A stretch of DNA of 53,986 bases from Paludibacter propionicigenes. Its GTDB lineage: Bacteria > Bacteroidota > Bacteroidia > Bacteroidales > JAFGXI01. The notes under the pieces are model-generated. The model saw nothing but the letters and a program-made list of their open reading frames with translations, was not told the origin of the DNA and ran no database searches. The stretch covers positions 1 to 53,986 of the forward strand of contig DYMG01000001.1 of assembly GCA_020721655.1 (NCBI GenBank), given 5' to 3'. This document shows, piece after piece, positions 1-53,986 of this stretch (position 1 is the first letter of the stretch; each line of letters opens with the position of its first letter). Both the position numbers and the translations under genes were made by a program.

Positions 1-11
1 AAAAAAATAAC

Positions 12-41
12 TTTGTAGTCCATTCTTATTTTGTATCTTTG
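12..41 (+). promoter_or_regulatory. Bacteroidota-type promoter for the ABC-F gene
   Basis: A TTTG at 12-15 is followed after 18 bases by TATCTTTG at 34-41. This matches the known Bacteroidota -33/-7 pattern (TTTG, about 19 bases, TAnnTTTG). The ABC-F start codon lies 27 bases further on. It is one of the few sites in the window with both elements. Confidence 0.6.
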
Positions 42-68
42 CAAACTTTTTAACATTAATATATATAA

Positions 69-1685
<1,617 letters not shown>

Positions 1686-1709
1686 CAAAAATTAAAACTT
1701 ACAATAAAG

Positions 1710-1737
1710 AGCCTGTTAAAAATTAACAGGCTTTTTT
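1710..1737 (+). terminator. Rho-independent terminator after the ABC-F gene
   Basis: GCCTGTTAA and TTAACAGGC form a 9-bp stem (1711-1719 / 1723-1731) around a three-base loop, followed by a run of six T. It separates the ABC-F gene from the MORN-repeat gene. Confidence 0.85.
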
Positions 1738-1747
1738 ATAAAATTAC

Positions 1748-1755
1748 TATCTTTG
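1748..1755 (+). promoter_or_regulatory. Putative -7 element upstream of the MORN-repeat gene
   Basis: TATCTTTG matches TAnnTTTG and lies 14 bases before the GTG start at 1770, just after the preceding terminator. No clear -33 TTTG is seen at the right distance. Confidence 0.45.
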
Positions 1756-1769
1756 TTAAAAAAACAAAC

Positions 1770-3317
1770 GTGAAAATAATTTTTCCAATATTATTTATCC
1801 TCATCTTTAACTTATTTAGTTTTTCACAAAACGAAACTAATCCAAATGGTTACAACAAATTTTACTACGAAAATGGTAAAATATCGAGCGAAGGATACAT
1901 GAAAAACGGAAAACCAAATGGATATTGGAAAACTTATTATATAAACGGAAAATTACAAGCCGAAGGAAACCGAAAATTCTTTTTATTAGACAGTACTTGG
2001 GTTTTCTACGATATTGATGGGGATACTCTTAAAAAAATAAATTATTTTGAAGATAAAAAAAATGGATATTTTTACACCTATCAATACGAAAAAATAGACT
2101 CAAATAAAATTGGAGGACTACTATCTAAGGAATTATATTACAACAACTTAAAAGAAGGAACATCGTGTTATTACGATATTAAAACAGGAAAAATAGACCA
2201 AATTATTAACTACAAAAACGGAGCAAAAGAAGGATTTGCAAAACAAATTAAAGCCGACACCCTTATAATAACAATTTATGAATATCGAAAAGATTTTTTA
2301 ATAAACAAAGAAAACATTAACAGATACAATAAAAACGAAGAAAAACAAGGTGTTTGGAAAGAATTTCACCAAAATAACAACATAAAAACTGAAATGAATT
2401 ACCTAAACGGAAAACTAAATGGTTACTATAAAACATTCGATGAAAATAAAAAACTACTATCAATACAACTTTACAAAAATGGAGAATTAACGCAAGAAGA
2501 CACATCAGAAACTCCAAAAATAGAAGAAAAAACAGAATATTACTCTTCTGGGAAACCCAAAACAAACGGACAATACTTAAACGGACTACCTATAAACCTT
2601 CACAAAGAATACTCGCCAGATGGCAAAGTTATTGACGCAAAATTCTACGACGAAACCGGAAATGTAGTTTCAATGGGGCAAGTTGATGAAAAAGACCGCA
2701 AAATTGGACATTGGAAATACTTATACCCAACAGGCGAACTAAAATCGGAAGGCGATTTTAATGAAAACAGCAAAACAGGAAAATGGAAATTTTATTATAT
2801 ATCGGGCAGTTTAGAACAAGAAGGTAGCTTTACAAAAGGAAAATACAATGGAATTTGGAAATGGTACTACGAAACAGGCGAACTGCTTAGAGAAGAAAAT
2901 TTTTTACAAGGAAAAGAAGAAGGAAAATTTGTTGAATATACAATAACCGGAGAGATTGTTACAAAAGGCGAATATATTAATGGCAAAAAAAACGGAGAAT
3001 GGGAATACACCACCGGCGATGCAAAAGAATTAGGCTCTTATGAAATGGACGAACAAAACGGAATTTGGAAATATTATAACTTAAAAGGAAAACTAATTTT
3101 TGAAGGAGAATTTGTACAAGGTATTGCCGAAGGAAAACACCTTTTTTATTACGATACAGGAAGAACAAAAGAAGAACGAAACTATGTTGCAGGTAATTTA
3201 AATAAATACCTAAAACAATTCGACGAAGAAGGAAACGTTTTTTTAATAGAAAAATATAAAAACGGTACACTAATTAAAATTAACGGTAGCAAAATAGAAC
3301 TCCCTTCGGAACAATAA
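1770..3317 (+). CDS. Secreted MORN_2-repeat protein
   Basis: The 515-residue product starts with GTG and has a signal peptide (residues 1-20, ending SFSQ). Most of the rest is built from repeats of about 23 residues with the pattern YYxxGxLxxEGxFxNGKxxGxWKxY, the MORN_2 type common in Bacteroidota. Automated annotation often calls such proteins 'YwqK antitoxin', but nothing here suggests a toxin-antitoxin pair. The likely location is the periplasm or cell surface. The function is unknown; repeats of this kind usually form extended beta-hairpin stacks. Transcription with the next gene is possible, since the gap is 9 bases. Confidence 0.8.
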   Translation: MKIIFPILFILIFNLFSFSQNETNPNGYNKFYYENGKISSEGYMKNGKPNGYWKTYYINGKLQAEGNRKFFLLDSTWVFYDIDGDTLKKINYFEDKKNGYFYTYQYEKIDSNKIGGLLSKELYYNNLKEGTSCYYDIKTGKIDQIINYKNGAKEGFAKQIKADTLIITIYEYRKDFLINKENINRYNKNEEKQGVWKEFHQNNNIKTEMNYLNGKLNGYYKTFDENKKLLSIQLYKNGELTQEDTSETPKIEEKTEYYSSGKPKTNGQYLNGLPINLHKEYSPDGKVIDAKFYDETGNVVSMGQVDEKDRKIGHWKYLYPTGELKSEGDFNENSKTGKWKFYYISGSLEQEGSFTKGKYNGIWKWYYETGELLREENFLQGKEEGKFVEYTITGEIVTKGEYINGKKNGEWEYTTGDAKELGSYEMDEQNGIWKYYNLKGKLIFEGEFVQGIAEGKHLFYYDTGRTKEERNYVAGNLNKYLKQFDEEGNVFLIEKYKNGTLIKINGSKIELPSEQ

Positions 3318-3326
3318 TTATAGCTA

Positions 3327-3980
3327 ATGACGGCATCAAAAACTATTGCTTTAATTTTATTTAATTTTTTAAGTTTTAACAACTTATTTTGCCAAAAAGA
3401 CCAGTTTTTTCTCGATATTACTCAAGCATTTAAAGAAAAACCCAAAATAACATTCAGAATAGATTCTAGAACATCTTTTATTTCTAATAATTATGCAACT
3501 GTTGAAAGCTATAAAGTTGGCTTAGATTTTCAAAAAAAAATATTCGTTGGTGTTAGTTTTAGCCGTTTAAAAACATCAATATATATTAATAGAGATATAG
3601 CTTTAAACACCGAAAAAACTACAATTAACGCAAAATTATATTTAAATTACATTTCTATTTTTGCCGATTATGTTTTTTTTAACAAAAACAAATGGGAATT
3701 TGAACTTCCTATACAACTTGGTGGTGGTTACAATTATCTAAAGTACAAAACAAATAACGACAAATATATTTTCAATAAAAAATTCACAATTATTTATGAA
3801 ACTAACATTAATGGGTCTTATAAACTTATTAAGGGATTAGGAATTGGTGCAGGTACAGGTTACAGAATAATGTTTTTAGCTAATAAAGATATTGGAAAAC
3901 ACTTTACATCGCCAATTTATATTTTCAAAATCAAGTTTTTTCCTTTCGATTTTTTTAACCCAAAAATTCTAAAAGACTAA
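3327..3980 (+). CDS. Exported protein, possible outer-membrane beta-barrel
   Basis: The 217-residue product has an N-terminal signal peptide (hydrophobic residues 5-20, then NLFCQ). The rest is rich in aromatic residues with alternating strands and glycine clusters (for example GGGYNYL and GIGAGTGYR), as in small Bacteroidota outer-membrane barrels. No family is recognised with certainty. The gene lies 9 bases after the MORN-repeat gene and its 3' end overlaps the convergent epimerase gene by 4 bases. Confidence 0.65.
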   Translation: MTASKTIALILFNFLSFNNLFCQKDQFFLDITQAFKEKPKITFRIDSRTSFISNNYATVESYKVGLDFQKKIFVGVSFSRLKTSIYINRDIALNTEKTTINAKLYLNYISIFADYVFFNKNKWEFELPIQLGGGYNYLKYKTNNDKYIFNKKFTIIYETNINGSYKLIKGLGIGAGTGYRIMFLANKDIGKHFTSPIYIFKIKFFPFDFFNPKILKD

Positions 3981-4906
3981 TAATCACCTCTCGAATTTTC
4001 TAATTTATGCTTAAACTCCATTAACTGATTATTAAAAATATCATCTGAAATATTTTTACTATCTACAATTCTATAATCTGGTGTTACTTTAATATTTCTT
4101 AATTTTAAATGCTGATTTACAAAGAGCATTTCAACATCGGGAAACATATTTTTTATTATTTCGGCTAAATCGTTTACTGTCATATTATATTCCACAACAT
4201 TGTATATATCTGATTTTAAGTTAGTTTTAAGCAATTCAGTTAAAATATTCGTAAGTTTATCAATATTTACAAATGCTCTGTATTGATTTCCATCTCCTAA
4301 AATTTTTATTCGCCCTTTAAACTGTGCATCAAACATAAATTTGTTTAAAACCGTGTCTAATCTGGCACTAACGCCATATCCATATACATTTCCAACTCTT
4401 AAAATATATGTGTCTATTTTATTTAAAAGTCGTTTTACGTGTTCCTCTCCTCTCAATTTCGATGTTCCGTAATATGTTTTTGGGTAAGGAATTGTTTTTT
4501 CATTAATATCTTCTTCAAAATCGCCATAAACCGCAATGCTACTGGTATAAATAAATTTTTTTACATTGCTTTTTTCAACAGCATAAACAAGTTCGGCGGT
4601 TCCCCAATTATTAATTTGTTCGTATAAATGATGGCTTGCATTAACTAAACGAGCCGCTACACGGGCTGCCAAATGGTAAACTACGTCAACACCTTCTAAA
4701 ACTTGCTCAAGTTTGCGACTATCTAATAGCTCTCCTTTTATAAAAGTTACTTTTCCTTTTTTTATTTTAGAGTGAAGAAATAAATTATAATTATTTTTCC
4801 ACAAATTATCATAAACTATTATTTCGGATACCTCTGGAATATTATTTAAACACATAACTAATTCTGTTCCAATATATCCAGCTCCTCCAGTTACAAGTAT
4901 TTTCAT
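3977..4906 (-). CDS. NAD-dependent sugar-nucleotide epimerase/dehydratase (extended SDR)
   Basis: This 309-residue extended short-chain dehydrogenase opens with the Rossmann motif GGAGYIG (residues 7-13). It carries the catalytic serine region TSS (121-123) and the YxxxK pair at Tyr146/Lys150. The family converts nucleotide sugars such as UDP-glucose or UDP-GlcNAc; the substrate cannot be read from sequence. The ATG overlaps the stop of the upstream APS-reductase-like gene (ATGA), so the two are translationally coupled. Surface-polysaccharide genes lie just upstream on the same strand, behind their own terminator. Confidence 0.85.
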   Translation of the reverse strand: MKILVTGGAGYIGTELVMCLNNIPEVSEIIVYDNLWKNNYNLFLHSKIKKGKVTFIKGELLDSRKLEQVLEGVDVVYHLAARVAARLVNASHHLYEQINNWGTAELVYAVEKSNVKKFIYTSSIAVYGDFEEDINEKTIPYPKTYYGTSKLRGEEHVKRLLNKIDTYILRVGNVYGYGVSARLDTVLNKFMFDAQFKGRIKILGDGNQYRAFVNIDKLTNILTELLKTNLKSDIYNVVEYNMTVNDLAEIIKNMFPDVEMLFVNQHLKLRNIKVTPDYRIVDSKNISDDIFNNQLMEFKHKLENSRGDY

Positions 4907-5571
4907 TTTTGCTCGGTTTTTTCAATTAAATCTGTATTGAGACCACATTCGGTTTTTTTCAAGCCAAACCAACGTGCTGCTCTTTCGTCTCCAGTTAAAT
5001 CAACTTTTCTTGTACAAGGCTCGCAACCTATGCTCATATAGCCTTTCTCGTCGAGCTGATGGCGTGGTAAATTATGCTCTTTTATGTATTGATAAATTTC
5101 TTTTTTGCTCCAATCTAACATTGGGTGAAATCTAACCACTCCATATTTCGATTTTTCTTCTACATTCATTTTGCTTCTAACCTCTGTTTGGTCTGCTCTA
5201 ACGCCGTTTATCCAAACATCAAATTCTGCCAATATTGGGTCTAATGGCTGTATTTTGTTTAAATAACAACAATAATCAGGGTCTGAGGTAAATAACAAGT
5301 TACCTGCAATATCTTTTTGTAAGTTTTTGGGTATAAGTGGCTTAGTATCAATAATTTTAAGATTAAATAATTCTGCAACTTTATCTTTAAACGAAATTGT
5401 TTCCGGAAATAGAAACCCTGTATTTATAAAATATATTGGTATTGAATTGTCTATCCTACTCAATATATGCAATAAAACTAAGCTATGCGTTTGAAAAGAA
5501 GATGTAGTGAAAATTTTTTTACCTTCTTTTTTATAATTTTCTATTGCTATTTTTATTTCTTCAAACTTCAC
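4903..5571 (-). CDS. cysH: Adenylyl-sulfate (APS) reductase, CysH family
   Basis: This enzyme family reduces APS or PAPS to sulfite. The PP-loop-like N-terminus is followed by a CC pair (in DYCCYLNK) and a later CxxC (in GCEPCT), the four cysteines that bind a [4Fe-4S] cluster in APS reductases. The C-terminal ECGLN motif matches the family's catalytic ECG(L/I)H region. The longest open frame starts at 5625, but it would add a hydrophobic stretch, and a TATATTTG -7 element lies inside that extension (5579-5586). I therefore prefer the GTG at 5571, giving 222 residues. No cysD/cysN or sulfite reductase is in the window. Confidence 0.82.
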   Translation of the reverse strand: MKFEEIKIAIENYKKEGKKIFTTSSFQTHSLVLLHILSRIDNSIPIYFINTGFLFPETISFKDKVAELFNLKIIDTKPLIPKNLQKDIAGNLLFTSDPDYCCYLNKIQPLDPILAEFDVWINGVRADQTEVRSKMNVEEKSKYGVVRFHPMLDWSKKEIYQYIKEHNLPRHQLDEKGYMSIGCEPCTRKVDLTGDERAARWFGLKKTECGLNTDLIEKTEQK

Positions 5572-5578
5572 TTTATAC

Positions 5579-5586
5579 CAAATATA
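5579..5586 (-). promoter_or_regulatory. -7 element of the cysH-epimerase pair
   Basis: Read on the minus strand the sequence is TATATTTG, matching TAnnTTTG. It ends about 8 bases before the GTG at 5571, so the transcript would have almost no leader. This decides against the upstream ATG at 5625. Confidence 0.5.
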
Positions 5587-5729
5587 AATAATATATAATA
5601 CAATAAATGAATTGTATAATGCCAATGCAAAGCTGTTTAGTCCAATTCTTATTGGATTTCAGAACAAGTTCGGAACACGTTATTACAGGTATGCTTTCGG
5701 TATTACTCAATATTTTTTTAAAGATAATA

Positions 5730-5766
5730 AAAAAAACTATCCGAAAATAAATTTGGATAGTTTTTC
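5730..5766 (-). terminator. Terminator of the nucleotide-sugar operon
   Basis: AAAAAACTATCC (5731-5742) pairs with GGATAGTTTTT (5755-5765). Read on the minus strand it follows the dehydrogenase stop by about 20 bases and ends in a T run. It insulates the operon from cysH. The symmetric A/T flanks could also work on the plus strand. Confidence 0.8.
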
Positions 5767-5783
5767 TTTACTAAAACTCTAAA

Positions 5784-7073
5784 TTATAAGCTTAAATATT
5801 TTAATTCTTTTATTTTATTTCTATAAATACCTTTTACGTCAACAAAAATTGCGTTTTCAGAACTTATTGATTTAAAATAACTTTCGCTTAAGTTAGCATA
5901 TTCTGTATGATTTACTGCTAAAATAATTGCGTCGTATTTGCTTGAAATTTCTTTAATTAATTCAACCCCATATTCTTCTTTTACTTCGTGAAAATCGGCA
6001 TTTGGGTCTATAACATCTACAATTACGCCATAAGATTTTAGTTCTTTAACAACATCAATAACTTTTGAATTGCGTATGTCGGTTACATTTTCTTTAAAAG
6101 TAACTCCCATTACTAAAACTTTAGCTCCTCTAGAATTTTTTTCTTGTGCAACTATTTGTTTTACAGTTATTTTAGCTAAATATCCGCCCATACTATCGTT
6201 TACAAAACGTCCGCCATCAATAATTTGAGGGTGGTATCCGTATTCTTTTGCTTTATATGATAGGTAGTACGGATCTACACCTATGCAGTGCCCTCCAACT
6301 AAGCCCGGCGAAAATTTAAGGAAATTCCATTTTGTTCCTGCGGCTTCCAAAACATCGTAGGTGTTTATTCCCATTTTGCCAAAAATTATAGATAACTCGT
6401 TCATTAACGCAATGTTAACATCTCGTTGTGTATTTTCTATAATTTTAGCGGCTTCGGCAACTTTTATTGAGCTTGCACGATAAACACCCGGTTTAATTAT
6501 ACTCTCATAAGTTTTAGAAATTTCTTCTAAACTTTGGGCATCGCAACCCGATACAACTTTTGTAATGTTTGTAAGTGTGTGTACTTCATCGCCCGGATTT
6601 ATTCTTTCTGGTGAGAAACCTACTTTAAAATCAGCTACGAATTTTAATCCCGATTTTTCTTCAAGAATTGGCACGCAATCGTCTTCTGTTGCTCCCGGAT
6701 ATACGGTACTTTCATAAACTACATAATCGCCTTTTTTTAGTACTTTTCCAACGGTTTCGCTTGCTTTTATTACCGGAGTTAAATCTGGTAAATTATGTTC
6801 ATCAATTGGAGTTGGAACCGCAACAATAAAGAATGTTACGTCACTTAAATCTTCTGGTTTATGTGTAAAAAGTATGTCGCAACCTTCAAACGATTCTTTA
6901 GGTAACTCATTACTTGGGTCTATACCTTTTTTCATTAGCTCTACTCTCTCTGGCTTTATATCAAAACCAACAACTTTCATTTTTCTGGCAAACTCTAAAG
7001 CTATTGGTAAACCAACATAACCTAAACCTATAACAGCTAATTTGGTTTCTTTATTTTTTAGTTTTTCGTACAT
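5784..7073 (-). CDS. UDP-N-acetylhexosamine 6-dehydrogenase (TviB/WbpO type)
   Basis: The enzyme oxidises C6 of a UDP-N-acetylhexosamine to the uronic acid in two NAD-dependent steps. The 429-residue protein has the Rossmann motif GLGYVGLP (residues 16-23), the NAD-domain signature ENTQRDVNIALMNE and the catalytic cysteine Cys263 in GGHCIGVDPYYL. Wording such as VPTPID and KWNFLKFSPG is closer to TviB/WbpO than to glucose dehydrogenases. It is the last gene of a three-gene operon, one base after the acetyltransferase, where it could play the WbpA role. UDP-GlcNAc or UDP-GalNAc as substrate cannot be decided. Confidence 0.9.
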   Translation of the reverse strand: MYEKLKNKETKLAVIGLGYVGLPIALEFARKMKVVGFDIKPERVELMKKGIDPSNELPKESFEGCDILFTHKPEDLSDVTFFIVAVPTPIDEHNLPDLTPVIKASETVGKVLKKGDYVVYESTVYPGATEDDCVPILEEKSGLKFVADFKVGFSPERINPGDEVHTLTNITKVVSGCDAQSLEEISKTYESIIKPGVYRASSIKVAEAAKIIENTQRDVNIALMNELSIIFGKMGINTYDVLEAAGTKWNFLKFSPGLVGGHCIGVDPYYLSYKAKEYGYHPQIIDGGRFVNDSMGGYLAKITVKQIVAQEKNSRGAKVLVMGVTFKENVTDIRNSKVIDVVKELKSYGVIVDVIDPNADFHEVKEEYGVELIKEISSKYDAIILAVNHTEYANLSESYFKSISSENAIFVDVKGIYRNKIKELKYLSL

Positions 7074-7074
7074 A

Positions 7075-7644
7075 TTATATTTTTTTTACAAAATCGTTCT
7101 CTAATTTATATTTTTCTTTACTTTCCGGACAAATTGCTAAATTATTTTCATCGAATTTTAATCTGTGACCAAATTCGCTCATCCAACCTATATGTTTTGC
7201 GGGATTTCCAACCATAAGAGAATATGGTTTTACATTTTTTGTGATAACAGCTCCGGCTCCAATAAATGCGAACTCTCCTATATCGTGCCCACATACAATT
7301 GTGGCATTAGCACCTATCGAAACTCCTTTTTTAACAATAGTTTTAGAATATTCGCCCCTTCTATTTACTGCACTTCTGGGGTTTGTAACATTGGTAAAAA
7401 CCATCGATGGTCCTAAAAACACATCGTCTTCGCAAATTACACCTGTATATATTGAAACATTGTTTTGAACTTTTACATTTTTCCCCAATATTACATTGGG
7501 CGAAACAACTACATTTTGTCCAATGTTACAATTTTCGCCTAATTCGCAATTTGACATAATATGTGTGAAATGCCAAATTTTTGTACCTTTTCCTATTTTA
7601 CAACCTTCGTCGATGTATGCCGATTCGTGAGCAAAGTATTCCAT
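7075..7644 (-). CDS. wbpD: UDP-sugar N-acetyltransferase, WbpD/WlbB-like
   Basis: This 189-residue left-handed beta-helix acetyltransferase consists largely of hexapeptide repeats (for example IGKGTKI, LGENCNIGQNVVV, IGANATIV). Known WbpD/WlbB enzymes acetylate the 3-amino group of UDP-2-acetamido-3-amino-2,3-dideoxy-glucuronate using acetyl-CoA. Length (WbpD is about 190), the start EYFAHESAYID and the WHFTHIM segment all fit this family. It sits between the aminotransferase and the 6-dehydrogenase with gaps of 3 and 1 bases, the expected company for this reaction. Confidence 0.85.
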   Translation of the reverse strand: MEYFAHESAYIDEGCKIGKGTKIWHFTHIMSNCELGENCNIGQNVVVSPNVILGKNVKVQNNVSIYTGVICEDDVFLGPSMVFTNVTNPRSAVNRRGEYSKTIVKKGVSIGANATIVCGHDIGEFAFIGAGAVITKNVKPYSLMVGNPAKHIGWMSEFGHRLKFDENNLAICPESKEKYKLENDFVKKI

Positions 7645-7647
7645 AAA

Positions 7648-8778
7648 TTATTTATTTATAAATTCTAAAACTTTACTTGTTATAAATTGTAATTGTTCTT
7701 GGTCTAATTCGGTGTGCATTGGCAATGAAATTACGCTATTACACAAATGTTCGGTTACTGGAAAATCACCTTTTTTGTATCTTGGGTCAGCATAAGCTTT
7801 TTGCAAATGTAGTGGAACAGGATAATATATTGGTGCTGGTATTCCAAATTCTTGTAAAAAGTTTTGAAGTCCTTCTCTATCTACATTATTTAAAACCAAA
7901 GTATATTGATGAAAAATATGGTTAGATTTATCGAAAACAGTTGGCGTTTTTATTTTTGAATTGTTTGAAAATGCTTTTGTATAATAGTTTGCAGCAGTTC
8001 TTCTTGCTTGGTTATACTCATCAAGATGTTTCAATTTAATGTTTAAAATTGCTGCTTGCATTGAGTCTAAACGTGAATTTACACCTACGTGGTCGTGATA
8101 GTAACGAACTGTCATTCCGTGATTTACAACCGAACGCATTGTTTTTGCAAGTTCATCGTCGTTTGTGAAAATTGCTCCACCATCGCCAAAACAACCCAAG
8201 TTTTTTGATGGAAAGAATGATGTTGCACCTACAATTCCCATTGTTCCACATTTTTTTACAGTTCCATCTTTAAATTTATATTCCGCCCCTGTTGCTTGTG
8301 CTGTATCTTCAATTACAAATAAATTATGTTTTTTTGCAATTTCCATTATTTCCTCCATTTCGGCAGATTGACCAAATAAATGAACAGGAACTATGGCTTT
8401 TGTTTTAGATGTTATTGCTTTTTCAATAGATTTTGGGTCTATATTAAATGTATCGAGGTTTACATCAACCAAAACCGGAGTTAAACCTAAAAGTCCTATT
8501 ACTTCAACAGTTGCAACGAAAGTAAAATTAGATGTAATAACTTCATCGCCCGGTTTCAACCCCAATGCCATCATTGCTATTTGTAGTGCGTCTGTTCCGT
8601 TGGCACAAGGTATTACGTGTTTTATATCTAAATAAGTTTCTAACGATTTTTGAAAGTTTGCAACCTCAGGACCGTTAACAAATGCAGCCGTTTCCATAAC
8701 GTTTAACACTGCACTATCTACCTCGTTTTTTATTTTTTTATATTGACCTTGTAGGTCAACCATTTGAATTTTATTCAT
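7648..8778 (-). CDS. wbpE: Sugar aminotransferase, DegT/DnrJ/EryC1 family (WbpE/PorR-like)
   Basis: This PLP enzyme of the DegT family transfers an amino group to a keto-sugar nucleotide. The PLP lysine lies in SFFPSKNLG, with GDGGAIF after it and an upstream EDTAQATGA motif. In the Wbp pathway WbpE makes the 3-amino sugar that WbpD then acetylates; P. gingivalis PorR is its counterpart. The open frame extends to 8799, but a TATCTTTG -7 element covers 8797-8804. The ATG at 8778 (MNKIQMVDL) is therefore the likely start, giving 376 residues. It heads the operon. The 3-dehydrogenase WbpB that should precede it is absent from the window. Confidence 0.87.
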   Translation of the reverse strand: MNKIQMVDLQGQYKKIKNEVDSAVLNVMETAAFVNGPEVANFQKSLETYLDIKHVIPCANGTDALQIAMMALGLKPGDEVITSNFTFVATVEVIGLLGLTPVLVDVNLDTFNIDPKSIEKAITSKTKAIVPVHLFGQSAEMEEIMEIAKKHNLFVIEDTAQATGAEYKFKDGTVKKCGTMGIVGATSFFPSKNLGCFGDGGAIFTNDDELAKTMRSVVNHGMTVRYYHDHVGVNSRLDSMQAAILNIKLKHLDEYNQARRTAANYYTKAFSNNSKIKTPTVFDKSNHIFHQYTLVLNNVDREGLQNFLQEFGIPAPIYYPVPLHLQKAYADPRYKKGDFPVTEHLCNSVISLPMHTELDQEQLQFITSKVLEFINK

Positions 8779-8796
8779 TATAGTTATTTTGAATTG

Positions 8797-8804
8797 CAAA
8801 GATA
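8797..8804 (-). promoter_or_regulatory. -7 element of the nucleotide-sugar operon
   Basis: Minus-strand TATCTTTG fits TAnnTTTG and ends 18 bases before the ATG at 8778. No convincing TTTG -33 element is present upstream. It overlaps the alternative start at 8799, which argues against that start. Confidence 0.5.
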
Positions 8805-8920
8805 TTTATTTGTTTAAAAAATAACCATTAATTTAAGTTACAATTTAGTTTTTTTTAAAATATTTTTAATTTTGTTTAAAATAAATCCTTAAATAAGGGT
8901 AATTTATTTTTTTTGTGTAT

Positions 8921-8928
8921 TAGCTTTG
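8921..8928 (+). promoter_or_regulatory. Putative -7 element for the 8.95-kb barrel gene
   Basis: TAGCTTTG fits TAnnTTTG and lies 25 bases before the ATG at 8954. No -33 TTTG is seen at the expected spacing. Confidence 0.4.
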
Positions 8929-8953
8929 TAATATTTATAAAATTATAGAAACT

Positions 8954-9661
8954 ATGTGTAAAAAATCATTAACAATTATTGTTGCGTTGTTGTTTGTTCT
9001 TTTAATAAATGGGAACATTCTTGGACAAACAGAAAATTCTAATAGTAATAGCAATGCGGTTACTTTTGGAATAATTCACTCATTTAACCTAACTTCGGTT
9101 GCAGGAACTTTTCCTTCTAGCGATTTTAGTAACAGTAAAACTATAACAAGTATTGTGTCGCCCCGATACACTTTTGATTTAGGAATGACTGTAGATTATT
9201 TCATTGTTGACAAACTATCGGTACAATTCGATTTAGTTTACACCTATCAAGGTGCACATACAGTTAACAAAAGCAGTATTTACAACGAAATTGGGAAACT
9301 AGAAAGTAAAGAATACTTAACTTTAGCTACCGATTATTTTAAATTTCCACTTACTTTTAATTTTTATCCAAAAGAAAAATTATACGTTAATGCTGGAGGT
9401 TACTTAGCATCTTTAGTTTCTGCAAAAACTTACGATGGTTGGTACGACCAAAGAGAACCTATTGAAAATATGAACATACTCGATTATGGTATAATTGCAG
9501 GTATGGGCTTTAATACCAGCTACGTAAAAATTGGATTTCAATATTCTTACGGGCTAAATAGCTTTATAAATGATGGCAAACACGACGTGCACCACAGTGT
9601 ATTTCAGCTTGTTACTCGATGGAAATTCTACTCAGATATAAGAAGCAATAAAACAAAATAA
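8954..9661 (+). CDS. Outer-membrane beta-barrel protein
   Basis: The 235-residue product has a clear signal peptide (about residues 1-25, ending ILGQ). The mature part shows amphipathic strands alternating with short turns and tyrosine-rich segments, such as FDLVYTYQGAH and IGFQYSYGLNSF, as in the 8-12-stranded 'porin family / outer membrane beta-barrel' group of Bacteroidota. No substrate can be inferred. It is probably co-transcribed with the lipoprotein gene 25 bases downstream. Confidence 0.75.
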   Translation: MCKKSLTIIVALLFVLLINGNILGQTENSNSNSNAVTFGIIHSFNLTSVAGTFPSSDFSNSKTITSIVSPRYTFDLGMTVDYFIVDKLSVQFDLVYTYQGAHTVNKSSIYNEIGKLESKEYLTLATDYFKFPLTFNFYPKEKLYVNAGGYLASLVSAKTYDGWYDQREPIENMNILDYGIIAGMGFNTSYVKIGFQYSYGLNSFINDGKHDVHHSVFQLVTRWKFYSDIRSNKTK

Positions 9662-9686
9662 TTAACAAATTTTTAAACTAAGAAAA

Positions 9687-10169
9687 ATGAAAACTAAAAT
9701 ATTAATATCTATAATATTTGCTTTTAGCCTCGTTATTACATCGTGTACAAAAAGCAGTTCAGAATATGTTCCTACAACTGCAAATGTTGATGGCTCTTAT
9801 ATTTACAACAGCACATCTACATACTATAATACTTTAAATGAAGAAGATTTTAAAGGTGCATCTTCTGGTTTTTTAGATATTTATTCAGCTACTTTGACTA
9901 TTACGCCTAACATTGGTTGGGGATATACTCTTCAAATTAGTAATTTGGTTTATCATGGCGATACCATTACATTTAGTATTCCTATGCAACAAATTACTGT
10001 AAATAATAACACTTTTAATGTTACTGGAAATAATAACATTCCAGTTGGCAATTATGGCTCATTTGATGGATTTTACACAAGCAATAAAATTTATTTTGCT
10101 TACAAATCGTCGAATGTTGAAACTTTTGAATGGGTAGAAACTGAATCTGAAGGCACTAAAAAAAATTAG
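9687..10169 (+). CDS. Small lipoprotein of unknown function
   Basis: The 160-residue product has a lipoprotein signal with lipobox VITSC (Cys20) followed by TKSSS. The rest is rich in S, T, N and Y and looks beta-stranded. I do not recognise a family. The gene follows the barrel protein by 25 bases and ends at a strong shared terminator, so the two may form a surface pair. Confidence 0.7.
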   Translation: MKTKILISIIFAFSLVITSCTKSSSEYVPTTANVDGSYIYNSTSTYYNTLNEEDFKGASSGFLDIYSATLTITPNIGWGYTLQISNLVYHGDTITFSIPMQQITVNNNTFNVTGNNNIPVGNYGSFDGFYTSNKIYFAYKSSNVETFEWVETESEGTKKN

Positions 10170-10187
10170 CTCTAAATTGTATATTTT

Positions 10188-10217
10188 AAAAAAGCCTCGC
10201 AATTGTGAGGCTTTTTT
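10188..10217. terminator. Bidirectional terminator between convergent genes
   Basis: GCCTCGC pairs with GTGAGGC (one G-T pair) around AATT, flanked by A and T runs on both sides. It lies between the lipoprotein gene (plus) and the nucleotidase gene (minus). Confidence 0.85.
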
Positions 10218-10219
10218 AT

Positions 10220-11590
10220 TTATTTTTTATCTCTAAAAAATTTAATCAACGCATCGTTCGATTTTAAGTTTGCATTTTTAAATTTACTGTTACCTTTAAA
10301 ATTATACGATTTAACAGTATATGAATTCAAAACCACCTTGTATAACTTATTATTATCTAATACTTTATCAAAAATAACAGAACCAATACTTCCATCTTTT
10401 TTTAATTCCACCTCATATTTTATAGAACCTGTTATAGTTTTCTTTTTTTCAGACGAATACGTTACTTTAATTAAACTAATTATTTCATCAACAGAAAGCA
10501 TTGCTGTCATTAAGTCGTTATTAAATGGATCAACACTATAAATATCTAAAGCTTTAACATTTCCTTTTTTAAGGGTATCAATTCTAATTCCCCCATAATT
10601 CATAAACGATATTTCCGAATTAGTTGTAATTCTAAACGCATCTAAAAAAATATCAACAATTTCTTCTTGCCCAATTAGTGTTTTCCCCAAAAAACCGACA
10701 ACCCTATCTAAATCAGAGTTAATATAGTATTTATCAACAACTTGCCTGATATTAACATCTGTTTTTTGCCTATTTGATATGTTTATAAGCGTATCTTTTT
10801 TATAAACTATTTTATTATTTAAAATTTTAATAGTTAAAACACCTAAATAATTATTATAGCTTCCTGCCTGACAAATTAATGTATTATTAATAACACAAGG
10901 AGTATCTATAATTGTATGAGAATGTCCGCCAATTATTGCATCAATAAAATTGGTTTTTTCGGCTAAAACTTGGTCGGCTTTATAGCCTAAATGAGTTAGT
11001 CCTATTACAATACTTGCACTATCTTTAAGATATTTATATTCTGAAATTGTTTTTATTGGGTCGGTAAATTTAATTCCTGTTAAATTACTTTTAAGTGTCT
11101 CAGGATAACCTTCTTCTGTAATTTTTAATCCTGAAATAAACGCAATTTTACTTTCTCCAATTTTAATTATTTTGTATGGTATTATTTTTTCGATTTCACT
11201 ATTTTGTGTTTCAATATTTGAGCAAATAATTGTAAATTTTGCGTCATTTCTTCGTTTTTGGAGTACTGCTTGTCCGTAATCGAATTCGTGATTTCCTAAA
11301 GCCGATATTTTATAATCTAAAATATTCATTAAATCAATTATTGGATATCCGGGTTCTTTGTATCTATCTACATAAGGGTTTCCCGAGAACAAGTCGCCTG
11401 CAGAAACGAGCATTGAATTTTTATTTGCATTTCTAACACTATCAATAACAGGTTTCATTTTTGCAAATTTATTAATATATCCGTGCATATCGTTTGTATG
11501 CATTATCACAATTGTGCTTGTATCGTTTTGCGAAAAAACGGTTGAAAATAATAATTGAAAAGCTATTACAAAGGTTATTTTATGCTTCAT
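10220..11590 (-). CDS. Periplasmic 5'-nucleotidase-type metallophosphoesterase (UshA/NTE family)
   Basis: The 456-residue exported enzyme has a signal peptide (residues 1-20, TVFSQ). The calcineurin-like metal-binding motifs appear in order: HTNDMHG, GDLFSGN, GNHEFDYG, THLGYKAD and GGHSHT. The C-terminal 5'-nucleotidase domain follows, with the MNYGGIR motif. Such enzymes hydrolyse nucleotides or related phosphoesters in the periplasm; exact substrate unknown. It is probably the last gene of a minus-strand unit after fmt (gap 32 bases). Confidence 0.85.
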   Translation of the reverse strand: MKHKITFVIAFQLLFSTVFSQNDTSTIVIMHTNDMHGYINKFAKMKPVIDSVRNANKNSMLVSAGDLFSGNPYVDRYKEPGYPIIDLMNILDYKISALGNHEFDYGQAVLQKRRNDAKFTIICSNIETQNSEIEKIIPYKIIKIGESKIAFISGLKITEEGYPETLKSNLTGIKFTDPIKTISEYKYLKDSASIVIGLTHLGYKADQVLAEKTNFIDAIIGGHSHTIIDTPCVINNTLICQAGSYNNYLGVLTIKILNNKIVYKKDTLINISNRQKTDVNIRQVVDKYYINSDLDRVVGFLGKTLIGQEEIVDIFLDAFRITTNSEISFMNYGGIRIDTLKKGNVKALDIYSVDPFNNDLMTAMLSVDEIISLIKVTYSSEKKKTITGSIKYEVELKKDGSIGSVIFDKVLDNNKLYKVVLNSYTVKSYNFKGNSKFKNANLKSNDALIKFFRDKK

Positions 11591-11622
11591 TTCAGTTGTT
11601 TTTATTTATTAAGCAGTAACAA

Positions 11623-12552
11623 TCAGAATATTAACTTACCATTATATCCTCTTAAAAATTCCGAAATATCCATTCTTTTTTTTCCTTCCAATTGAAGTTC
11701 TAAAATTGATAAATATCCGTCGAGTGTTTTTATTTTTAAGAATGTTTTAAAATCGGTTAATATTTGTTTGCTTTCTAATGTGTTTTTTAAATTTAGTTCT
11801 GTTTTATAAATTTTAAGAATTTTGCCATCTAAAATAGTCCAAGCTGTTGGGTAAGGGCTTAAACCTCTAACAAAATTATGTATTTCTACTGATGATTTGT
11901 TCCAATCAATTTTGGTATTTTCTTTAAATATTTTAGGTGCTAGTTTTATTTCTGTTGTTACTTGCTGCGTAATTGAATTAACACTTTCTTTCTCAATCTG
12001 TTGAACCGTTTCAAGAATTAATTTACCGCCTAAAATCATAAGTTTATCGTGTAATGTTTCGGCGTTATCAGTTTCTAAAATTTGCACGTCTTCTTGCAAA
12101 ATAATATTCCCTGTATCAATTTCGTGTTGAAGAAAAAAAGTTGTTACTCCGGTTTTTGTTTCTCCGTTTATTATTGCCCAGTTTATTGGTGCAGCACCTC
12201 TATATTGTGGTAATAATGAAGCGTGTAGATTAAAAGTTCCATACTTTGGCATATTCCAAACCACCTCTGGCAACATTCTAAAAGCTACTATTATTTGCAA
12301 ATCGGCTTTTAACAATTTTAATTCGGCAATAAAGGCTTCATTTTTTAAATTTGTTGGCTGTAAGATATTCAAATTTTGTTCGTTGGCATATATTTTAATT
12401 GCCGATTGACTTATTTTTTTTCCTCTACCAGCAGGTTTATCAGGAGCTGTAACAACACCAACAATATTATAATTATTTACAACAAGTTTTTTTAAGCCTT
12501 CAACCGCAAAATCTGGAGTTCCAAAAAAAACTATTCGCAAATTTGAGTTCAT
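11623..12552 (-). CDS. fmt: Methionyl-tRNA formyltransferase
   Basis: Fmt formylates initiator Met-tRNA using 10-formyl-tetrahydrofolate. The 309-residue protein carries the catalytic residues Asn108, His110 and Asp146 at the same numbers as the E. coli enzyme, inside FNLHASLLPQYRGAAP and EIDTGN. The C-terminal OB-like domain contains PYPTAWT. The length matches the family. It lies 4 bases after the aminotransferase gene. Confidence 0.95.
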   Translation of the reverse strand: MNSNLRIVFFGTPDFAVEGLKKLVVNNYNIVGVVTAPDKPAGRGKKISQSAIKIYANEQNLNILQPTNLKNEAFIAELKLLKADLQIIVAFRMLPEVVWNMPKYGTFNLHASLLPQYRGAAPINWAIINGETKTGVTTFFLQHEIDTGNIILQEDVQILETDNAETLHDKLMILGGKLILETVQQIEKESVNSITQQVTTEIKLAPKIFKENTKIDWNKSSVEIHNFVRGLSPYPTAWTILDGKILKIYKTELNLKNTLESKQILTDFKTFLKIKTLDGYLSILELQLEGKKRMDISEFLRGYNGKLIF

Positions 12553-12556
12553 TAAA

Positions 12557-13693
12557 TTATAATTTCAACAGTTTTTCAATTGCACTATCTAAAGTATTTT
12601 TATCTTTAGCAAAGCAAAACCTAAGAACTTTACTCTTTATCTTATCGTGATAAAATGCCGAAATAGGTATAGCCGCAACTTTATGTTCTTTAGTTAAATA
12701 CTCAGCGTATTCGGTATCTTTTAATTGAGAAAGGTTTGTATAATCTAAAAGTTGAAAATAAGTACCACTAGTTGGAATTATTTCAAATTTAGAGTTTTTT
12801 AAAGCCTTGTTAAAATAGTCTCTTTTTTCTTGATACATTGCACTAATATTTAAATAATTAGACTCATCTTCAAGATATTCTGATATAGCGTATTGCAATG
12901 GGGTATTTACTGCATAAACAACAAATTGGTGTACCTTTCTAAATTCTTTCATTAATTCTTTTGGAGCAACACAATAACCTATTTTCCAACCTGTTGTATG
13001 AAATGTTTTCCCAAATGATGATACTATAATGCTACATTTAGCAAGTTTTTCAGATGTGCTAACGCTTAAATGTTTTTTGCCATCAAAAATTATATGTTCG
13101 TAAACTTCGTCGCTTAAAACAGTTATGTTTGTTCCTGTAACTATTTTTTCTAGTTGTTTAATGTCGTTTTCGTCTAATACTGAGCCTGTTGGATTATGCG
13201 GAGAGTTTATAATAAGCATTCTAGTTTTTGCTGTAACAACTTTCTGAACTTCGTTCCAATCTATTTTATAGTCCTTACCTTTTAGCTCCAAAAATATTGG
13301 TTTGCCTCCTGAAAGCTCTATGGCTGGCAAGTAGCTATCGTAAACAGGCTCAAAAACAATAACTTCGTCGCCTTCGTTTATTAGAGCTGTAATTGCTGTA
13401 TATAAAGCCTGTGTTGCTCCTGCGGTAATTGTAATTTCCGTTTCCGGATTGTATTTTCGATTATATAATTTTTCTGTTTTTTCCGATATTATTTCGCGTA
13501 ATTTTATAATGCCCGGCATAGGTGCATACTGGTTAAATCCGCGCTTCATATTTTCGTTTACTAGTTCAATTAATTTTGGAGATACATCAAAATTTGGAAA
13601 TCCTTGAGATAAATTAATTGCATTATTTTCGTTTGCCAATTGAGACATAACCGCAAAAATACTTGTATTTGTATTTGGTAATTTAGAATTCAT
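12557..13693 (-). CDS. PLP-dependent methionine aminotransferase (YbdL-like)
   Basis: This fold-type I aminotransferase of 378 residues has the PLP lysine Lys229 in SSFGKTFHTTGWK, NSPHNPTG at 163-170 and the LSQGFPNF start typical of class I enzymes. The stretch around KVHQFVVYAVNTPLQ closely resembles E. coli YbdL and kynurenine aminotransferases, which prefer methionine and aromatic amino acids. It heads the minus-strand unit with fmt; methionine salvage is a possible link but is inference. A minus-strand TATTTTTG lies about 22 bases upstream. Confidence 0.85.
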   Translation of the reverse strand: MNSKLPNTNTSIFAVMSQLANENNAINLSQGFPNFDVSPKLIELVNENMKRGFNQYAPMPGIIKLREIISEKTEKLYNRKYNPETEITITAGATQALYTAITALINEGDEVIVFEPVYDSYLPAIELSGGKPIFLELKGKDYKIDWNEVQKVVTAKTRMLIINSPHNPTGSVLDENDIKQLEKIVTGTNITVLSDEVYEHIIFDGKKHLSVSTSEKLAKCSIIVSSFGKTFHTTGWKIGYCVAPKELMKEFRKVHQFVVYAVNTPLQYAISEYLEDESNYLNISAMYQEKRDYFNKALKNSKFEIIPTSGTYFQLLDYTNLSQLKDTEYAEYLTKEHKVAAIPISAFYHDKIKSKVLRFCFAKDKNTLDSAIEKLLKL

Positions 13694-13715
13694 TTTTATT
13701 TATTTTTCTGCCTTG

Positions 13716-13723
13716 CAAAAATA
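13716..13723 (-). promoter_or_regulatory. -7 element of the aminotransferase-fmt unit
   Basis: Minus-strand TATTTTTG fits TAnnTTTG and ends about 22 bases before the ATG at 13693. No -33 TTTG was found. Confidence 0.42.
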
Positions 13724-13835
13724 TCAAATAAAAATTTAACAATCACTTATGTGTTGTTAAAATATTAATAAATTTAATGTTATTGTTAATAAAAACCATC
13801 AATATATAAGCTTACATTTTTCAAAAACTTGCGAT

Positions 13836-13857
13836 TAATCACAAATATTTGTGATTA
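13836..13857. promoter_or_regulatory. Perfect 22-bp palindrome, candidate operator of the CheR/Sia-like operon
   Basis: TAATCACAAAT is followed directly by its reverse complement ATTTGTGATTA. No T run follows on either strand, so it is not a normal terminator. It ends 79 bases before the cheR start and would centre about 70 bases upstream of a start site set by the TATTTTG at 13903-13909. That position suits an activator dimer. The half-sites resemble CRP/FNR sites but in the reverse arrangement (TCACA-N6-TGTGA), so the binding protein is unknown. Confidence 0.5.
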
Positions 13858-13936
13858 GATAAAAAAATAAATAGAAAACAATTTAGTTTAAAAAAAAATG
13901 CTTATTTTGTGTTCCTTTTTAATTAGATTAATATAA

Positions 13937-14734
13937 ATGGATATAACAATATCGGACATTAAAAATATTAGCGAAAAAATACGCGAACATATTGGTATTA
14001 ACATAAATAACTTTGCTCAAGAAGCTTTAAAGAGCAGAATTAATAATATCAATACCACTTACGATATTCGAAATATCGACACATTAATCTCATACATTGA
14101 AAACGGGAAAATAACTCCCGATGATTTTTTACACCATTTTTCGGTTCCTTTTACCGAAATGTTTAGAGACCCTTCAATGTGGCGAAAACTTAAAGACGAC
14201 TTAATATCTAATAGTAAAGACAGATATTTTAAAATATTTTTACCAAGTTGCTCAACCGGCGATGAATATTACTCGCTATTAATTTTATTAGATGAAATTG
14301 GTATTCTAAACTCTTCTCATATTACAGTTTCCAGTTGGTCGAAAAAAACTATAGCAACTATTAAAGAAGCTATTATTCCAGCAAAAAAAATGGAAATAAA
14401 TGTTGCAAATTACAAACGATTTGAAGGAAAAGGCAATATTGAAAGCTATTTTGAGAGCAATAAAATAAAAAATTTACAAAAAAACACTGAGTTTTTAAAT
14501 ATTTCTATATTCGACTCTAAAATGCCAATAAATCAAGACATTATTATTTTCAGAAATAAATTTATTTATTTTACACAAGATACTCAAAACATTGTTCTGG
14601 AAAAATTGCACAATAGCCTAAAAATAGGAGGGAAATTAATAATTGGTATAAAAGAAAATATATTTTTAACAGAATCGACAAACAGCAAATTTGCAAAAAT
14701 TTGTGAAGAAGATCGTATTTACAAAAAAAAATAA
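13937..14734 (+). CDS. cheR: CheR-type protein-glutamate methyltransferase
   Basis: CheR transfers methyl groups from S-adenosylmethionine to glutamates of receptor proteins. The 265-residue protein has the small helical N-domain, then FTEMFRDPSMW, the SAM-binding PSCSTGDEYYS (family: AGCSTGEEPYS) and IIIFRNKFIYF (family: FCRNVLIYF). Several positions differ from canonical CheR. It is the first gene of a long sensory operon and is followed after 3 bases by CheB. No chemoreceptor, CheA or CheW is in the window, so the methylated target is unknown; a membrane GAF protein of the operon is possible. Confidence 0.85.
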   Translation: MDITISDIKNISEKIREHIGININNFAQEALKSRINNINTTYDIRNIDTLISYIENGKITPDDFLHHFSVPFTEMFRDPSMWRKLKDDLISNSKDRYFKIFLPSCSTGDEYYSLLILLDEIGILNSSHITVSSWSKKTIATIKEAIIPAKKMEINVANYKRFEGKGNIESYFESNKIKNLQKNTEFLNISIFDSKMPINQDIIIFRNKFIYFTQDTQNIVLEKLHNSLKIGGKLIIGIKENIFLTESTNSKFAKICEEDRIYKKK

Positions 14735-14737
14735 TTA

Positions 14738-15298
14738 ATGCAATACAAAGCAGTTATAATAGGAGGTAGTGCAGGTAGTTTTCAAGTAGTTACAAAAATA
14801 CTTAATTCTATGCCTAAAAATTTTGATATTCCAATGTTTTTGTGTCTTCACAGACTAAAGCACGTAAGATCGGGGTTTGTTGAGGCATTATCTTTAAAAT
14901 CTAACTTAACAATTGTAGAACCATTTGACAAAGACACCATAAAAAAAGGTATAGTGTATTTAGCACCAGCAAATTACCACATGTATTTCCAATTTGGGCA
15001 AAAATTTAGTTTATCTACCGAACCCTCTGTAAACCATTCAAGACCATCAATAGATTTATCGTTTTTTTCAGCAGCAAACTCATATCGAGATAAACTTATT
15101 GGTATAATACTTTCTGGTGCGAACAAAGATGGAGCACAAGGAATAAAAAGAATTAAAGAACTTGGCGGAACAGTTATAGTGCAAGACCCAAACGATGCTC
15201 AAATAAAAACAATGCCACTATCTGCACTAGAATTAATTACTCCAGACCATATATTAACAACCGAAGGAATTATCAATTTTTTAAACAATGTAAAATGA
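14738..15298 (+). CDS. cheB: Receiver-less CheB-type methylesterase
   Basis: CheB removes methyl groups or deamidates receptor glutamines. This 186-residue protein is the catalytic domain alone. The triad is visible as Ser11 (GGSAGS), His38 (LHRL) and Asp131 (GANKDG), with APANYHM and PLSAL as further family motifs. The normal N-terminal receiver domain is missing, so phosphorylation cannot control it directly. It overlaps the next gene by 4 bases (ATGA). Confidence 0.87.
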   Translation: MQYKAVIIGGSAGSFQVVTKILNSMPKNFDIPMFLCLHRLKHVRSGFVEALSLKSNLTIVEPFDKDTIKKGIVYLAPANYHMYFQFGQKFSLSTEPSVNHSRPSIDLSFFSAANSYRDKLIGIILSGANKDGAQGIKRIKELGGTVIVQDPNDAQIKTMPLSALELITPDHILTTEGIINFLNNVK

Positions 15299-16020
15299 AA
15301 ATATTTTCCACAAAAAACATTATAAACTTAGTATTGACAAGCCTAATATTGTTATTATCGTTTATTATTTTTAAAAATATTGGCACAAGCAGTGTTAATT
15401 CATACTTATTAATTAGCATTAACATTTTAGTGCTAATTATTTTAACAACAAATTTATTTTACAAAACCTTACAAATAAAAGAAATAGAAGTAATAAAAGA
15501 AGTTCTGATTAACGACGAAAACACAGAAAACGAACCTGTTTTTGAAATTATTGAAGACAAATTGGAAAACAAATCAATAAAAATTGAAAATATTAAAACA
15601 GAACAAGATATATCTAAATATATTGAAAATCAATTATTAACAATTTCGAAAAAATTTAATATTGACCAAGCAATTTTTTATTTAAAAGACGAAAATAACA
15701 TATACAACCCAATAAGTAAATACGCTTATTACTCTGACAAAGAACCTGATAGCATAGAAGAAGGCGAAGGTATTTTAGGACAAGCAATAAAAGATAAGAA
15801 AATGCTTCTTATTGACGATATTCCTGACGGATACATTACAATTCTTTCCGGCTTAGGTAAAGGAAATCCAAAAACGCTTTTAATAGTTCCTGCAGTAGTA
15901 GATAATAATGTTGTAGCAATTGCCGAATTTGCATCATTAAAAAGCATAAACGACGAAACAAAAACACTGATACAAGAATCGATTAGTAAAATTGCTAAAA
16001 ACTTAACTAATGTTCATTAA
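15295..16020 (+). CDS. Membrane-anchored GAF-domain protein
   Basis: The 241-residue product has two hydrophobic segments (about residues 8-26 and 35-55) and a cytoplasmic GAF domain (about 100-238) with GEGILGQA and a TLLIVPA core. The GAF resembles that of the phosphatase encoded next door, including an ITxxSG segment. It has no output domain, so it probably acts as a sensor or scaffold for other operon products. The short glutamate-rich linker (about 60-100) could be a substrate for CheR/CheB, but no methylation consensus can be proven. Confidence 0.75.
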   Translation: MKIFSTKNIINLVLTSLILLLSFIIFKNIGTSSVNSYLLISINILVLIILTTNLFYKTLQIKEIEVIKEVLINDENTENEPVFEIIEDKLENKSIKIENIKTEQDISKYIENQLLTISKKFNIDQAIFYLKDENNIYNPISKYAYYSDKEPDSIEEGEGILGQAIKDKKMLLIDDIPDGYITILSGLGKGNPKTLLIVPAVVDNNVVAIAEFASLKSINDETKTLIQESISKIAKNLTNVH

Positions 16021-16031
16021 AATTAAGCAAA

Positions 16032-18659
16032 ATGACTAATAAAAGCATACAAAATATTAATTCTTGCGGGTTGTTTGGCTTATCGTGCAAAACTAGAAAG
16101 TACCCTGTTTTTGGAATGTTTTTTGGGTTTATGTTTCCAATAATTGCGTGGATTTTTGATTTAACTTACAGAAGCTACGGTATAAGCCAAACATGGCAAA
16201 TGCACAAAGAAAACCCTATGCATTTTATTATTGATATGGCTCCACTAATACTGGGTTTTGTAGCTTATTTACTTGCAAAAAAAATACAAAAAGACCAAAC
16301 TAAATTAGATAATTACATAGAAGCCCAAACAACGTATATAGATAATATTTCACATTTTGCTAAAGAAATTGGAAAAGGCAATTTTGATATTGATATTGTA
16401 AAAAACATCAATAAAAACGATGCTCTAATACAAGTTTTAATAAAAATGAAAGACGATTTATCAGCCTCATCATTAAAAGAACAAGAACAAAATTGGGTAA
16501 TAAAAGGACGAGATAAAATTTCAAATATTTTACGAGAATACACCGACTTGGAAGAGCTATCGTACCACGTTTTAGAAACATTAATAAATTACGTTGAAGT
16601 TATTCAAGGCTCATTTTACATTTACGATGAAGACTCTAAAACACTTAAAAACTATGCATCTTATGCTTACAGCAGAAAAAAATTCATAAAGCAAGAATTT
16701 AAAATTGGAGAAGGTCTAATAGGACAAGCTGCTTACGAATTAGCTACAATTTATAGAAATGAAATACCAAACTACTATATTACAATAACTTCAGGTATTA
16801 TTGGCGAAAAAAAGCCTGGTAGCCTACTAATAGTGCCACTTATTAGCGATGAAAAACTTAGAGGTGTAATAGAAATTTCAGCCATTGAAGACCATATTGA
16901 TGAAAAAACAATTAAATTTGTTGAAGGTATTAGTGATATTATTGGACAAACACTATTTAATTTAATAATAAACAATAAAACACAAAAGCTATTAAACGAA
17001 TCGCAACGAATGACCGAAGAACTTCAAGAAAATGAAGAAGAATTGAGGCAAAATGCAGAAGAAATGATTGCAACTCAAGAAGAACTAGAAAAATCGAACA
17101 ACGAATTAGAATTAAAAATTACAGAAGTACAAAACGCACAACTCCGTCAGCACACATTATTAGAAAATGCCTCAGAAGTAATAACCATTTACGACGAAAA
17201 CGGAATAATAAAATACGAAAGCCCATCAGTAGTTAATATTTTAGGATACAACCACGAAGAAACAGTTGGAACACAAGCCCTCGATAGAGTATCTGAAGAC
17301 ACAAAAGACATTGTAAAAAGCAGCCTTGCCGAATTAATAAACAATCCATTTAACCCAATAACAGTAGAATTTCAATATTACAAAAAAGACAATAGCCTAA
17401 TTTGGTTAGAAGCTTTTGGAAGAAACCTAATAGACAACCCAATAATAAACGGAATACTTTTCAATACAAGAGATATAACCCTAAGAAAATTAGCCGAAGC
17501 AGAACAACGAAGACGAGGACAAATGCAAGCATTATCGGAAAATTCGCTCGACCTAATTTTACGCTTAAGCTTAGAAGGAAAAATATATTATATGAATCCT
17601 GTATTTGAAAAATACATTGGAATTAAACCAAAAGAAGTCCAAAATCAACACATTACAGATATTGACATAAATAAAAACTTAACCGAATTTTTCCATAAAA
17701 TCCTAAACACATTAATAAACAACCCAATAAAACAAGAAAACGAATTTGAATTAGACAGTAATTTCGGAAAACGATTTATGTCTGTTAACTCAATACCAGA
17801 ATTTAACTCGAAAAAAGAATTAGAATCTGTATTAATAGTAGCACACGACATTTCCGAAAGAAAAGAAATTGAAATCCAAATAGAAAATACCAATAAAAAA
17901 ATAACCGAAAGCATTAACTACGCTCAAAGAATTCAAGGCTCAATACTACCAAAAACAAACACATTGCAGACCTACTTCAAAGATTCGTTCATTTTCTACA
18001 AACCAAAAGACGTAGTAAGTGGCGACTTTCCGTGGATGTTTGAACGAGAAAACAACATATACTTTGCAGCAGTAGATTGTACAGGGCACGGAGTTCCCGG
18101 AGCATTACTCTCATTCATTGGATATTTTCAACTAAACAACATTGTTGACCATAAAGAAATACTAAACTCAGGTCAAATACTCGACAAACTACACACCGGA
18201 GTTAGAAAAACACTACGTCAGGAAGACGAAGGAGCTAACAGCAGAGATGGAATGGACGTTGCACTTTGCAGATACGACTTATTAAAAAAACAACTACACT
18301 ATTCTGGAGCCCACCGTCCGCTTTACCTTCTTAGAGGAACCGAATTGCAAGAATTTAAAGGCAGTAGAAAAGCAATTGGAGGAATACCACACAAAAAAGA
18401 ACAAGAACAAAACTTTATAAATTACATTATTAACATAAAAAAAGGCGACAAAATATTTATTTTTTCAGACGGATACCCCGACCAAATTGGTGGTGCAAAA
18501 AGAGAAAAATACCAATCAAAACAAATTAGAGAAGGAATAATAAAAAATAATAATTTTACAATGCAAAATTTTTCAGATTACTTTGCAAACGAATTTAAAA
18601 CTTGGAAAAATACTAACAAACAAATTGATGATATACTTATGATTGGCGTTCAATTTTAA
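16032..18659 (+). CDS. Membrane GAF-PAS-PAS SpoIIE/PP2C phosphatase (SiaA-like role)
   Basis: The 875-residue protein has two membrane helices (about 27-45 and 66-84), a HAMP-like linker, a GAF domain (about 165-315), a glutamate/glutamine-rich coiled coil (about 316-375), two PAS domains (about 375-490 and 495-620) and a C-terminal SpoIIE-type phosphatase (about 640-875). The metal-binding motifs are present: VSGDF, DCTGHGVPG, DGMDVALC, FSDGYPDQ and IDDILMIG. The usual SGDFYW reads SGDFPW. By analogy with P. aeruginosa SiaA it should dephosphorylate the SiaC-like protein two genes downstream. It differs in that the sensing part is a cytoplasmic GAF/PAS array. Confidence 0.88.
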   Translation: MTNKSIQNINSCGLFGLSCKTRKYPVFGMFFGFMFPIIAWIFDLTYRSYGISQTWQMHKENPMHFIIDMAPLILGFVAYLLAKKIQKDQTKLDNYIEAQTTYIDNISHFAKEIGKGNFDIDIVKNINKNDALIQVLIKMKDDLSASSLKEQEQNWVIKGRDKISNILREYTDLEELSYHVLETLINYVEVIQGSFYIYDEDSKTLKNYASYAYSRKKFIKQEFKIGEGLIGQAAYELATIYRNEIPNYYITITSGIIGEKKPGSLLIVPLISDEKLRGVIEISAIEDHIDEKTIKFVEGISDIIGQTLFNLIINNKTQKLLNESQRMTEELQENEEELRQNAEEMIATQEELEKSNNELELKITEVQNAQLRQHTLLENASEVITIYDENGIIKYESPSVVNILGYNHEETVGTQALDRVSEDTKDIVKSSLAELINNPFNPITVEFQYYKKDNSLIWLEAFGRNLIDNPIINGILFNTRDITLRKLAEAEQRRRGQMQALSENSLDLILRLSLEGKIYYMNPVFEKYIGIKPKEVQNQHITDIDINKNLTEFFHKILNTLINNPIKQENEFELDSNFGKRFMSVNSIPEFNSKKELESVLIVAHDISERKEIEIQIENTNKKITESINYAQRIQGSILPKTNTLQTYFKDSFIFYKPKDVVSGDFPWMFERENNIYFAAVDCTGHGVPGALLSFIGYFQLNNIVDHKEILNSGQILDKLHTGVRKTLRQEDEGANSRDGMDVALCRYDLLKKQLHYSGAHRPLYLLRGTELQEFKGSRKAIGGIPHKKEQEQNFINYIINIKKGDKIFIFSDGYPDQIGGAKREKYQSKQIREGIIKNNNFTMQNFSDYFANEFKTWKNTNKQIDDILMIGVQF

Positions 18660-18671
18660 AAAACAAATTTT

Positions 18672-19247
18672 ATGGAAGACAAAACATTAAATGATTCATT
18701 CTTAAATGCCGTAATGGAATTTCATAAAACTATGAGAGAGAATGATATTAGCTTAGTTTACGAAGGCGAAATAACTCATAGCATTACAAAAGCCTTTACT
18801 TCGCTAACCGAAAAGAAAATGACCGACGAGGAAGAATCTGGCATTACACAAAGAAAAGTGTTTCACGTAATGGTAGAATGTTTACAAAATATTAGTAAGC
18901 ACGCCGAAAACGGAAACGATTCCTACTCTACCGATGGACGAGGAATTTTTATGGTTCACAAAACAGAAGAACTATACAAAATTACAACAGGAAACCTTAT
19001 TGCCGATGAAAACGTTGAAAACTTAAAGCGTTCATTAGATTTAATAAACAGCCTTAACAAAGACGAACTAACCGAACTTTATAAAAAACAAATAAAAGAA
19101 GGTCAGCTTTCCGACAAAAAAGGTGCAGGTTTAGGATTTATTGATATAGCCCGAAAAACAGGCTCTAAATTAGAATTTAGTTTTAAGTCTGTTAAAAATA
19201 ACATATCTTTTTTTATACTAACAACTATTATTGAACGTAAAAAATAA
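18672..19247 (+). CDS. SiaB-family protein kinase
   Basis: The 191-residue product matches the SiaB family (DUF6272), GHKL-type kinases that phosphorylate SiaC. Visible motifs are an N-box-like VECLQNISKHAEN (about 76-88), GNLI in mid-protein and a G-box GAGLGFIDIAR near the end. There are no membrane segments. It starts 12 bases after the phosphatase and ends 6 bases before the SiaC-like gene. The order phosphatase-kinase-phosphoprotein equals siaA-siaB-siaC. Confidence 0.85.
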   Translation: MEDKTLNDSFLNAVMEFHKTMRENDISLVYEGEITHSITKAFTSLTEKKMTDEEESGITQRKVFHVMVECLQNISKHAENGNDSYSTDGRGIFMVHKTEELYKITTGNLIADENVENLKRSLDLINSLNKDELTELYKKQIKEGQLSDKKGAGLGFIDIARKTGSKLEFSFKSVKNNISFFILTTIIERKK

Positions 19248-19253
19248 TTTAAT

Positions 19254-19631
19254 ATGGAAACTATAAAAATACAAGGCACCGACGATATCCCTAGCGTAGT
19301 ATTAAATGCCGAAAATGGAATATTTCAAATTTCCGGCAGATCAATGCCTGAAGATGTTACCGCTTTTTACGAACCAATTCTTGATTGGATTTCCGAATTA
19401 GGCGAAACATATAAAAACAAAATTGTTTTCGAATTTAAACTCGAATATTTCAATACAGCATCATCAAAATTACTTTTAGACATATTAATGAAGCTAGAAG
19501 AAATGCACGAAGCCGGAAAAGACGTTCTAGTAAAATGGTATTTCCCTGAAGACGATGAAGATATGGAAGAAGCCGGACAAGAATATGCCGACATAGTTGA
19601 AGTGCCTATAGAATTAGTAAGCTACGAATAA
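19254..19631 (+). CDS. SiaC-family (DUF1987) regulatory phosphoprotein
   Basis: The 125-residue product is a typical DUF1987 protein: FQISGRSMPED near residues 24-34 and LEYFNTASSKLLLDI at 63-77. In P. aeruginosa SiaC the phosphorylated residue is Thr68; here the threonine of the same motif is also residue 68. The unphosphorylated form should bind a partner that it activates or blocks. In Pseudomonas the partner is the diguanylate cyclase SiaD; none is encoded here, and the next gene is the TerB/ABC transporter. The product is strongly acidic in its C-terminal third. Confidence 0.87.
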   Translation: METIKIQGTDDIPSVVLNAENGIFQISGRSMPEDVTAFYEPILDWISELGETYKNKIVFEFKLEYFNTASSKLLLDILMKLEEMHEAGKDVLVKWYFPEDDEDMEEAGQEYADIVEVPIELVSYE

Positions 19632-19652
19632 ATTATATACAGCTTTTAGCAA

Positions 19653-22600
19653 ATGAGTGAAGAAATTTTACAAGCCTTAATGCAATTATTTGCAATAATT
19701 GCAAAACAAGACGATGGTGTTGAGAAAACTGAACGAGACTTCGTACTATTATTTCTACGCCAACAAATTTCCGGCTCAAAAGTTGAAGAATATATAAAAC
19801 TGTTCGACGACAAATCAGGATTCAACAAAACAAACTCAGAAACAGAAGACGAAGAACCCACAAAAAAAAGAAAACTAACTTCGGTAAACGATTCTGTTAA
19901 AATTCTAGGAATTTCAAAAAAAATAAACAAAACACTTACTCAAAAACAAAAAGTAATAGTTTTAGTTCGTCTTTTTGAATTAGTAATTTCCGACAAAAAA
20001 TTTACAGAACAACGAATGGCAATAATTAACACAGTTGCCGAAGTATTTAACATAAGTTTCGACGATGTTAAAAACATAGAATCTTTCGTATTTTCTGAAA
20101 ACGTTGAATCACTAATACATTCCGACAACTTACTCATAATATCATCAAACAAAACAGAAAACAGCAACTACTTATCACTTAACATTGACGGAATTGATGG
20201 TGAACTAATTATTTTACAAATACAAGGAACCGACCAATATTTTATTAAATATACCGGTGAATTAGTTTTGTATATTAACGGACTAATTGTTAACGGAAAA
20301 AGAATAAATATTTTCGCAAATGGTAGCACAATAAAACTATCAAAAGGAAAACCAATTTACTATAGCGATATAATATCAAAATTTAAAAAAGACAACAATT
20401 CAATTAACCTTTCGTTTGTTGCAAAAAACATAGAATATAAATTTCCAACAGGCGGATTAGGACTTAGAGATATTAATATTAACGAACGAGAAGGAAAACT
20501 TATTGCAATTATGGGAGCCAGCGGTGCAGGTAAAACCACACTTCTAAACGTTTTATCCGGAATGAGCAAACCATCGTCTGGAACAATAAAAATAAACGGA
20601 ATAGACCTCTACGAAAGCAAAAAAGAACTCGACGGAGTTATAGGGTACATACCCCAAGACGACCTTCTTATTGAAGAACTTACAGTATTTGAAAACCTTT
20701 ATTACAACGCTAAACTTTGCTTTAGAGATAAAAACAAAGAAGAAATTGCCGAATTAGTTAACAAAACCCTAAAAAATTTAGGACTTTTAGAACGAAAAGA
20801 CCTAAAAGTTGGAAACGCACTAAACAAACTAATTAGCGGAGGACAAAGAAAAAGACTAAACATAGCTCTCGAACTTATTAGAGAACCTTCAATACTTTTT
20901 GTTGATGAGCCAACCTCCGGATTATCATCAAGAGATTCGGAAAACGTTATGGATTTACTACGAGAATTAGCCCTTAAAGGAAAACTAATTTATGTAGTAA
21001 TTCACCAACCATCATCAGACATTTACAAAATGTTTGACAAAGTAATAGTTTTAGATACAGGCGGTTACCAAGTATATTACGGCAATCCCATAGAATCGGT
21101 AATGTATTTCAAAAAATTAGACTCGCAAATTAATAGCGACGTAGGCGAATGTTCTATTTGCGGAAGTGTTAACTCCGAACTAATTTTTAACATTATAGAA
21201 GCCCGTGTTGTTGATGAATACGGAATTTACCAAGAAGAACGCAAAGTAAAACCTACCGAATGGTCGGAATATTACAAACAAAATATAACACAAGAAAACC
21301 TATCTGAAATAGCCGAAGAACCACCAAAATCACTTAAAATACCTCGGTGGATAAATCAAATTTTTATTTACCTAAAACGCGATTTTCTATCAAAAATAAG
21401 CAACACACAATACATTGCACTAAATCTTTTAGAAGCACCAATTTTATCTATAATACTTTCATTTATAATTAGATACATTGCAGACCCAAACTCGTCGCAC
21501 TACATATATCGTGAAAACGAAAATATACCACCATATATATTTATGAGCCTTGTTGTTGCACTATTTTTAGGACTAACAGTAAGTGCCGAAGAAATTTTTA
21601 GAGACCGTAAAATACTAAAAAGAGAATCATTCCTAAACCTTAGCAGATCAAGCTATTTAATATCAAAAATTATAATTTTATTTTTCATATCGTTTATTCA
21701 AACCGGACTTTTTGTATTTATAGGCAACTACATATTAGGAATTAGAGATATGTCGTTATACTACTGGCTTGCATTATTTACAACATCAGCTTTTGCAAAT
21801 ATGCTAGGGTTAAATATTTCATCAACATTTAACTCAGCAGTAACAATTTACATAATAATTCCACTTGTACTAATACCTCAAATGATACTTGGCGGAGCAA
21901 TGTTTAGCTTCGAAAAACTAAACAAAACCGTAAGTAGCATCGACAAAGTTCCATTAGTAGCAGAATTTATGACATCTCGCTGGGTATACGAAGCACTTAT
22001 GGTACACCAATTTAAAAACAATAAATTTGAAAAACAATTTTTTAAATTGGAACAAGAAATGAGTGTAGCCAATTTTATGCAAGTTTATTACATACCTGAA
22101 ATAAAAGAAAAATTACAATACTGCTTCGAAAACTTGAACATAAAAAGAGATGACATAGTAAAAAACGTAGATATTAACCTATCTATGATACGAAACGAAC
22201 TCTATAAACAACAAAAAAACAACCCCGAAATAAACAATAACACAATACAATCTATTACTAGAGACTCACTTGGCAGTTACAACTTATTTCTTGTAAACGA
22301 TTACCTCGATAAATTAAATAAAAACTTTGGACTACAATTTCAAAAAACCTACGACAAAAAACAAAAAATGATAGACTACTTTACAGAACAAAAAGGCGAC
22401 ATATTTAACCTAAACAAAGACAATTACTACAATCAAAGCATATCAGACATAGTAAAAAAAGTTTTCGAACAACACAAAATTATTCAAGACAAAGACAATT
22501 TAATTCAACAAATAGACCTAATATATTTAAACCCTACACCATCAAATTTTCTTGACTTTAGAAGCCATTTTTTTGCACCAAACAAATACTTTGCAGGAAA

Positions 22601-22724
22601 ATATTTCGACACATACTACTTTAACATATTTGTAGTATGGATACTAACATTTATTTTTTACATATTCCTTTATTTTGACGTATTTAAAAAAATTTTAGAA
22701 TTTAGATTAAGAAAAAAATTGTAG
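19653..22724 (+). CDS. TerB-like/FHA-like/ABCG-type transporter fusion
   Basis: This 1023-residue half-transporter has an unusual N-terminus: two TerB-like helical halves (about 1-50 and 95-145), then an FHA-like beta segment (about 160-245). The ATP-binding domain has Walker A GASGAGKTT (288-296), signature ISGGQ (394-398), Walker B ILFVDEP (414-420) and switch His451. A CSIC motif (Cys500/Cys503) lies between this domain and the membrane part. Five helices (about 588-608, 626-646, 668-695, 703-725, 728-750) precede a loop of about 230 residues outside the membrane core and a last helix (about 986-1008). The ABCG order (ATPase first) suggests an exporter or envelope machine. It follows the SiaC-like gene by 21 bases. 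Confidence 0.85.
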   Translation: MSEEILQALMQLFAIIAKQDDGVEKTERDFVLLFLRQQISGSKVEEYIKLFDDKSGFNKTNSETEDEEPTKKRKLTSVNDSVKILGISKKINKTLTQKQKVIVLVRLFELVISDKKFTEQRMAIINTVAEVFNISFDDVKNIESFVFSENVESLIHSDNLLIISSNKTENSNYLSLNIDGIDGELIILQIQGTDQYFIKYTGELVLYINGLIVNGKRINIFANGSTIKLSKGKPIYYSDIISKFKKDNNSINLSFVAKNIEYKFPTGGLGLRDININEREGKLIAIMGASGAGKTTLLNVLSGMSKPSSGTIKINGIDLYESKKELDGVIGYIPQDDLLIEELTVFENLYYNAKLCFRDKNKEEIAELVNKTLKNLGLLERKDLKVGNALNKLISGGQRKRLNIALELIREPSILFVDEPTSGLSSRDSENVMDLLRELALKGKLIYVVIHQPSSDIYKMFDKVIVLDTGGYQVYYGNPIESVMYFKKLDSQINSDVGECSICGSVNSELIFNIIEARVVDEYGIYQEERKVKPTEWSEYYKQNITQENLSEIAEEPPKSLKIPRWINQIFIYLKRDFLSKISNTQYIALNLLEAPILSIILSFIIRYIADPNSSHYIYRENENIPPYIFMSLVVALFLGLTVSAEEIFRDRKILKRESFLNLSRSSYLISKIIILFFISFIQTGLFVFIGNYILGIRDMSLYYWLALFTTSAFANMLGLNISSTFNSAVTIYIIIPLVLIPQMILGGAMFSFEKLNKTVSSIDKVPLVAEFMTSRWVYEALMVHQFKNNKFEKQFFKLEQEMSVANFMQVYYIPEIKEKLQYCFENLNIKRDDIVKNVDINLSMIRNELYKQQKNNPEINNNTIQSITRDSLGSYNLFLVNDYLDKLNKNFGLQFQKTYDKKQKMIDYFTEQKGDIFNLNKDNYYNQSISDIVKKVFEQHKIIQDKDNLIQQIDLIYLNPTPSNFLDFRSHFFAPNKYFAGKYFDTYYFNIFVVWILTFIFYIFLYFDVFKKILEFRLRKKL

Positions 22725-22766
22725 CTATTTATTATTTTATTAATTTTACAAAATAATCATTTTTTT

Positions 22767-23678
22767 ATGGTAAATTATTTCAAACAATTAATTTTTATAT
22801 TAGTAATTCCTCTAATATTTTCGTGTGGCAACTCGTCGGAAAACAATAATTCAGACGATTTTTCTGTTCCCGACTCAGTTTTGAATGAAGACGACCCTCT
22901 TATAGTTTCCGAACAAGCTATGGCTGACATTATCTCAAACATATCATCGCCAGTAGAGATGTCGGCACTTATTAAAGAAAGTGGAGTTCAATTTAACTAC
23001 AAATACCTTAACCCAACCGACAACATTGACTCTTACAACACAACATTTAAACAAGCTTTAAACTTAGGTATTTTAGGAGCCGATTTAGGATACCTAAATA
23101 TGTACAACAAAACAGGTACCGTTTTATCTTACATAACATCAATAAAAACACTTGCCGACAATATAAAAGTTGGGCAATTCTTCGATTTTTCTACTCTTAA
23201 ACGATTAGCAACAAATAGCGATAATTTAGACTCTCTAATGTACATTTCTGTTAGCAGTTTCGACCAAATGGACGTATTTTTACGAGAAAATAACCGAAGC
23301 GATGTTAGCACTTTAATTGTTACCGGAGTATGGATTGAGGGTTTATTCCTTGCAACACAAGTAGTTAAAGACGCCCCAAACAAAGAAATTGAAGAAAGAA
23401 TTGGAGAACAAAAATTAATTCTTAGCGACTTACTACTTATACTTAACAACTATAAGAGAGATAAAAAAATATTCGATTTAATAGAAATGATTAATAAAAT
23501 TAAAGAACAATACGCAAACGTAACAATTTCTTACGAAGTTGGAGAACCTGAAGCAGTTGAAGTTGACGGAGTATTAACAATTATACAAAACGAAAAAAGC
23601 ATTGTTAATATAACCCAAGACCAAATTAAAAGCATAACAAAAGAAGTTGAGAATGTGAGAAATTTTGTTGTTAAATAA
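22767..23678 (+). CDS. Lipoprotein of the Sia-like/transporter operon
   Basis: The 303-residue product has a lipoprotein signal with lipobox LIFSC (Cys20) and a serine/asparagine/aspartate-rich linker. The remainder is mostly helical, with an internal region LNLGILGADLGYLNMYNK. I do not recognise a named family. It follows the transporter by 42 bases and may be its periplasmic partner, contacting the transporter's large loop; that is inference. Confidence 0.72.
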   Translation: MVNYFKQLIFILVIPLIFSCGNSSENNNSDDFSVPDSVLNEDDPLIVSEQAMADIISNISSPVEMSALIKESGVQFNYKYLNPTDNIDSYNTTFKQALNLGILGADLGYLNMYNKTGTVLSYITSIKTLADNIKVGQFFDFSTLKRLATNSDNLDSLMYISVSSFDQMDVFLRENNRSDVSTLIVTGVWIEGLFLATQVVKDAPNKEIEERIGEQKLILSDLLLILNNYKRDKKIFDLIEMINKIKEQYANVTISYEVGEPEAVEVDGVLTIIQNEKSIVNITQDQIKSITKEVENVRNFVVK

Positions 23679-23693
23679 TTAGAACTTATAATC

Positions 23694-24122
23694 GTGAAAA
23701 AAATATTTATTATTTTATTAAGCGTAATTGTTTTCGCAGTTGTAGTAAAATCGCAATGTAACGAAACTTTAGTTACTGTTTGTTGTAGTGGTTTAGCAAA
23801 AAATGCAACATACCTGAAAGAGCTTAAAGTAAAACTAAAAGCCAAAGAAGCAGGAAAAAAAGAACCCATAGCAAAATATTCTTTAATGCTAAACAAAGGC
23901 ACTCACTATAGATTTAGTGTTTGCAACGCAAAAGAATTTACCGGAAAAGCTATACTTCAACTATACGATAAAGACCGACTTTTAGGCTCGTCATATATGT
24001 CTAACAAACACTTTCCTGCATTCGACTTCGTTTGCAACAAAACTGCAGTTTACCAAGTACTAATGTCTTTTGAAGACGGACAAGAAGGTTGTGCTGTTGG
24101 GGTTCTTTCTATGATTGAATAA
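23694..24122 (+). CDS. Small exported cysteine-containing protein
   Basis: The 142-residue product starts with GTG and has a signal peptide (residues 1-20, ending VKSQ). The mature part has six cysteines (Cys22, CC at 29-30, then one each in SVCNAK, FVCNK and EGCAV), suggesting disulfides, and a beta-rich fold. No family is recognised. It starts 15 bases after the lipoprotein gene and is the last gene before a terminator, so it is probably the distal gene of the operon. Confidence 0.65.
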   Translation: MKKIFIILLSVIVFAVVVKSQCNETLVTVCCSGLAKNATYLKELKVKLKAKEAGKKEPIAKYSLMLNKGTHYRFSVCNAKEFTGKAILQLYDKDRLLGSSYMSNKHFPAFDFVCNKTAVYQVLMSFEDGQEGCAVGVLSMIE

Positions 24123-24152
24123 ATTATAAATTATAAAAATATTTCAAAATAT

Positions 24153-24187
24153 AAAAGTTGGCTTTTTTAACAATAGTCAACTTTTTT
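24153..24187 (+). terminator. Terminator closing the CheR/Sia-like operon
   Basis: AAAAGTTG (24153-24160) pairs with CAACTTTT (24178-24185), followed by more T. The arm carries the ATG of a longer frame at 24158, which supports the pfkA start at 24206. Confidence 0.65.
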
Positions 24188-24205
24188 AATCTTAATAAAA
24201 CTACA

Positions 24206-25189
24206 ATGGAAAAAATAAAAAAAATAGGTGTACTAACATCAGGTGGCGACTCTCCTGGAATGAACGCAGCAATTAGAGCCGTTGTTAGAGCCGGTGCATA
24301 TCATAACATAGAAGTTTTTGGCATATACCAAGGATACAAAGGTATGATAGAAAACAACATTAAATTACTAAGTCCAAGAGACGTTTCAAATGTGTTACAC
24401 AGAGGAGGAACATTTCTAAAAACAGCCCGAAGCGAAGAATTTAAAACACAAGAAGGCAGAAAAATAGCCTACGAAAACCTTAGAAAAAATGAAATAGACG
24501 CAGTTGTTATTATTGGTGGCGACGGCAGTTTTAAAGGTGCAAACCAATTTAGCAAAGAATTTGCCATTCCGGTAATTGGAATTCCGGGTACAATAGATAA
24601 CGATATGTACGGAACTGATTACTGCATTGGATACGACACAGCACTAAACACAGTTGTAGAAGCCGTAGATAAAATTAGAGACACCGCAGGTGCACACGAC
24701 AGACTATTCTTTGTAGAAGTAATGGGCAGAGACTCTGGCTTTTTAGCTCTTCGTTCTGGAATAGCATCTGGTGCAGAAGCAGTTCTTATTCCTGAAAAAG
24801 AAACAATTATTGACGATTTAAAAAAATACTTAGCCAACGGTTATAACAAAAAAAAATCAAGCGGTATTATAATAGTTGCCGAAGGCGACGATGCAGGAGG
24901 TGCATATAAAATTGCAGACCTCGTAAAAAAAGACTTTACAAATTACGACATAAGAGTAACTGTACTTGGACACATTCAACGAGGAGGCTCTCCATCTGCT
25001 TTCGACAGAAACATTGCATCTCAAATGGGAATTAATGCAGTACAAGGTTTAGTCGACGGAAAATCAAACGTAATGGTGGGCTTAATTAACCGAAATATTG
25101 TTTACACCCCTTTAGAACAATCGGCAAAACATAACAAACGAGTTAATCCAACACTATTAAGTACAATTGACATATTAAATAGCTACTAA
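24206..25189 (+). CDS. pfkA: ATP-dependent 6-phosphofructokinase
   Basis: PfkA phosphorylates fructose 6-phosphate in glycolysis. From the ATG at 24206 the product has 327 residues, close to the usual 320. It shows TSGGDSPGMN (11-20), the ATP-type loop GGDGS (104-108), the catalytic TIDND (Asp131) and MGRDSG (173-178). A longer frame begins at 24158, but it would start inside a terminator stem. Glycine after GGDG-type loops and the absence of a GGDDT motif favour ATP over pyrophosphate as donor. Confidence 0.93.
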   Translation: MEKIKKIGVLTSGGDSPGMNAAIRAVVRAGAYHNIEVFGIYQGYKGMIENNIKLLSPRDVSNVLHRGGTFLKTARSEEFKTQEGRKIAYENLRKNEIDAVVIIGGDGSFKGANQFSKEFAIPVIGIPGTIDNDMYGTDYCIGYDTALNTVVEAVDKIRDTAGAHDRLFFVEVMGRDSGFLALRSGIASGAEAVLIPEKETIIDDLKKYLANGYNKKKSSGIIIVAEGDDAGGAYKIADLVKKDFTNYDIRVTVLGHIQRGGSPSAFDRNIASQMGINAVQGLVDGKSNVMVGLINRNIVYTPLEQSAKHNKRVNPTLLSTIDILNSY

Positions 25190-25232
25190 ACAATTAGTTT
25201 AAATTTAATTACAAACTTCAACAAAAGTACTT

Positions 25233-25952
25233 ATGAGGGATATTATTAAGCTCAACAATATTGTAAAAAATTACAAAATTGGAACAATTGTAGTAAAAGC
25301 ACTAAAATCGGTTTCCTTAACAATAAAAGAAAACGAATACGTTGCTTTAATGGGACCTTCAGGCTCTGGTAAATCTACAATGATGAATATTCTTGGTTGC
25401 TTAGATACCCTCTCAAGTGGCGAATATATTTTAAACAATAACGATGTTAGCAAACTAACCGACAATCAATTAGCCGAAATACGAAACAAAGAAATTGGTT
25501 TTGTATTTCAAACATTTAACCTATTGCCAAAATACACAGCACTCGAAAATGTAATGCTACCAATGGTTTACTCGGGAACACCTAAAATTGAACGCGAAAA
25601 AACAGCAATACAAACACTAAAAAATGTAGGTTTAGCCGACAGAATGGAACACAAACCAAACGAACTATCGGGCGGACAAAGACAAAGAGTTGCAGTAGCA
25701 CGTGCTTTAGTAAACAAACCATCAATAATACTTGCCGACGAACCAACAGGAAACCTCGACACAAAAACATCAATAGAAATAATGGGATTACTAGAGGAAA
25801 TACACAAATTAGGCAACACAATTATTGTAGTTACTCACGAAGAAGATATTGCCGAACATGCAGAACGAATTATTAGACTTAGAGATGGCGAAATAGTTGA
25901 AGACTTTAAAAATGAAAACAGAAAAATGGTTTCACAACACACTACAAATTAA
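25233..25952 (+). CDS. ABC transporter ATP-binding protein, MacB/LolD-like
   Basis: The 239-residue ATPase has Walker [10 protein letters not shown], a Q-loop in [10 protein letters not shown], signature [15 protein letters not shown], Walker [12 protein letters not shown] and a switch histidine in VVTHEED. The wording matches ATPases of the MacB/LolD/FtsE group, which drive mechanotransmission or lipoprotein release. No permease gene is adjacent (neighbours are pfkA and a cobalamin enzyme), so it must pair with a distant membrane partner. Confidence 0.85.
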
Positions 25953-25971
25953 TAATTAAACATTAACAACA

Positions 25972-26517
25972 ATGGCTTTTAAAGTTTATACAAAAACAGG
26001 CGACAAAGGAAAAACATCATTAATCGGAGGAAAAAGAGTTCAAAAATTTGATGACAGAATTGAAGCCTACGGTACAGTTGATGAGTTAATTGCATTTATT
26101 GCATTAACAAAAGACTTGATGAACGAACAAAAAATTGAGAACAACTTGCTTAAAATACAATCTAAATTAATGACAGTTGCATCTATATTAGCAACCGAAG
26201 ACAAAGATAAACAGCACACATACAACCTATTAGACGACGACGTAACATTTCTAGAAAACGAAATTGATGAAATGGACAAAATAATAACACCACTAACAAA
26301 ATTTATTCTTCCCGGAGGACACATTTTAGTTTCATACTGCCACATTTCACGCACAATTTGTCGCCGTTCCGAAAGAAAAGCATTCCTTTTATCCGAAAAT
26401 TTTTACATTAATCCAATAGTATTAACATACTTAAACCGTCTTTCCGACTATTTATTTACACTTAGCCGATACATTTCGTTTAAGCTAAATATAGAAGAAA
26501 TTGAATGGTTAAACTAA
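25972..26517 (+). CDS. Cob(I)alamin adenosyltransferase, PduO type
   Basis: The enzyme transfers adenosyl from ATP to cob(I)alamin to make coenzyme B12. The 181-residue protein has the N-terminal ATP-binding TKTGDKGKTSLIGG, the VDELIAFI segment and the C-terminal RTICRRSERKAF and YLNRLSDYLFTLSRY motifs. It follows the ABC ATPase gene by 19 bases and precedes the aconitase-family gene by 26. No cobalamin riboswitch fits in such gaps. The B12 enzyme it serves is not in the window. Confidence 0.9.
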   Translation: MAFKVYTKTGDKGKTSLIGGKRVQKFDDRIEAYGTVDELIAFIALTKDLMNEQKIENNLLKIQSKLMTVASILATEDKDKQHTYNLLDDDVTFLENEIDEMDKIITPLTKFILPGGHILVSYCHISRTICRRSERKAFLLSENFYINPIVLTYLNRLSDYLFTLSRYISFKLNIEEIEWLN

Positions 26518-26543
26518 AAATTATTTAACACAAAATTTTAAAT

Positions 26544-28325
26544 ATGGCACAAACATTTGCAGAAAAAATTTTTAACGCAGAAGTTGGAACAATAGTTTTT
26601 AAAAAACCCGACATTGTACTAACTCACGATAACACAGCAAGTATTAAAAACACTTTCGAAAAAATGGGTGGTAAAAAAGTAGCAGATCCAAACCAATTAT
26701 TAATTGTTTTAGACCACAATGCACCTCCAACAACTGCCAAACTGGCAACCCAATACCAAACCGTTAGAGATATTGTAACGGAACAAAAAATTGATAAATT
26801 TTACGATGCTGGCAAAGGTATATGCCACCAAATTATGTCGTACCACGCACAACCCGGTATGATTATAGTTGGTAGCGACAGCCATACCTGCACTGCCGGA
26901 GCATTCAACTCTATGGCTGCAGGAATAGACCGTACAGAAGCCGCCGGAATTTGGAAACGTGGCGAAACATGGTTTCGTGTGCCCGAATCAATAAAAATAA
27001 CTTTAACAGGAAAACTAAAACCAAATATATTTGCTAAAGATATTTCTCTATGGATAATTGGTATGATTGGCTCTGATGGTGCCGATTATATGTCTATTGA
27101 ATACCACGGCGATGGCATTAAAAACTTAACAATTGCTCAACGAATGACGCTGGCTAATTTAGCCTCAGAAATGGGAGCAAAAAACGCAGTTTTTCCTCCA
27201 GACCAAGTCCTTGCCGATTTTTACGGCGGTAAACTCCCTAACAAACCTATTTGGGCTGACGAAGATGCTACTTATGCAAAAAAAATTGAAATAAATTTAG
27301 ACGAACTCTTCCCTGTTATAGCTGCTCCACACCAAGTTGACAACGTAAAAGCACTTTCAGAAGTACAAGGAACTCCTGTTCACGAAGGTCTTATTGGAAC
27401 TTGCACAAATGGGCGTTTAGAAGACTTACAAATTGCCGCAACCATTCTTAAAGGCAAAAAAGTTAAAGATGGCTTTCAACTTTTAGTAACACCAGCATCA
27501 CGGGAAATATACCAACAAGCAATAAATGAAGGACTTATAAGCATTTTCTTAGATGCCGGAGCAAACGTACTTTCTCCATCTTGCGGTCCTTGTTTAGGTA
27601 CCGGACAAGGAATTCCTGCCGACGGTTACAACGTAATTTCTACCGCAAACAGAAACTTTAAAGGCAGAATGGGAAACCCAAACTCTAACGTTTACTTAGC
27701 TTCTCCTGCAACAGTTGCAGCATCGTCAATTACAGGCGTAATTACCGACCCTCGCGGAATTGTAGCAAACGACAAATACATATACTCTAAAAAACAAGGA
27801 AATACAATTGAAATTGATGAAAACGACAACCGAAAAATTAATGGAGTTTGGAATTATAAAGATGCCGACCATTTAAATACCGACCAAATGTTTGCCGGAA
27901 ATTTAACCTATTCGGTTTTAAGTTCCGATGCACAAAGCATTATGCCTCATTTATTTGCTGGGTTCGATAAAAATTTTAGCAAAAATTTAACTTCTGGCGA
28001 TATCATTATTGCCGGAGAAAATTTTGGCTGTGGAAGCTCCAGAGAACACCCTGCTGTTGGCTTAGCTAATGCAAATGTAAAGGCTGTTATTGTAAAATCA
28101 ACAAATAGAATTTTTTACCGTTCTTGCATAAATCAAGGTTTGGCTCTAATTGTAAATCCAAATATTGTAAATGCTTACTCTAAAGGCGACAAAGTAGATA
28201 TTGACTTTGTTAATGGTATAGTAATAATAAATAACGAAAAAATTAAATTTGCACCTTTGCCCGATAAACTAATGCAAATTATTGATAAAAAAGGATTGGT
28301 TAATTGGATGAAATCTGAGAATTAA
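26544..28325 (+). CDS. Single-chain aconitase-family hydro-lyase (LeuC-LeuD fusion type)
   Basis: The 593-residue protein joins the large and small subunits of the isopropylmalate/homoaconitate dehydratase type. The [4Fe-4S] cysteines are Cys287 (GTCTNG), Cys347 and Cys350 (SCGPC). GSDSHTC lies at 110-116 and the small-subunit motif GCGSSREH at 495-502. It is shorter than true aconitases (about 750-900), and its linkage resembles homoaconitase/2,3-dimethylmalate-dehydratase relatives. It could act as aconitase, isopropylmalate isomerase or on a methylated citrate analogue; sequence alone does not decide. No other leucine genes are nearby. Confidence 0.85.
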   Translation: MAQTFAEKIFNAEVGTIVFKKPDIVLTHDNTASIKNTFEKMGGKKVADPNQLLIVLDHNAPPTTAKLATQYQTVRDIVTEQKIDKFYDAGKGICHQIMSYHAQPGMIIVGSDSHTCTAGAFNSMAAGIDRTEAAGIWKRGETWFRVPESIKITLTGKLKPNIFAKDISLWIIGMIGSDGADYMSIEYHGDGIKNLTIAQRMTLANLASEMGAKNAVFPPDQVLADFYGGKLPNKPIWADEDATYAKKIEINLDELFPVIAAPHQVDNVKALSEVQGTPVHEGLIGTCTNGRLEDLQIAATILKGKKVKDGFQLLVTPASREIYQQAINEGLISIFLDAGANVLSPSCGPCLGTGQGIPADGYNVISTANRNFKGRMGNPNSNVYLASPATVAASSITGVITDPRGIVANDKYIYSKKQGNTIEIDENDNRKINGVWNYKDADHLNTDQMFAGNLTYSVLSSDAQSIMPHLFAGFDKNFSKNLTSGDIIIAGENFGCGSSREHPAVGLANANVKAVIVKSTNRIFYRSCINQGLALIVNPNIVNAYSKGDKVDIDFVNGIVIINNEKIKFAPLPDKLMQIIDKKGLVNWMKSEN

Positions 28326-28342
28326 AGGAGGGTTTAACCAAT

Positions 28343-28378
28343 AAAAAAGAGCTTTAAAATATTTTAAAGCTCTTTTTT
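28343..28378. terminator. Bidirectional terminator, perfect 36-bp palindrome
   Basis: AAAAAAGAGCTTTAAAAT is followed directly by its reverse complement. It lies between the convergent aconitase-family gene (plus) and the M23 peptidase gene (minus) and provides a T run in both directions. Confidence 0.85.
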
Positions 28379-28379
28379 A

Positions 28380-29279
28380 TTATTCAATAATTAACTTCAT
28401 TCCTATATCTAATATTCTTTCTGGCGATATGTTATTAATATCGCAAATACTTGCAACTGTTGTTCCAAATCTAAGAGCTATTGAATATAAAGTATCGCCT
28501 TTCTTTATGTAATGAACTTTTTTATCTGATGAATTATTAGTTTTTACATTTGCTTTCTTACTTGTACTTTTATTGTGAGCCACCAAATTATTAATATTAC
28601 TTGTATCAATATCTTTATAGCCAACAAAATCGGAATTTACTAAAAACAAAGTATCGCTTATAAGTTTTCCTTGAGCAAAATCTATTATTTTTTCCGAATT
28701 AAAATGTTCGCCTAAATATCTAACTTCAAAATGCAAATGTTCAGTGGTTGCTCTTCCTGTTCTCCCCCCCAGCCCTATCAAATCTCCGGCTTTTACATAA
28801 TCATTAACATTAACTTTTATTTTCGATAAATGAGCATAAACAGTTTCTAACCCATTATAATGACGAATAACTACAATATTACCATAACCACTAAAAGCTC
28901 TTGCAACTCTAACTTTTCCATCAAAAGCCGAATATAATTCTTGCCCTAAAGTGCATTTAACATCGGTTCCTGTGTGGAATCTGCGACCTCTTGGTCCGTA
29001 TTTTGAAATTACTTTGCTTGTAAGTGGGCTTGCAAAGCTATCTTTTGAACACAATATTATTTGAACAGTATCATTTTTATCGAAAATATTAGCATGCCTC
29101 ATTTTCAAATATAAATTCTCCCAATTGCCATTGTAGAGCGAATCTGAAGGATTTGTGTATTTACTTTCCAAAGTATCGTAACCTATATTATTATATGTAG
29201 TATTCTGAGAAAATACTAAATTTGTTGATGCAATAACAAAAAATAATATAAACGATATAAATTTATTTTTAACATTCAT
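28380..29279 (-). CDS. Periplasmic M23 peptidase with C-terminal LysM domain
   Basis: The 299-residue exported protein has a signal peptide (ending LVFSQ). The LytM/M23 zinc-peptidase domain spans about residues 85-200, with ligands His102 and Asp106 (HTGTD) and catalytic histidines at His150 (YAH) and His181/183 (HLHFE). A LysM peptidoglycan-binding module covers about 252-299 (KKGDTLYSIALRFG). All metal residues are present, so it should be an active peptidoglycan endopeptidase. In most family members LysM precedes the peptidase; here it follows. Confidence 0.9.
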   Translation of the reverse strand: MNVKNKFISFILFFVIASTNLVFSQNTTYNNIGYDTLESKYTNPSDSLYNGNWENLYLKMRHANIFDKNDTVQIILCSKDSFASPLTSKVISKYGPRGRRFHTGTDVKCTLGQELYSAFDGKVRVARAFSGYGNIVVIRHYNGLETVYAHLSKIKVNVNDYVKAGDLIGLGGRTGRATTEHLHFEVRYLGEHFNSEKIIDFAQGKLISDTLFLVNSDFVGYKDIDTSNINNLVAHNKSTSKKANVKTNNSSDKKVHYIKKGDTLYSIALRFGTTVASICDINNISPERILDIGMKLIIE

Positions 29280-29283
29280 ACCG

Positions 29284-29291
29284 CAAAAATA
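29284..29291 (-). promoter_or_regulatory. -7 element of the M23 peptidase gene
   Basis: Minus-strand TATTTTTG fits TAnnTTTG and ends only about 5 bases before the ATG at 29279, implying a nearly leaderless transcript or a slightly downstream start. Confidence 0.4.
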
Positions 29292-29453
29292 ATTATTTTA
29301 TCTAAAGTATTTATAAAAAAAATGTTAATTCTCCTTTAAACTTACAAACAAAATACTTCAGTACATTAGAAATCAATAAATTAACACTTTTATTTTTTTT
29401 TAAAAAATAGTTATAAAACACTTATTTAACAAATTACATATCTTAAAATTATA

Positions 29454-29461
29454 TATTTTTG
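29454..29461 (+). promoter_or_regulatory. -7 element of the 29.5-kb envelope genes
   Basis: TATTTTTG fits TAnnTTTG and ends 10 bases before the GTG at 29472. No -33 TTTG was identified. Confidence 0.42.
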
Positions 29462-29471
29462 CAAACCAATT

Positions 29472-30596
29472 GTGAAAATTATGAGAAGACTATATAACAG
29501 TCTAAAAAATAGCAAATTAATAAAATATACTCTTCGTATTGTTATTATTATTTTTGCAATAATAGGTTTTGGACTTACATCGGCATTTGTTGCTGTAAAA
29601 TTAAAATTAACAAACGATTCCGGACAAACTGACCTTAACAGCCGTTACTTTAAAGAAATTGCCGATAAATATGAAAAAAAACATACTTACATTTCATTAA
29701 ATATAAACGAGCAAGAATTAGAAATTTACCGAAAAATTTTATTAATTCAAGAAATATATCCAATAAACGCTAAAGCAGTACTACGTAACTATCTTAAAAC
29801 CAAAAACATTGAAGAAACATTTAAAATGATTGACGCAATATATTTAAGAATGCAAAACGACACTGTCCAATTTAAAAAATTAGCCAATCTCGAAAAAACT
29901 ATAAAAAATACAAAATTCACTCAAAATAACACAAGCGTTTTTAAGTGGATGAATATTTCTGAATGGATAGATTTTAAATATGCCGTAGCAAAAGACAAAG
30001 AAATTATTGATTCAGTTTCCAAAATTACAGGCGTTGAACCTCGATTAATAGTATCTTGTTTAGTTGGAGAACAAATACGGCTATTTAACTCAAAAAGAGA
30101 AGCTTATAAGAAATGGATTGGTCCGCTTAAAATACTTTCTGTAGAAACAACTTTTTCTTTTGGTGTTACCGGAATTAAAAAACATACCGCTGAACACATT
30201 GAAAAACATTTAGTTGACTCAAATAGCGTTTTTTATCTTGGCAAAGAATACTCTAAACTAATAACATACAATACCGATAGCATTGACCTTGAACGATTTA
30301 ATAGACTAACAAATTATCACAATCACTATTATTCATACCTTTATACAGCCCTGTTTCTTAAACAAATAAACAAACAATGGAATAATGCTGGCTTTCCTAT
30401 TAATAATAGACCTGAAATATTTGCAACTATATTTAATTTAGGATTTACCAAATCTATACCAAAAGAAAACCCTCAAGTGGGCGGTGCTACAATTATTATA
30501 GATAATTTACCATATTCTTTTGGAACTATCGCATACGATTTCTACTACTCAGGCGATTTATTAGATATTTTTCCTTTCACACAAAAAAAAATATAA
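29472..30596 (+). CDS. Membrane-anchored lysozyme/lytic-transglycosylase-like protein
   Basis: The 374-residue product has one N-terminal membrane helix (about 20-43) and an extracytoplasmic domain. A glutamate in PRLIVSCLVGEQIRLF followed by SFGVTGIKKHTAEH resembles the E...S/GxxGI layout of lysozyme-fold transglycosylases. A later histidine/tyrosine-rich helix precedes EIFATIFNLGF, like the N-L-G helix of that fold. This is remote similarity only. It starts with GTG (an ATG lies three codons later) and is followed after 6 bases by the phosphodiester glycosidase gene. The M23 peptidase divergent to it supports a role in cell-wall turnover. Confidence 0.6.
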   Translation: MKIMRRLYNSLKNSKLIKYTLRIVIIIFAIIGFGLTSAFVAVKLKLTNDSGQTDLNSRYFKEIADKYEKKHTYISLNINEQELEIYRKILLIQEIYPINAKAVLRNYLKTKNIEETFKMIDAIYLRMQNDTVQFKKLANLEKTIKNTKFTQNNTSVFKWMNISEWIDFKYAVAKDKEIIDSVSKITGVEPRLIVSCLVGEQIRLFNSKREAYKKWIGPLKILSVETTFSFGVTGIKKHTAEHIEKHLVDSNSVFYLGKEYSKLITYNTDSIDLERFNRLTNYHNHYYSYLYTALFLKQINKQWNNAGFPINNRPEIFATIFNLGFTKSIPKENPQVGGATIIIDNLPYSFGTIAYDFYYSGDLLDIFPFTQKKI

Positions 30597-30602
30597 AGAA
30601 TA

Positions 30603-31484
30603 TTGCTTAACAATTTGAAATACAATACAATTATATTTTTCTTAAAACTATTGTTAATTGCATTAGCCAATAAATCTTATTCTCAAAATATTGAACAAGA
30701 CTCTACAAAAATTATATGGACAGAAATTGCAGATGGCGTTTTGTTTTCAGAATTTTTAGCTCCAGAAAAATCATTTATAAACGACTCAAAACTAACAATT
30801 GTAAAAATTGACCCGAAAAAATGCGAATTTGGACTATATACAGCATCAGAATATAACGATTCTTTAAGAACCGCAGAACAATGGGCTGACCAATTTAATT
30901 TAAATTTAGTTTTTAATGCTGGAATGTTTAATCTTAGAAATTTTAGAACTGCTAACGGTTATATGCAAAACTACGAACACTTAAACAATAAAAAATTTAA
31001 AAGCACTTACAAATCAGTAATAGCCTTTAACCCAACCGATAGTAATAGTAAAAACCCTTTTTTATTAGCCGATTTAACTTGTAATTCATGGGATTCTTTA
31101 AAAACCCAATACAACTCTATAATTCAGTCAATTAGAATGGTAGATTGCAATTCTCAACCTTTAGATTGGAACAAAAATTTATACCAAAAATGTAGTATGA
31201 TTACTTTGGCTACAGATATAGAAAACAACTTATTAGTTATTTTTAACCGCTCGCCATATACCCAAAACCAAATTATTGAATTTATGCTAACACTACCACT
31301 AAACATAAAAACAGCAACTTATTTAGAAGGCGGACCACAAACAAGTTTGTATATTTCTACAAATAAATTTTGTTCAGAAAAAATTGGTTGTTATGTAAGT
31401 TTTACTTACGAACGAGACGACAACCTAACTTTTGCACCAATACCAAATGTTATTGGAATAAAATTTAAAAACAAAGCGAACTAA
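30603..31484 (+). CDS. Exported phosphodiester glycosidase family protein (NAGPA/DUF2233)
   Basis: The 293-residue product starts with TTG and has a signal peptide (ending SYSQ). It matches the NAGPA-type family: FNAGMFNLRNF near the middle of the N-terminal half, and TATYLEGGPQTSLYI near the C-terminus, where the GGxxS segment is typical. Known members cleave sugar-phosphodiester bonds, some in cell-wall sugars. It overlaps the convergent receiver-domain gene by 4 bases. Confidence 0.8.
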   Translation: MLNNLKYNTIIFFLKLLLIALANKSYSQNIEQDSTKIIWTEIADGVLFSEFLAPEKSFINDSKLTIVKIDPKKCEFGLYTASEYNDSLRTAEQWADQFNLNLVFNAGMFNLRNFRTANGYMQNYEHLNNKKFKSTYKSVIAFNPTDSNSKNPFLLADLTCNSWDSLKTQYNSIIQSIRMVDCNSQPLDWNKNLYQKCSMITLATDIENNLLVIFNRSPYTQNQIIEFMLTLPLNIKTATYLEGGPQTSLYISTNKFCSEKIGCYVSFTYERDDNLTFAPIPNVIGIKFKNKAN

Positions 31485-32005
31485 TCTGTTAATATTTCAA
31501 ACAATACTAAAAAAACAAATACAATTAAAAGTCCGGCAAATATAAATTGAGTTAACCGACTATAACTTTTCTTATTTTCAAGAATATTTTCGTTAATTAC
31601 CGCTTTTATTTGATTATTTATTCGCAAAAACGAATTTTCGTTTTTCTTTACGAAAGTACGTGCTCCTAATTCAATAGCTTTTGATGCAACCTCAATATCA
31701 TTATTGCTTGAATGCATAATAACATTTATTTTCGGATTTATTTCCTTAACAAACTTTAAAATTTCACTACCATTTTTAGCGTCTTTATTTAAATTTGAAC
31801 TTAACTGATAGTCTAAAACAAGAACATTAATGCTTTTGTTTGATGGTGGAAATTTTATAAAATCTTCAAGAAAATCTTCACCATTCAAATACGTTTTTAA
31901 ATTGTATTTTGAGATAGAAATAAACTTCGACGACAATATTTTTAGCACTAATTTATCATCATCAACTATATATACATTAACATTTTTATCCTTAATTCCG
32001 AGCAT
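31481..32005 (-). CDS. Response-regulator receiver domain with C-terminal membrane anchor
   Basis: The 174-residue product (from the ATG at 32005; a TTG frame reaches 32020) has a full receiver domain: acidic pocket VDDD (14-17), phospho-acceptor Asp65 (LVLDYQ), the threonine/serine position in IMHSSN and lysine in FVKKN. There is no DNA-binding or enzymatic output. Instead a linker leads to one hydrophobic helix (about 150-169) and a short tail, like a tail-anchored protein. No histidine kinase is adjacent. It may sequester phosphoryl groups or signal at the membrane. Confidence 0.78.
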   Translation of the reverse strand: MLGIKDKNVNVYIVDDDKLVLKILSSKFISISKYNLKTYLNGEDFLEDFIKFPPSNKSINVLVLDYQLSSNLNKDAKNGSEILKFVKEINPKINVIMHSSNNDIEVASKAIELGARTFVKKNENSFLRINNQIKAVINENILENKKSYSRLTQFIFAGLLIVFVFLVLFEILTD

Positions 32006-32131
32006 ACAAAAGTCTATCAAACTGTTTCAAAATTAAAAATAAAATTTGGTTGTTTTTTATAAACTATTAAATATTATTATTTTTTATTACAATAAACTAA
32101 TTAGCAACAAATTAACAGTAAATTTTAAAAA

Positions 32132-32196
32132 AGATTAAAATTTTAAAAAAAGCTCTACTTTTTTAATCTAAAAAAGTTAATTTTACTATATATTTG
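32132..32196 (+). promoter_or_regulatory. sufB promoter region: -7 element plus inverted repeat
   Basis: TATATTTG at 32189-32196 fits TAnnTTTG, 40 bases before the sufB ATG. Upstream, AGATTAAAA (32132-32140) and TTTTAATCT (32161-32169) form an inverted repeat with a 20-base spacer, a possible operator or chance in AT-rich DNA. Confidence 0.4.
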
Positions 32197-32236
32197 CATT
32201 TATTTAGATTGTTTCTAAACACATATTATTTAACTA

Positions 32237-33682
32237 ATGAAAAACGAAGACAATATAATAAATGAAGTAACGCAAAGTGAATACAAATACGGTTTTACTT
32301 CAAATTTAATAAACGACGATATTGGAAAAGGGTTAAACGAAAACATTATTCGAATAATTTCAGCAAAAAAAGAAGAACCCCAATGGTTATTAGATTACAG
32401 ACTAAAAGCATTTGCTTTCTGGCAAAAACAAACTATGAAAAATTGGGCTCACCTAAAATTTCCAGAAATAAACTATCAAGACATAATATACTATTCATCG
32501 CCAAAACCGAAAAAAATACTCGAAAGTATGGACGAAGTTGACCCCGAACTACGAGAAACATTCGAAAAACTTGGAATTCCTCTCGACGAACAAAAAATAC
32601 TTTCTGGAGTTGCCGTAGATGCGGTTATTGATAGCGTATCGGTAAAAACAACTTTCCGTGAAAAACTTGCCGAATTAGGCGTTATTTTTTGCTCGTTTAG
32701 CGAAGCAGTAAAGGATTATCCCGATTTAGTGAAAAAATATTTAAGCTCCGTAGTTCCATATACCGACAATTATTTTGCAGCTCTAAATTCAGCAGTATTT
32801 AGCGACGGGTCTTTTGTTTACATTCCAAAAGGTGTTCGCTCGCCAATGGAATTATCGTCGTATTTTAGAATAAACGCAGCAAATACAGGTCAATTTGAAC
32901 GAACGCTAATTGTTGCCGATGAAGGTAGTTATGTAAGTTACCTCGAAGGCTGCACAGCACCACAAAGAGATGAAAACCAATTACATGCAGCAGTCGTAGA
33001 AATTTATATTCATAACGATGCAGAAGTTAAATACTCAACCGTTCAAAATTGGTATCCCGGAAACAAAGAAGGAAAAGGTGGAATTTACAACTTTGTTACC
33101 AAACGAGGATTATGTTTTGGCGAAAACTCAAAACTTTCGTGGACACAAGTTGAAACCGGCTCTGCAATTACTTGGAAATACCCAAGCACTATATTAAAAG
33201 GAAATAACTCAAGTGCCGAATTTTATTCTGTTGCCGTTACAAACAACTACCAACAAGCCGATACAGGCACAAAAATGATTCACATCGGGAAAAACACAAA
33301 ATCTACAATAATTTCTAAAGGTATTTCTGCCGGAAAAAGTAATAATAGCTACAGAGGACTTGTAAAAATTGGAAAAAATGCACAAAATGCAAGAAATTTT
33401 TCGCAATGCGACTCGTTACTAATGGGTAGCGAATGCGGTGCTCACACTTATCCATACATTGAAATTGAAAACAACTCCGCAATTGCCGAACACGAAGCAA
33501 CAACATCAAAAATAAGCGAAGACCAAATTTTTTACTGCAATCAGCGAGGAATTCCTACCGACGAAGCTATTGGATTAATAGTAAATGGTTATGCCAAAGA
33601 AGTTTTAAACAAACTGCCAATGGAATTTGCCGTTGAAGCTCAAAAACTATTACAAATTAGTTTAGAAGGAAGTGTTGGTTAG
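32237..33682 (+). CDS. sufB: Fe-S cluster scaffold complex subunit SufB
   Basis: SufB with SufC and SufD forms the SufBCD complex that builds Fe-S clusters in the cytosol. The 481-residue length is typical. Family landmarks include the [19 protein letters not shown]-type region (here [13 protein letters not shown]), [32 protein letters not shown] and the C-terminal [21 protein letters not shown]. It is the first gene of sufBCD, followed by sufC after 40 bases. Confidence 0.96.
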
Positions 33683-33708
33683 AAATTAAGAATTTAAAAT
33701 TAAGAATT
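33683..33708 (+). repeat. Short tandem repeat between sufB and sufC
   Basis: AAATTAAGAATT occurs twice with a 14-base period (33683-33694 and 33697-33708). Such AT-rich tandem duplications are probably replication slippage. No hairpin or promoter is evident. Confidence 0.6.
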
Positions 33709-33722
33709 AAAAAAACAGTATA

Positions 33723-34469
33723 ATGCTAATAATTAAAAATTTAAAAGCCGAAATTAACGGAAAAGAAATACTAAAAGGAATAAACTTAACAATAAACGAA
33801 GGCGAAGTTCACGCCATAATGGGACCAAATGGATCGGGAAAAAGCACCCTTTCTGCGGTAATTGCAGGAAACGAAAACTACAAAGTTACCGAAGGCGAAA
33901 TTATATATAAAGGCATAAATTTATTAGAACTTTCGGTTGAAGAACGTGCAGCAAAAGGTATTTTCTTAGGATTTCAATATCCTATAGAAATTCCGGGTGT
34001 TAGTATGGTTAATTTTATTAAAACAGCCGTTAACGAACAAAGAAAAGCACAAGGAAAAACACCTCTAACCGCATCAGAATTTCTAAAACTTATGCGAGAA
34101 AAAAAAGACTTAGTTGAAATAGGCGAAAAACTTACAAACCGCTCGGTAAACGAAGGATTTTCCGGAGGAGAAAAAAAGAAAAACGAAATATTTCAAATGG
34201 CTATGTTAGAACCAAAACTTGCTATTTTAGATGAAACAGATTCTGGCTTAGACATTGACGCACTTAAAATTGTAGCAAACGGAGTAAATAAACTTAAACG
34301 CCCCGATACATCTACCATTATAATTACACATTACCAACGATTGCTAGACTTTATTGTTCCAGACGTAGTTCACATTCTTTATAACGGACGAATTGTTAAA
34401 ACTGCTGGTAAAGAACTTGCCTTAGAACTCGAAGAAAAAGGATACGACTGGATTAAAAATGGTGAATAA
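33723..34469 (+). CDS. sufC: Suf complex ATPase SufC
   Basis: The 248-residue ABC-type ATPase drives conformational changes of SufBCD. It has Walker A GPNGSGKST, the SufC-specific ERAAKGIFLGFQYP segment, signature FSGGEKKKNE and Walker B LAILDETDSGLDIDAL, all diagnostic of SufC rather than of transporters. It sits between sufB and sufD. Confidence 0.96.
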   Translation: MLIIKNLKAEINGKEILKGINLTINEGEVHAIMGPNGSGKSTLSAVIAGNENYKVTEGEIIYKGINLLELSVEERAAKGIFLGFQYPIEIPGVSMVNFIKTAVNEQRKAQGKTPLTASEFLKLMREKKDLVEIGEKLTNRSVNEGFSGGEKKKNEIFQMAMLEPKLAILDETDSGLDIDALKIVANGVNKLKRPDTSTIIITHYQRLLDFIVPDVVHILYNGRIVKTAGKELALELEEKGYDWIKNGE

Positions 34470-34520
34470 TTGATTTAAAAAACTTACTTAAAACAAATCA
34501 ATTACACAAAAATTAAAAAA

Positions 34521-35879
34521 ATGGACATAGATAAAATAAATAGCGAATTAATAGAGCTAATAACTGAAAACAGAAATACTATTGATGAATTTTCATCAAC
34601 AATAATAAATAAATTTCGTAACGAAGCCCTAAACGAATTTAAAAAAACAGGAATACCTACAAAAGCAAACGAAAACTACAAATATACCGATTTAACCAGC
34701 GTATTCAACAAAAACTACAATGTTACATTTAAACCAATAGCAATTGAAATAAAAACCGACAACTTATTTAAATGCGACGTAGTAAATTTAGACGCACACG
34801 TAACAACCTTATCGAGAGGTAGATATATAGAAAACGAGAAAATAAAAAAACTTGAAAACGGAATTATTGTGGCAAGTTTTCACGAAGCTGCAATAAAATA
34901 CCCCGAAATATTTGAAAAACACTACGCAAAATACGGCAAAATTGAAAACAACAGCTTATATGCTCTAAACACAGTAGTAGCTCAAGACGGAATTTTCATA
35001 TACTTCCCAAAAAACGCACTCCAAAACAAACCTATTCAAATAATTAATTTACTTCTCGACAAAGAAGGCTTTTTCTATAGCACCCGAAACCTTATTGTTA
35101 TTGAAGAAAACGCACAAGCAAATATTATTTTTTGCGACGACTCGCTTTCTGTAGGAGAATTTATCGGAAATACTGCAACAGAAATTTATGTTGGCAAAAA
35201 TGCCGAACTAAATTTTTATAAAATACAAAACGAACACAACGAAAGCTGCAATATTTCATCAACATTTATTTATCAAGATAAAGATTCACGATTTAACTCT
35301 GGGGTTTATTCTTTACTTGGTGGACTTATTAGAAATAATTTTGATGTAAATCTAAATGCAGAAGGTTGTGAAAGCAATTTAAATGGACTCTCGCTTATAG
35401 ATAAAAATCAGCATATTGCAAATTTTGTTTACATGAAACACACAAAACCACACTGCAATAGCAATCAACTATTTAAAACTATTATTGATGATAATGGTAG
35501 TGGTGCATTTAATGGTCAGGTATATGTATGCAAAGACGCTCAACAAACAAACGCTAACCAAACAAACAAAAATATTTTACTTAGCAATATGGCTAAAATA
35601 AACACAAAACCTCACTTAGTTATTTATGCCGACGATGTAAAATGCACACACGGAGCTACTGTTGGGCAACTTAACGAAGAAGCTATGTTTTATATGCAAG
35701 CACGCGGAATACCCAAAAAAGAAGCAAAAATGCTTTTAATGTACGCATTTGCAAACGAAGTAATAGAAAGCGTTAAAATTGAGTCTCTACGCCAAAAAAT
35801 TGAAGATTTAGCCCAAAGACGCCTAAACGGAGACCTTTCTCTTTGTAGAAATTGTTCGGCAAGAGTTATAAATCAATAA
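34521..35879 (+). CDS. sufD: Fe-S cluster assembly subunit SufD
   Basis: SufD pairs with SufB in the scaffold. The 452-residue protein has the divergent N-terminus seen in SufD and the C-terminal core with KTKPHL-like INTKPHLVIYADDVKCTHGATVGQL and the MQARGIPKKEAKMLLMYAFANE ending. It follows sufC by 51 bases. The cysteine desulfurase SufS and sulfur carrier SufE/SufU that often follow are absent here. Confidence 0.95.
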   Translation: MDIDKINSELIELITENRNTIDEFSSTIINKFRNEALNEFKKTGIPTKANENYKYTDLTSVFNKNYNVTFKPIAIEIKTDNLFKCDVVNLDAHVTTLSRGRYIENEKIKKLENGIIVASFHEAAIKYPEIFEKHYAKYGKIENNSLYALNTVVAQDGIFIYFPKNALQNKPIQIINLLLDKEGFFYSTRNLIVIEENAQANIIFCDDSLSVGEFIGNTATEIYVGKNAELNFYKIQNEHNESCNISSTFIYQDKDSRFNSGVYSLLGGLIRNNFDVNLNAEGCESNLNGLSLIDKNQHIANFVYMKHTKPHCNSNQLFKTIIDDNGSGAFNGQVYVCKDAQQTNANQTNKNILLSNMAKINTKPHLVIYADDVKCTHGATVGQLNEEAMFYMQARGIPKKEAKMLLMYAFANEVIESVKIESLRQKIEDLAQRRLNGDLSLCRNCSARVINQ

Positions 35880-35892
35880 ACACATTATATTA

Positions 35893-36642
35893 TTGAATAT
35901 AAAATACTTAACAATATTATTTTCAATATTTGCATTTTATTCTTGCAATAAACCAGATGCACAAAATTGTATAAAATCGACAGGTGATTTAATTACCGAA
36001 ACTAAAAACTTGCCAAATTTTTCAACAATAGACTTATACGGAAAAATAGATTTATACTTAATAAATTCTGACGAAAATAGAATTGAAATTTCAGCAGGGG
36101 AAAATTTAATACCCAAAATTACATCAATAATTACCGATTCTACACTAAAAATTGATAACGAAAACAAATGCAACTGGGTTCGCTCATACAAAAAAGGACA
36201 AATAATTGTTAAATTATATTTTACACAACTAAATTACATTAAAATTAATGGTGAAAACAATGTTTTTTCTAACAACACCGACACTCTTACATTTAAGAAT
36301 ATTACCATTGAAGTAAAATCTGGAATTTCTAACATAAACTTAATTCAAAAGTCAGATAAAACACATTTGGTAATTCACGATGGCAGTGGCGAAGTTTTTT
36401 TAAAAGGCAAAACAAATTCGCTTTATGTATGGAATAATGGAATTTCCTTGGTAGATTTAAGAAATTTAAAAACAGATTATATTTACTTCGTTGCAAAATC
36501 GCAAAACAAATCTTTTATAAATTGCAATAATAAATTAGATGTTGATTTATACGAAAATGGAGATGTTTATTACTATGGAAACCCACTTATAATTAATGAA
36601 AAAAACTTTTCAAATTCGGCTAAACTTATTAAGGCTGATTAG
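35893..36642 (+). CDS. GIN-domain (DUF2807) lipoprotein
   Basis: The 249-residue product starts with TTG and has a lipobox FYSC (Cys18). The mature protein resembles the putative auto-transporter adhesin/head-GIN domain family of Bacteroidota: an LPNFSTIDLYGKIDLYLI opening, then repeated parallel beta-helix-like strands ending in YYYGNP. The function is not established. It follows sufD by 13 bases and may share its transcript, but no functional link to Fe-S assembly is evident. Confidence 0.75.
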   Translation: MNIKYLTILFSIFAFYSCNKPDAQNCIKSTGDLITETKNLPNFSTIDLYGKIDLYLINSDENRIEISAGENLIPKITSIITDSTLKIDNENKCNWVRSYKKGQIIVKLYFTQLNYIKINGENNVFSNNTDTLTFKNITIEVKSGISNINLIQKSDKTHLVIHDGSGEVFLKGKTNSLYVWNNGISLVDLRNLKTDYIYFVAKSQNKSFINCNNKLDVDLYENGDVYYYGNPLIINEKNFSNSAKLIKAD

Positions 36643-36659
36643 GTTTTTATAAACTATAA

Positions 36660-36890
36660 TTTTTAGAGATTGCTTCGTAATATTATTAAAAATTCTAATT
36701 TCTAAGGCTAAGTTCTATGTATATCAGCATTATTTATAATATAGCTTTTGTATAAAAAGATGATAATGCTTAGGCATTGCGAATGATTCCGATAGCTATC
36801 GGAAGACGAAGCAACTATAAAACCCTCAACGCAGTTAATCTCAACTCATTTTAAGGAGATTGCTTCACTGCGTTCGCAATGACGCAAAAC
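36660..36890. repeat. Decayed intergenic repeat element with nested inverted repeats
   Basis: The 362-base gap after the GIN lipoprotein holds no gene. GAGATTGCTTC occurs at 36666-36676 and 36856-36866. TTGCTTCGT (36670-36678) is the reverse complement of 36806-36814, and CATTGCGAA (36775-36783) that of 36873-36881. A perfect 18-bp palindrome, TTCCGATAGCTATCGGAA, lies at 36787-36804. The GATTGCTTC...CGCAATGACG wording resembles short dispersed repeats seen in many Bacteroidota genomes. It is more GC-rich than its surroundings. Confidence 0.55.
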
Positions 36891-36962
36891 ATAACAGAAA
36901 CATGTCAATCTTAATAATTACTGTATTAATTAGAACTTAGCCATTTCTAATAGAAATTAAAC

Positions 36963-36986
36963 AAAAAAAGCGACTAAAGTCGCTTT
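36963..36986 (-). terminator. Terminator of the ornithine aminotransferase gene
   Basis: AAAGCGAC and GTCGCTTT form a stem around TAAA. On the minus strand it is followed by a T run and lies about 20 bases after the stop codon. Confidence 0.8.
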
Positions 36987-37004
36987 CCCATTGTGTTTCT
37001 ATTA

Positions 37005-38216
37005 TTAACTAAAAGATAATAATGTTTTCTTTATTATTTCAACAGCTTCTCTAATTTGCAATTCGTTAATAACCAAAGGAGGAGCAAAACGAATTATATG
37101 TTCGTGAGTTGGTTTTGCAATTAAGCCATTATCTTTCATTGCTAAACAAACATCCCATGCAGTTTTACCATTTTTTGGACGAATAATAACAGCATTTAGT
37201 AAGCCTTTACCTCTAACCAATTCTATCATTTCAGAGTCTATTTTTGAAATTTCATCTCTAAAAATTTCGCCCATTTTTTCGGCATTTTCGGCTAAATTTT
37301 CGTCTTTTACAACTTTTAATGCTGCTATAGCTATTTTTGCAGCCATAGGATTTCCTCCAAAAGTAGAACCGTGTTCACCTGGCTTAATTGTAAGCATAAT
37401 TTCATTATCGGCTAAAACAGCAGAAATAGGGTATGCACCGCCAGAAAGTGCTTTTCCTAAAATAAGAATATCTGGGCGAACATTTTCGTGATTTACAGCT
37501 AAAAGTTTGCCTGTACGTGCAATTCCTGTTTGAACCTCATCGGCAATAAATAAAACATTTTTTTCTTTACATAGGTCGTAAGCTTTTTTCAAATAACCAT
37601 CTTCTGGAACATAAACTCCGGCTTCGCCTTGAATAGGTTCTACTAAAAAACCTGCTACATTTGGGTCTTCTAATGCTTTTTTAAGTGCAGGAATATCGTT
37701 ATACGGAACAACTTCAAAGCCAGGCGTATACGGTCCAAATCCTTTGTAAGAATCAGGGTCTGTTGACATTGAAATAATTGTAATTGTGCGTCCGTGAAAA
37801 TTTCCGTCGCAAACAATTATTTTAGCTTTATTTTCTTCAATTCCTTTTTTCTCGTATCCCCATTTTCTACATAGCTTAAGTGCGGTTTCGTCGGCTTCGG
37901 CACCCGAGTTCATAGGCAATACTTTTTCGTATCCAAAGTATTTTGTAATGTATTCTTCGTATTCGCCTAAGGCTGCAGAATAAAAAGCTCTTGATGTAAG
38001 TGTTAAAATTTTGGCTTGTTCGGTAGCTGCCTCAACTATTTTTGGGTGGCAATGTCCTTGGTTTACTGCTGAATACGCCGAAAGAAAGTCAAAATATTTT
38101 TTTCCTTCAACGTCCCAAACAAAAATCCCTTCGCCTCTTTCTAAAACTACAGGAAGTGGATGATAGTTGTGTGCACCATATTTATCTTCTCTGGCAATGT
38201 AATCTTGTGTGTTCAT
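37005..38216 (-). CDS. rocD: Ornithine--oxo-acid aminotransferase
   Basis: RocD converts ornithine and 2-oxoglutarate to glutamate semialdehyde and glutamate. This class III PLP enzyme of about 403 residues has the PLP lysine in [13 protein letters not shown], the [17 protein letters not shown] motif and [15 protein letters not shown]. The open frame begins at 38222 with MYMNTQDY; the second methionine (38216) fits the family start better, but the difference is two residues. A minus-strand TACTTTTG lies about 43 bases upstream. It is a single-gene unit. Confidence 0.94.
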
Positions 38217-38258
38217 ATACAATTATTTAGACTATTTTAGTGTTAAAATAAAATTTGT

Positions 38259-38266
38259 CAAAAGTA
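38259..38266 (-). promoter_or_regulatory. -7 element of rocD
   Basis: Minus-strand TACTTTTG fits TAnnTTTG, about 36-43 bases before the rocD start. No -33 TTTG was found. Confidence 0.42.
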
Positions 38267-38327
38267 ATTTTTTTTTGTGAAATTTTTAGTGCATTGTAAA
38301 TATATTTTCAAAGCTTTTTAATTATAC

Positions 38328-38358
38328 TTTGCATAAAAGAAAAAAAGTATTACTTTTG
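38328..38358 (+). promoter_or_regulatory. Promoter of tRNA-Cys
   Basis: TTTG at 38328-38331 and TACTTTTG at 38351-38358 are separated by 19 bases, the ideal Bacteroidota spacing. The tRNA begins 14 bases downstream. Confidence 0.7.
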
Positions 38359-38371
38359 CAAACACAAAAAC

Positions 38372-38442
38372 GGTCTCGTGGCCGAGTGGCTAGGCAACGG
38401 TCTGCAAAACCGTGTACAGCGGTTCGAATCCGCTCGAGACCT
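38372..38442 (+). tRNA. tRNA-Cys (anticodon GCA)
   Basis: The acceptor arm GGTCTCG pairs with CGAGACC (38435-38441), followed by discriminator T, usual for tRNA-Cys. The anticodon arm ACGGT/ACCGT encloses CTGCAAA with anticodon GCA at 38404-38406. The T arm contains GGTTCGAATCC. CCA is not encoded. It has its own promoter and terminator. Confidence 0.95.
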
Positions 38443-38452
38443 CAAAACAACA

Positions 38453-38489
38453 AAAGCCCTCTTAATTATCAGATAGTTGAGAGGGTTTT
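38453..38489 (+). terminator. Terminator of tRNA-Cys
   Basis: AAAGCCCTCTTAA pairs with TTGAGAGGGTTTT (one G-T pair within the stem) around a loop of about 11 bases. It starts about 11 bases after the tRNA. Confidence 0.8.
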
Positions 38490-38584
38490 GTTTTAAATTA
38501 GACACAAAATATTACACAAATTTAAAATAAAACTCAGCAATAAATACTTGTTAATTAAAAGATTAACTGATTTTTAAATATTGT

Positions 38585-38728
38585 TTAAGTATATAAAATT
38601 TCATTTTCGTTTTCTATAATAATGTAATAAAAACCTTTAATAAATTCAGTTGTATTAATTTCAAATATTTCTTCTGAATCAGGGGACAACGTAAAAATAT
38701 GGGGAGAATTAATAAAAAAGAGGGGTTT
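38585..38728 (-). pseudogene. Remnant of a T9SS C-terminal sorting tail
   Basis: This lies in the 384-base gap between tRNA-Cys and the next gene. On the minus strand a 47-codon frame without a start codon encodes a peptide ending EIFEINTTEFIKGFYYIII and, after a short tail, LYT-stop. It resembles the last half of a Por-type sorting domain (FDIxxFxxGVYxIxI). In another frame upstream, an ATG at 38761 opens MKRFFLMSTV and stops at once, as if a gene had lost its middle by deletion and frameshift. I see nothing else in the gap. Confidence 0.4.
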
Positions 38729-38826
38729 TTATACTGTACTCATTAAGAAAAATCTTTTCATTTTTATAAATGTTTAGGTGTAAGGGTTTACAATATTTTA
38801 AAATTAACAAGTTAATATACAGGCTA

Positions 38827-39408
38827 TTATTCTTTAAGAATTTTTCTTATATACGTTATGTTATCAATAGTAATGAGAATTATGTATACCCCATTTTCAA
38901 AATTTTCAATGTCAAAATCATTAGAATTAGGATTGTTAAAACTTAGGATTTGCTTGCCATTTACGTTGTAAATTTCAATTTTTTCGACTTTTTTATTTGT
39001 TGAAATTGAAAATTTATTGGTTATTGGATTTGGAAATATTTTAAAATTATTTGTTGTTTGAGTATTTTCGTTAATAGTAGATGAAGAATCTTTTATAAGT
39101 TTAAAACCATGTCTTTCGCTATTTTTATTTAACAATGCTAAATAAATACCGTCGGGAAGCAAACTTGCGTCGAAATTTAAAACAATGTTTCCTGTACAAA
39201 CAATATTTTCGAAATAAGTATTTATTACTAAGCCACATCTGTCATAAATTTTAAACGAAACAGTGTCGTTATTAAGGTTTAAAATGGTTATATTGGTAGA
39301 TATAGGAAATGGGTTTTGCGAAATACTTACTATTGAATCTGTTTTTTGTGCTTTTGCAATTAGTAAAACAAGTGATAATAAGGTCGTTACGATAATTTTT
39401 ATTTTCAT
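38827..39408 (-). CDS. Exported protein of two T9SS-tail-like modules
   Basis: The 193-residue product has a signal peptide (residues 1-20). The C-terminal module (about 122-193) is a typical type A sorting domain of the type IX secretion system: FKIFPNPITNKF, VEKIEIYNVNGKQI, FDIENFENGVYIILIT and a basic end. The preceding part (about 27-107) has the same layout: ISQNPFPISTNITI, VSFKIYDRCGLV, FDASLLPDGIYLALL and FKLIKD. No separate cargo domain is present. It should cross the outer membrane by T9SS and be attached to the surface or released. It lies 18 bases after the PgpH gene. Confidence 0.8.
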   Translation of the reverse strand: MKIKIIVTTLLSLVLLIAKAQKTDSIVSISQNPFPISTNITILNLNNDTVSFKIYDRCGLVINTYFENIVCTGNIVLNFDASLLPDGIYLALLNKNSERHGFKLIKDSSSTINENTQTTNNFKIFPNPITNKFSISTNKKVEKIEIYNVNGKQILSFNNPNSNDFDIENFENGVYIILITIDNITYIRKILKE

Positions 39409-39426
39409 AATTACTGATTTTGGTTT

Positions 39427-41430
39427 TTATTTAGGATATTCAATTCTGCCGTGATAAATGCTTATTAGTTTTTCTTTTAATATTTTTCGTATTAAAGTTA
39501 CATCATTAAAAGTTAAATTTGTGTACATTAATTGCCCGCTATTTAAAATATTATCGAAAATATTATCAACTAAATTAGAAATACTTGCTTCGGTTATAAG
39601 TTTTAAACTTCTCGATGCCGCTTCTACCGAGTCTGATACCATTACAATAGCAGTTTCTTTAGTATTTGGGCGAGGTCCTGGATATGTAAATTTAGTTTCA
39701 TTTGGAATAACGTCGGGATATTTTTTTACAAACGATTTATAAAAATACTGCACTTTTGAAACGCCGTGGTGCATTTTTATAAAATCTATTATTTGTTCGG
39801 GTAATTTATGCTTTTTTGCTAATTCAACGCCTTCGTTTACATGATTTATTATTATTTCGGCACTTTTTTCAAATTCTATGTGGTCGTGAGGATTTACACT
39901 TTCTGTTTGGTTTTCTATAAAATATTGTGGGTGCAAACTTTTTCCTATGTCGTGATATAATGCACCAGTTCTTGCTAAAAGTGCGTTTCCATTAAGTTTT
40001 CGTGTAATTTCCTCAGCAATATTTGCAACTTGCATACTGTGTTGAAATGTTCCTGGTGTTTTTTCGGCTAAATTTCTAAGAAGTGGTTGGTTTGAGTCGG
40101 CAAGTTCGAGAAGTGTAACATCTGAAAGAAAACCAAACATTCTTTCGAATACGTAAATTAATGGGTATGAAGATAATAGCAGTAGCCCATTTCCTAAAAA
40201 CCATACGAATTTGTTGTTATCAATTTGAGTGAAGTTACCAACTTGAATAAACGACGATGCTAAATAAATTATTGAATATGTTAAACCCACAAAACCTGCC
40301 GTAGTAAATAGTTTTCCCCTTTCATTAATGTTTTGAAGTGTGAAAATTGCTGTCATTGAGGCAGAAATTTGAAAAAACACAAATTCATAAGGATTTGGAA
40401 CCATTCCTGCAATCATCAATACCGAAACTATTGAAATATAAAGCCCTAATCGTCCGTCGAAAAAAGTTCTAACTATAACCGGAATTATTGCAAATGGGAT
40501 TATGTAAATGCTTAATTTATCGAAACTTATAACTAACCGAGAGGTAACAACAAATGAAAATATAATTATTAATAAAAATAAAATATTTTTTGTGTTTATA
40601 AATATATCTTTTCTGTACGATAATAAAAATAAATACAAAAACCATAATAATAGGAATACTAATAAAAATCTGCCTATAATTATTAAAAACACATTGGCGT
40701 CTTTAATAGCCTGAATTTCAAATTCATCTTTAAGCGAATTTAATATTCTATAATAGTTTTCGTTTACAATTTCACCTTTAAATATTATTTTTTCGCCTTT
40801 TTTAATATATCCATAGGCTTTTGATGCATTATAAACTTCATTATCAATAATTTGTTGAGTTGTAGTTTCGTCATAAAAAGTATTTGGTTTAAATATATCT
40901 GAAATTAAATTAATATTATGTCCAAATTTATTTTCAAGTTTATATATTATTGAATCTACGGTATTTAAATCGTTTCGGCTAATAGTTTTAGTAAATTTCC
41001 CATTTATTAATTCAATGTCATTTTTTTCTAAATTACTTACATCATCATCAAAAACACCGTCATTATAATATTTTTTTATTGAGTTTAGAATATTATTTTT
41101 TAAATTTAAAAGTGAGTCGGGTAATGTTTTTTGCAATTTTTTAGTTACTTCAATATAAACAGAGTTAGATATGGATGAATCTATTGAAAAATAAGGATTT
41201 ACGGTCTCCATTAAGCTATCCGTTTCATTTGAAATTTGTTGCGATGTTTTATGTATTGAGAAGTCTATTGGGGAAAAAAAATCGTTATGTTGCCAAGGTT
41301 TGCCTTGAGTAAATTCGTATTTAAATTCTCCTTTTAATGGAAATAAAGTTGTTATTACAAGAGCTGTTGTGGTAAATAATATAATATTTACCCAAATTTT
41401 TTTATGTCCTTTTAAATTAATTTTAGTCAT
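39427..41430 (-). CDS. 7TM-HD phosphodiesterase, PgpH-like
   Basis: The 667-residue protein matches the 7TMR-HDED/7TM/HD architecture: an N-terminal helix (about 12-30), an extracytoplasmic domain (about 30-260), seven membrane helices (about 265-450) and a cytoplasmic HD domain with LYHDIGKSLHPQYFIENQ and a downstream HHG. Listeria PgpH of this architecture hydrolyses cyclic di-AMP, so a role in c-di-AMP turnover is likely. No diadenylate cyclase is in the window. Confidence 0.9.
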   Translation of the reverse strand: MTKINLKGHKKIWVNIILFTTTALVITTLFPLKGEFKYEFTQGKPWQHNDFFSPIDFSIHKTSQQISNETDSLMETVNPYFSIDSSISNSVYIEVTKKLQKTLPDSLLNLKNNILNSIKKYYNDGVFDDDVSNLEKNDIELINGKFTKTISRNDLNTVDSIIYKLENKFGHNINLISDIFKPNTFYDETTTQQIIDNEVYNASKAYGYIKKGEKIIFKGEIVNENYYRILNSLKDEFEIQAIKDANVFLIIIGRFLLVFLLLWFLYLFLLSYRKDIFINTKNILFLLIIIFSFVVTSRLVISFDKLSIYIIPFAIIPVIVRTFFDGRLGLYISIVSVLMIAGMVPNPYEFVFFQISASMTAIFTLQNINERGKLFTTAGFVGLTYSIIYLASSFIQVGNFTQIDNNKFVWFLGNGLLLLSSYPLIYVFERMFGFLSDVTLLELADSNQPLLRNLAEKTPGTFQHSMQVANIAEEITRKLNGNALLARTGALYHDIGKSLHPQYFIENQTESVNPHDHIEFEKSAEIIINHVNEGVELAKKHKLPEQIIDFIKMHHGVSKVQYFYKSFVKKYPDVIPNETKFTYPGPRPNTKETAIVMVSDSVEAASRSLKLITEASISNLVDNIFDNILNSGQLMYTNLTFNDVTLIRKILKEKLISIYHGRIEYPK

Positions 41431-41447
41431 TTATCTTAAATAATTGT

Positions 41448-41480
41448 CAAATATACTACTAACTATTAAATTTTGCCAAA
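41448..41480 (-). promoter_or_regulatory. Promoter of the PgpH-like gene
   Basis: On the minus strand TTTG (41480-41477) is followed after 21 bases by TATATTTG (41455-41448), 18 bases before the ATG. Both Bacteroidota elements are present. Confidence 0.55.
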
Positions 41481-41488
41481 AAAATAGT

Positions 41489-43210
41489 TTAAAATATTGA
41501 AATATAACCAATATGTATTCTTGCCGAATTGAATTGAAAAGTGTTGTTAAATTGTTTTCCCAAGGCGTAAGAAACGGTAAAAATGCCGGCTTTTGTAGAA
41601 AAATTTGTACCTACCCCAATTCCAATAGGTGTATCGCAAACAAAGCCATTTACTTTGTTTTCATAATATGCGGCATCGGTAAATATAAAAAAATTTGAAA
41701 ATTCTTCGTAGTAGAAATTAAGTTGAATTGTACTTGTTGTTGCAAAGTTTGCATAAATTTCTGCCTCATTAAATCCACGTAAAGTTTTTAGTCCTCCAAA
41801 TCGATAAAGTTCATTTAAAAACAGTTTGTTGTTATCAATATAAACTGCATCTAACCTAAGTTTAAAGTTAATGTTCTTTGAAATTTTTAAATATGCTTCA
41901 GAATTAAATTTTGCTTCAATTTGAATTGATGATAACTGAATATTTTGATATAATTCTTGCGGTAATTTTGAATTTTTTACTATTATTTTATTTCCCAATG
42001 CGACTTCTAAAAACAAAATATAACCCTTTGTAGGTGCAAAAGCTCTATTAAAATTTTTACTTAAAATAGACAATCCGTAAAGGTTTATTTTAGTGTCGGC
42101 ATACGGAGGAAGAACTGTTGCATTTTGAAATTGTGTAATTGACAATAGATTTGATGTCTTATTTTCGACAAAGGCTGTAATACTTTTGTTTTGGTAAAGT
42201 AAAAAATCGAGTCCTCCTCTTGCTCTAACATTCAAGAAACTAGTGTCTTGCTTTAACAAATTAAGCAATGCATTTATTCCAACAATTGTGTTAAAAATAT
42301 ACGGAAATTGAAATTCTAAATTCAATTTTTGCGATTCAGATTCGGTTTTTTGCCATTCTACTATAATTGTTTCGGCTCTGTTTAATGAATTTTTTAGAAA
42401 AATGTTTAATTCGCCTGTAACGGCTAATTTACCGGTAGTTTTATCGTTTGGCACAACCCCTATTATTCCATCAAATTTGTTTATTTTATTTTTGTCGGCA
42501 AAAATATTTATTGCCACATTTTCTTTATAAAAGAGTATTTCGGTTGGCTTTGAAAGTGTAACGAAATTTAAATTTTTTAACCTTTTATCTATTGCAATTA
42601 TTTTTTTTTCGTTGTACGTCTCGCCATTTTTTATATCTAAATAACAATTCAAAAATTTAATTGAGATATTACTATTTCCCTTATTATTAAGACTATCTAT
42701 TAAAATTAGTTTCCCTTTTTCAATTTTTATTGATGCATTAACAATGTTGTTTTTAATTTCAACGCTATCTAAGCTAATTTTAGCAAATGGGTACCCGTTG
42801 TTTTCAAAATGTTTTAATGTTTGCTCTAAGTTGTTTTCAAGTTTTTTTACATTTAGCTTATTACTTTTTAAATTATTTAATGAAAAAATTGGCATTACCT
42901 CAGAAGTGTTTTTATTATTTAATTTTATGTTACCCCAAAAATATTTTTTACCTAAATTAAATTCAGCAAAAACAGTATCTTTCCATATTATTTTGTTAAA
43001 ACTTGCATCTAAATGAGCTTTTAATAATGCTCTGTTTTTATATTTATCTAAATAATTTATAAGAAGCAAAGAGTCGTTAAATGTTTTGTGTTTTTTTTTA
43101 ATTACCGATGAATCTGAAAGTTGCAATACAAATTTGCGTTCTTGCGAATAAGAAACTTGTAAAATAAGCAAGAATATAATTGCCAATTTAAGTTTTACAA
43201 GTTTGCTCAT
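41489..43210 (-). CDS. BamA/TamA-family outer-membrane protein
   Basis: The 573-residue exported protein has a signal peptide (ending VSYSQ). The N-terminal half contains POTRA-like segments (for example LEQTLKHFENNGYPFAKISLDS, split by sequence variation, and KNGETYNEKKI). The C-terminal half is a predicted 16-stranded-type barrel with YRFGGLKTLRGFNE, the lid-loop motif region of Omp85 proteins, and a terminal aromatic residue. It is shorter than BamA (about 800) and resembles TamA-like Bacteroidota paralogues. It follows the nitroreductase gene by 25 bases. Confidence 0.8.
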   Translation of the reverse strand: MSKLVKLKLAIIFLLILQVSYSQERKFVLQLSDSSVIKKKHKTFNDSLLLINYLDKYKNRALLKAHLDASFNKIIWKDTVFAEFNLGKKYFWGNIKLNNKNTSEVMPIFSLNNLKSNKLNVKKLENNLEQTLKHFENNGYPFAKISLDSVEIKNNIVNASIKIEKGKLILIDSLNNKGNSNISIKFLNCYLDIKNGETYNEKKIIAIDKRLKNLNFVTLSKPTEILFYKENVAINIFADKNKINKFDGIIGVVPNDKTTGKLAVTGELNIFLKNSLNRAETIIVEWQKTESESQKLNLEFQFPYIFNTIVGINALLNLLKQDTSFLNVRARGGLDFLLYQNKSITAFVENKTSNLLSITQFQNATVLPPYADTKINLYGLSILSKNFNRAFAPTKGYILFLEVALGNKIIVKNSKLPQELYQNIQLSSIQIEAKFNSEAYLKISKNINFKLRLDAVYIDNNKLFLNELYRFGGLKTLRGFNEAEIYANFATTSTIQLNFYYEEFSNFFIFTDAAYYENKVNGFVCDTPIGIGVGTNFSTKAGIFTVSYALGKQFNNTFQFNSARIHIGYISIF

Positions 43211-43235
43211 TATATTTTAGTTTATGACAAGAATA

Positions 43236-43985
43236 CTAAAAATTGTTCATAAAACCTTGTTGTTCTATAATCTTTAAAAACTCTTTAGAGAACAAAATAT
43301 TGTCTTGTTTTTTATATCTATTGTCAGTAAAAATTTGAGCCAAAGTTTTTTTGTTGTTTTCAACAAGTAACTGTTTTGTTTGCAGTGAATTATCTCTTTC
43401 GAAATAAATTCTATTTATTGTTTGTTCGTCAAAATCGTTGTATGTTTCGTAGTGAACAATTGCTTCCATTGGCAAACGAGTTGTTAAATCTGGCGTTTCA
43501 TCGGGATAACCAACAACAACAGTTGTTACAGGAACAACACCTTTTGGAAGTTTAAGAATATCGATAATTTTGTTTGCCAAATACGTTGTAGTTCCTAAAT
43601 AGCAAATACCCAAACCATTATCTTCGGCAGCAATAACAGCATTTTGTGCGGCTAAAAGTGCGTCAATACTTGCAGTATAAAATGATAAAAAGTTGTCGTA
43701 TCCGGGCTCTGCATCGTTTAATTTGCACCATTTATTAAATCTATTAAAATCGGCACAAAAAGTAAGAACCACAGGGGCTTCTTTTACCATTTTTTGATTA
43801 AAATGGGCTGATAATAATTGTTCTTTTATTTCATTGCTTTTGGTAACTATTATGCTATAAACCTGCATATTTCCAGTAGTTGAAGCTTTTGATGCTGATA
43901 ATAAAATATTATTTAGTATTTCATCAGAAATTGCATCAGATTTATATTTTCTAATTGAGCGGTGGTTTAATAATGAATTTATCAT
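43236..43985 (-). CDS. NfsA-like flavin nitroreductase
   Basis: The 249-residue FMN enzyme begins LLNHRSIRKYKSDAI, the FMN-phosphate-binding arginine region of NfsA/FRP-type nitroreductases. It continues with SASKASTTGNMQ, ENDNGLGICYLG-like AEDNGLGICYLG and the GYPDE segment. It reduces nitroaromatics or related oxidants with NAD(P)H; physiological substrate unknown. A minus-strand TAATTTTG -7 element lies about 25 bases upstream. Confidence 0.87.
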   Translation of the reverse strand: MINSLLNHRSIRKYKSDAISDEILNNILLSASKASTTGNMQVYSIIVTKSNEIKEQLLSAHFNQKMVKEAPVVLTFCADFNRFNKWCKLNDAEPGYDNFLSFYTASIDALLAAQNAVIAAEDNGLGICYLGTTTYLANKIIDILKLPKGVVPVTTVVVGYPDETPDLTTRLPMEAIVHYETYNDFDEQTINRIYFERDNSLQTKQLLVENNKKTLAQIFTDNRYKKQDNILFSKEFLKIIEQQGFMNNF

Positions 43986-44010
43986 CTTACTATAATTTTA
44001 ATTTAGTTGT

Positions 44011-44018
44011 CAAAATTA
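44011..44018 (-). promoter_or_regulatory. -7 element of the nitroreductase gene
   Basis: Minus-strand TAATTTTG fits TAnnTTTG and ends about 25 bases before the ATG at 43985. Confidence 0.42.
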
Positions 44019-44091
44019 AATAATTAAGCATTATATATCCAAGATAATAATATTTTAATAAAAAAAACTTTTAATTTAAAAAAATAAGATT

Positions 44092-44099
44092 TATTTTTG
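44092..44099 (+). promoter_or_regulatory. -7 element of the small lipoprotein gene
   Basis: TATTTTTG fits TAnnTTTG and ends 20 bases before the ATG at 44120. This supports the small gene as real. Confidence 0.45.
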
Positions 44100-44119
44100 C
44101 CTAAACAAAATTCTCAAAA

Positions 44120-44248
44120 ATGAAAAAAACACTTATTATTATAGCTTTCGTAAGTATGGTCGTAGTATCTATGGTTTCATGTAAAACAACTAGTCATTGT
44201 CCTGCGTATGGAAGTGTTAATACTGAGCAAGTTAATGCAAAAGTATAG
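44120..44248 (+). CDS. 42-residue lipoprotein
   Basis: A small frame encodes a 42-residue peptide with a basic start (MKK), a hydrophobic stretch and lipobox MVSC (Cys21). The mature peptide of 22 residues is KTTSHCPAYG and a polar tail. Tiny lipoproteins with a CPAYG-like segment occur in many Bacteroidota, from memory, but the function is unknown. A -7 element lies upstream and an exported-protein gene 40 bases downstream. Confidence 0.65.
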   Translation: MKKTLIIIAFVSMVVVSMVSCKTTSHCPAYGSVNTEQVNAKV

Positions 44249-44288
44249 TAAACTTATTTTTTCAATTTTTTGAGAATAATTAATTCTC

Positions 44289-45020
44289 ATGAAATTACTA
44301 TTAACAACAATCATTATTTCTATTGGGCTTAGAGCGTTCTCGCAAGGAGATGTTCAAGATGTTGATTTAAAGTTCAATAGCAATGAAAGATCTTTAGGTA
44401 TTTCGTTTATCTCTAATGGATTAGGCTTAGATTATAAGATTGGTAGAAGAATTGATGGCACAAAAAAGCTAATTTTTGAATTTGATGCCAATTGGTTTAA
44501 ACACCCTAAGGAACTAAAAATTAAGTCGTACGATTCGGGTAATAGATTTGTTTATGGAAAAACAAACATTCCGTATAGTTTTAAAGTTTTTTTTGGTAGG
44601 CAAAAAATTATATACGAAAAACTTGACAAAGGGAGCGTTACCATTCAATATTTTACACTTTTAGGAGTTGGTGGAGTTGCTTTAAAACCTATATATTATT
44701 TGGTTATTTCGGAAGATAGCTTTACAGAACAGCTTTTTAATATTGACGAGATACACTCTTATTCACAAATTTATGGTAAAGCTTCGTTTTTAAAAGGCAT
44801 CGACAAAACAACTTTTATACCTTCAGCATCAGTAAAAATGGGCTTTAATTTCGATTTTGCAAAGAGTAGTCAAAAAATTCACGCATTAGAAGCAGGAATT
44901 GTTTTAGATGCTTATTTAAAACAAGTTCCAATTATGGCTACCGAAAAAAATGAGCAGTTTTATTTTACAATTTATGTAACTTACCGTTTCGGAAAAACTG
45001 TTGAAACAAGACTAAACTAA
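44289..45020 (+). CDS. Exported beta-barrel-like protein
   Basis: The 243-residue product has a signal peptide (ending RAFSQ). The mature sequence shows repeated amphipathic strands, such as SLGISFISNGLGLDYKIG and FYFTIYVTYRFGK near the end, consistent with an outer-membrane barrel finishing in an aromatic-rich strand. I assign no specific family. It follows the small lipoprotein gene by 40 bases and may be co-expressed with it. Confidence 0.68.
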   Translation: MKLLLTTIIISIGLRAFSQGDVQDVDLKFNSNERSLGISFISNGLGLDYKIGRRIDGTKKLIFEFDANWFKHPKELKIKSYDSGNRFVYGKTNIPYSFKVFFGRQKIIYEKLDKGSVTIQYFTLLGVGGVALKPIYYLVISEDSFTEQLFNIDEIHSYSQIYGKASFLKGIDKTTFIPSASVKMGFNFDFAKSSQKIHALEAGIVLDAYLKQVPIMATEKNEQFYFTIYVTYRFGKTVETRLN

Positions 45021-45043
45021 TTTTTTATTATTTTTAAATATTA

Positions 45044-45051
45044 TAAATTTG
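45044..45051 (+). promoter_or_regulatory. -7 element of ndk
   Basis: TAAATTTG fits TAnnTTTG and ends 16 bases before the ndk ATG. Confidence 0.45.
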
Positions 45052-45067
45052 CACAAAAATAAAAACT

Positions 45068-45487
45068 ATGGCAAACAATATTACATTTACAATGATTAAA
45101 CCAGATGCTGTTAAAAATAACCATATTGGCGAAATTTTAGCAATGATAAACAAAGCTGGATTTAGAATTAATGCCCTAAAATACACTAAACTTTCTATAA
45201 CTGACGCAGAAAGATTTTATGAAGTTCATAAAGAACGTCCGTTTTTTGGCGAGTTAGTTGAATTTATGTCGTCGGGACCAATTGTGGCTGCAATTTTAGA
45301 AAAAAACAATGCTGTTGATGATTTTAGAAAGCTAATTGGAGCAACAAACCCAAAAGATGCAGCAGAAGGTACAATTAGAAAACTTTATGCCACATCAATG
45401 GGCGAAAACGCTGTTCATGGTTCAGATAGCGATGAAAATGCTATAATTGAAGCTGATTTTCATTTTTCTAAAACTGAGAGGTTTTAA
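45068..45487 (+). CDS. ndk: Nucleoside-diphosphate kinase
   Basis: Ndk balances nucleoside triphosphate pools. The 139-residue length is standard. It begins [10 protein letters not shown] and has the phosphohistidine His117 in [13 protein letters not shown] strong terminator follows. Confidence 0.96.
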
Positions 45488-45507
45488 TTTATACCAATTG
45501 TAATAAT

Positions 45508-45536
45508 AAAAAAACCGCCAATTGGCGGTTTTTTTA
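45508..45536. terminator. Bidirectional terminator between ndk and the DUF4177-like gene
   Basis: CCGCCAATTGGCGG is a perfect palindrome flanked by A7 and T7. It serves both convergent genes. Confidence 0.9.
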
Positions 45537-45544
45537 TTTATATT

Positions 45545-45991
45545 CTATTTCTTTTTAAATATATAGCGAGTAATAAAAATACCTGTTCCATCATCTTTTC
45601 CCGAATCGCTTTCTACACCACTAGAAACAAATATTAATTCCCAACCTTGAGTTGCCATATCGTTTAGTTTTGATGTAATTAGTGCGTCATTAGATGCAAT
45701 ATTTTGAAAATTTATTCCTACTCCACTATAAAAATTAAGCAATTTTGTTTCTTCAAGATTATCTACTTTAGCGTCGGAACGTAAAACTTTGTCTTGCACG
45801 GTATCTTTGCCATTTTTTCTAGATGTCGTAAAATCTTTATAATTAACGTCTTCTTTATTTTCAATAATTCTTGAACGTCCAACACCCATAGGTATAATAG
45901 ATTCTATTGTTGTTATAACTTTAAATTCTTGAGCTCTTAGCCCAAAAATTGTAGCAAAAAAAACTGCTATAAATAAACCTTTTTTAATCAT
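45545..45991 (-). CDS. Exported DUF4177-like protein
   Basis: The 148-residue product has a signal peptide (ending GLRAQ). The C-terminal part, with LNDMATQGWELIFVSSG and FITRYIFKK, matches the N-x-G-W-E-L pattern of DUF4177-like domains, whose function is unknown. It follows the response-regulator gene by 11 bases on the same strand, so it may be the third gene of that operon. Confidence 0.68.
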   Translation of the reverse strand: MIKKGLFIAVFFATIFGLRAQEFKVITTIESIIPMGVGRSRIIENKEDVNYKDFTTSRKNGKDTVQDKVLRSDAKVDNLEETKLLNFYSGVGINFQNIASNDALITSKLNDMATQGWELIFVSSGVESDSGKDDGTGIFITRYIFKKK

Positions 45992-46002
45992 AATACAAAT
46001 TA

Positions 46003-46689
46003 TTATTCTGTTAATAATTTAAATCCTCTTCCATGAATATTTAATATTTGAATTGATTTTTCATTTTTCAAATGTTTTCTCAATTTAGTAATGTAAACGT
46101 CCATACTTCTGGCATTGAAATAGTTATCGTCGTTCCAGATTGCTTTTAAGGCATAATTTCGTTCTAACACTTCACCTTTATTTTCGCAAAGCATTCTTAA
46201 TAATTCCGATTCTTTTGTTGTAAGTTTTACTTCAGTTCCGTCGGTTTCAATTGATTGTTTGTTTGAGTCGAAAACTATTTTACCAAGGTTAAAAATTGTT
46301 GGTTTTTCGCTTTTTATAATGTTGCTACGACGCAAAACTGCTTCAATTCTAAGCAGTAGTTCTTCCATGCTAAATGGTTTTGTAAGATAATCGTCGGCTC
46401 CAGCTTTAAGCCCTTCAATAACATCGTCTTTCATTGATTTTGCTGTAAGAAATATTATTGGAATTGAGTTATTGTCTATTCTTATGTCTTTTGCTAATGT
46501 TAAGCCATCTTTTTTAGGCATCATTATATCAAAAATACATAAATCGAACCTGTCGTTTTTAAAAGCTTTAAAAGCTTTTTCGCCATCTACCTCTAATTGA
46601 GTATTGTAACCTTTAACTGTTAAATATTCTTTTAATAAAGAACCTAAATTCCCGTCGTCTTCGGCTAATAAAATTTTAATTTCACTCAT
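46003..46689 (-). CDS. OmpR-family response regulator, RprY-like
   Basis: The regulator has a receiver domain with acidic LAEDD and phospho-acceptor Asp57 in the longer numbering (FDIMMPKKDGL), and a C-terminal winged-helix DNA-binding domain with YFNARSMDVYITKLRKHL. The open frame starts at 46698 (MKTMSEIK); the second methionine at 46689 is the more usual start. It matches the RprY type of Bacteroidota and is encoded directly after its partner kinase. Confidence 0.88.
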   Translation of the reverse strand: MSEIKILLAEDDGNLGSLLKEYLTVKGYNTQLEVDGEKAFKAFKNDRFDLCIFDIMMPKKDGLTLAKDIRIDNNSIPIIFLTAKSMKDDVIEGLKAGADDYLTKPFSMEELLLRIEAVLRRSNIIKSEKPTIFNLGKIVFDSNKQSIETDGTEVKLTTKESELLRMLCENKGEVLERNYALKAIWNDDNYFNARSMDVYITKLRKHLKNEKSIQILNIHGRGFKLLTE

Positions 46690-46709
46690 CGTTTTCATTT
46701 TTATTTTAG

Positions 46710-48275
46710 TTAATCATTTAAAGGCAATTTTATAGAAAAAACTGAGCCTTTTTTAAGTTTACTTTCTAAAGTTATTGTTCCATTGTGTTCTTCTACAATT
46801 TTTTTTACGTAGCTTAGTCCAAGTCCAAAACCTTTTACGTCGTGTAAATTTCCTGTTGATACTCTGTAGAATTTCTCGAACACTTTTTTATAGTTTTCTT
46901 TACTTATACCAATGCCTGTGTCTATAACATTAATAATTATGCTGTTAGCAATATTTTTTGTTTCTATTTTTATTTCGGGTATTTCTTGTTTGTATTTTAA
47001 GGCGTTTTCGCATAAATTCACCAACACATTTGTAATGTGTACTTTATCTGCTTTTATTATGCTTTTTTGTGCTTCTAAATTGAGTTCTATAGTTCCGTTT
47101 TCATTTTTTACTCTTATTTCAAAATTTTCTAATATTTTTTTAATAATATCGTGAATATCAATGTTTTCTATTTTAAGTTTAAGCATTCCTTTGTCAATAA
47201 TTGAGGTTTGTAAAACTTTTTCGACTTGCATTGACAAACGCATTGTTTCGTCTTTTATTATTTTTGATATGTTTTTAATATAGTCTTTGCTGTTAGAAAC
47301 TTGGTCGTCTGAAAGCATTTGCGATGCAAGAGAAATTGTTGATATTGGAGTTTTAAGTTCGTGGGTCATATTACTAACAAAGTCGCTTTTCATTTCTGAT
47401 AATTTTTTTTGTCGGAAAATAATTATTAGTGTTGCGGTAAATATTGTAAGAATAATTAAAATAATAATTATTGAAGATATAATCATTAATAAAAGCGATT
47501 GGAAAATGTATGTAGCTTTTGATGGAAAATTAACAGCTAAATAATATTGCGAGTTTTTAATATCGTTGGGAAAAAGTCGGTGCGTATATATTTTATCGCA
47601 ATTTGAGTTTTTAAACAAATCGGTGCAAAATATTGAATTTTGGTTTTTATCGTTTACAGAGAATTCAAAACCTATATCTATATCATTAATTTTAAGATGA
47701 TTAGATAGTAACGATTTTATTTGTTCTTTGTTAACTCGTTTGTTAATATCTTCGTTATAATCGAGTAAGCTGTTTACAATTTTTTCTACAAACAATGCTT
47801 TTTCTCCTAGTTTGTTGCTTATATGTTTTTCTAAATCTTCGGTTTTTACAAGGTCGTTTCTGGTTTGTGTAAATTTATTCGATTTGTTTAATATTAGAGA
47901 GTCTCCAATATATGCTTTTATTGTGGTGTCTATAACTTTTCGGTTATTTTCTTTGTAAAACGATGATTGTTTTGTGTAGGAAAAATTTGCATCGCTATCT
48001 GGTAAAGACATATTATTAATTAGAGAAATGCTGTCGGAAATGTTTCTGCTTTTTTTGATGTCTTTGTATGAGTAAACTTCGTTTGATATTTGGTATATTG
48101 TTTCGTTGGTTTCAATTTCTTTACAAACGTCGGTTAAAACGTTGTTTACTACGTTGTTAAAATGTTTATTGTTGATATTAACTGCGTCTTTAATCCAACT
48201 TACTTGAATGTAAGTTAGTGCAATTAAGGCACTTAACATTATAGAGACTAATAGATATATTAAATTTTTTCTCAC
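46710..48275 (-). CDS. Sensor histidine kinase, RprX-like
   Basis: The 521-residue kinase has two membrane helices (about 5-25 and 258-287) bounding a periplasmic domain of about 230 residues. The phospho-acceptor His305 lies in SNMTHELKTPIS; N-box CENALKYK, G1 DTGIGI and G2 GFGLGLSYVK follow. The length and start (YLLVSIMLSALIAL) resemble B. fragilis RprX (about 519). The stimulus is unknown. Confidence 0.9.
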   Translation of the reverse strand: MRKNLIYLLVSIMLSALIALTYIQVSWIKDAVNINNKHFNNVVNNVLTDVCKEIETNETIYQISNEVYSYKDIKKSRNISDSISLINNMSLPDSDANFSYTKQSSFYKENNRKVIDTTIKAYIGDSLILNKSNKFTQTRNDLVKTEDLEKHISNKLGEKALFVEKIVNSLLDYNEDINKRVNKEQIKSLLSNHLKINDIDIGFEFSVNDKNQNSIFCTDLFKNSNCDKIYTHRLFPNDIKNSQYYLAVNFPSKATYIFQSLLLMIISSIIIILIILTIFTATLIIIFRQKKLSEMKSDFVSNMTHELKTPISTISLASQMLSDDQVSNSKDYIKNISKIIKDETMRLSMQVEKVLQTSIIDKGMLKLKIENIDIHDIIKKILENFEIRVKNENGTIELNLEAQKSIIKADKVHITNVLVNLCENALKYKQEIPEIKIETKNIANSIIINVIDTGIGISKENYKKVFEKFYRVSTGNLHDVKGFGLGLSYVKKIVEEHNGTITLESKLKKGSVFSIKLPLND

Positions 48276-48365
48276 TATTTTTATTTGTTCAGTAAAATTA
48301 TATTATTTTGGAATTAGCTCTAAATGTTAAAGTTCTTATTTAACAAAGATTAACTACTGAATAAA

Positions 48366-48398
48366 AAAGACTACTAAAATTAACATTTAGCAGTCTTT
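48366..48398 (-). terminator. Terminator after the 48.4-kb secreted protein gene
   Basis: AAAGACT-A-CTAAA pairs with TTTAG-C-AGTCTTT, giving a stem with one internal mismatch, and ends in a T run on the minus strand. It closes the sensor-phosphatase unit. Confidence 0.75.
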
Positions 48399-48419
48399 GT
48401 ATTGGTTTGTTTTTACCTT

Positions 48420-49208
48420 TTACAATTTAAATTCTGTTTTCAGCCAATGTTCTAAGTTTTCTTTGTCGGGTTTTCCGTAAAAGTCGTTTATGTACGAAAT
48501 TATTTCTTTAATTTTTTGGTCGTTATTTTTATCGTGAAAGCTGTCAATTATCATATTAATTTCTTCTTTTAGAGTATTTAAATCTGGAAATACTGGTAGA
48601 AATGTGCTTATTAGTATATTTTTATTATTTTGGGTTTTGTCTAAGTATTTTATTTCCATATCAGTAATATTTGGGTTTGGAATTGGTTGTCCGTCAATGG
48701 TTAGTAGTTCTTTTCTATCAATAATAAGGCTATCGTTTATGAAAGAAAGTTTTTTATTTACGTTTTCGCCTTTGTATTTATAGCTTATGTAAAAGAATTG
48801 GTTTTCGTTCATTGGAAATTCTGTTGTTCCAATTTTCAATATAACTTTATCAATAATTACGTATTTGCCCGAAAAGTGGCTTTCTAAATCTACTTTGTTA
48901 ATTAGTGCTCCGGCTCGTGTACTAATATTGCTCATTGCTGGAGCCAAGTTTGCTTTTGCAAATGCTAAATTGCTATTGTCTGGTTTTAGAATAAAGCGAC
49001 CTTTGCCGGGTTTAATTACTGCGGCTCTTGAGTTTTGCGATTTAAATAAGAATTGTTCGCCTTCGGTAAAGCTACTTCCTTGTAGTAAAGGAGCGTCGTT
49101 TTTTTTGTAAAGTATATCGCCATCTACTTTAATAACTTTGTAATTCTGTGCTTGCAAACTTAATGTAGTTATTAAAAAAATAAAGAATGCTAATTTTTTT
49201 GTTTTCAT
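48420..49208 (-). CDS. Secreted partner of the propeller-phosphatase, FecR-like start
   Basis: The 262-residue product has a signal peptide (ending LSLQAQ). The N-terminal half (KVIKVDGDILYKKND... then SRAAVIKPGKGRFIL) recalls the FecR-type beta fold; the C-terminal half is helical and charged. No family is named with certainty. It starts 17 bases after the phosphatase gene, so it is probably co-transcribed and may be a periplasmic binding partner of the propeller. Confidence 0.65.
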   Translation of the reverse strand: MKTKKLAFFIFLITTLSLQAQNYKVIKVDGDILYKKNDAPLLQGSSFTEGEQFLFKSQNSRAAVIKPGKGRFILKPDNSNLAFAKANLAPAMSNISTRAGALINKVDLESHFSGKYVIIDKVILKIGTTEFPMNENQFFYISYKYKGENVNKKLSFINDSLIIDRKELLTIDGQPIPNPNITDMEIKYLDKTQNNKNILISTFLPVFPDLNTLKEEINMIIDSFHDKNNDQKIKEIISYINDFYGKPDKENLEHWLKTEFKL

Positions 49209-49225
49209 TTTTATGATTTTTTAGT

Positions 49226-52200
49226 TTAAAGTTTTATTCCTATTACACAAATATCGTCAATTTGGTCGAAATTTTTTCCTGTGTGGGGGTTTGTATGCAA
49301 TTTCCATTCCTCAATGCTATTATTTAAAATTATTTTTTGCTCGCACATTCTTTTATTGCTCGAATTAACTATTAATGATTTGAATGGCAGATACTTATAT
49401 TTTTTGCCTTTAGGTCCGCCAAATTGGTCGGCATAGCCATCGGTAAACATATATAGTTTGTCGCCTTTATTTAATTGAAAAACATTATTTTGAAATTTAT
49501 TCATAATAACAAAGTGTGCGACAGGCATTTTGTCTTGTTTTATTTCATAAAGTATTTTATTTTTTACATCTAAGTTTTCATCTTCTAATTTTTTTGCAAT
49601 TGTATTTTCTGTTAAAATGTTTAGTTCTTTTTCGGTTAAAATATATAGAGGGTTGTTTGCTCCAGCCCATTGTACTAATTGTGTTTTTAGGTCAATTATA
49701 CATAACGACATATCCATTCCGTCTTTTTGTTCACCATCAACTCCTTTTTGTTTTAAGGCGTTAATAATTCGTTGCCTCAAGGCATCTAATATTTCTGAGG
49801 CTGTAATATTTTTTTTGTCGGCAATTATTTCGTTTAAAAACGACATTCCAAGCATACTCATAAAGGCTCCAGGAACACCATGTCCTGTACAATCTACCGC
49901 TGAAATAATAATTGAGTTGTCTATTTTATATGCCCAATAAAAATCTCCGCTAACAATATCTTTTGGCTTAAATAGTATAAAATGTTCGTTAAAAGCCTCG
50001 TTAATAAACTGTTGTGATGGAAGTACGGCAAATTGAATTCTTTCGGCATAATTTATACTATCAGTTACTTCTTTGTGAATATGAACTATTTCATTTTTTT
50101 GTTGTTCAATTTCGTCTTTTTGTTTTACAACTTCTTCTGTGCGTTCTTTTACAATTTTTTCGAGTTGAATGTTTTGTGCTTTTAGTCTGGCTGTGTATAG
50201 TTTAATGAATATGTATATTAAAAATATAAAAGTTAATGTATATAATAAATAAGCCAAAAACGACCTGTACCAAGGGTTGTTTACTGTAAATGAATATGTT
50301 AAAACTTCACTTTCTGTATCAAAAATTGTTTTAGCTTTAAGCTTAAATGTGTAGTCGCCTTCAAATAGTTTTTGATATTTAACTTCTGTGAGGTTAGTCC
50401 AAGTAGACCATTGTTCGTCGTAACCATCTAATTTATACGAATATAAGGCTTTCTTTCCGTTAAAATTATATAGTGATGAGTAGTTGAATGTTAGTGTGTT
50501 TAATTCGTAATCTACTTCTGTTTTTTTATTATTTTTAGAGTTTAATTTGTGCAAAACTTTGTTTTTTAAACTTGTTATTTGCGATAAAAATATAGTAGGT
50601 TTTTCATTTTCATTAAAATATTTCGAAATGTCAAAAATAATAAATCCTTCGTTTGTGCAAATATTTAGTTTGTTTTTGTTTATTATTAAATTGTTGTAGT
50701 AATTATTATCTATTGCTTTAAATTTATTGCTGGTTAGTTTTTCATTATTTTTACCGTTTAGAATTTTATTATCTACTATTGCAAAAACATCGTTTTTGTT
50801 TTGCAAGTATTTCATTATAACGGCATTATCTGGGATTTTAACACCATCAAACTTGTCAAAATAGCCTCTTAACGATTCTTTTTTATTTTCGCCAGAAGTT
50901 TGTGTTGGAATTACAAATTTTAGAACACCAGAAACTGTTGAAAAATAAATTTTTTCATTTGTTTTAAAGCATCGAGTCCAACCTTCATCGAGTCCATCTT
51001 CGTTTCCAATAAACACATCGTAAATAATGTTTAATTTTTCATCGAAATCAACTTTCCACACACCTGTTGAAGATGTTGCAATCCAAATTGTAAAGTTTTT
51101 TGCATTTTCACTTAACTGAATTTCTGCATCTATAACATCTACTGTTATTTCATTGTTAAATTTATAAACAGACCATTTTTTTTCAAATTTATGAATATAA
51201 AGCCCATTAATACCAATAGAAATTAGTAGTTTCTGAGGTTCAAACCATAATATTTTAGTGGCATCGACATTAGTTATTTGCGAAATTTTATTTTGTTCAT
51301 TCAAACAAAACATTCCGTCTTTTGTGCCAACAAGCAATTCATTGTTCACATTTACAAGCGAATACACTCCTTTGTTAAAGTTTTCTATACGTTTAAAGTA
51401 TGAGAATTCCTGATTTGCATCTTCCACAAAAAGCCCTACCGATGTTGCTACATAAGTTTTATTGTTAAAATTTGCTGCTGTTTGCACATTTCCGTACAAT
51501 CCGTTTTGCTCGTTGTAAAATGATATTGGAGAAGCGTAATTTATTCTACTTATTCCATTTCCTGTAACTGCCCACAAATCGTTATATTTATCTTGCAAAA
51601 TTTGTTTTACATCGTTATCAATCAGTCCGGTTTTTTTGTTAATTTCTTGAATTATTTCCCCGTTTTCATTTATTATAACAATTCCATTTGTTTCGGTATT
51701 TAGTGCTATATTGTTGTCGTTTAGGGGTATTCCGCCCATTATTCTGTACGACATTAATTTGTCTGTATTATCAGATATTATTTTTTCAAATTTATTTTCT
51801 TGCGGATAGTAGTAAAAAATGCCGGCTTCTTGTGTTACAATTATGTGTTTGTTTTTTTGTGAAAACATTCCAAAAATACCTAAATTTTTAAAAATATCGC
51901 TGTTTTTCAGATAATTAAGTTCCCCATTTTTATATTCTAACAATCCCAAATTTCGTTCTCGAACAAATAGTGTATTTTTTGATGCGAATGCCAAATGAAA
52001 TGTATTTTCGGTTTTATAAGTCGGTTTTATGCTTAATATTTTACCATTTTTATATTCAAATATTTGTGTTTGCGAGAAAAAAATTACTGTGTTATTAAAT
52101 AAAAAAATTCGCCAAATTGTTCCAAAATCTTTTTCTTTTTCGGCTAAGTTAGATGATAATGAAATATATTTTTCGTTTCCATCTTTATCAAACCTTATAA

Positions 52201-52522
52201 AGCCAAACTCGTTTGTTGCACCTACAAAAATTTGTTCGCTATTATTTGCTTGTAAAGCTGTTATATATCCCGATGTTGGTGTAATTTTTATAGTTTCCCA
52301 ATTATTTCCATCAAATTGTAGTACTTGGTTGTAATTTCCAAAATACATAAGCCCATTGTTGGTTTGTGTTACAGACCAATTTTGAACGCTCAAGTTTTGT
52401 CCGTATTGTTTTTGTGTGAAATTTTTGACATATTGCTTTTCTTGCTGAGAAATTGCAACATCACAAAACAATATAAATTGTAATGTGATTATAATAAGCA
52501 ATTTATGTGTAGTTTTTTTCAC
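49226..52522 (-). CDS. Periplasmic beta-propeller sensor fused to SpoIIE/PP2C phosphatase
   Basis: The protein of about 1098 residues has a signal/anchor segment, a large periplasmic beta-propeller with two-component-regulator-propeller repeats (about 35-700), a Y_Y_Y domain (about 720-785), one membrane helix (about 790-812), a coiled coil (about 815-865) and a cytoplasmic SpoIIE phosphatase. The metal motifs are VSGDFYW, DCTGHGVPG, DGMDMSLC, FTDGYADQ and IDDICVIG. This is the layout of Bacteroidota hybrid sensors with the kinase replaced by a phosphatase. The TTG-started frame reaches 52543, but a -7 element touches it; the GTG at 52522 (KKTTHKLLIII) gives a better signal. Confidence 0.85.
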   Translation of the reverse strand: MKKTTHKLLIIITLQFILFCDVAISQQEKQYVKNFTQKQYGQNLSVQNWSVTQTNNGLMYFGNYNQVLQFDGNNWETIKITPTSGYITALQANNSEQIFVGATNEFGFIRFDKDGNEKYISLSSNLAEKEKDFGTIWRIFLFNNTVIFFSQTQIFEYKNGKILSIKPTYKTENTFHLAFASKNTLFVRERNLGLLEYKNGELNYLKNSDIFKNLGIFGMFSQKNKHIIVTQEAGIFYYYPQENKFEKIISDNTDKLMSYRIMGGIPLNDNNIALNTETNGIVIINENGEIIQEINKKTGLIDNDVKQILQDKYNDLWAVTGNGISRINYASPISFYNEQNGLYGNVQTAANFNNKTYVATSVGLFVEDANQEFSYFKRIENFNKGVYSLVNVNNELLVGTKDGMFCLNEQNKISQITNVDATKILWFEPQKLLISIGINGLYIHKFEKKWSVYKFNNEITVDVIDAEIQLSENAKNFTIWIATSSTGVWKVDFDEKLNIIYDVFIGNEDGLDEGWTRCFKTNEKIYFSTVSGVLKFVIPTQTSGENKKESLRGYFDKFDGVKIPDNAVIMKYLQNKNDVFAIVDNKILNGKNNEKLTSNKFKAIDNNYYNNLIINKNKLNICTNEGFIIFDISKYFNENEKPTIFLSQITSLKNKVLHKLNSKNNKKTEVDYELNTLTFNYSSLYNFNGKKALYSYKLDGYDEQWSTWTNLTEVKYQKLFEGDYTFKLKAKTIFDTESEVLTYSFTVNNPWYRSFLAYLLYTLTFIFLIYIFIKLYTARLKAQNIQLEKIVKERTEEVVKQKDEIEQQKNEIVHIHKEVTDSINYAERIQFAVLPSQQFINEAFNEHFILFKPKDIVSGDFYWAYKIDNSIIISAVDCTGHGVPGAFMSMLGMSFLNEIIADKKNITASEILDALRQRIINALKQKGVDGEQKDGMDMSLCIIDLKTQLVQWAGANNPLYILTEKELNILTENTIAKKLEDENLDVKNKILYEIKQDKMPVAHFVIMNKFQNNVFQLNKGDKLYMFTDGYADQFGGPKGKKYKYLPFKSLIVNSSNKRMCEQKIILNNSIEEWKLHTNPHTGKNFDQIDDICVIGIKL

Positions 52523-52545
52523 AACAGTTGTTTTTGTTTTCAAAA

Positions 52546-52553
52546 CAAATTTA
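52546..52553 (-). promoter_or_regulatory. -7 element of the propeller-phosphatase gene
   Basis: Minus-strand TAAATTTG fits TAnnTTTG. It leaves no room for a leader before the TTG at 52543 and favours the GTG at 52522 as start. Confidence 0.45.
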
Positions 52554-52595
52554 CATAAAATTTGAATAACTTAATATTCCTATTCAATAAATTTC

Positions 52596-52603
52596 TATTT
52601 TTG
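52596..52603 (+). promoter_or_regulatory. -7 element of the polytopic membrane protein gene
   Basis: TATTTTTG fits TAnnTTTG and ends 9 bases before the ATG at 52613. The divergent -7 element at 52546-52553 makes this a compact bidirectional promoter region. Confidence 0.42.
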
Positions 52604-52612
52604 AAATCTTAA

Positions 52613-53935
52613 ATGAATAATAACATAACATTACTTGATTTGGTTGGGGCAATTATACTTATTGCCTTGCTTTTCTTTTTTGCTAATTTTTACAAATTAT
52701 CTAAAATAAAAGAAAACCCTGAGTATAAATATTTTACTATAGCATTGTTTACAAAAACATTTGGGGCAATAGCTTTGGTTTTTGTATATGAATTTTATTA
52801 TGGTGAAGGAGATACTCATTATTATTTTTATGGCGGAAGAGAAACAATAAATACGCTTTTTACAGATCCTGTAATTTTCTTCAAATTATTATTTTCGAAA
52901 CACGCTAATTTTAGTCAAGATTTACAACTTTTTACTAAAAACATTTTATATTCCAACTCTCCAGAAGAATGGTTTATGGTAAAAATAATTTCTGTTTTTA
53001 ATTTATTTTCATTCAATAGATTTATTATTTCTTCTATTGTCGTTTCTTTATTTTCATTTTACGGTGGTTGGAAACTCTTTAAAACATTTTTATATTTTTT
53101 CCCTAATGAAAAGAAAGTAGCTTTTATTTCTGTTTTTTTAATACCAGATGTTATTTTTTGGGGAAGTGGTATTCTTAAAGATACTATAACTTTAGCGTCA
53201 TTAAGTATTTTTTTCTATCATTTTGTAAATATTTTTTACAAACAAAAAATATCTGTTAAAGCAATATTAATAATGATAATAACTTTTTATATTGTTTTTA
53301 AATTAAAAGCATACATAATATTTGGATTTATGCCTGCAATTCTTATTTCGTTATATGCAAATTACAAAAACAGAATAAAAAATAAATTTTTCCGACAAAC
53401 TTTTGGTCCGCAAATTTTTGTGGTTTTTGTAATTTTTGGGTATTTTATGTTGTTAGATATAGCCGAAAAAAGTGAAAAATATAAACTTGAAAATTTACAA
53501 TCGAGAGTAGAAGGGTTTCACTCTTGGCATACTACAACAGGAGGGTCTTCGTATAATTTAGGAGATGTTGAATATACTCCTATTGGCATATTAAGTAAAT
53601 TACCTTTAGCATTAAATGCAACTTTTTTTAGACCATATATTTGGGATGCCAAAAACATTACTTCTTTATTAGGTGCAATTGAGAGTACTATTTTTATATT
53701 GCTTTTTTTATTTGTTTTGTGGAAATACAAACTAAAATGGATAGTAGAAAGTTTTAATAACGACTTACTTTTAATTGCGTTGATTTTTTCAATAGTTTTT
53801 GGATTTGCTGTTGGTTTTACTTCTTATAACTTTGGAGCTTTAGCAAGATATAAAATTCCTGTTATGCCATTTTTTTCTTTCTTATTGCTGCATTTTTATT
53901 TTAAATATAAAGAAAAAATTAAGAAAGAGATTTAA
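52613..53935 (+). CDS. Polytopic inner-membrane protein of unknown function
   Basis: The 440-residue product has about nine to eleven hydrophobic helices and two larger polar loops (about 65-120 and 280-330, the latter with SRVEGFHSWHTTTGGSS). The pattern recalls polysaccharide polymerase or EpsG-like proteins, but I see no signature that proves it. A motif WGSGILKDT within a helix boundary is notable. It runs divergently from the propeller-phosphatase. Confidence 0.6.
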   Translation: MNNNITLLDLVGAIILIALLFFFANFYKLSKIKENPEYKYFTIALFTKTFGAIALVFVYEFYYGEGDTHYYFYGGRETINTLFTDPVIFFKLLFSKHANFSQDLQLFTKNILYSNSPEEWFMVKIISVFNLFSFNRFIISSIVVSLFSFYGGWKLFKTFLYFFPNEKKVAFISVFLIPDVIFWGSGILKDTITLASLSIFFYHFVNIFYKQKISVKAILIMIITFYIVFKLKAYIIFGFMPAILISLYANYKNRIKNKFFRQTFGPQIFVVFVIFGYFMLLDIAEKSEKYKLENLQSRVEGFHSWHTTTGGSSYNLGDVEYTPIGILSKLPLALNATFFRPYIWDAKNITSLLGAIESTIFILLFLFVLWKYKLKWIVESFNNDLLLIALIFSIVFGFAVGFTSYNFGALARYKIPVMPFFSFLLLHFYFKYKEKIKKEI

Positions 53936-53986
53936 AAATTTTTAAATACGTTTCTTTATTTACTTTTACTGAATATTTTTCTTCAA
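53919..53986 (-). CDS. Possible C-terminal end of a gene entering from the right
   Basis: A minus-strand frame is open from the window edge and ends with a stop at 53919-53921. The visible 21 residues, EEKYSVKVNKETYLKIFKSLS, look protein-like and would overlap the convergent membrane-protein gene by 17 bases. Too short to assign. Confidence 0.35.
   Translation of the reverse strand, partial: EEKYSVKVNKETYLKIFKSLS

Follow-up and report, generated by a model that had tools for sequence, protein, structure and literature searches.

Nine genes lie co-directionally on the + strand at positions 13937-24122 of the window, the 53,986-nucleotide stretch of Paludibacter propionicigenes DNA that was analysed. 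The first (13937..14734) encodes a CheR-like protein (PF01739, 4.5e-23) and is followed by genes for a CheB methylesterase without a receiver domain (14738..15298; PF01339, 9e-47), a short GAF protein (15295..16020; GAF_2, 1.4e-8) that appears membrane-anchored from a by-eye reading of its membrane segment, and an 875-residue membrane phosphatase (16032..18659) composed of GAF, two PAS and SpoIIE/PP2C domains, with a SiaA-like C-terminus. Further along are a SiaB family protein kinase (18672..19247), a SiaC family phosphoprotein (19254..19631) and a 1023-residue TerB-FHA-ABCG transporter (19653..22724; TerB 4e-6, ABC_tran, ABC2_membrane), with a lipoprotein (22767..23678) and a small exported protein (23694..24122) at the end. 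Content and order are those first described, and Pfam or NCBIfam support each of the domains named in the original prediction except FHA. Intergenic distances are, in operon order, 3, -4, 11, 12, 6, 21, 42 and 15 bp, a range of -4 to +42 that agrees with the spacing of "mostly under 25 bases" reported earlier. The operon is closed by a terminator-like hairpin (24153..24185, + strand) with an 11-bp stem and then a U run (-10.5 kcal/mol, z -3.1); matches from a sigma-70 promoter scan did not rise above those in shuffled sequences.

The center of this operon resembles the siaABCD system of P. aeruginosa, which is comprised of the SiaA phosphatase, the SiaB kinase, the SiaC phosphoprotein and the diguanylate cyclase SiaD (PMC7647112, PMC8457831). 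The window's SiaB (DUF6272/SiaB, 7e-42) scores 173 bits against the NCBIfam subfamily cut-off of 85 for NF038262 (3e-51), and its sole PDB match is P. aeruginosa SiaB (6kko_A). SiaC matches PF09345 at 139.6 bits, well over the cut-off of 24.5 (5e-41), with 6kko and 6k4f as the best PDB matches and two engineered proteins matched more weakly. Its N67-T68 is in register with P. aeruginosa SiaC when aligned to 6kko_C and 6k4f, and the N-T motif is found in 74 of 79 SiaC rows, position 68 being Thr in 74 and Ser in 3. Residues 606-874 of the phosphatase match SiaA at 1.5e-45, under the equivalog cut-off, and the sole PDB match of the domain is the PP2C domain of SiaA (6k4e, 3e-31). Thus the kinase and phosphoprotein families of SiaABCD are both present above family cut-offs, SiaA is the phosphatase's closest solved relative, Thr68 is kept, and the membrane PP2C phosphatase adjoins SiaB as expected of a Sia-type switch; the partner switch that had been proposed for the locus is well supported. 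The gene order A-B-C-target is shared as well. The differences are that the window phosphatase carries GAF-PAS-PAS, that CheR, CheB and GAF genes are added, and that scores fall below the SiaA, SiaB and SiaC equivalog cut-offs (155.9 vs 700, 83.2 vs 225 and 88.1 vs 150 bits, respectively).

A further departure from SiaABCD is at the target position, which is held by the TerB-FHA-ABCG transporter in a genome without GGDEF proteins. A GGDEF output had been said to be lacking from the operon, and this proves true of the whole source genome, in which no GGDEF domain (PF00990) was found at 92% completeness. None of the order's 36 high-quality genomes has the domain either, and its sole match is in a genome that is 7% contaminated (G005). 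An unlinked GGDEF protein as the target of SiaC is rejected on these counts, and in a genome without a GGDEF protein c-di-GMP cannot be the output. We read the locus as a variant of the known Sia switch whose output is probably new.

The body of the transporter matches ABCG1 and ABCG2 in the PDB, and its cytoplasmic regulatory head (19653..20438, + strand; residues 1-262) was modeled by AlphaFold with 48 homologues as input, at a pLDDT of 88.8. The model has a TerB helical bundle at about residues 1-150 and an FHA-fold sandwich at about 160-230. By Foldseek, in which no match reached E 0.001, the head resembles the TerB-like protein PG1108 (2h5n; TMt 0.58-0.60) and FHA domains of the PDB (probability 0.99-1.00, TMt ~0.5). 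Pfam TerB is present in 44 of the 48 homologues; unlike the TerB proteins (PF05099) of which P. gingivalis PG1108 is an example, and which it resembles as a helical bundle by both sequence and fold, the window's TerB domain is fused to an ABC transporter and lies outside any Ter operon context. The FHA-like part named in the original prediction holds as a fold but not as a sequence family, with no Pfam FHA match to the window protein and none among the families reported for the 48 homologues. Only G202, N209, G224 and Y236 (motif positions assigned by eye) are nearly invariant in the sandwich. Since the homologue alignment has no nearly invariant Arg, Ser or His column there, the FHA-fold domain is read as degenerate, and its sequence suggests that it is devoid of a recognisable phosphothreonine-binding site.

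The nearest transporter precedent is M. tuberculosis Rv1747, an FHA-FHA-ABC transporter that functions with PknF and Rv2623 and whose FHA I is bound by phosphorylated Rv2623 (PMC5549992, PMC3908365). Rv1747 and the window transporter share the plan of an ABC exporter with a cytoplasmic N-terminal FHA fold, and control of Rv1747, which comes from the kinase of its operon or from a partner protein phosphorylated on Ser/Thr, can be likened to the window system. They differ in that the window head combines TerB with a single degenerate FHA fold, and where Rv1747 has a Hanks-type kinase with a universal stress protein, the window has SiaB, SiaC and PP2C. A canonical FHA site that reads phospho-SiaC is unlikely, as no phosphothreonine signature is recognisable and Pfam FHA does not match. 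Of the earlier suggestion that SiaC gates the transporter through the TerB/FHA region, what stands is the link between SiaC and transporter, which is backed by conserved linkage; the classical FHA-site route does not.

That linkage was followed in relatives, and both ARRANGEMENTS and the trees were drawn from 80 named loci plus the relatives' loci. Eight relatives, which represent six families of the order, have the full operon, as do named members of the Bacteroidales and Cytophagales, among them Flexithrix dorotheae. In a second arrangement, found in Bacteroidales and Flavobacteriales, the transporter is followed by convergent SiaC-SiaB. SiaB-SiaC are upstream on the same strand in 30 loci, convergent behind the transporter in 16, and divergent in one, so that conserved adjacency of SiaC, SiaB and TerB-ABCG genes in Bacteroidota is confirmed in two different gene arrangements. 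Upstream-type loci include SiaB in 28 of 30, PP2C in 27, a GAF-domain gene in 26, CheR in 23 and CheB in 22, and usually the lipoprotein and exported-protein genes as well. Among the 16 convergent-type loci, SiaB is present in 13 and the lipoprotein in 8; PP2C, CheR, CheB and GAF genes are found in none. The core common to all arrangements is SiaB, SiaC and TerB-ABCG. It is very improbable that SiaC instead switches another member of the operon (the short membrane GAF protein, or the lipoprotein and exported-protein pair) and that the transporter merely follows. The frequency of GAF-domain genes near upstream-type transporters would fit such a target, as would the fact that SiaD, the known SiaC target, is likewise a signalling protein, but the convergent loci keep SiaC and transporter without the GAF protein, and half are without a nearby lipoprotein.

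The sample of relatives consisted of 41 genomes, the window's own and 40 others, and was extended with 89 further genomes of the phylum. In the former, 24 of the 61 transporters have a SiaC gene within ~700 bp, where 0.61 would be expected by chance; the 61 transporters are from 20 genomes, in 17 of which the linkage occurs. The gene block is far beyond chance expectation. SiaC is encoded in 20 of the 41 genomes, and the TerB head in the same 20, apart from a weak match in G008. Among the 89 further genomes, SiaC and the head are found together in two (G085 and G089), adjacent in both, and G119 alone has SiaC without the head, next to a histidine kinase. Over the 130 Bacteroidota genomes both are present in 22, SiaC only in one, the transporter head only in none, and neither in 107 (Fisher p 5e-24, a value that ignores shared ancestry, the counts not being phylogenetically independent). 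Gene linkage and co-occurrence fit either direction of signalling, and the transporter could be the input, as in transporter-coupled sensing: its TerB/FHA head would inform SiaB/SiaC of flux or substrate, and the target of the switch would be something else. The source genome has four SiaC genes, one of which adjoins a hybrid histidine kinase. Genomes with more SiaC copies than transporter-linked ones, of which this is one, indicate that SiaC proteins also serve other partners. This direction is nonetheless unlikely: sensory input is already given in the upstream operon by the GAF-PAS-PAS phosphatase, the operon is without any other effector, and in the one characterised system SiaC acts on the adjacent protein (PMC8457831).

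The linked SiaC proteins form two clades according to arrangement, with 100/100 support in a tree built without L128 and the long-branched rows. In a fuller quick tree the SiaC of L128 groups with the convergent type and that of L097 with the upstream type. By FastTree the upstream-type transporters are one clade (support 100) that includes L097, and the L128 transporter falls outside it, among convergent-type transporters. As judged from these sequence trees, the SiaC clades match the transporter clades, including the orientation exceptions L128 and L097. This bears on the proposal that the genes are merely co-transcribed for a shared condition, SiaC acting on an unlinked protein and never contacting the transporter. 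In its favor, 37 of the 61 transporters of the relatives are without an adjacent SiaC. The proposal appears quite unlikely, given that the linkage persists in different orientations, including convergent genes unable to share a transcript, that the partners are clade-matched, and that the genome has no GGDEF target.

Because the convergent arrangement has no CheR, CheB, GAF or PP2C genes, these seem to feed into the core as accessory inputs. CheB has an intact catalytic triad by alignment to 3sft, and its Ser/His/Asp motifs are invariant throughout a comparison of 23 rows, which included two duplicates. The window CheR reads FSVPFTEMFRD, CSTGDE, VSSWS and IFRNK vs the canonical TVNTTELFRD, CSTGQE, ATDIN and CRNV, at positions that we take to be SAM-binding residues. 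With its SAM and catalytic motifs changed, it is probably degenerate, and its role as an active methyltransferase is doubtful; the Bacteroidales operon copies have lost the canonical SAM-binding motifs, and from their sequences CheR in these operons looks like a dead methyltransferase. Four operons have a canonical CheR, one (L099) in an unclassified Bacteroidia bin and three (L096, L100 and L101) in named Cytophagales. Many Bacteroidales also have a canonical CheR, additional to the operon copy, directly upstream of the operon, and the source genome encodes two canonical CheR proteins elsewhere, one beside another PP2C protein. The system resembles chemosensory CheR/CheB in the canonical CheR that adjoins the operon of many relatives and in the CheB triad, and differs in the degenerate Bacteroidales operon CheR, the receiver-less CheB, and a source genome without an MCP (PF00015). 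Tuning of a membrane sensor by CheR/CheB, as initially suggested, is compatible with the CheB triad and the canonical CheR genes elsewhere in the genome but made doubtful by the replaced SAM positions of the window CheR. The coil of the phosphatase has a candidate methylation site, EE-x-x-A-T, in the window and several relatives; it is eroded in others and also present in L065, which is without CheR/CheB, and so gives only a weak hint of methylation.

The lipoprotein and small exported protein, neither of which matches a Pfam or NCBIfam family, are kept as a pair in relatives. A paralogue of the exported protein has the same pairing at L016 (9871-10299), and the multi-copy lipoprotein family is found in the same 20 of 41 genomes as SiaC, apart from a weak match in G017. 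The lipoprotein model is mostly helical, and assignment of function from its fold was abandoned as no PDB match was better than E 0.6. Neighbors of stand-alone pairs are housekeeping-like genes and were uninformative.

We favor, with a probability of roughly two in three, a partner switch of the Sia type that has an ABC exporter, rather than a diguanylate cyclase, as its output. As SiaB, SiaC and TerB-ABCG are common to all arrangements, the locus is best explained by a SiaC switch that acts on the transporter, and the TerB-ABCG transporter is the target best supported by linkage. The source genome's second TerB-ABCG copy (C29), which has no adjoining Sia genes, and the 37 unlinked transporters of the relatives count against this reading, as do the additional SiaC copies. 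By analogy with SiaABCD, the GAF-PAS-PAS-PP2C phosphatase and the SiaB kinase would set phosphorylation of SiaC at Thr68; dephosphorylation by the phosphatase would free SiaC to bind its target, and SiaB would reverse this. Unphosphorylated SiaC may then bind the cytoplasmic TerB/FHA-fold head and switch the activity of the transporter, with phosphorylation by SiaB promoting release from the head. The lipoprotein and exported protein may act with the exporter as partners in the periplasm or outer membrane, or may be its clients, and the CheB, GAF and CheR-like proteins would be accessory input modules of the upstream-type operon only. Contact between SiaC and the transporter and its sign (on or off), along with the cargo and any methylation, are what we infer.

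In agreement with the earlier statement that no described system of this composition was known, no published description of the gene combination was found, nor DUF6272 or the SiaC family by name, nor anything related to the TerB/FHA/ABC combination, in a searched literature that largely excludes subscription papers. SiaC-type (DUF1987) proteins are widespread, and the target studied in that literature is one Pseudomonas diguanylate cyclase; the one paper there that names DUF1987, on SiaC-SiaD, proposes modulation of neighboring proteins as a general role of the family (PMC8457831). Tentatively, and with a chance a little short of even, the operon represents a c-di-GMP-independent class of switches in Bacteroidota, in which SiaC-type phosphoproteins gate ABC exporters directly via a TerB docking head and separate SiaC lineages pair with separate transporter lineages, making several insulated switch-exporter pairs per genome possible. 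The GGDEF-free source genome offers a clean system. If an exporter is truly a second kind of SiaC target, the switch would be a general protein regulator, and TerB domains would gain a testable role as SiaC docking sites.

The 1023-aa TerB-FHA-ABCG transporter carries a CxxCG motif at residues 500-504 (window 21150-21164), in the segment linking the ATPase and membrane domains, and the motif is invariant in 18 homologues. A Bacteroidota-type transporter is also present in a locus (L095) whose record is titled Planktophila lacus; the contig is probably mis-binned.

A second TerB-ABCG transporter of the genome that holds the window (46% identical), accompanied by its own lipoprotein and exported protein, occupies 6715-11246 of locus L016 on the minus strand, with no Sia genes nearby. 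Three further copies of the lipoprotein family in this genome, on contigs C70, C55 and C107, lie apart from any TerB-ABCG gene, and comparable stand-alone pairs occur in relatives.

SiaB and SiaC are encoded at other sites in the genome as well. At L014 (contig C105, 1396-4769) a tandem SiaB and SiaC pair lies on one strand between a MacB/FtsX-like permease on the 5' side and a small membrane protein on the 3' side; a second SiaC of this genome thus adjoins an ABC-type permease. The pair at L015 (contig C86, 8150-11651) is flanked directly 5' by a TPR-hybrid histidine kinase and 3' by FabG. The SiaB proteins of loci L014, L100 and L102 are 366-380 aa long and look like SiaB domains in tandem.

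Outside the main operon, window 49226-52543 (minus strand) encodes a sensor protein of 1105 aa whose C-terminal PP2C part is SiaA-like. A second CheR-PP2C neighbourhood of the genome is found at L200 (contig C76, 6963-11168), where a canonical CheR is followed, after 78 bp, by a propeller-PP2C phosphatase.
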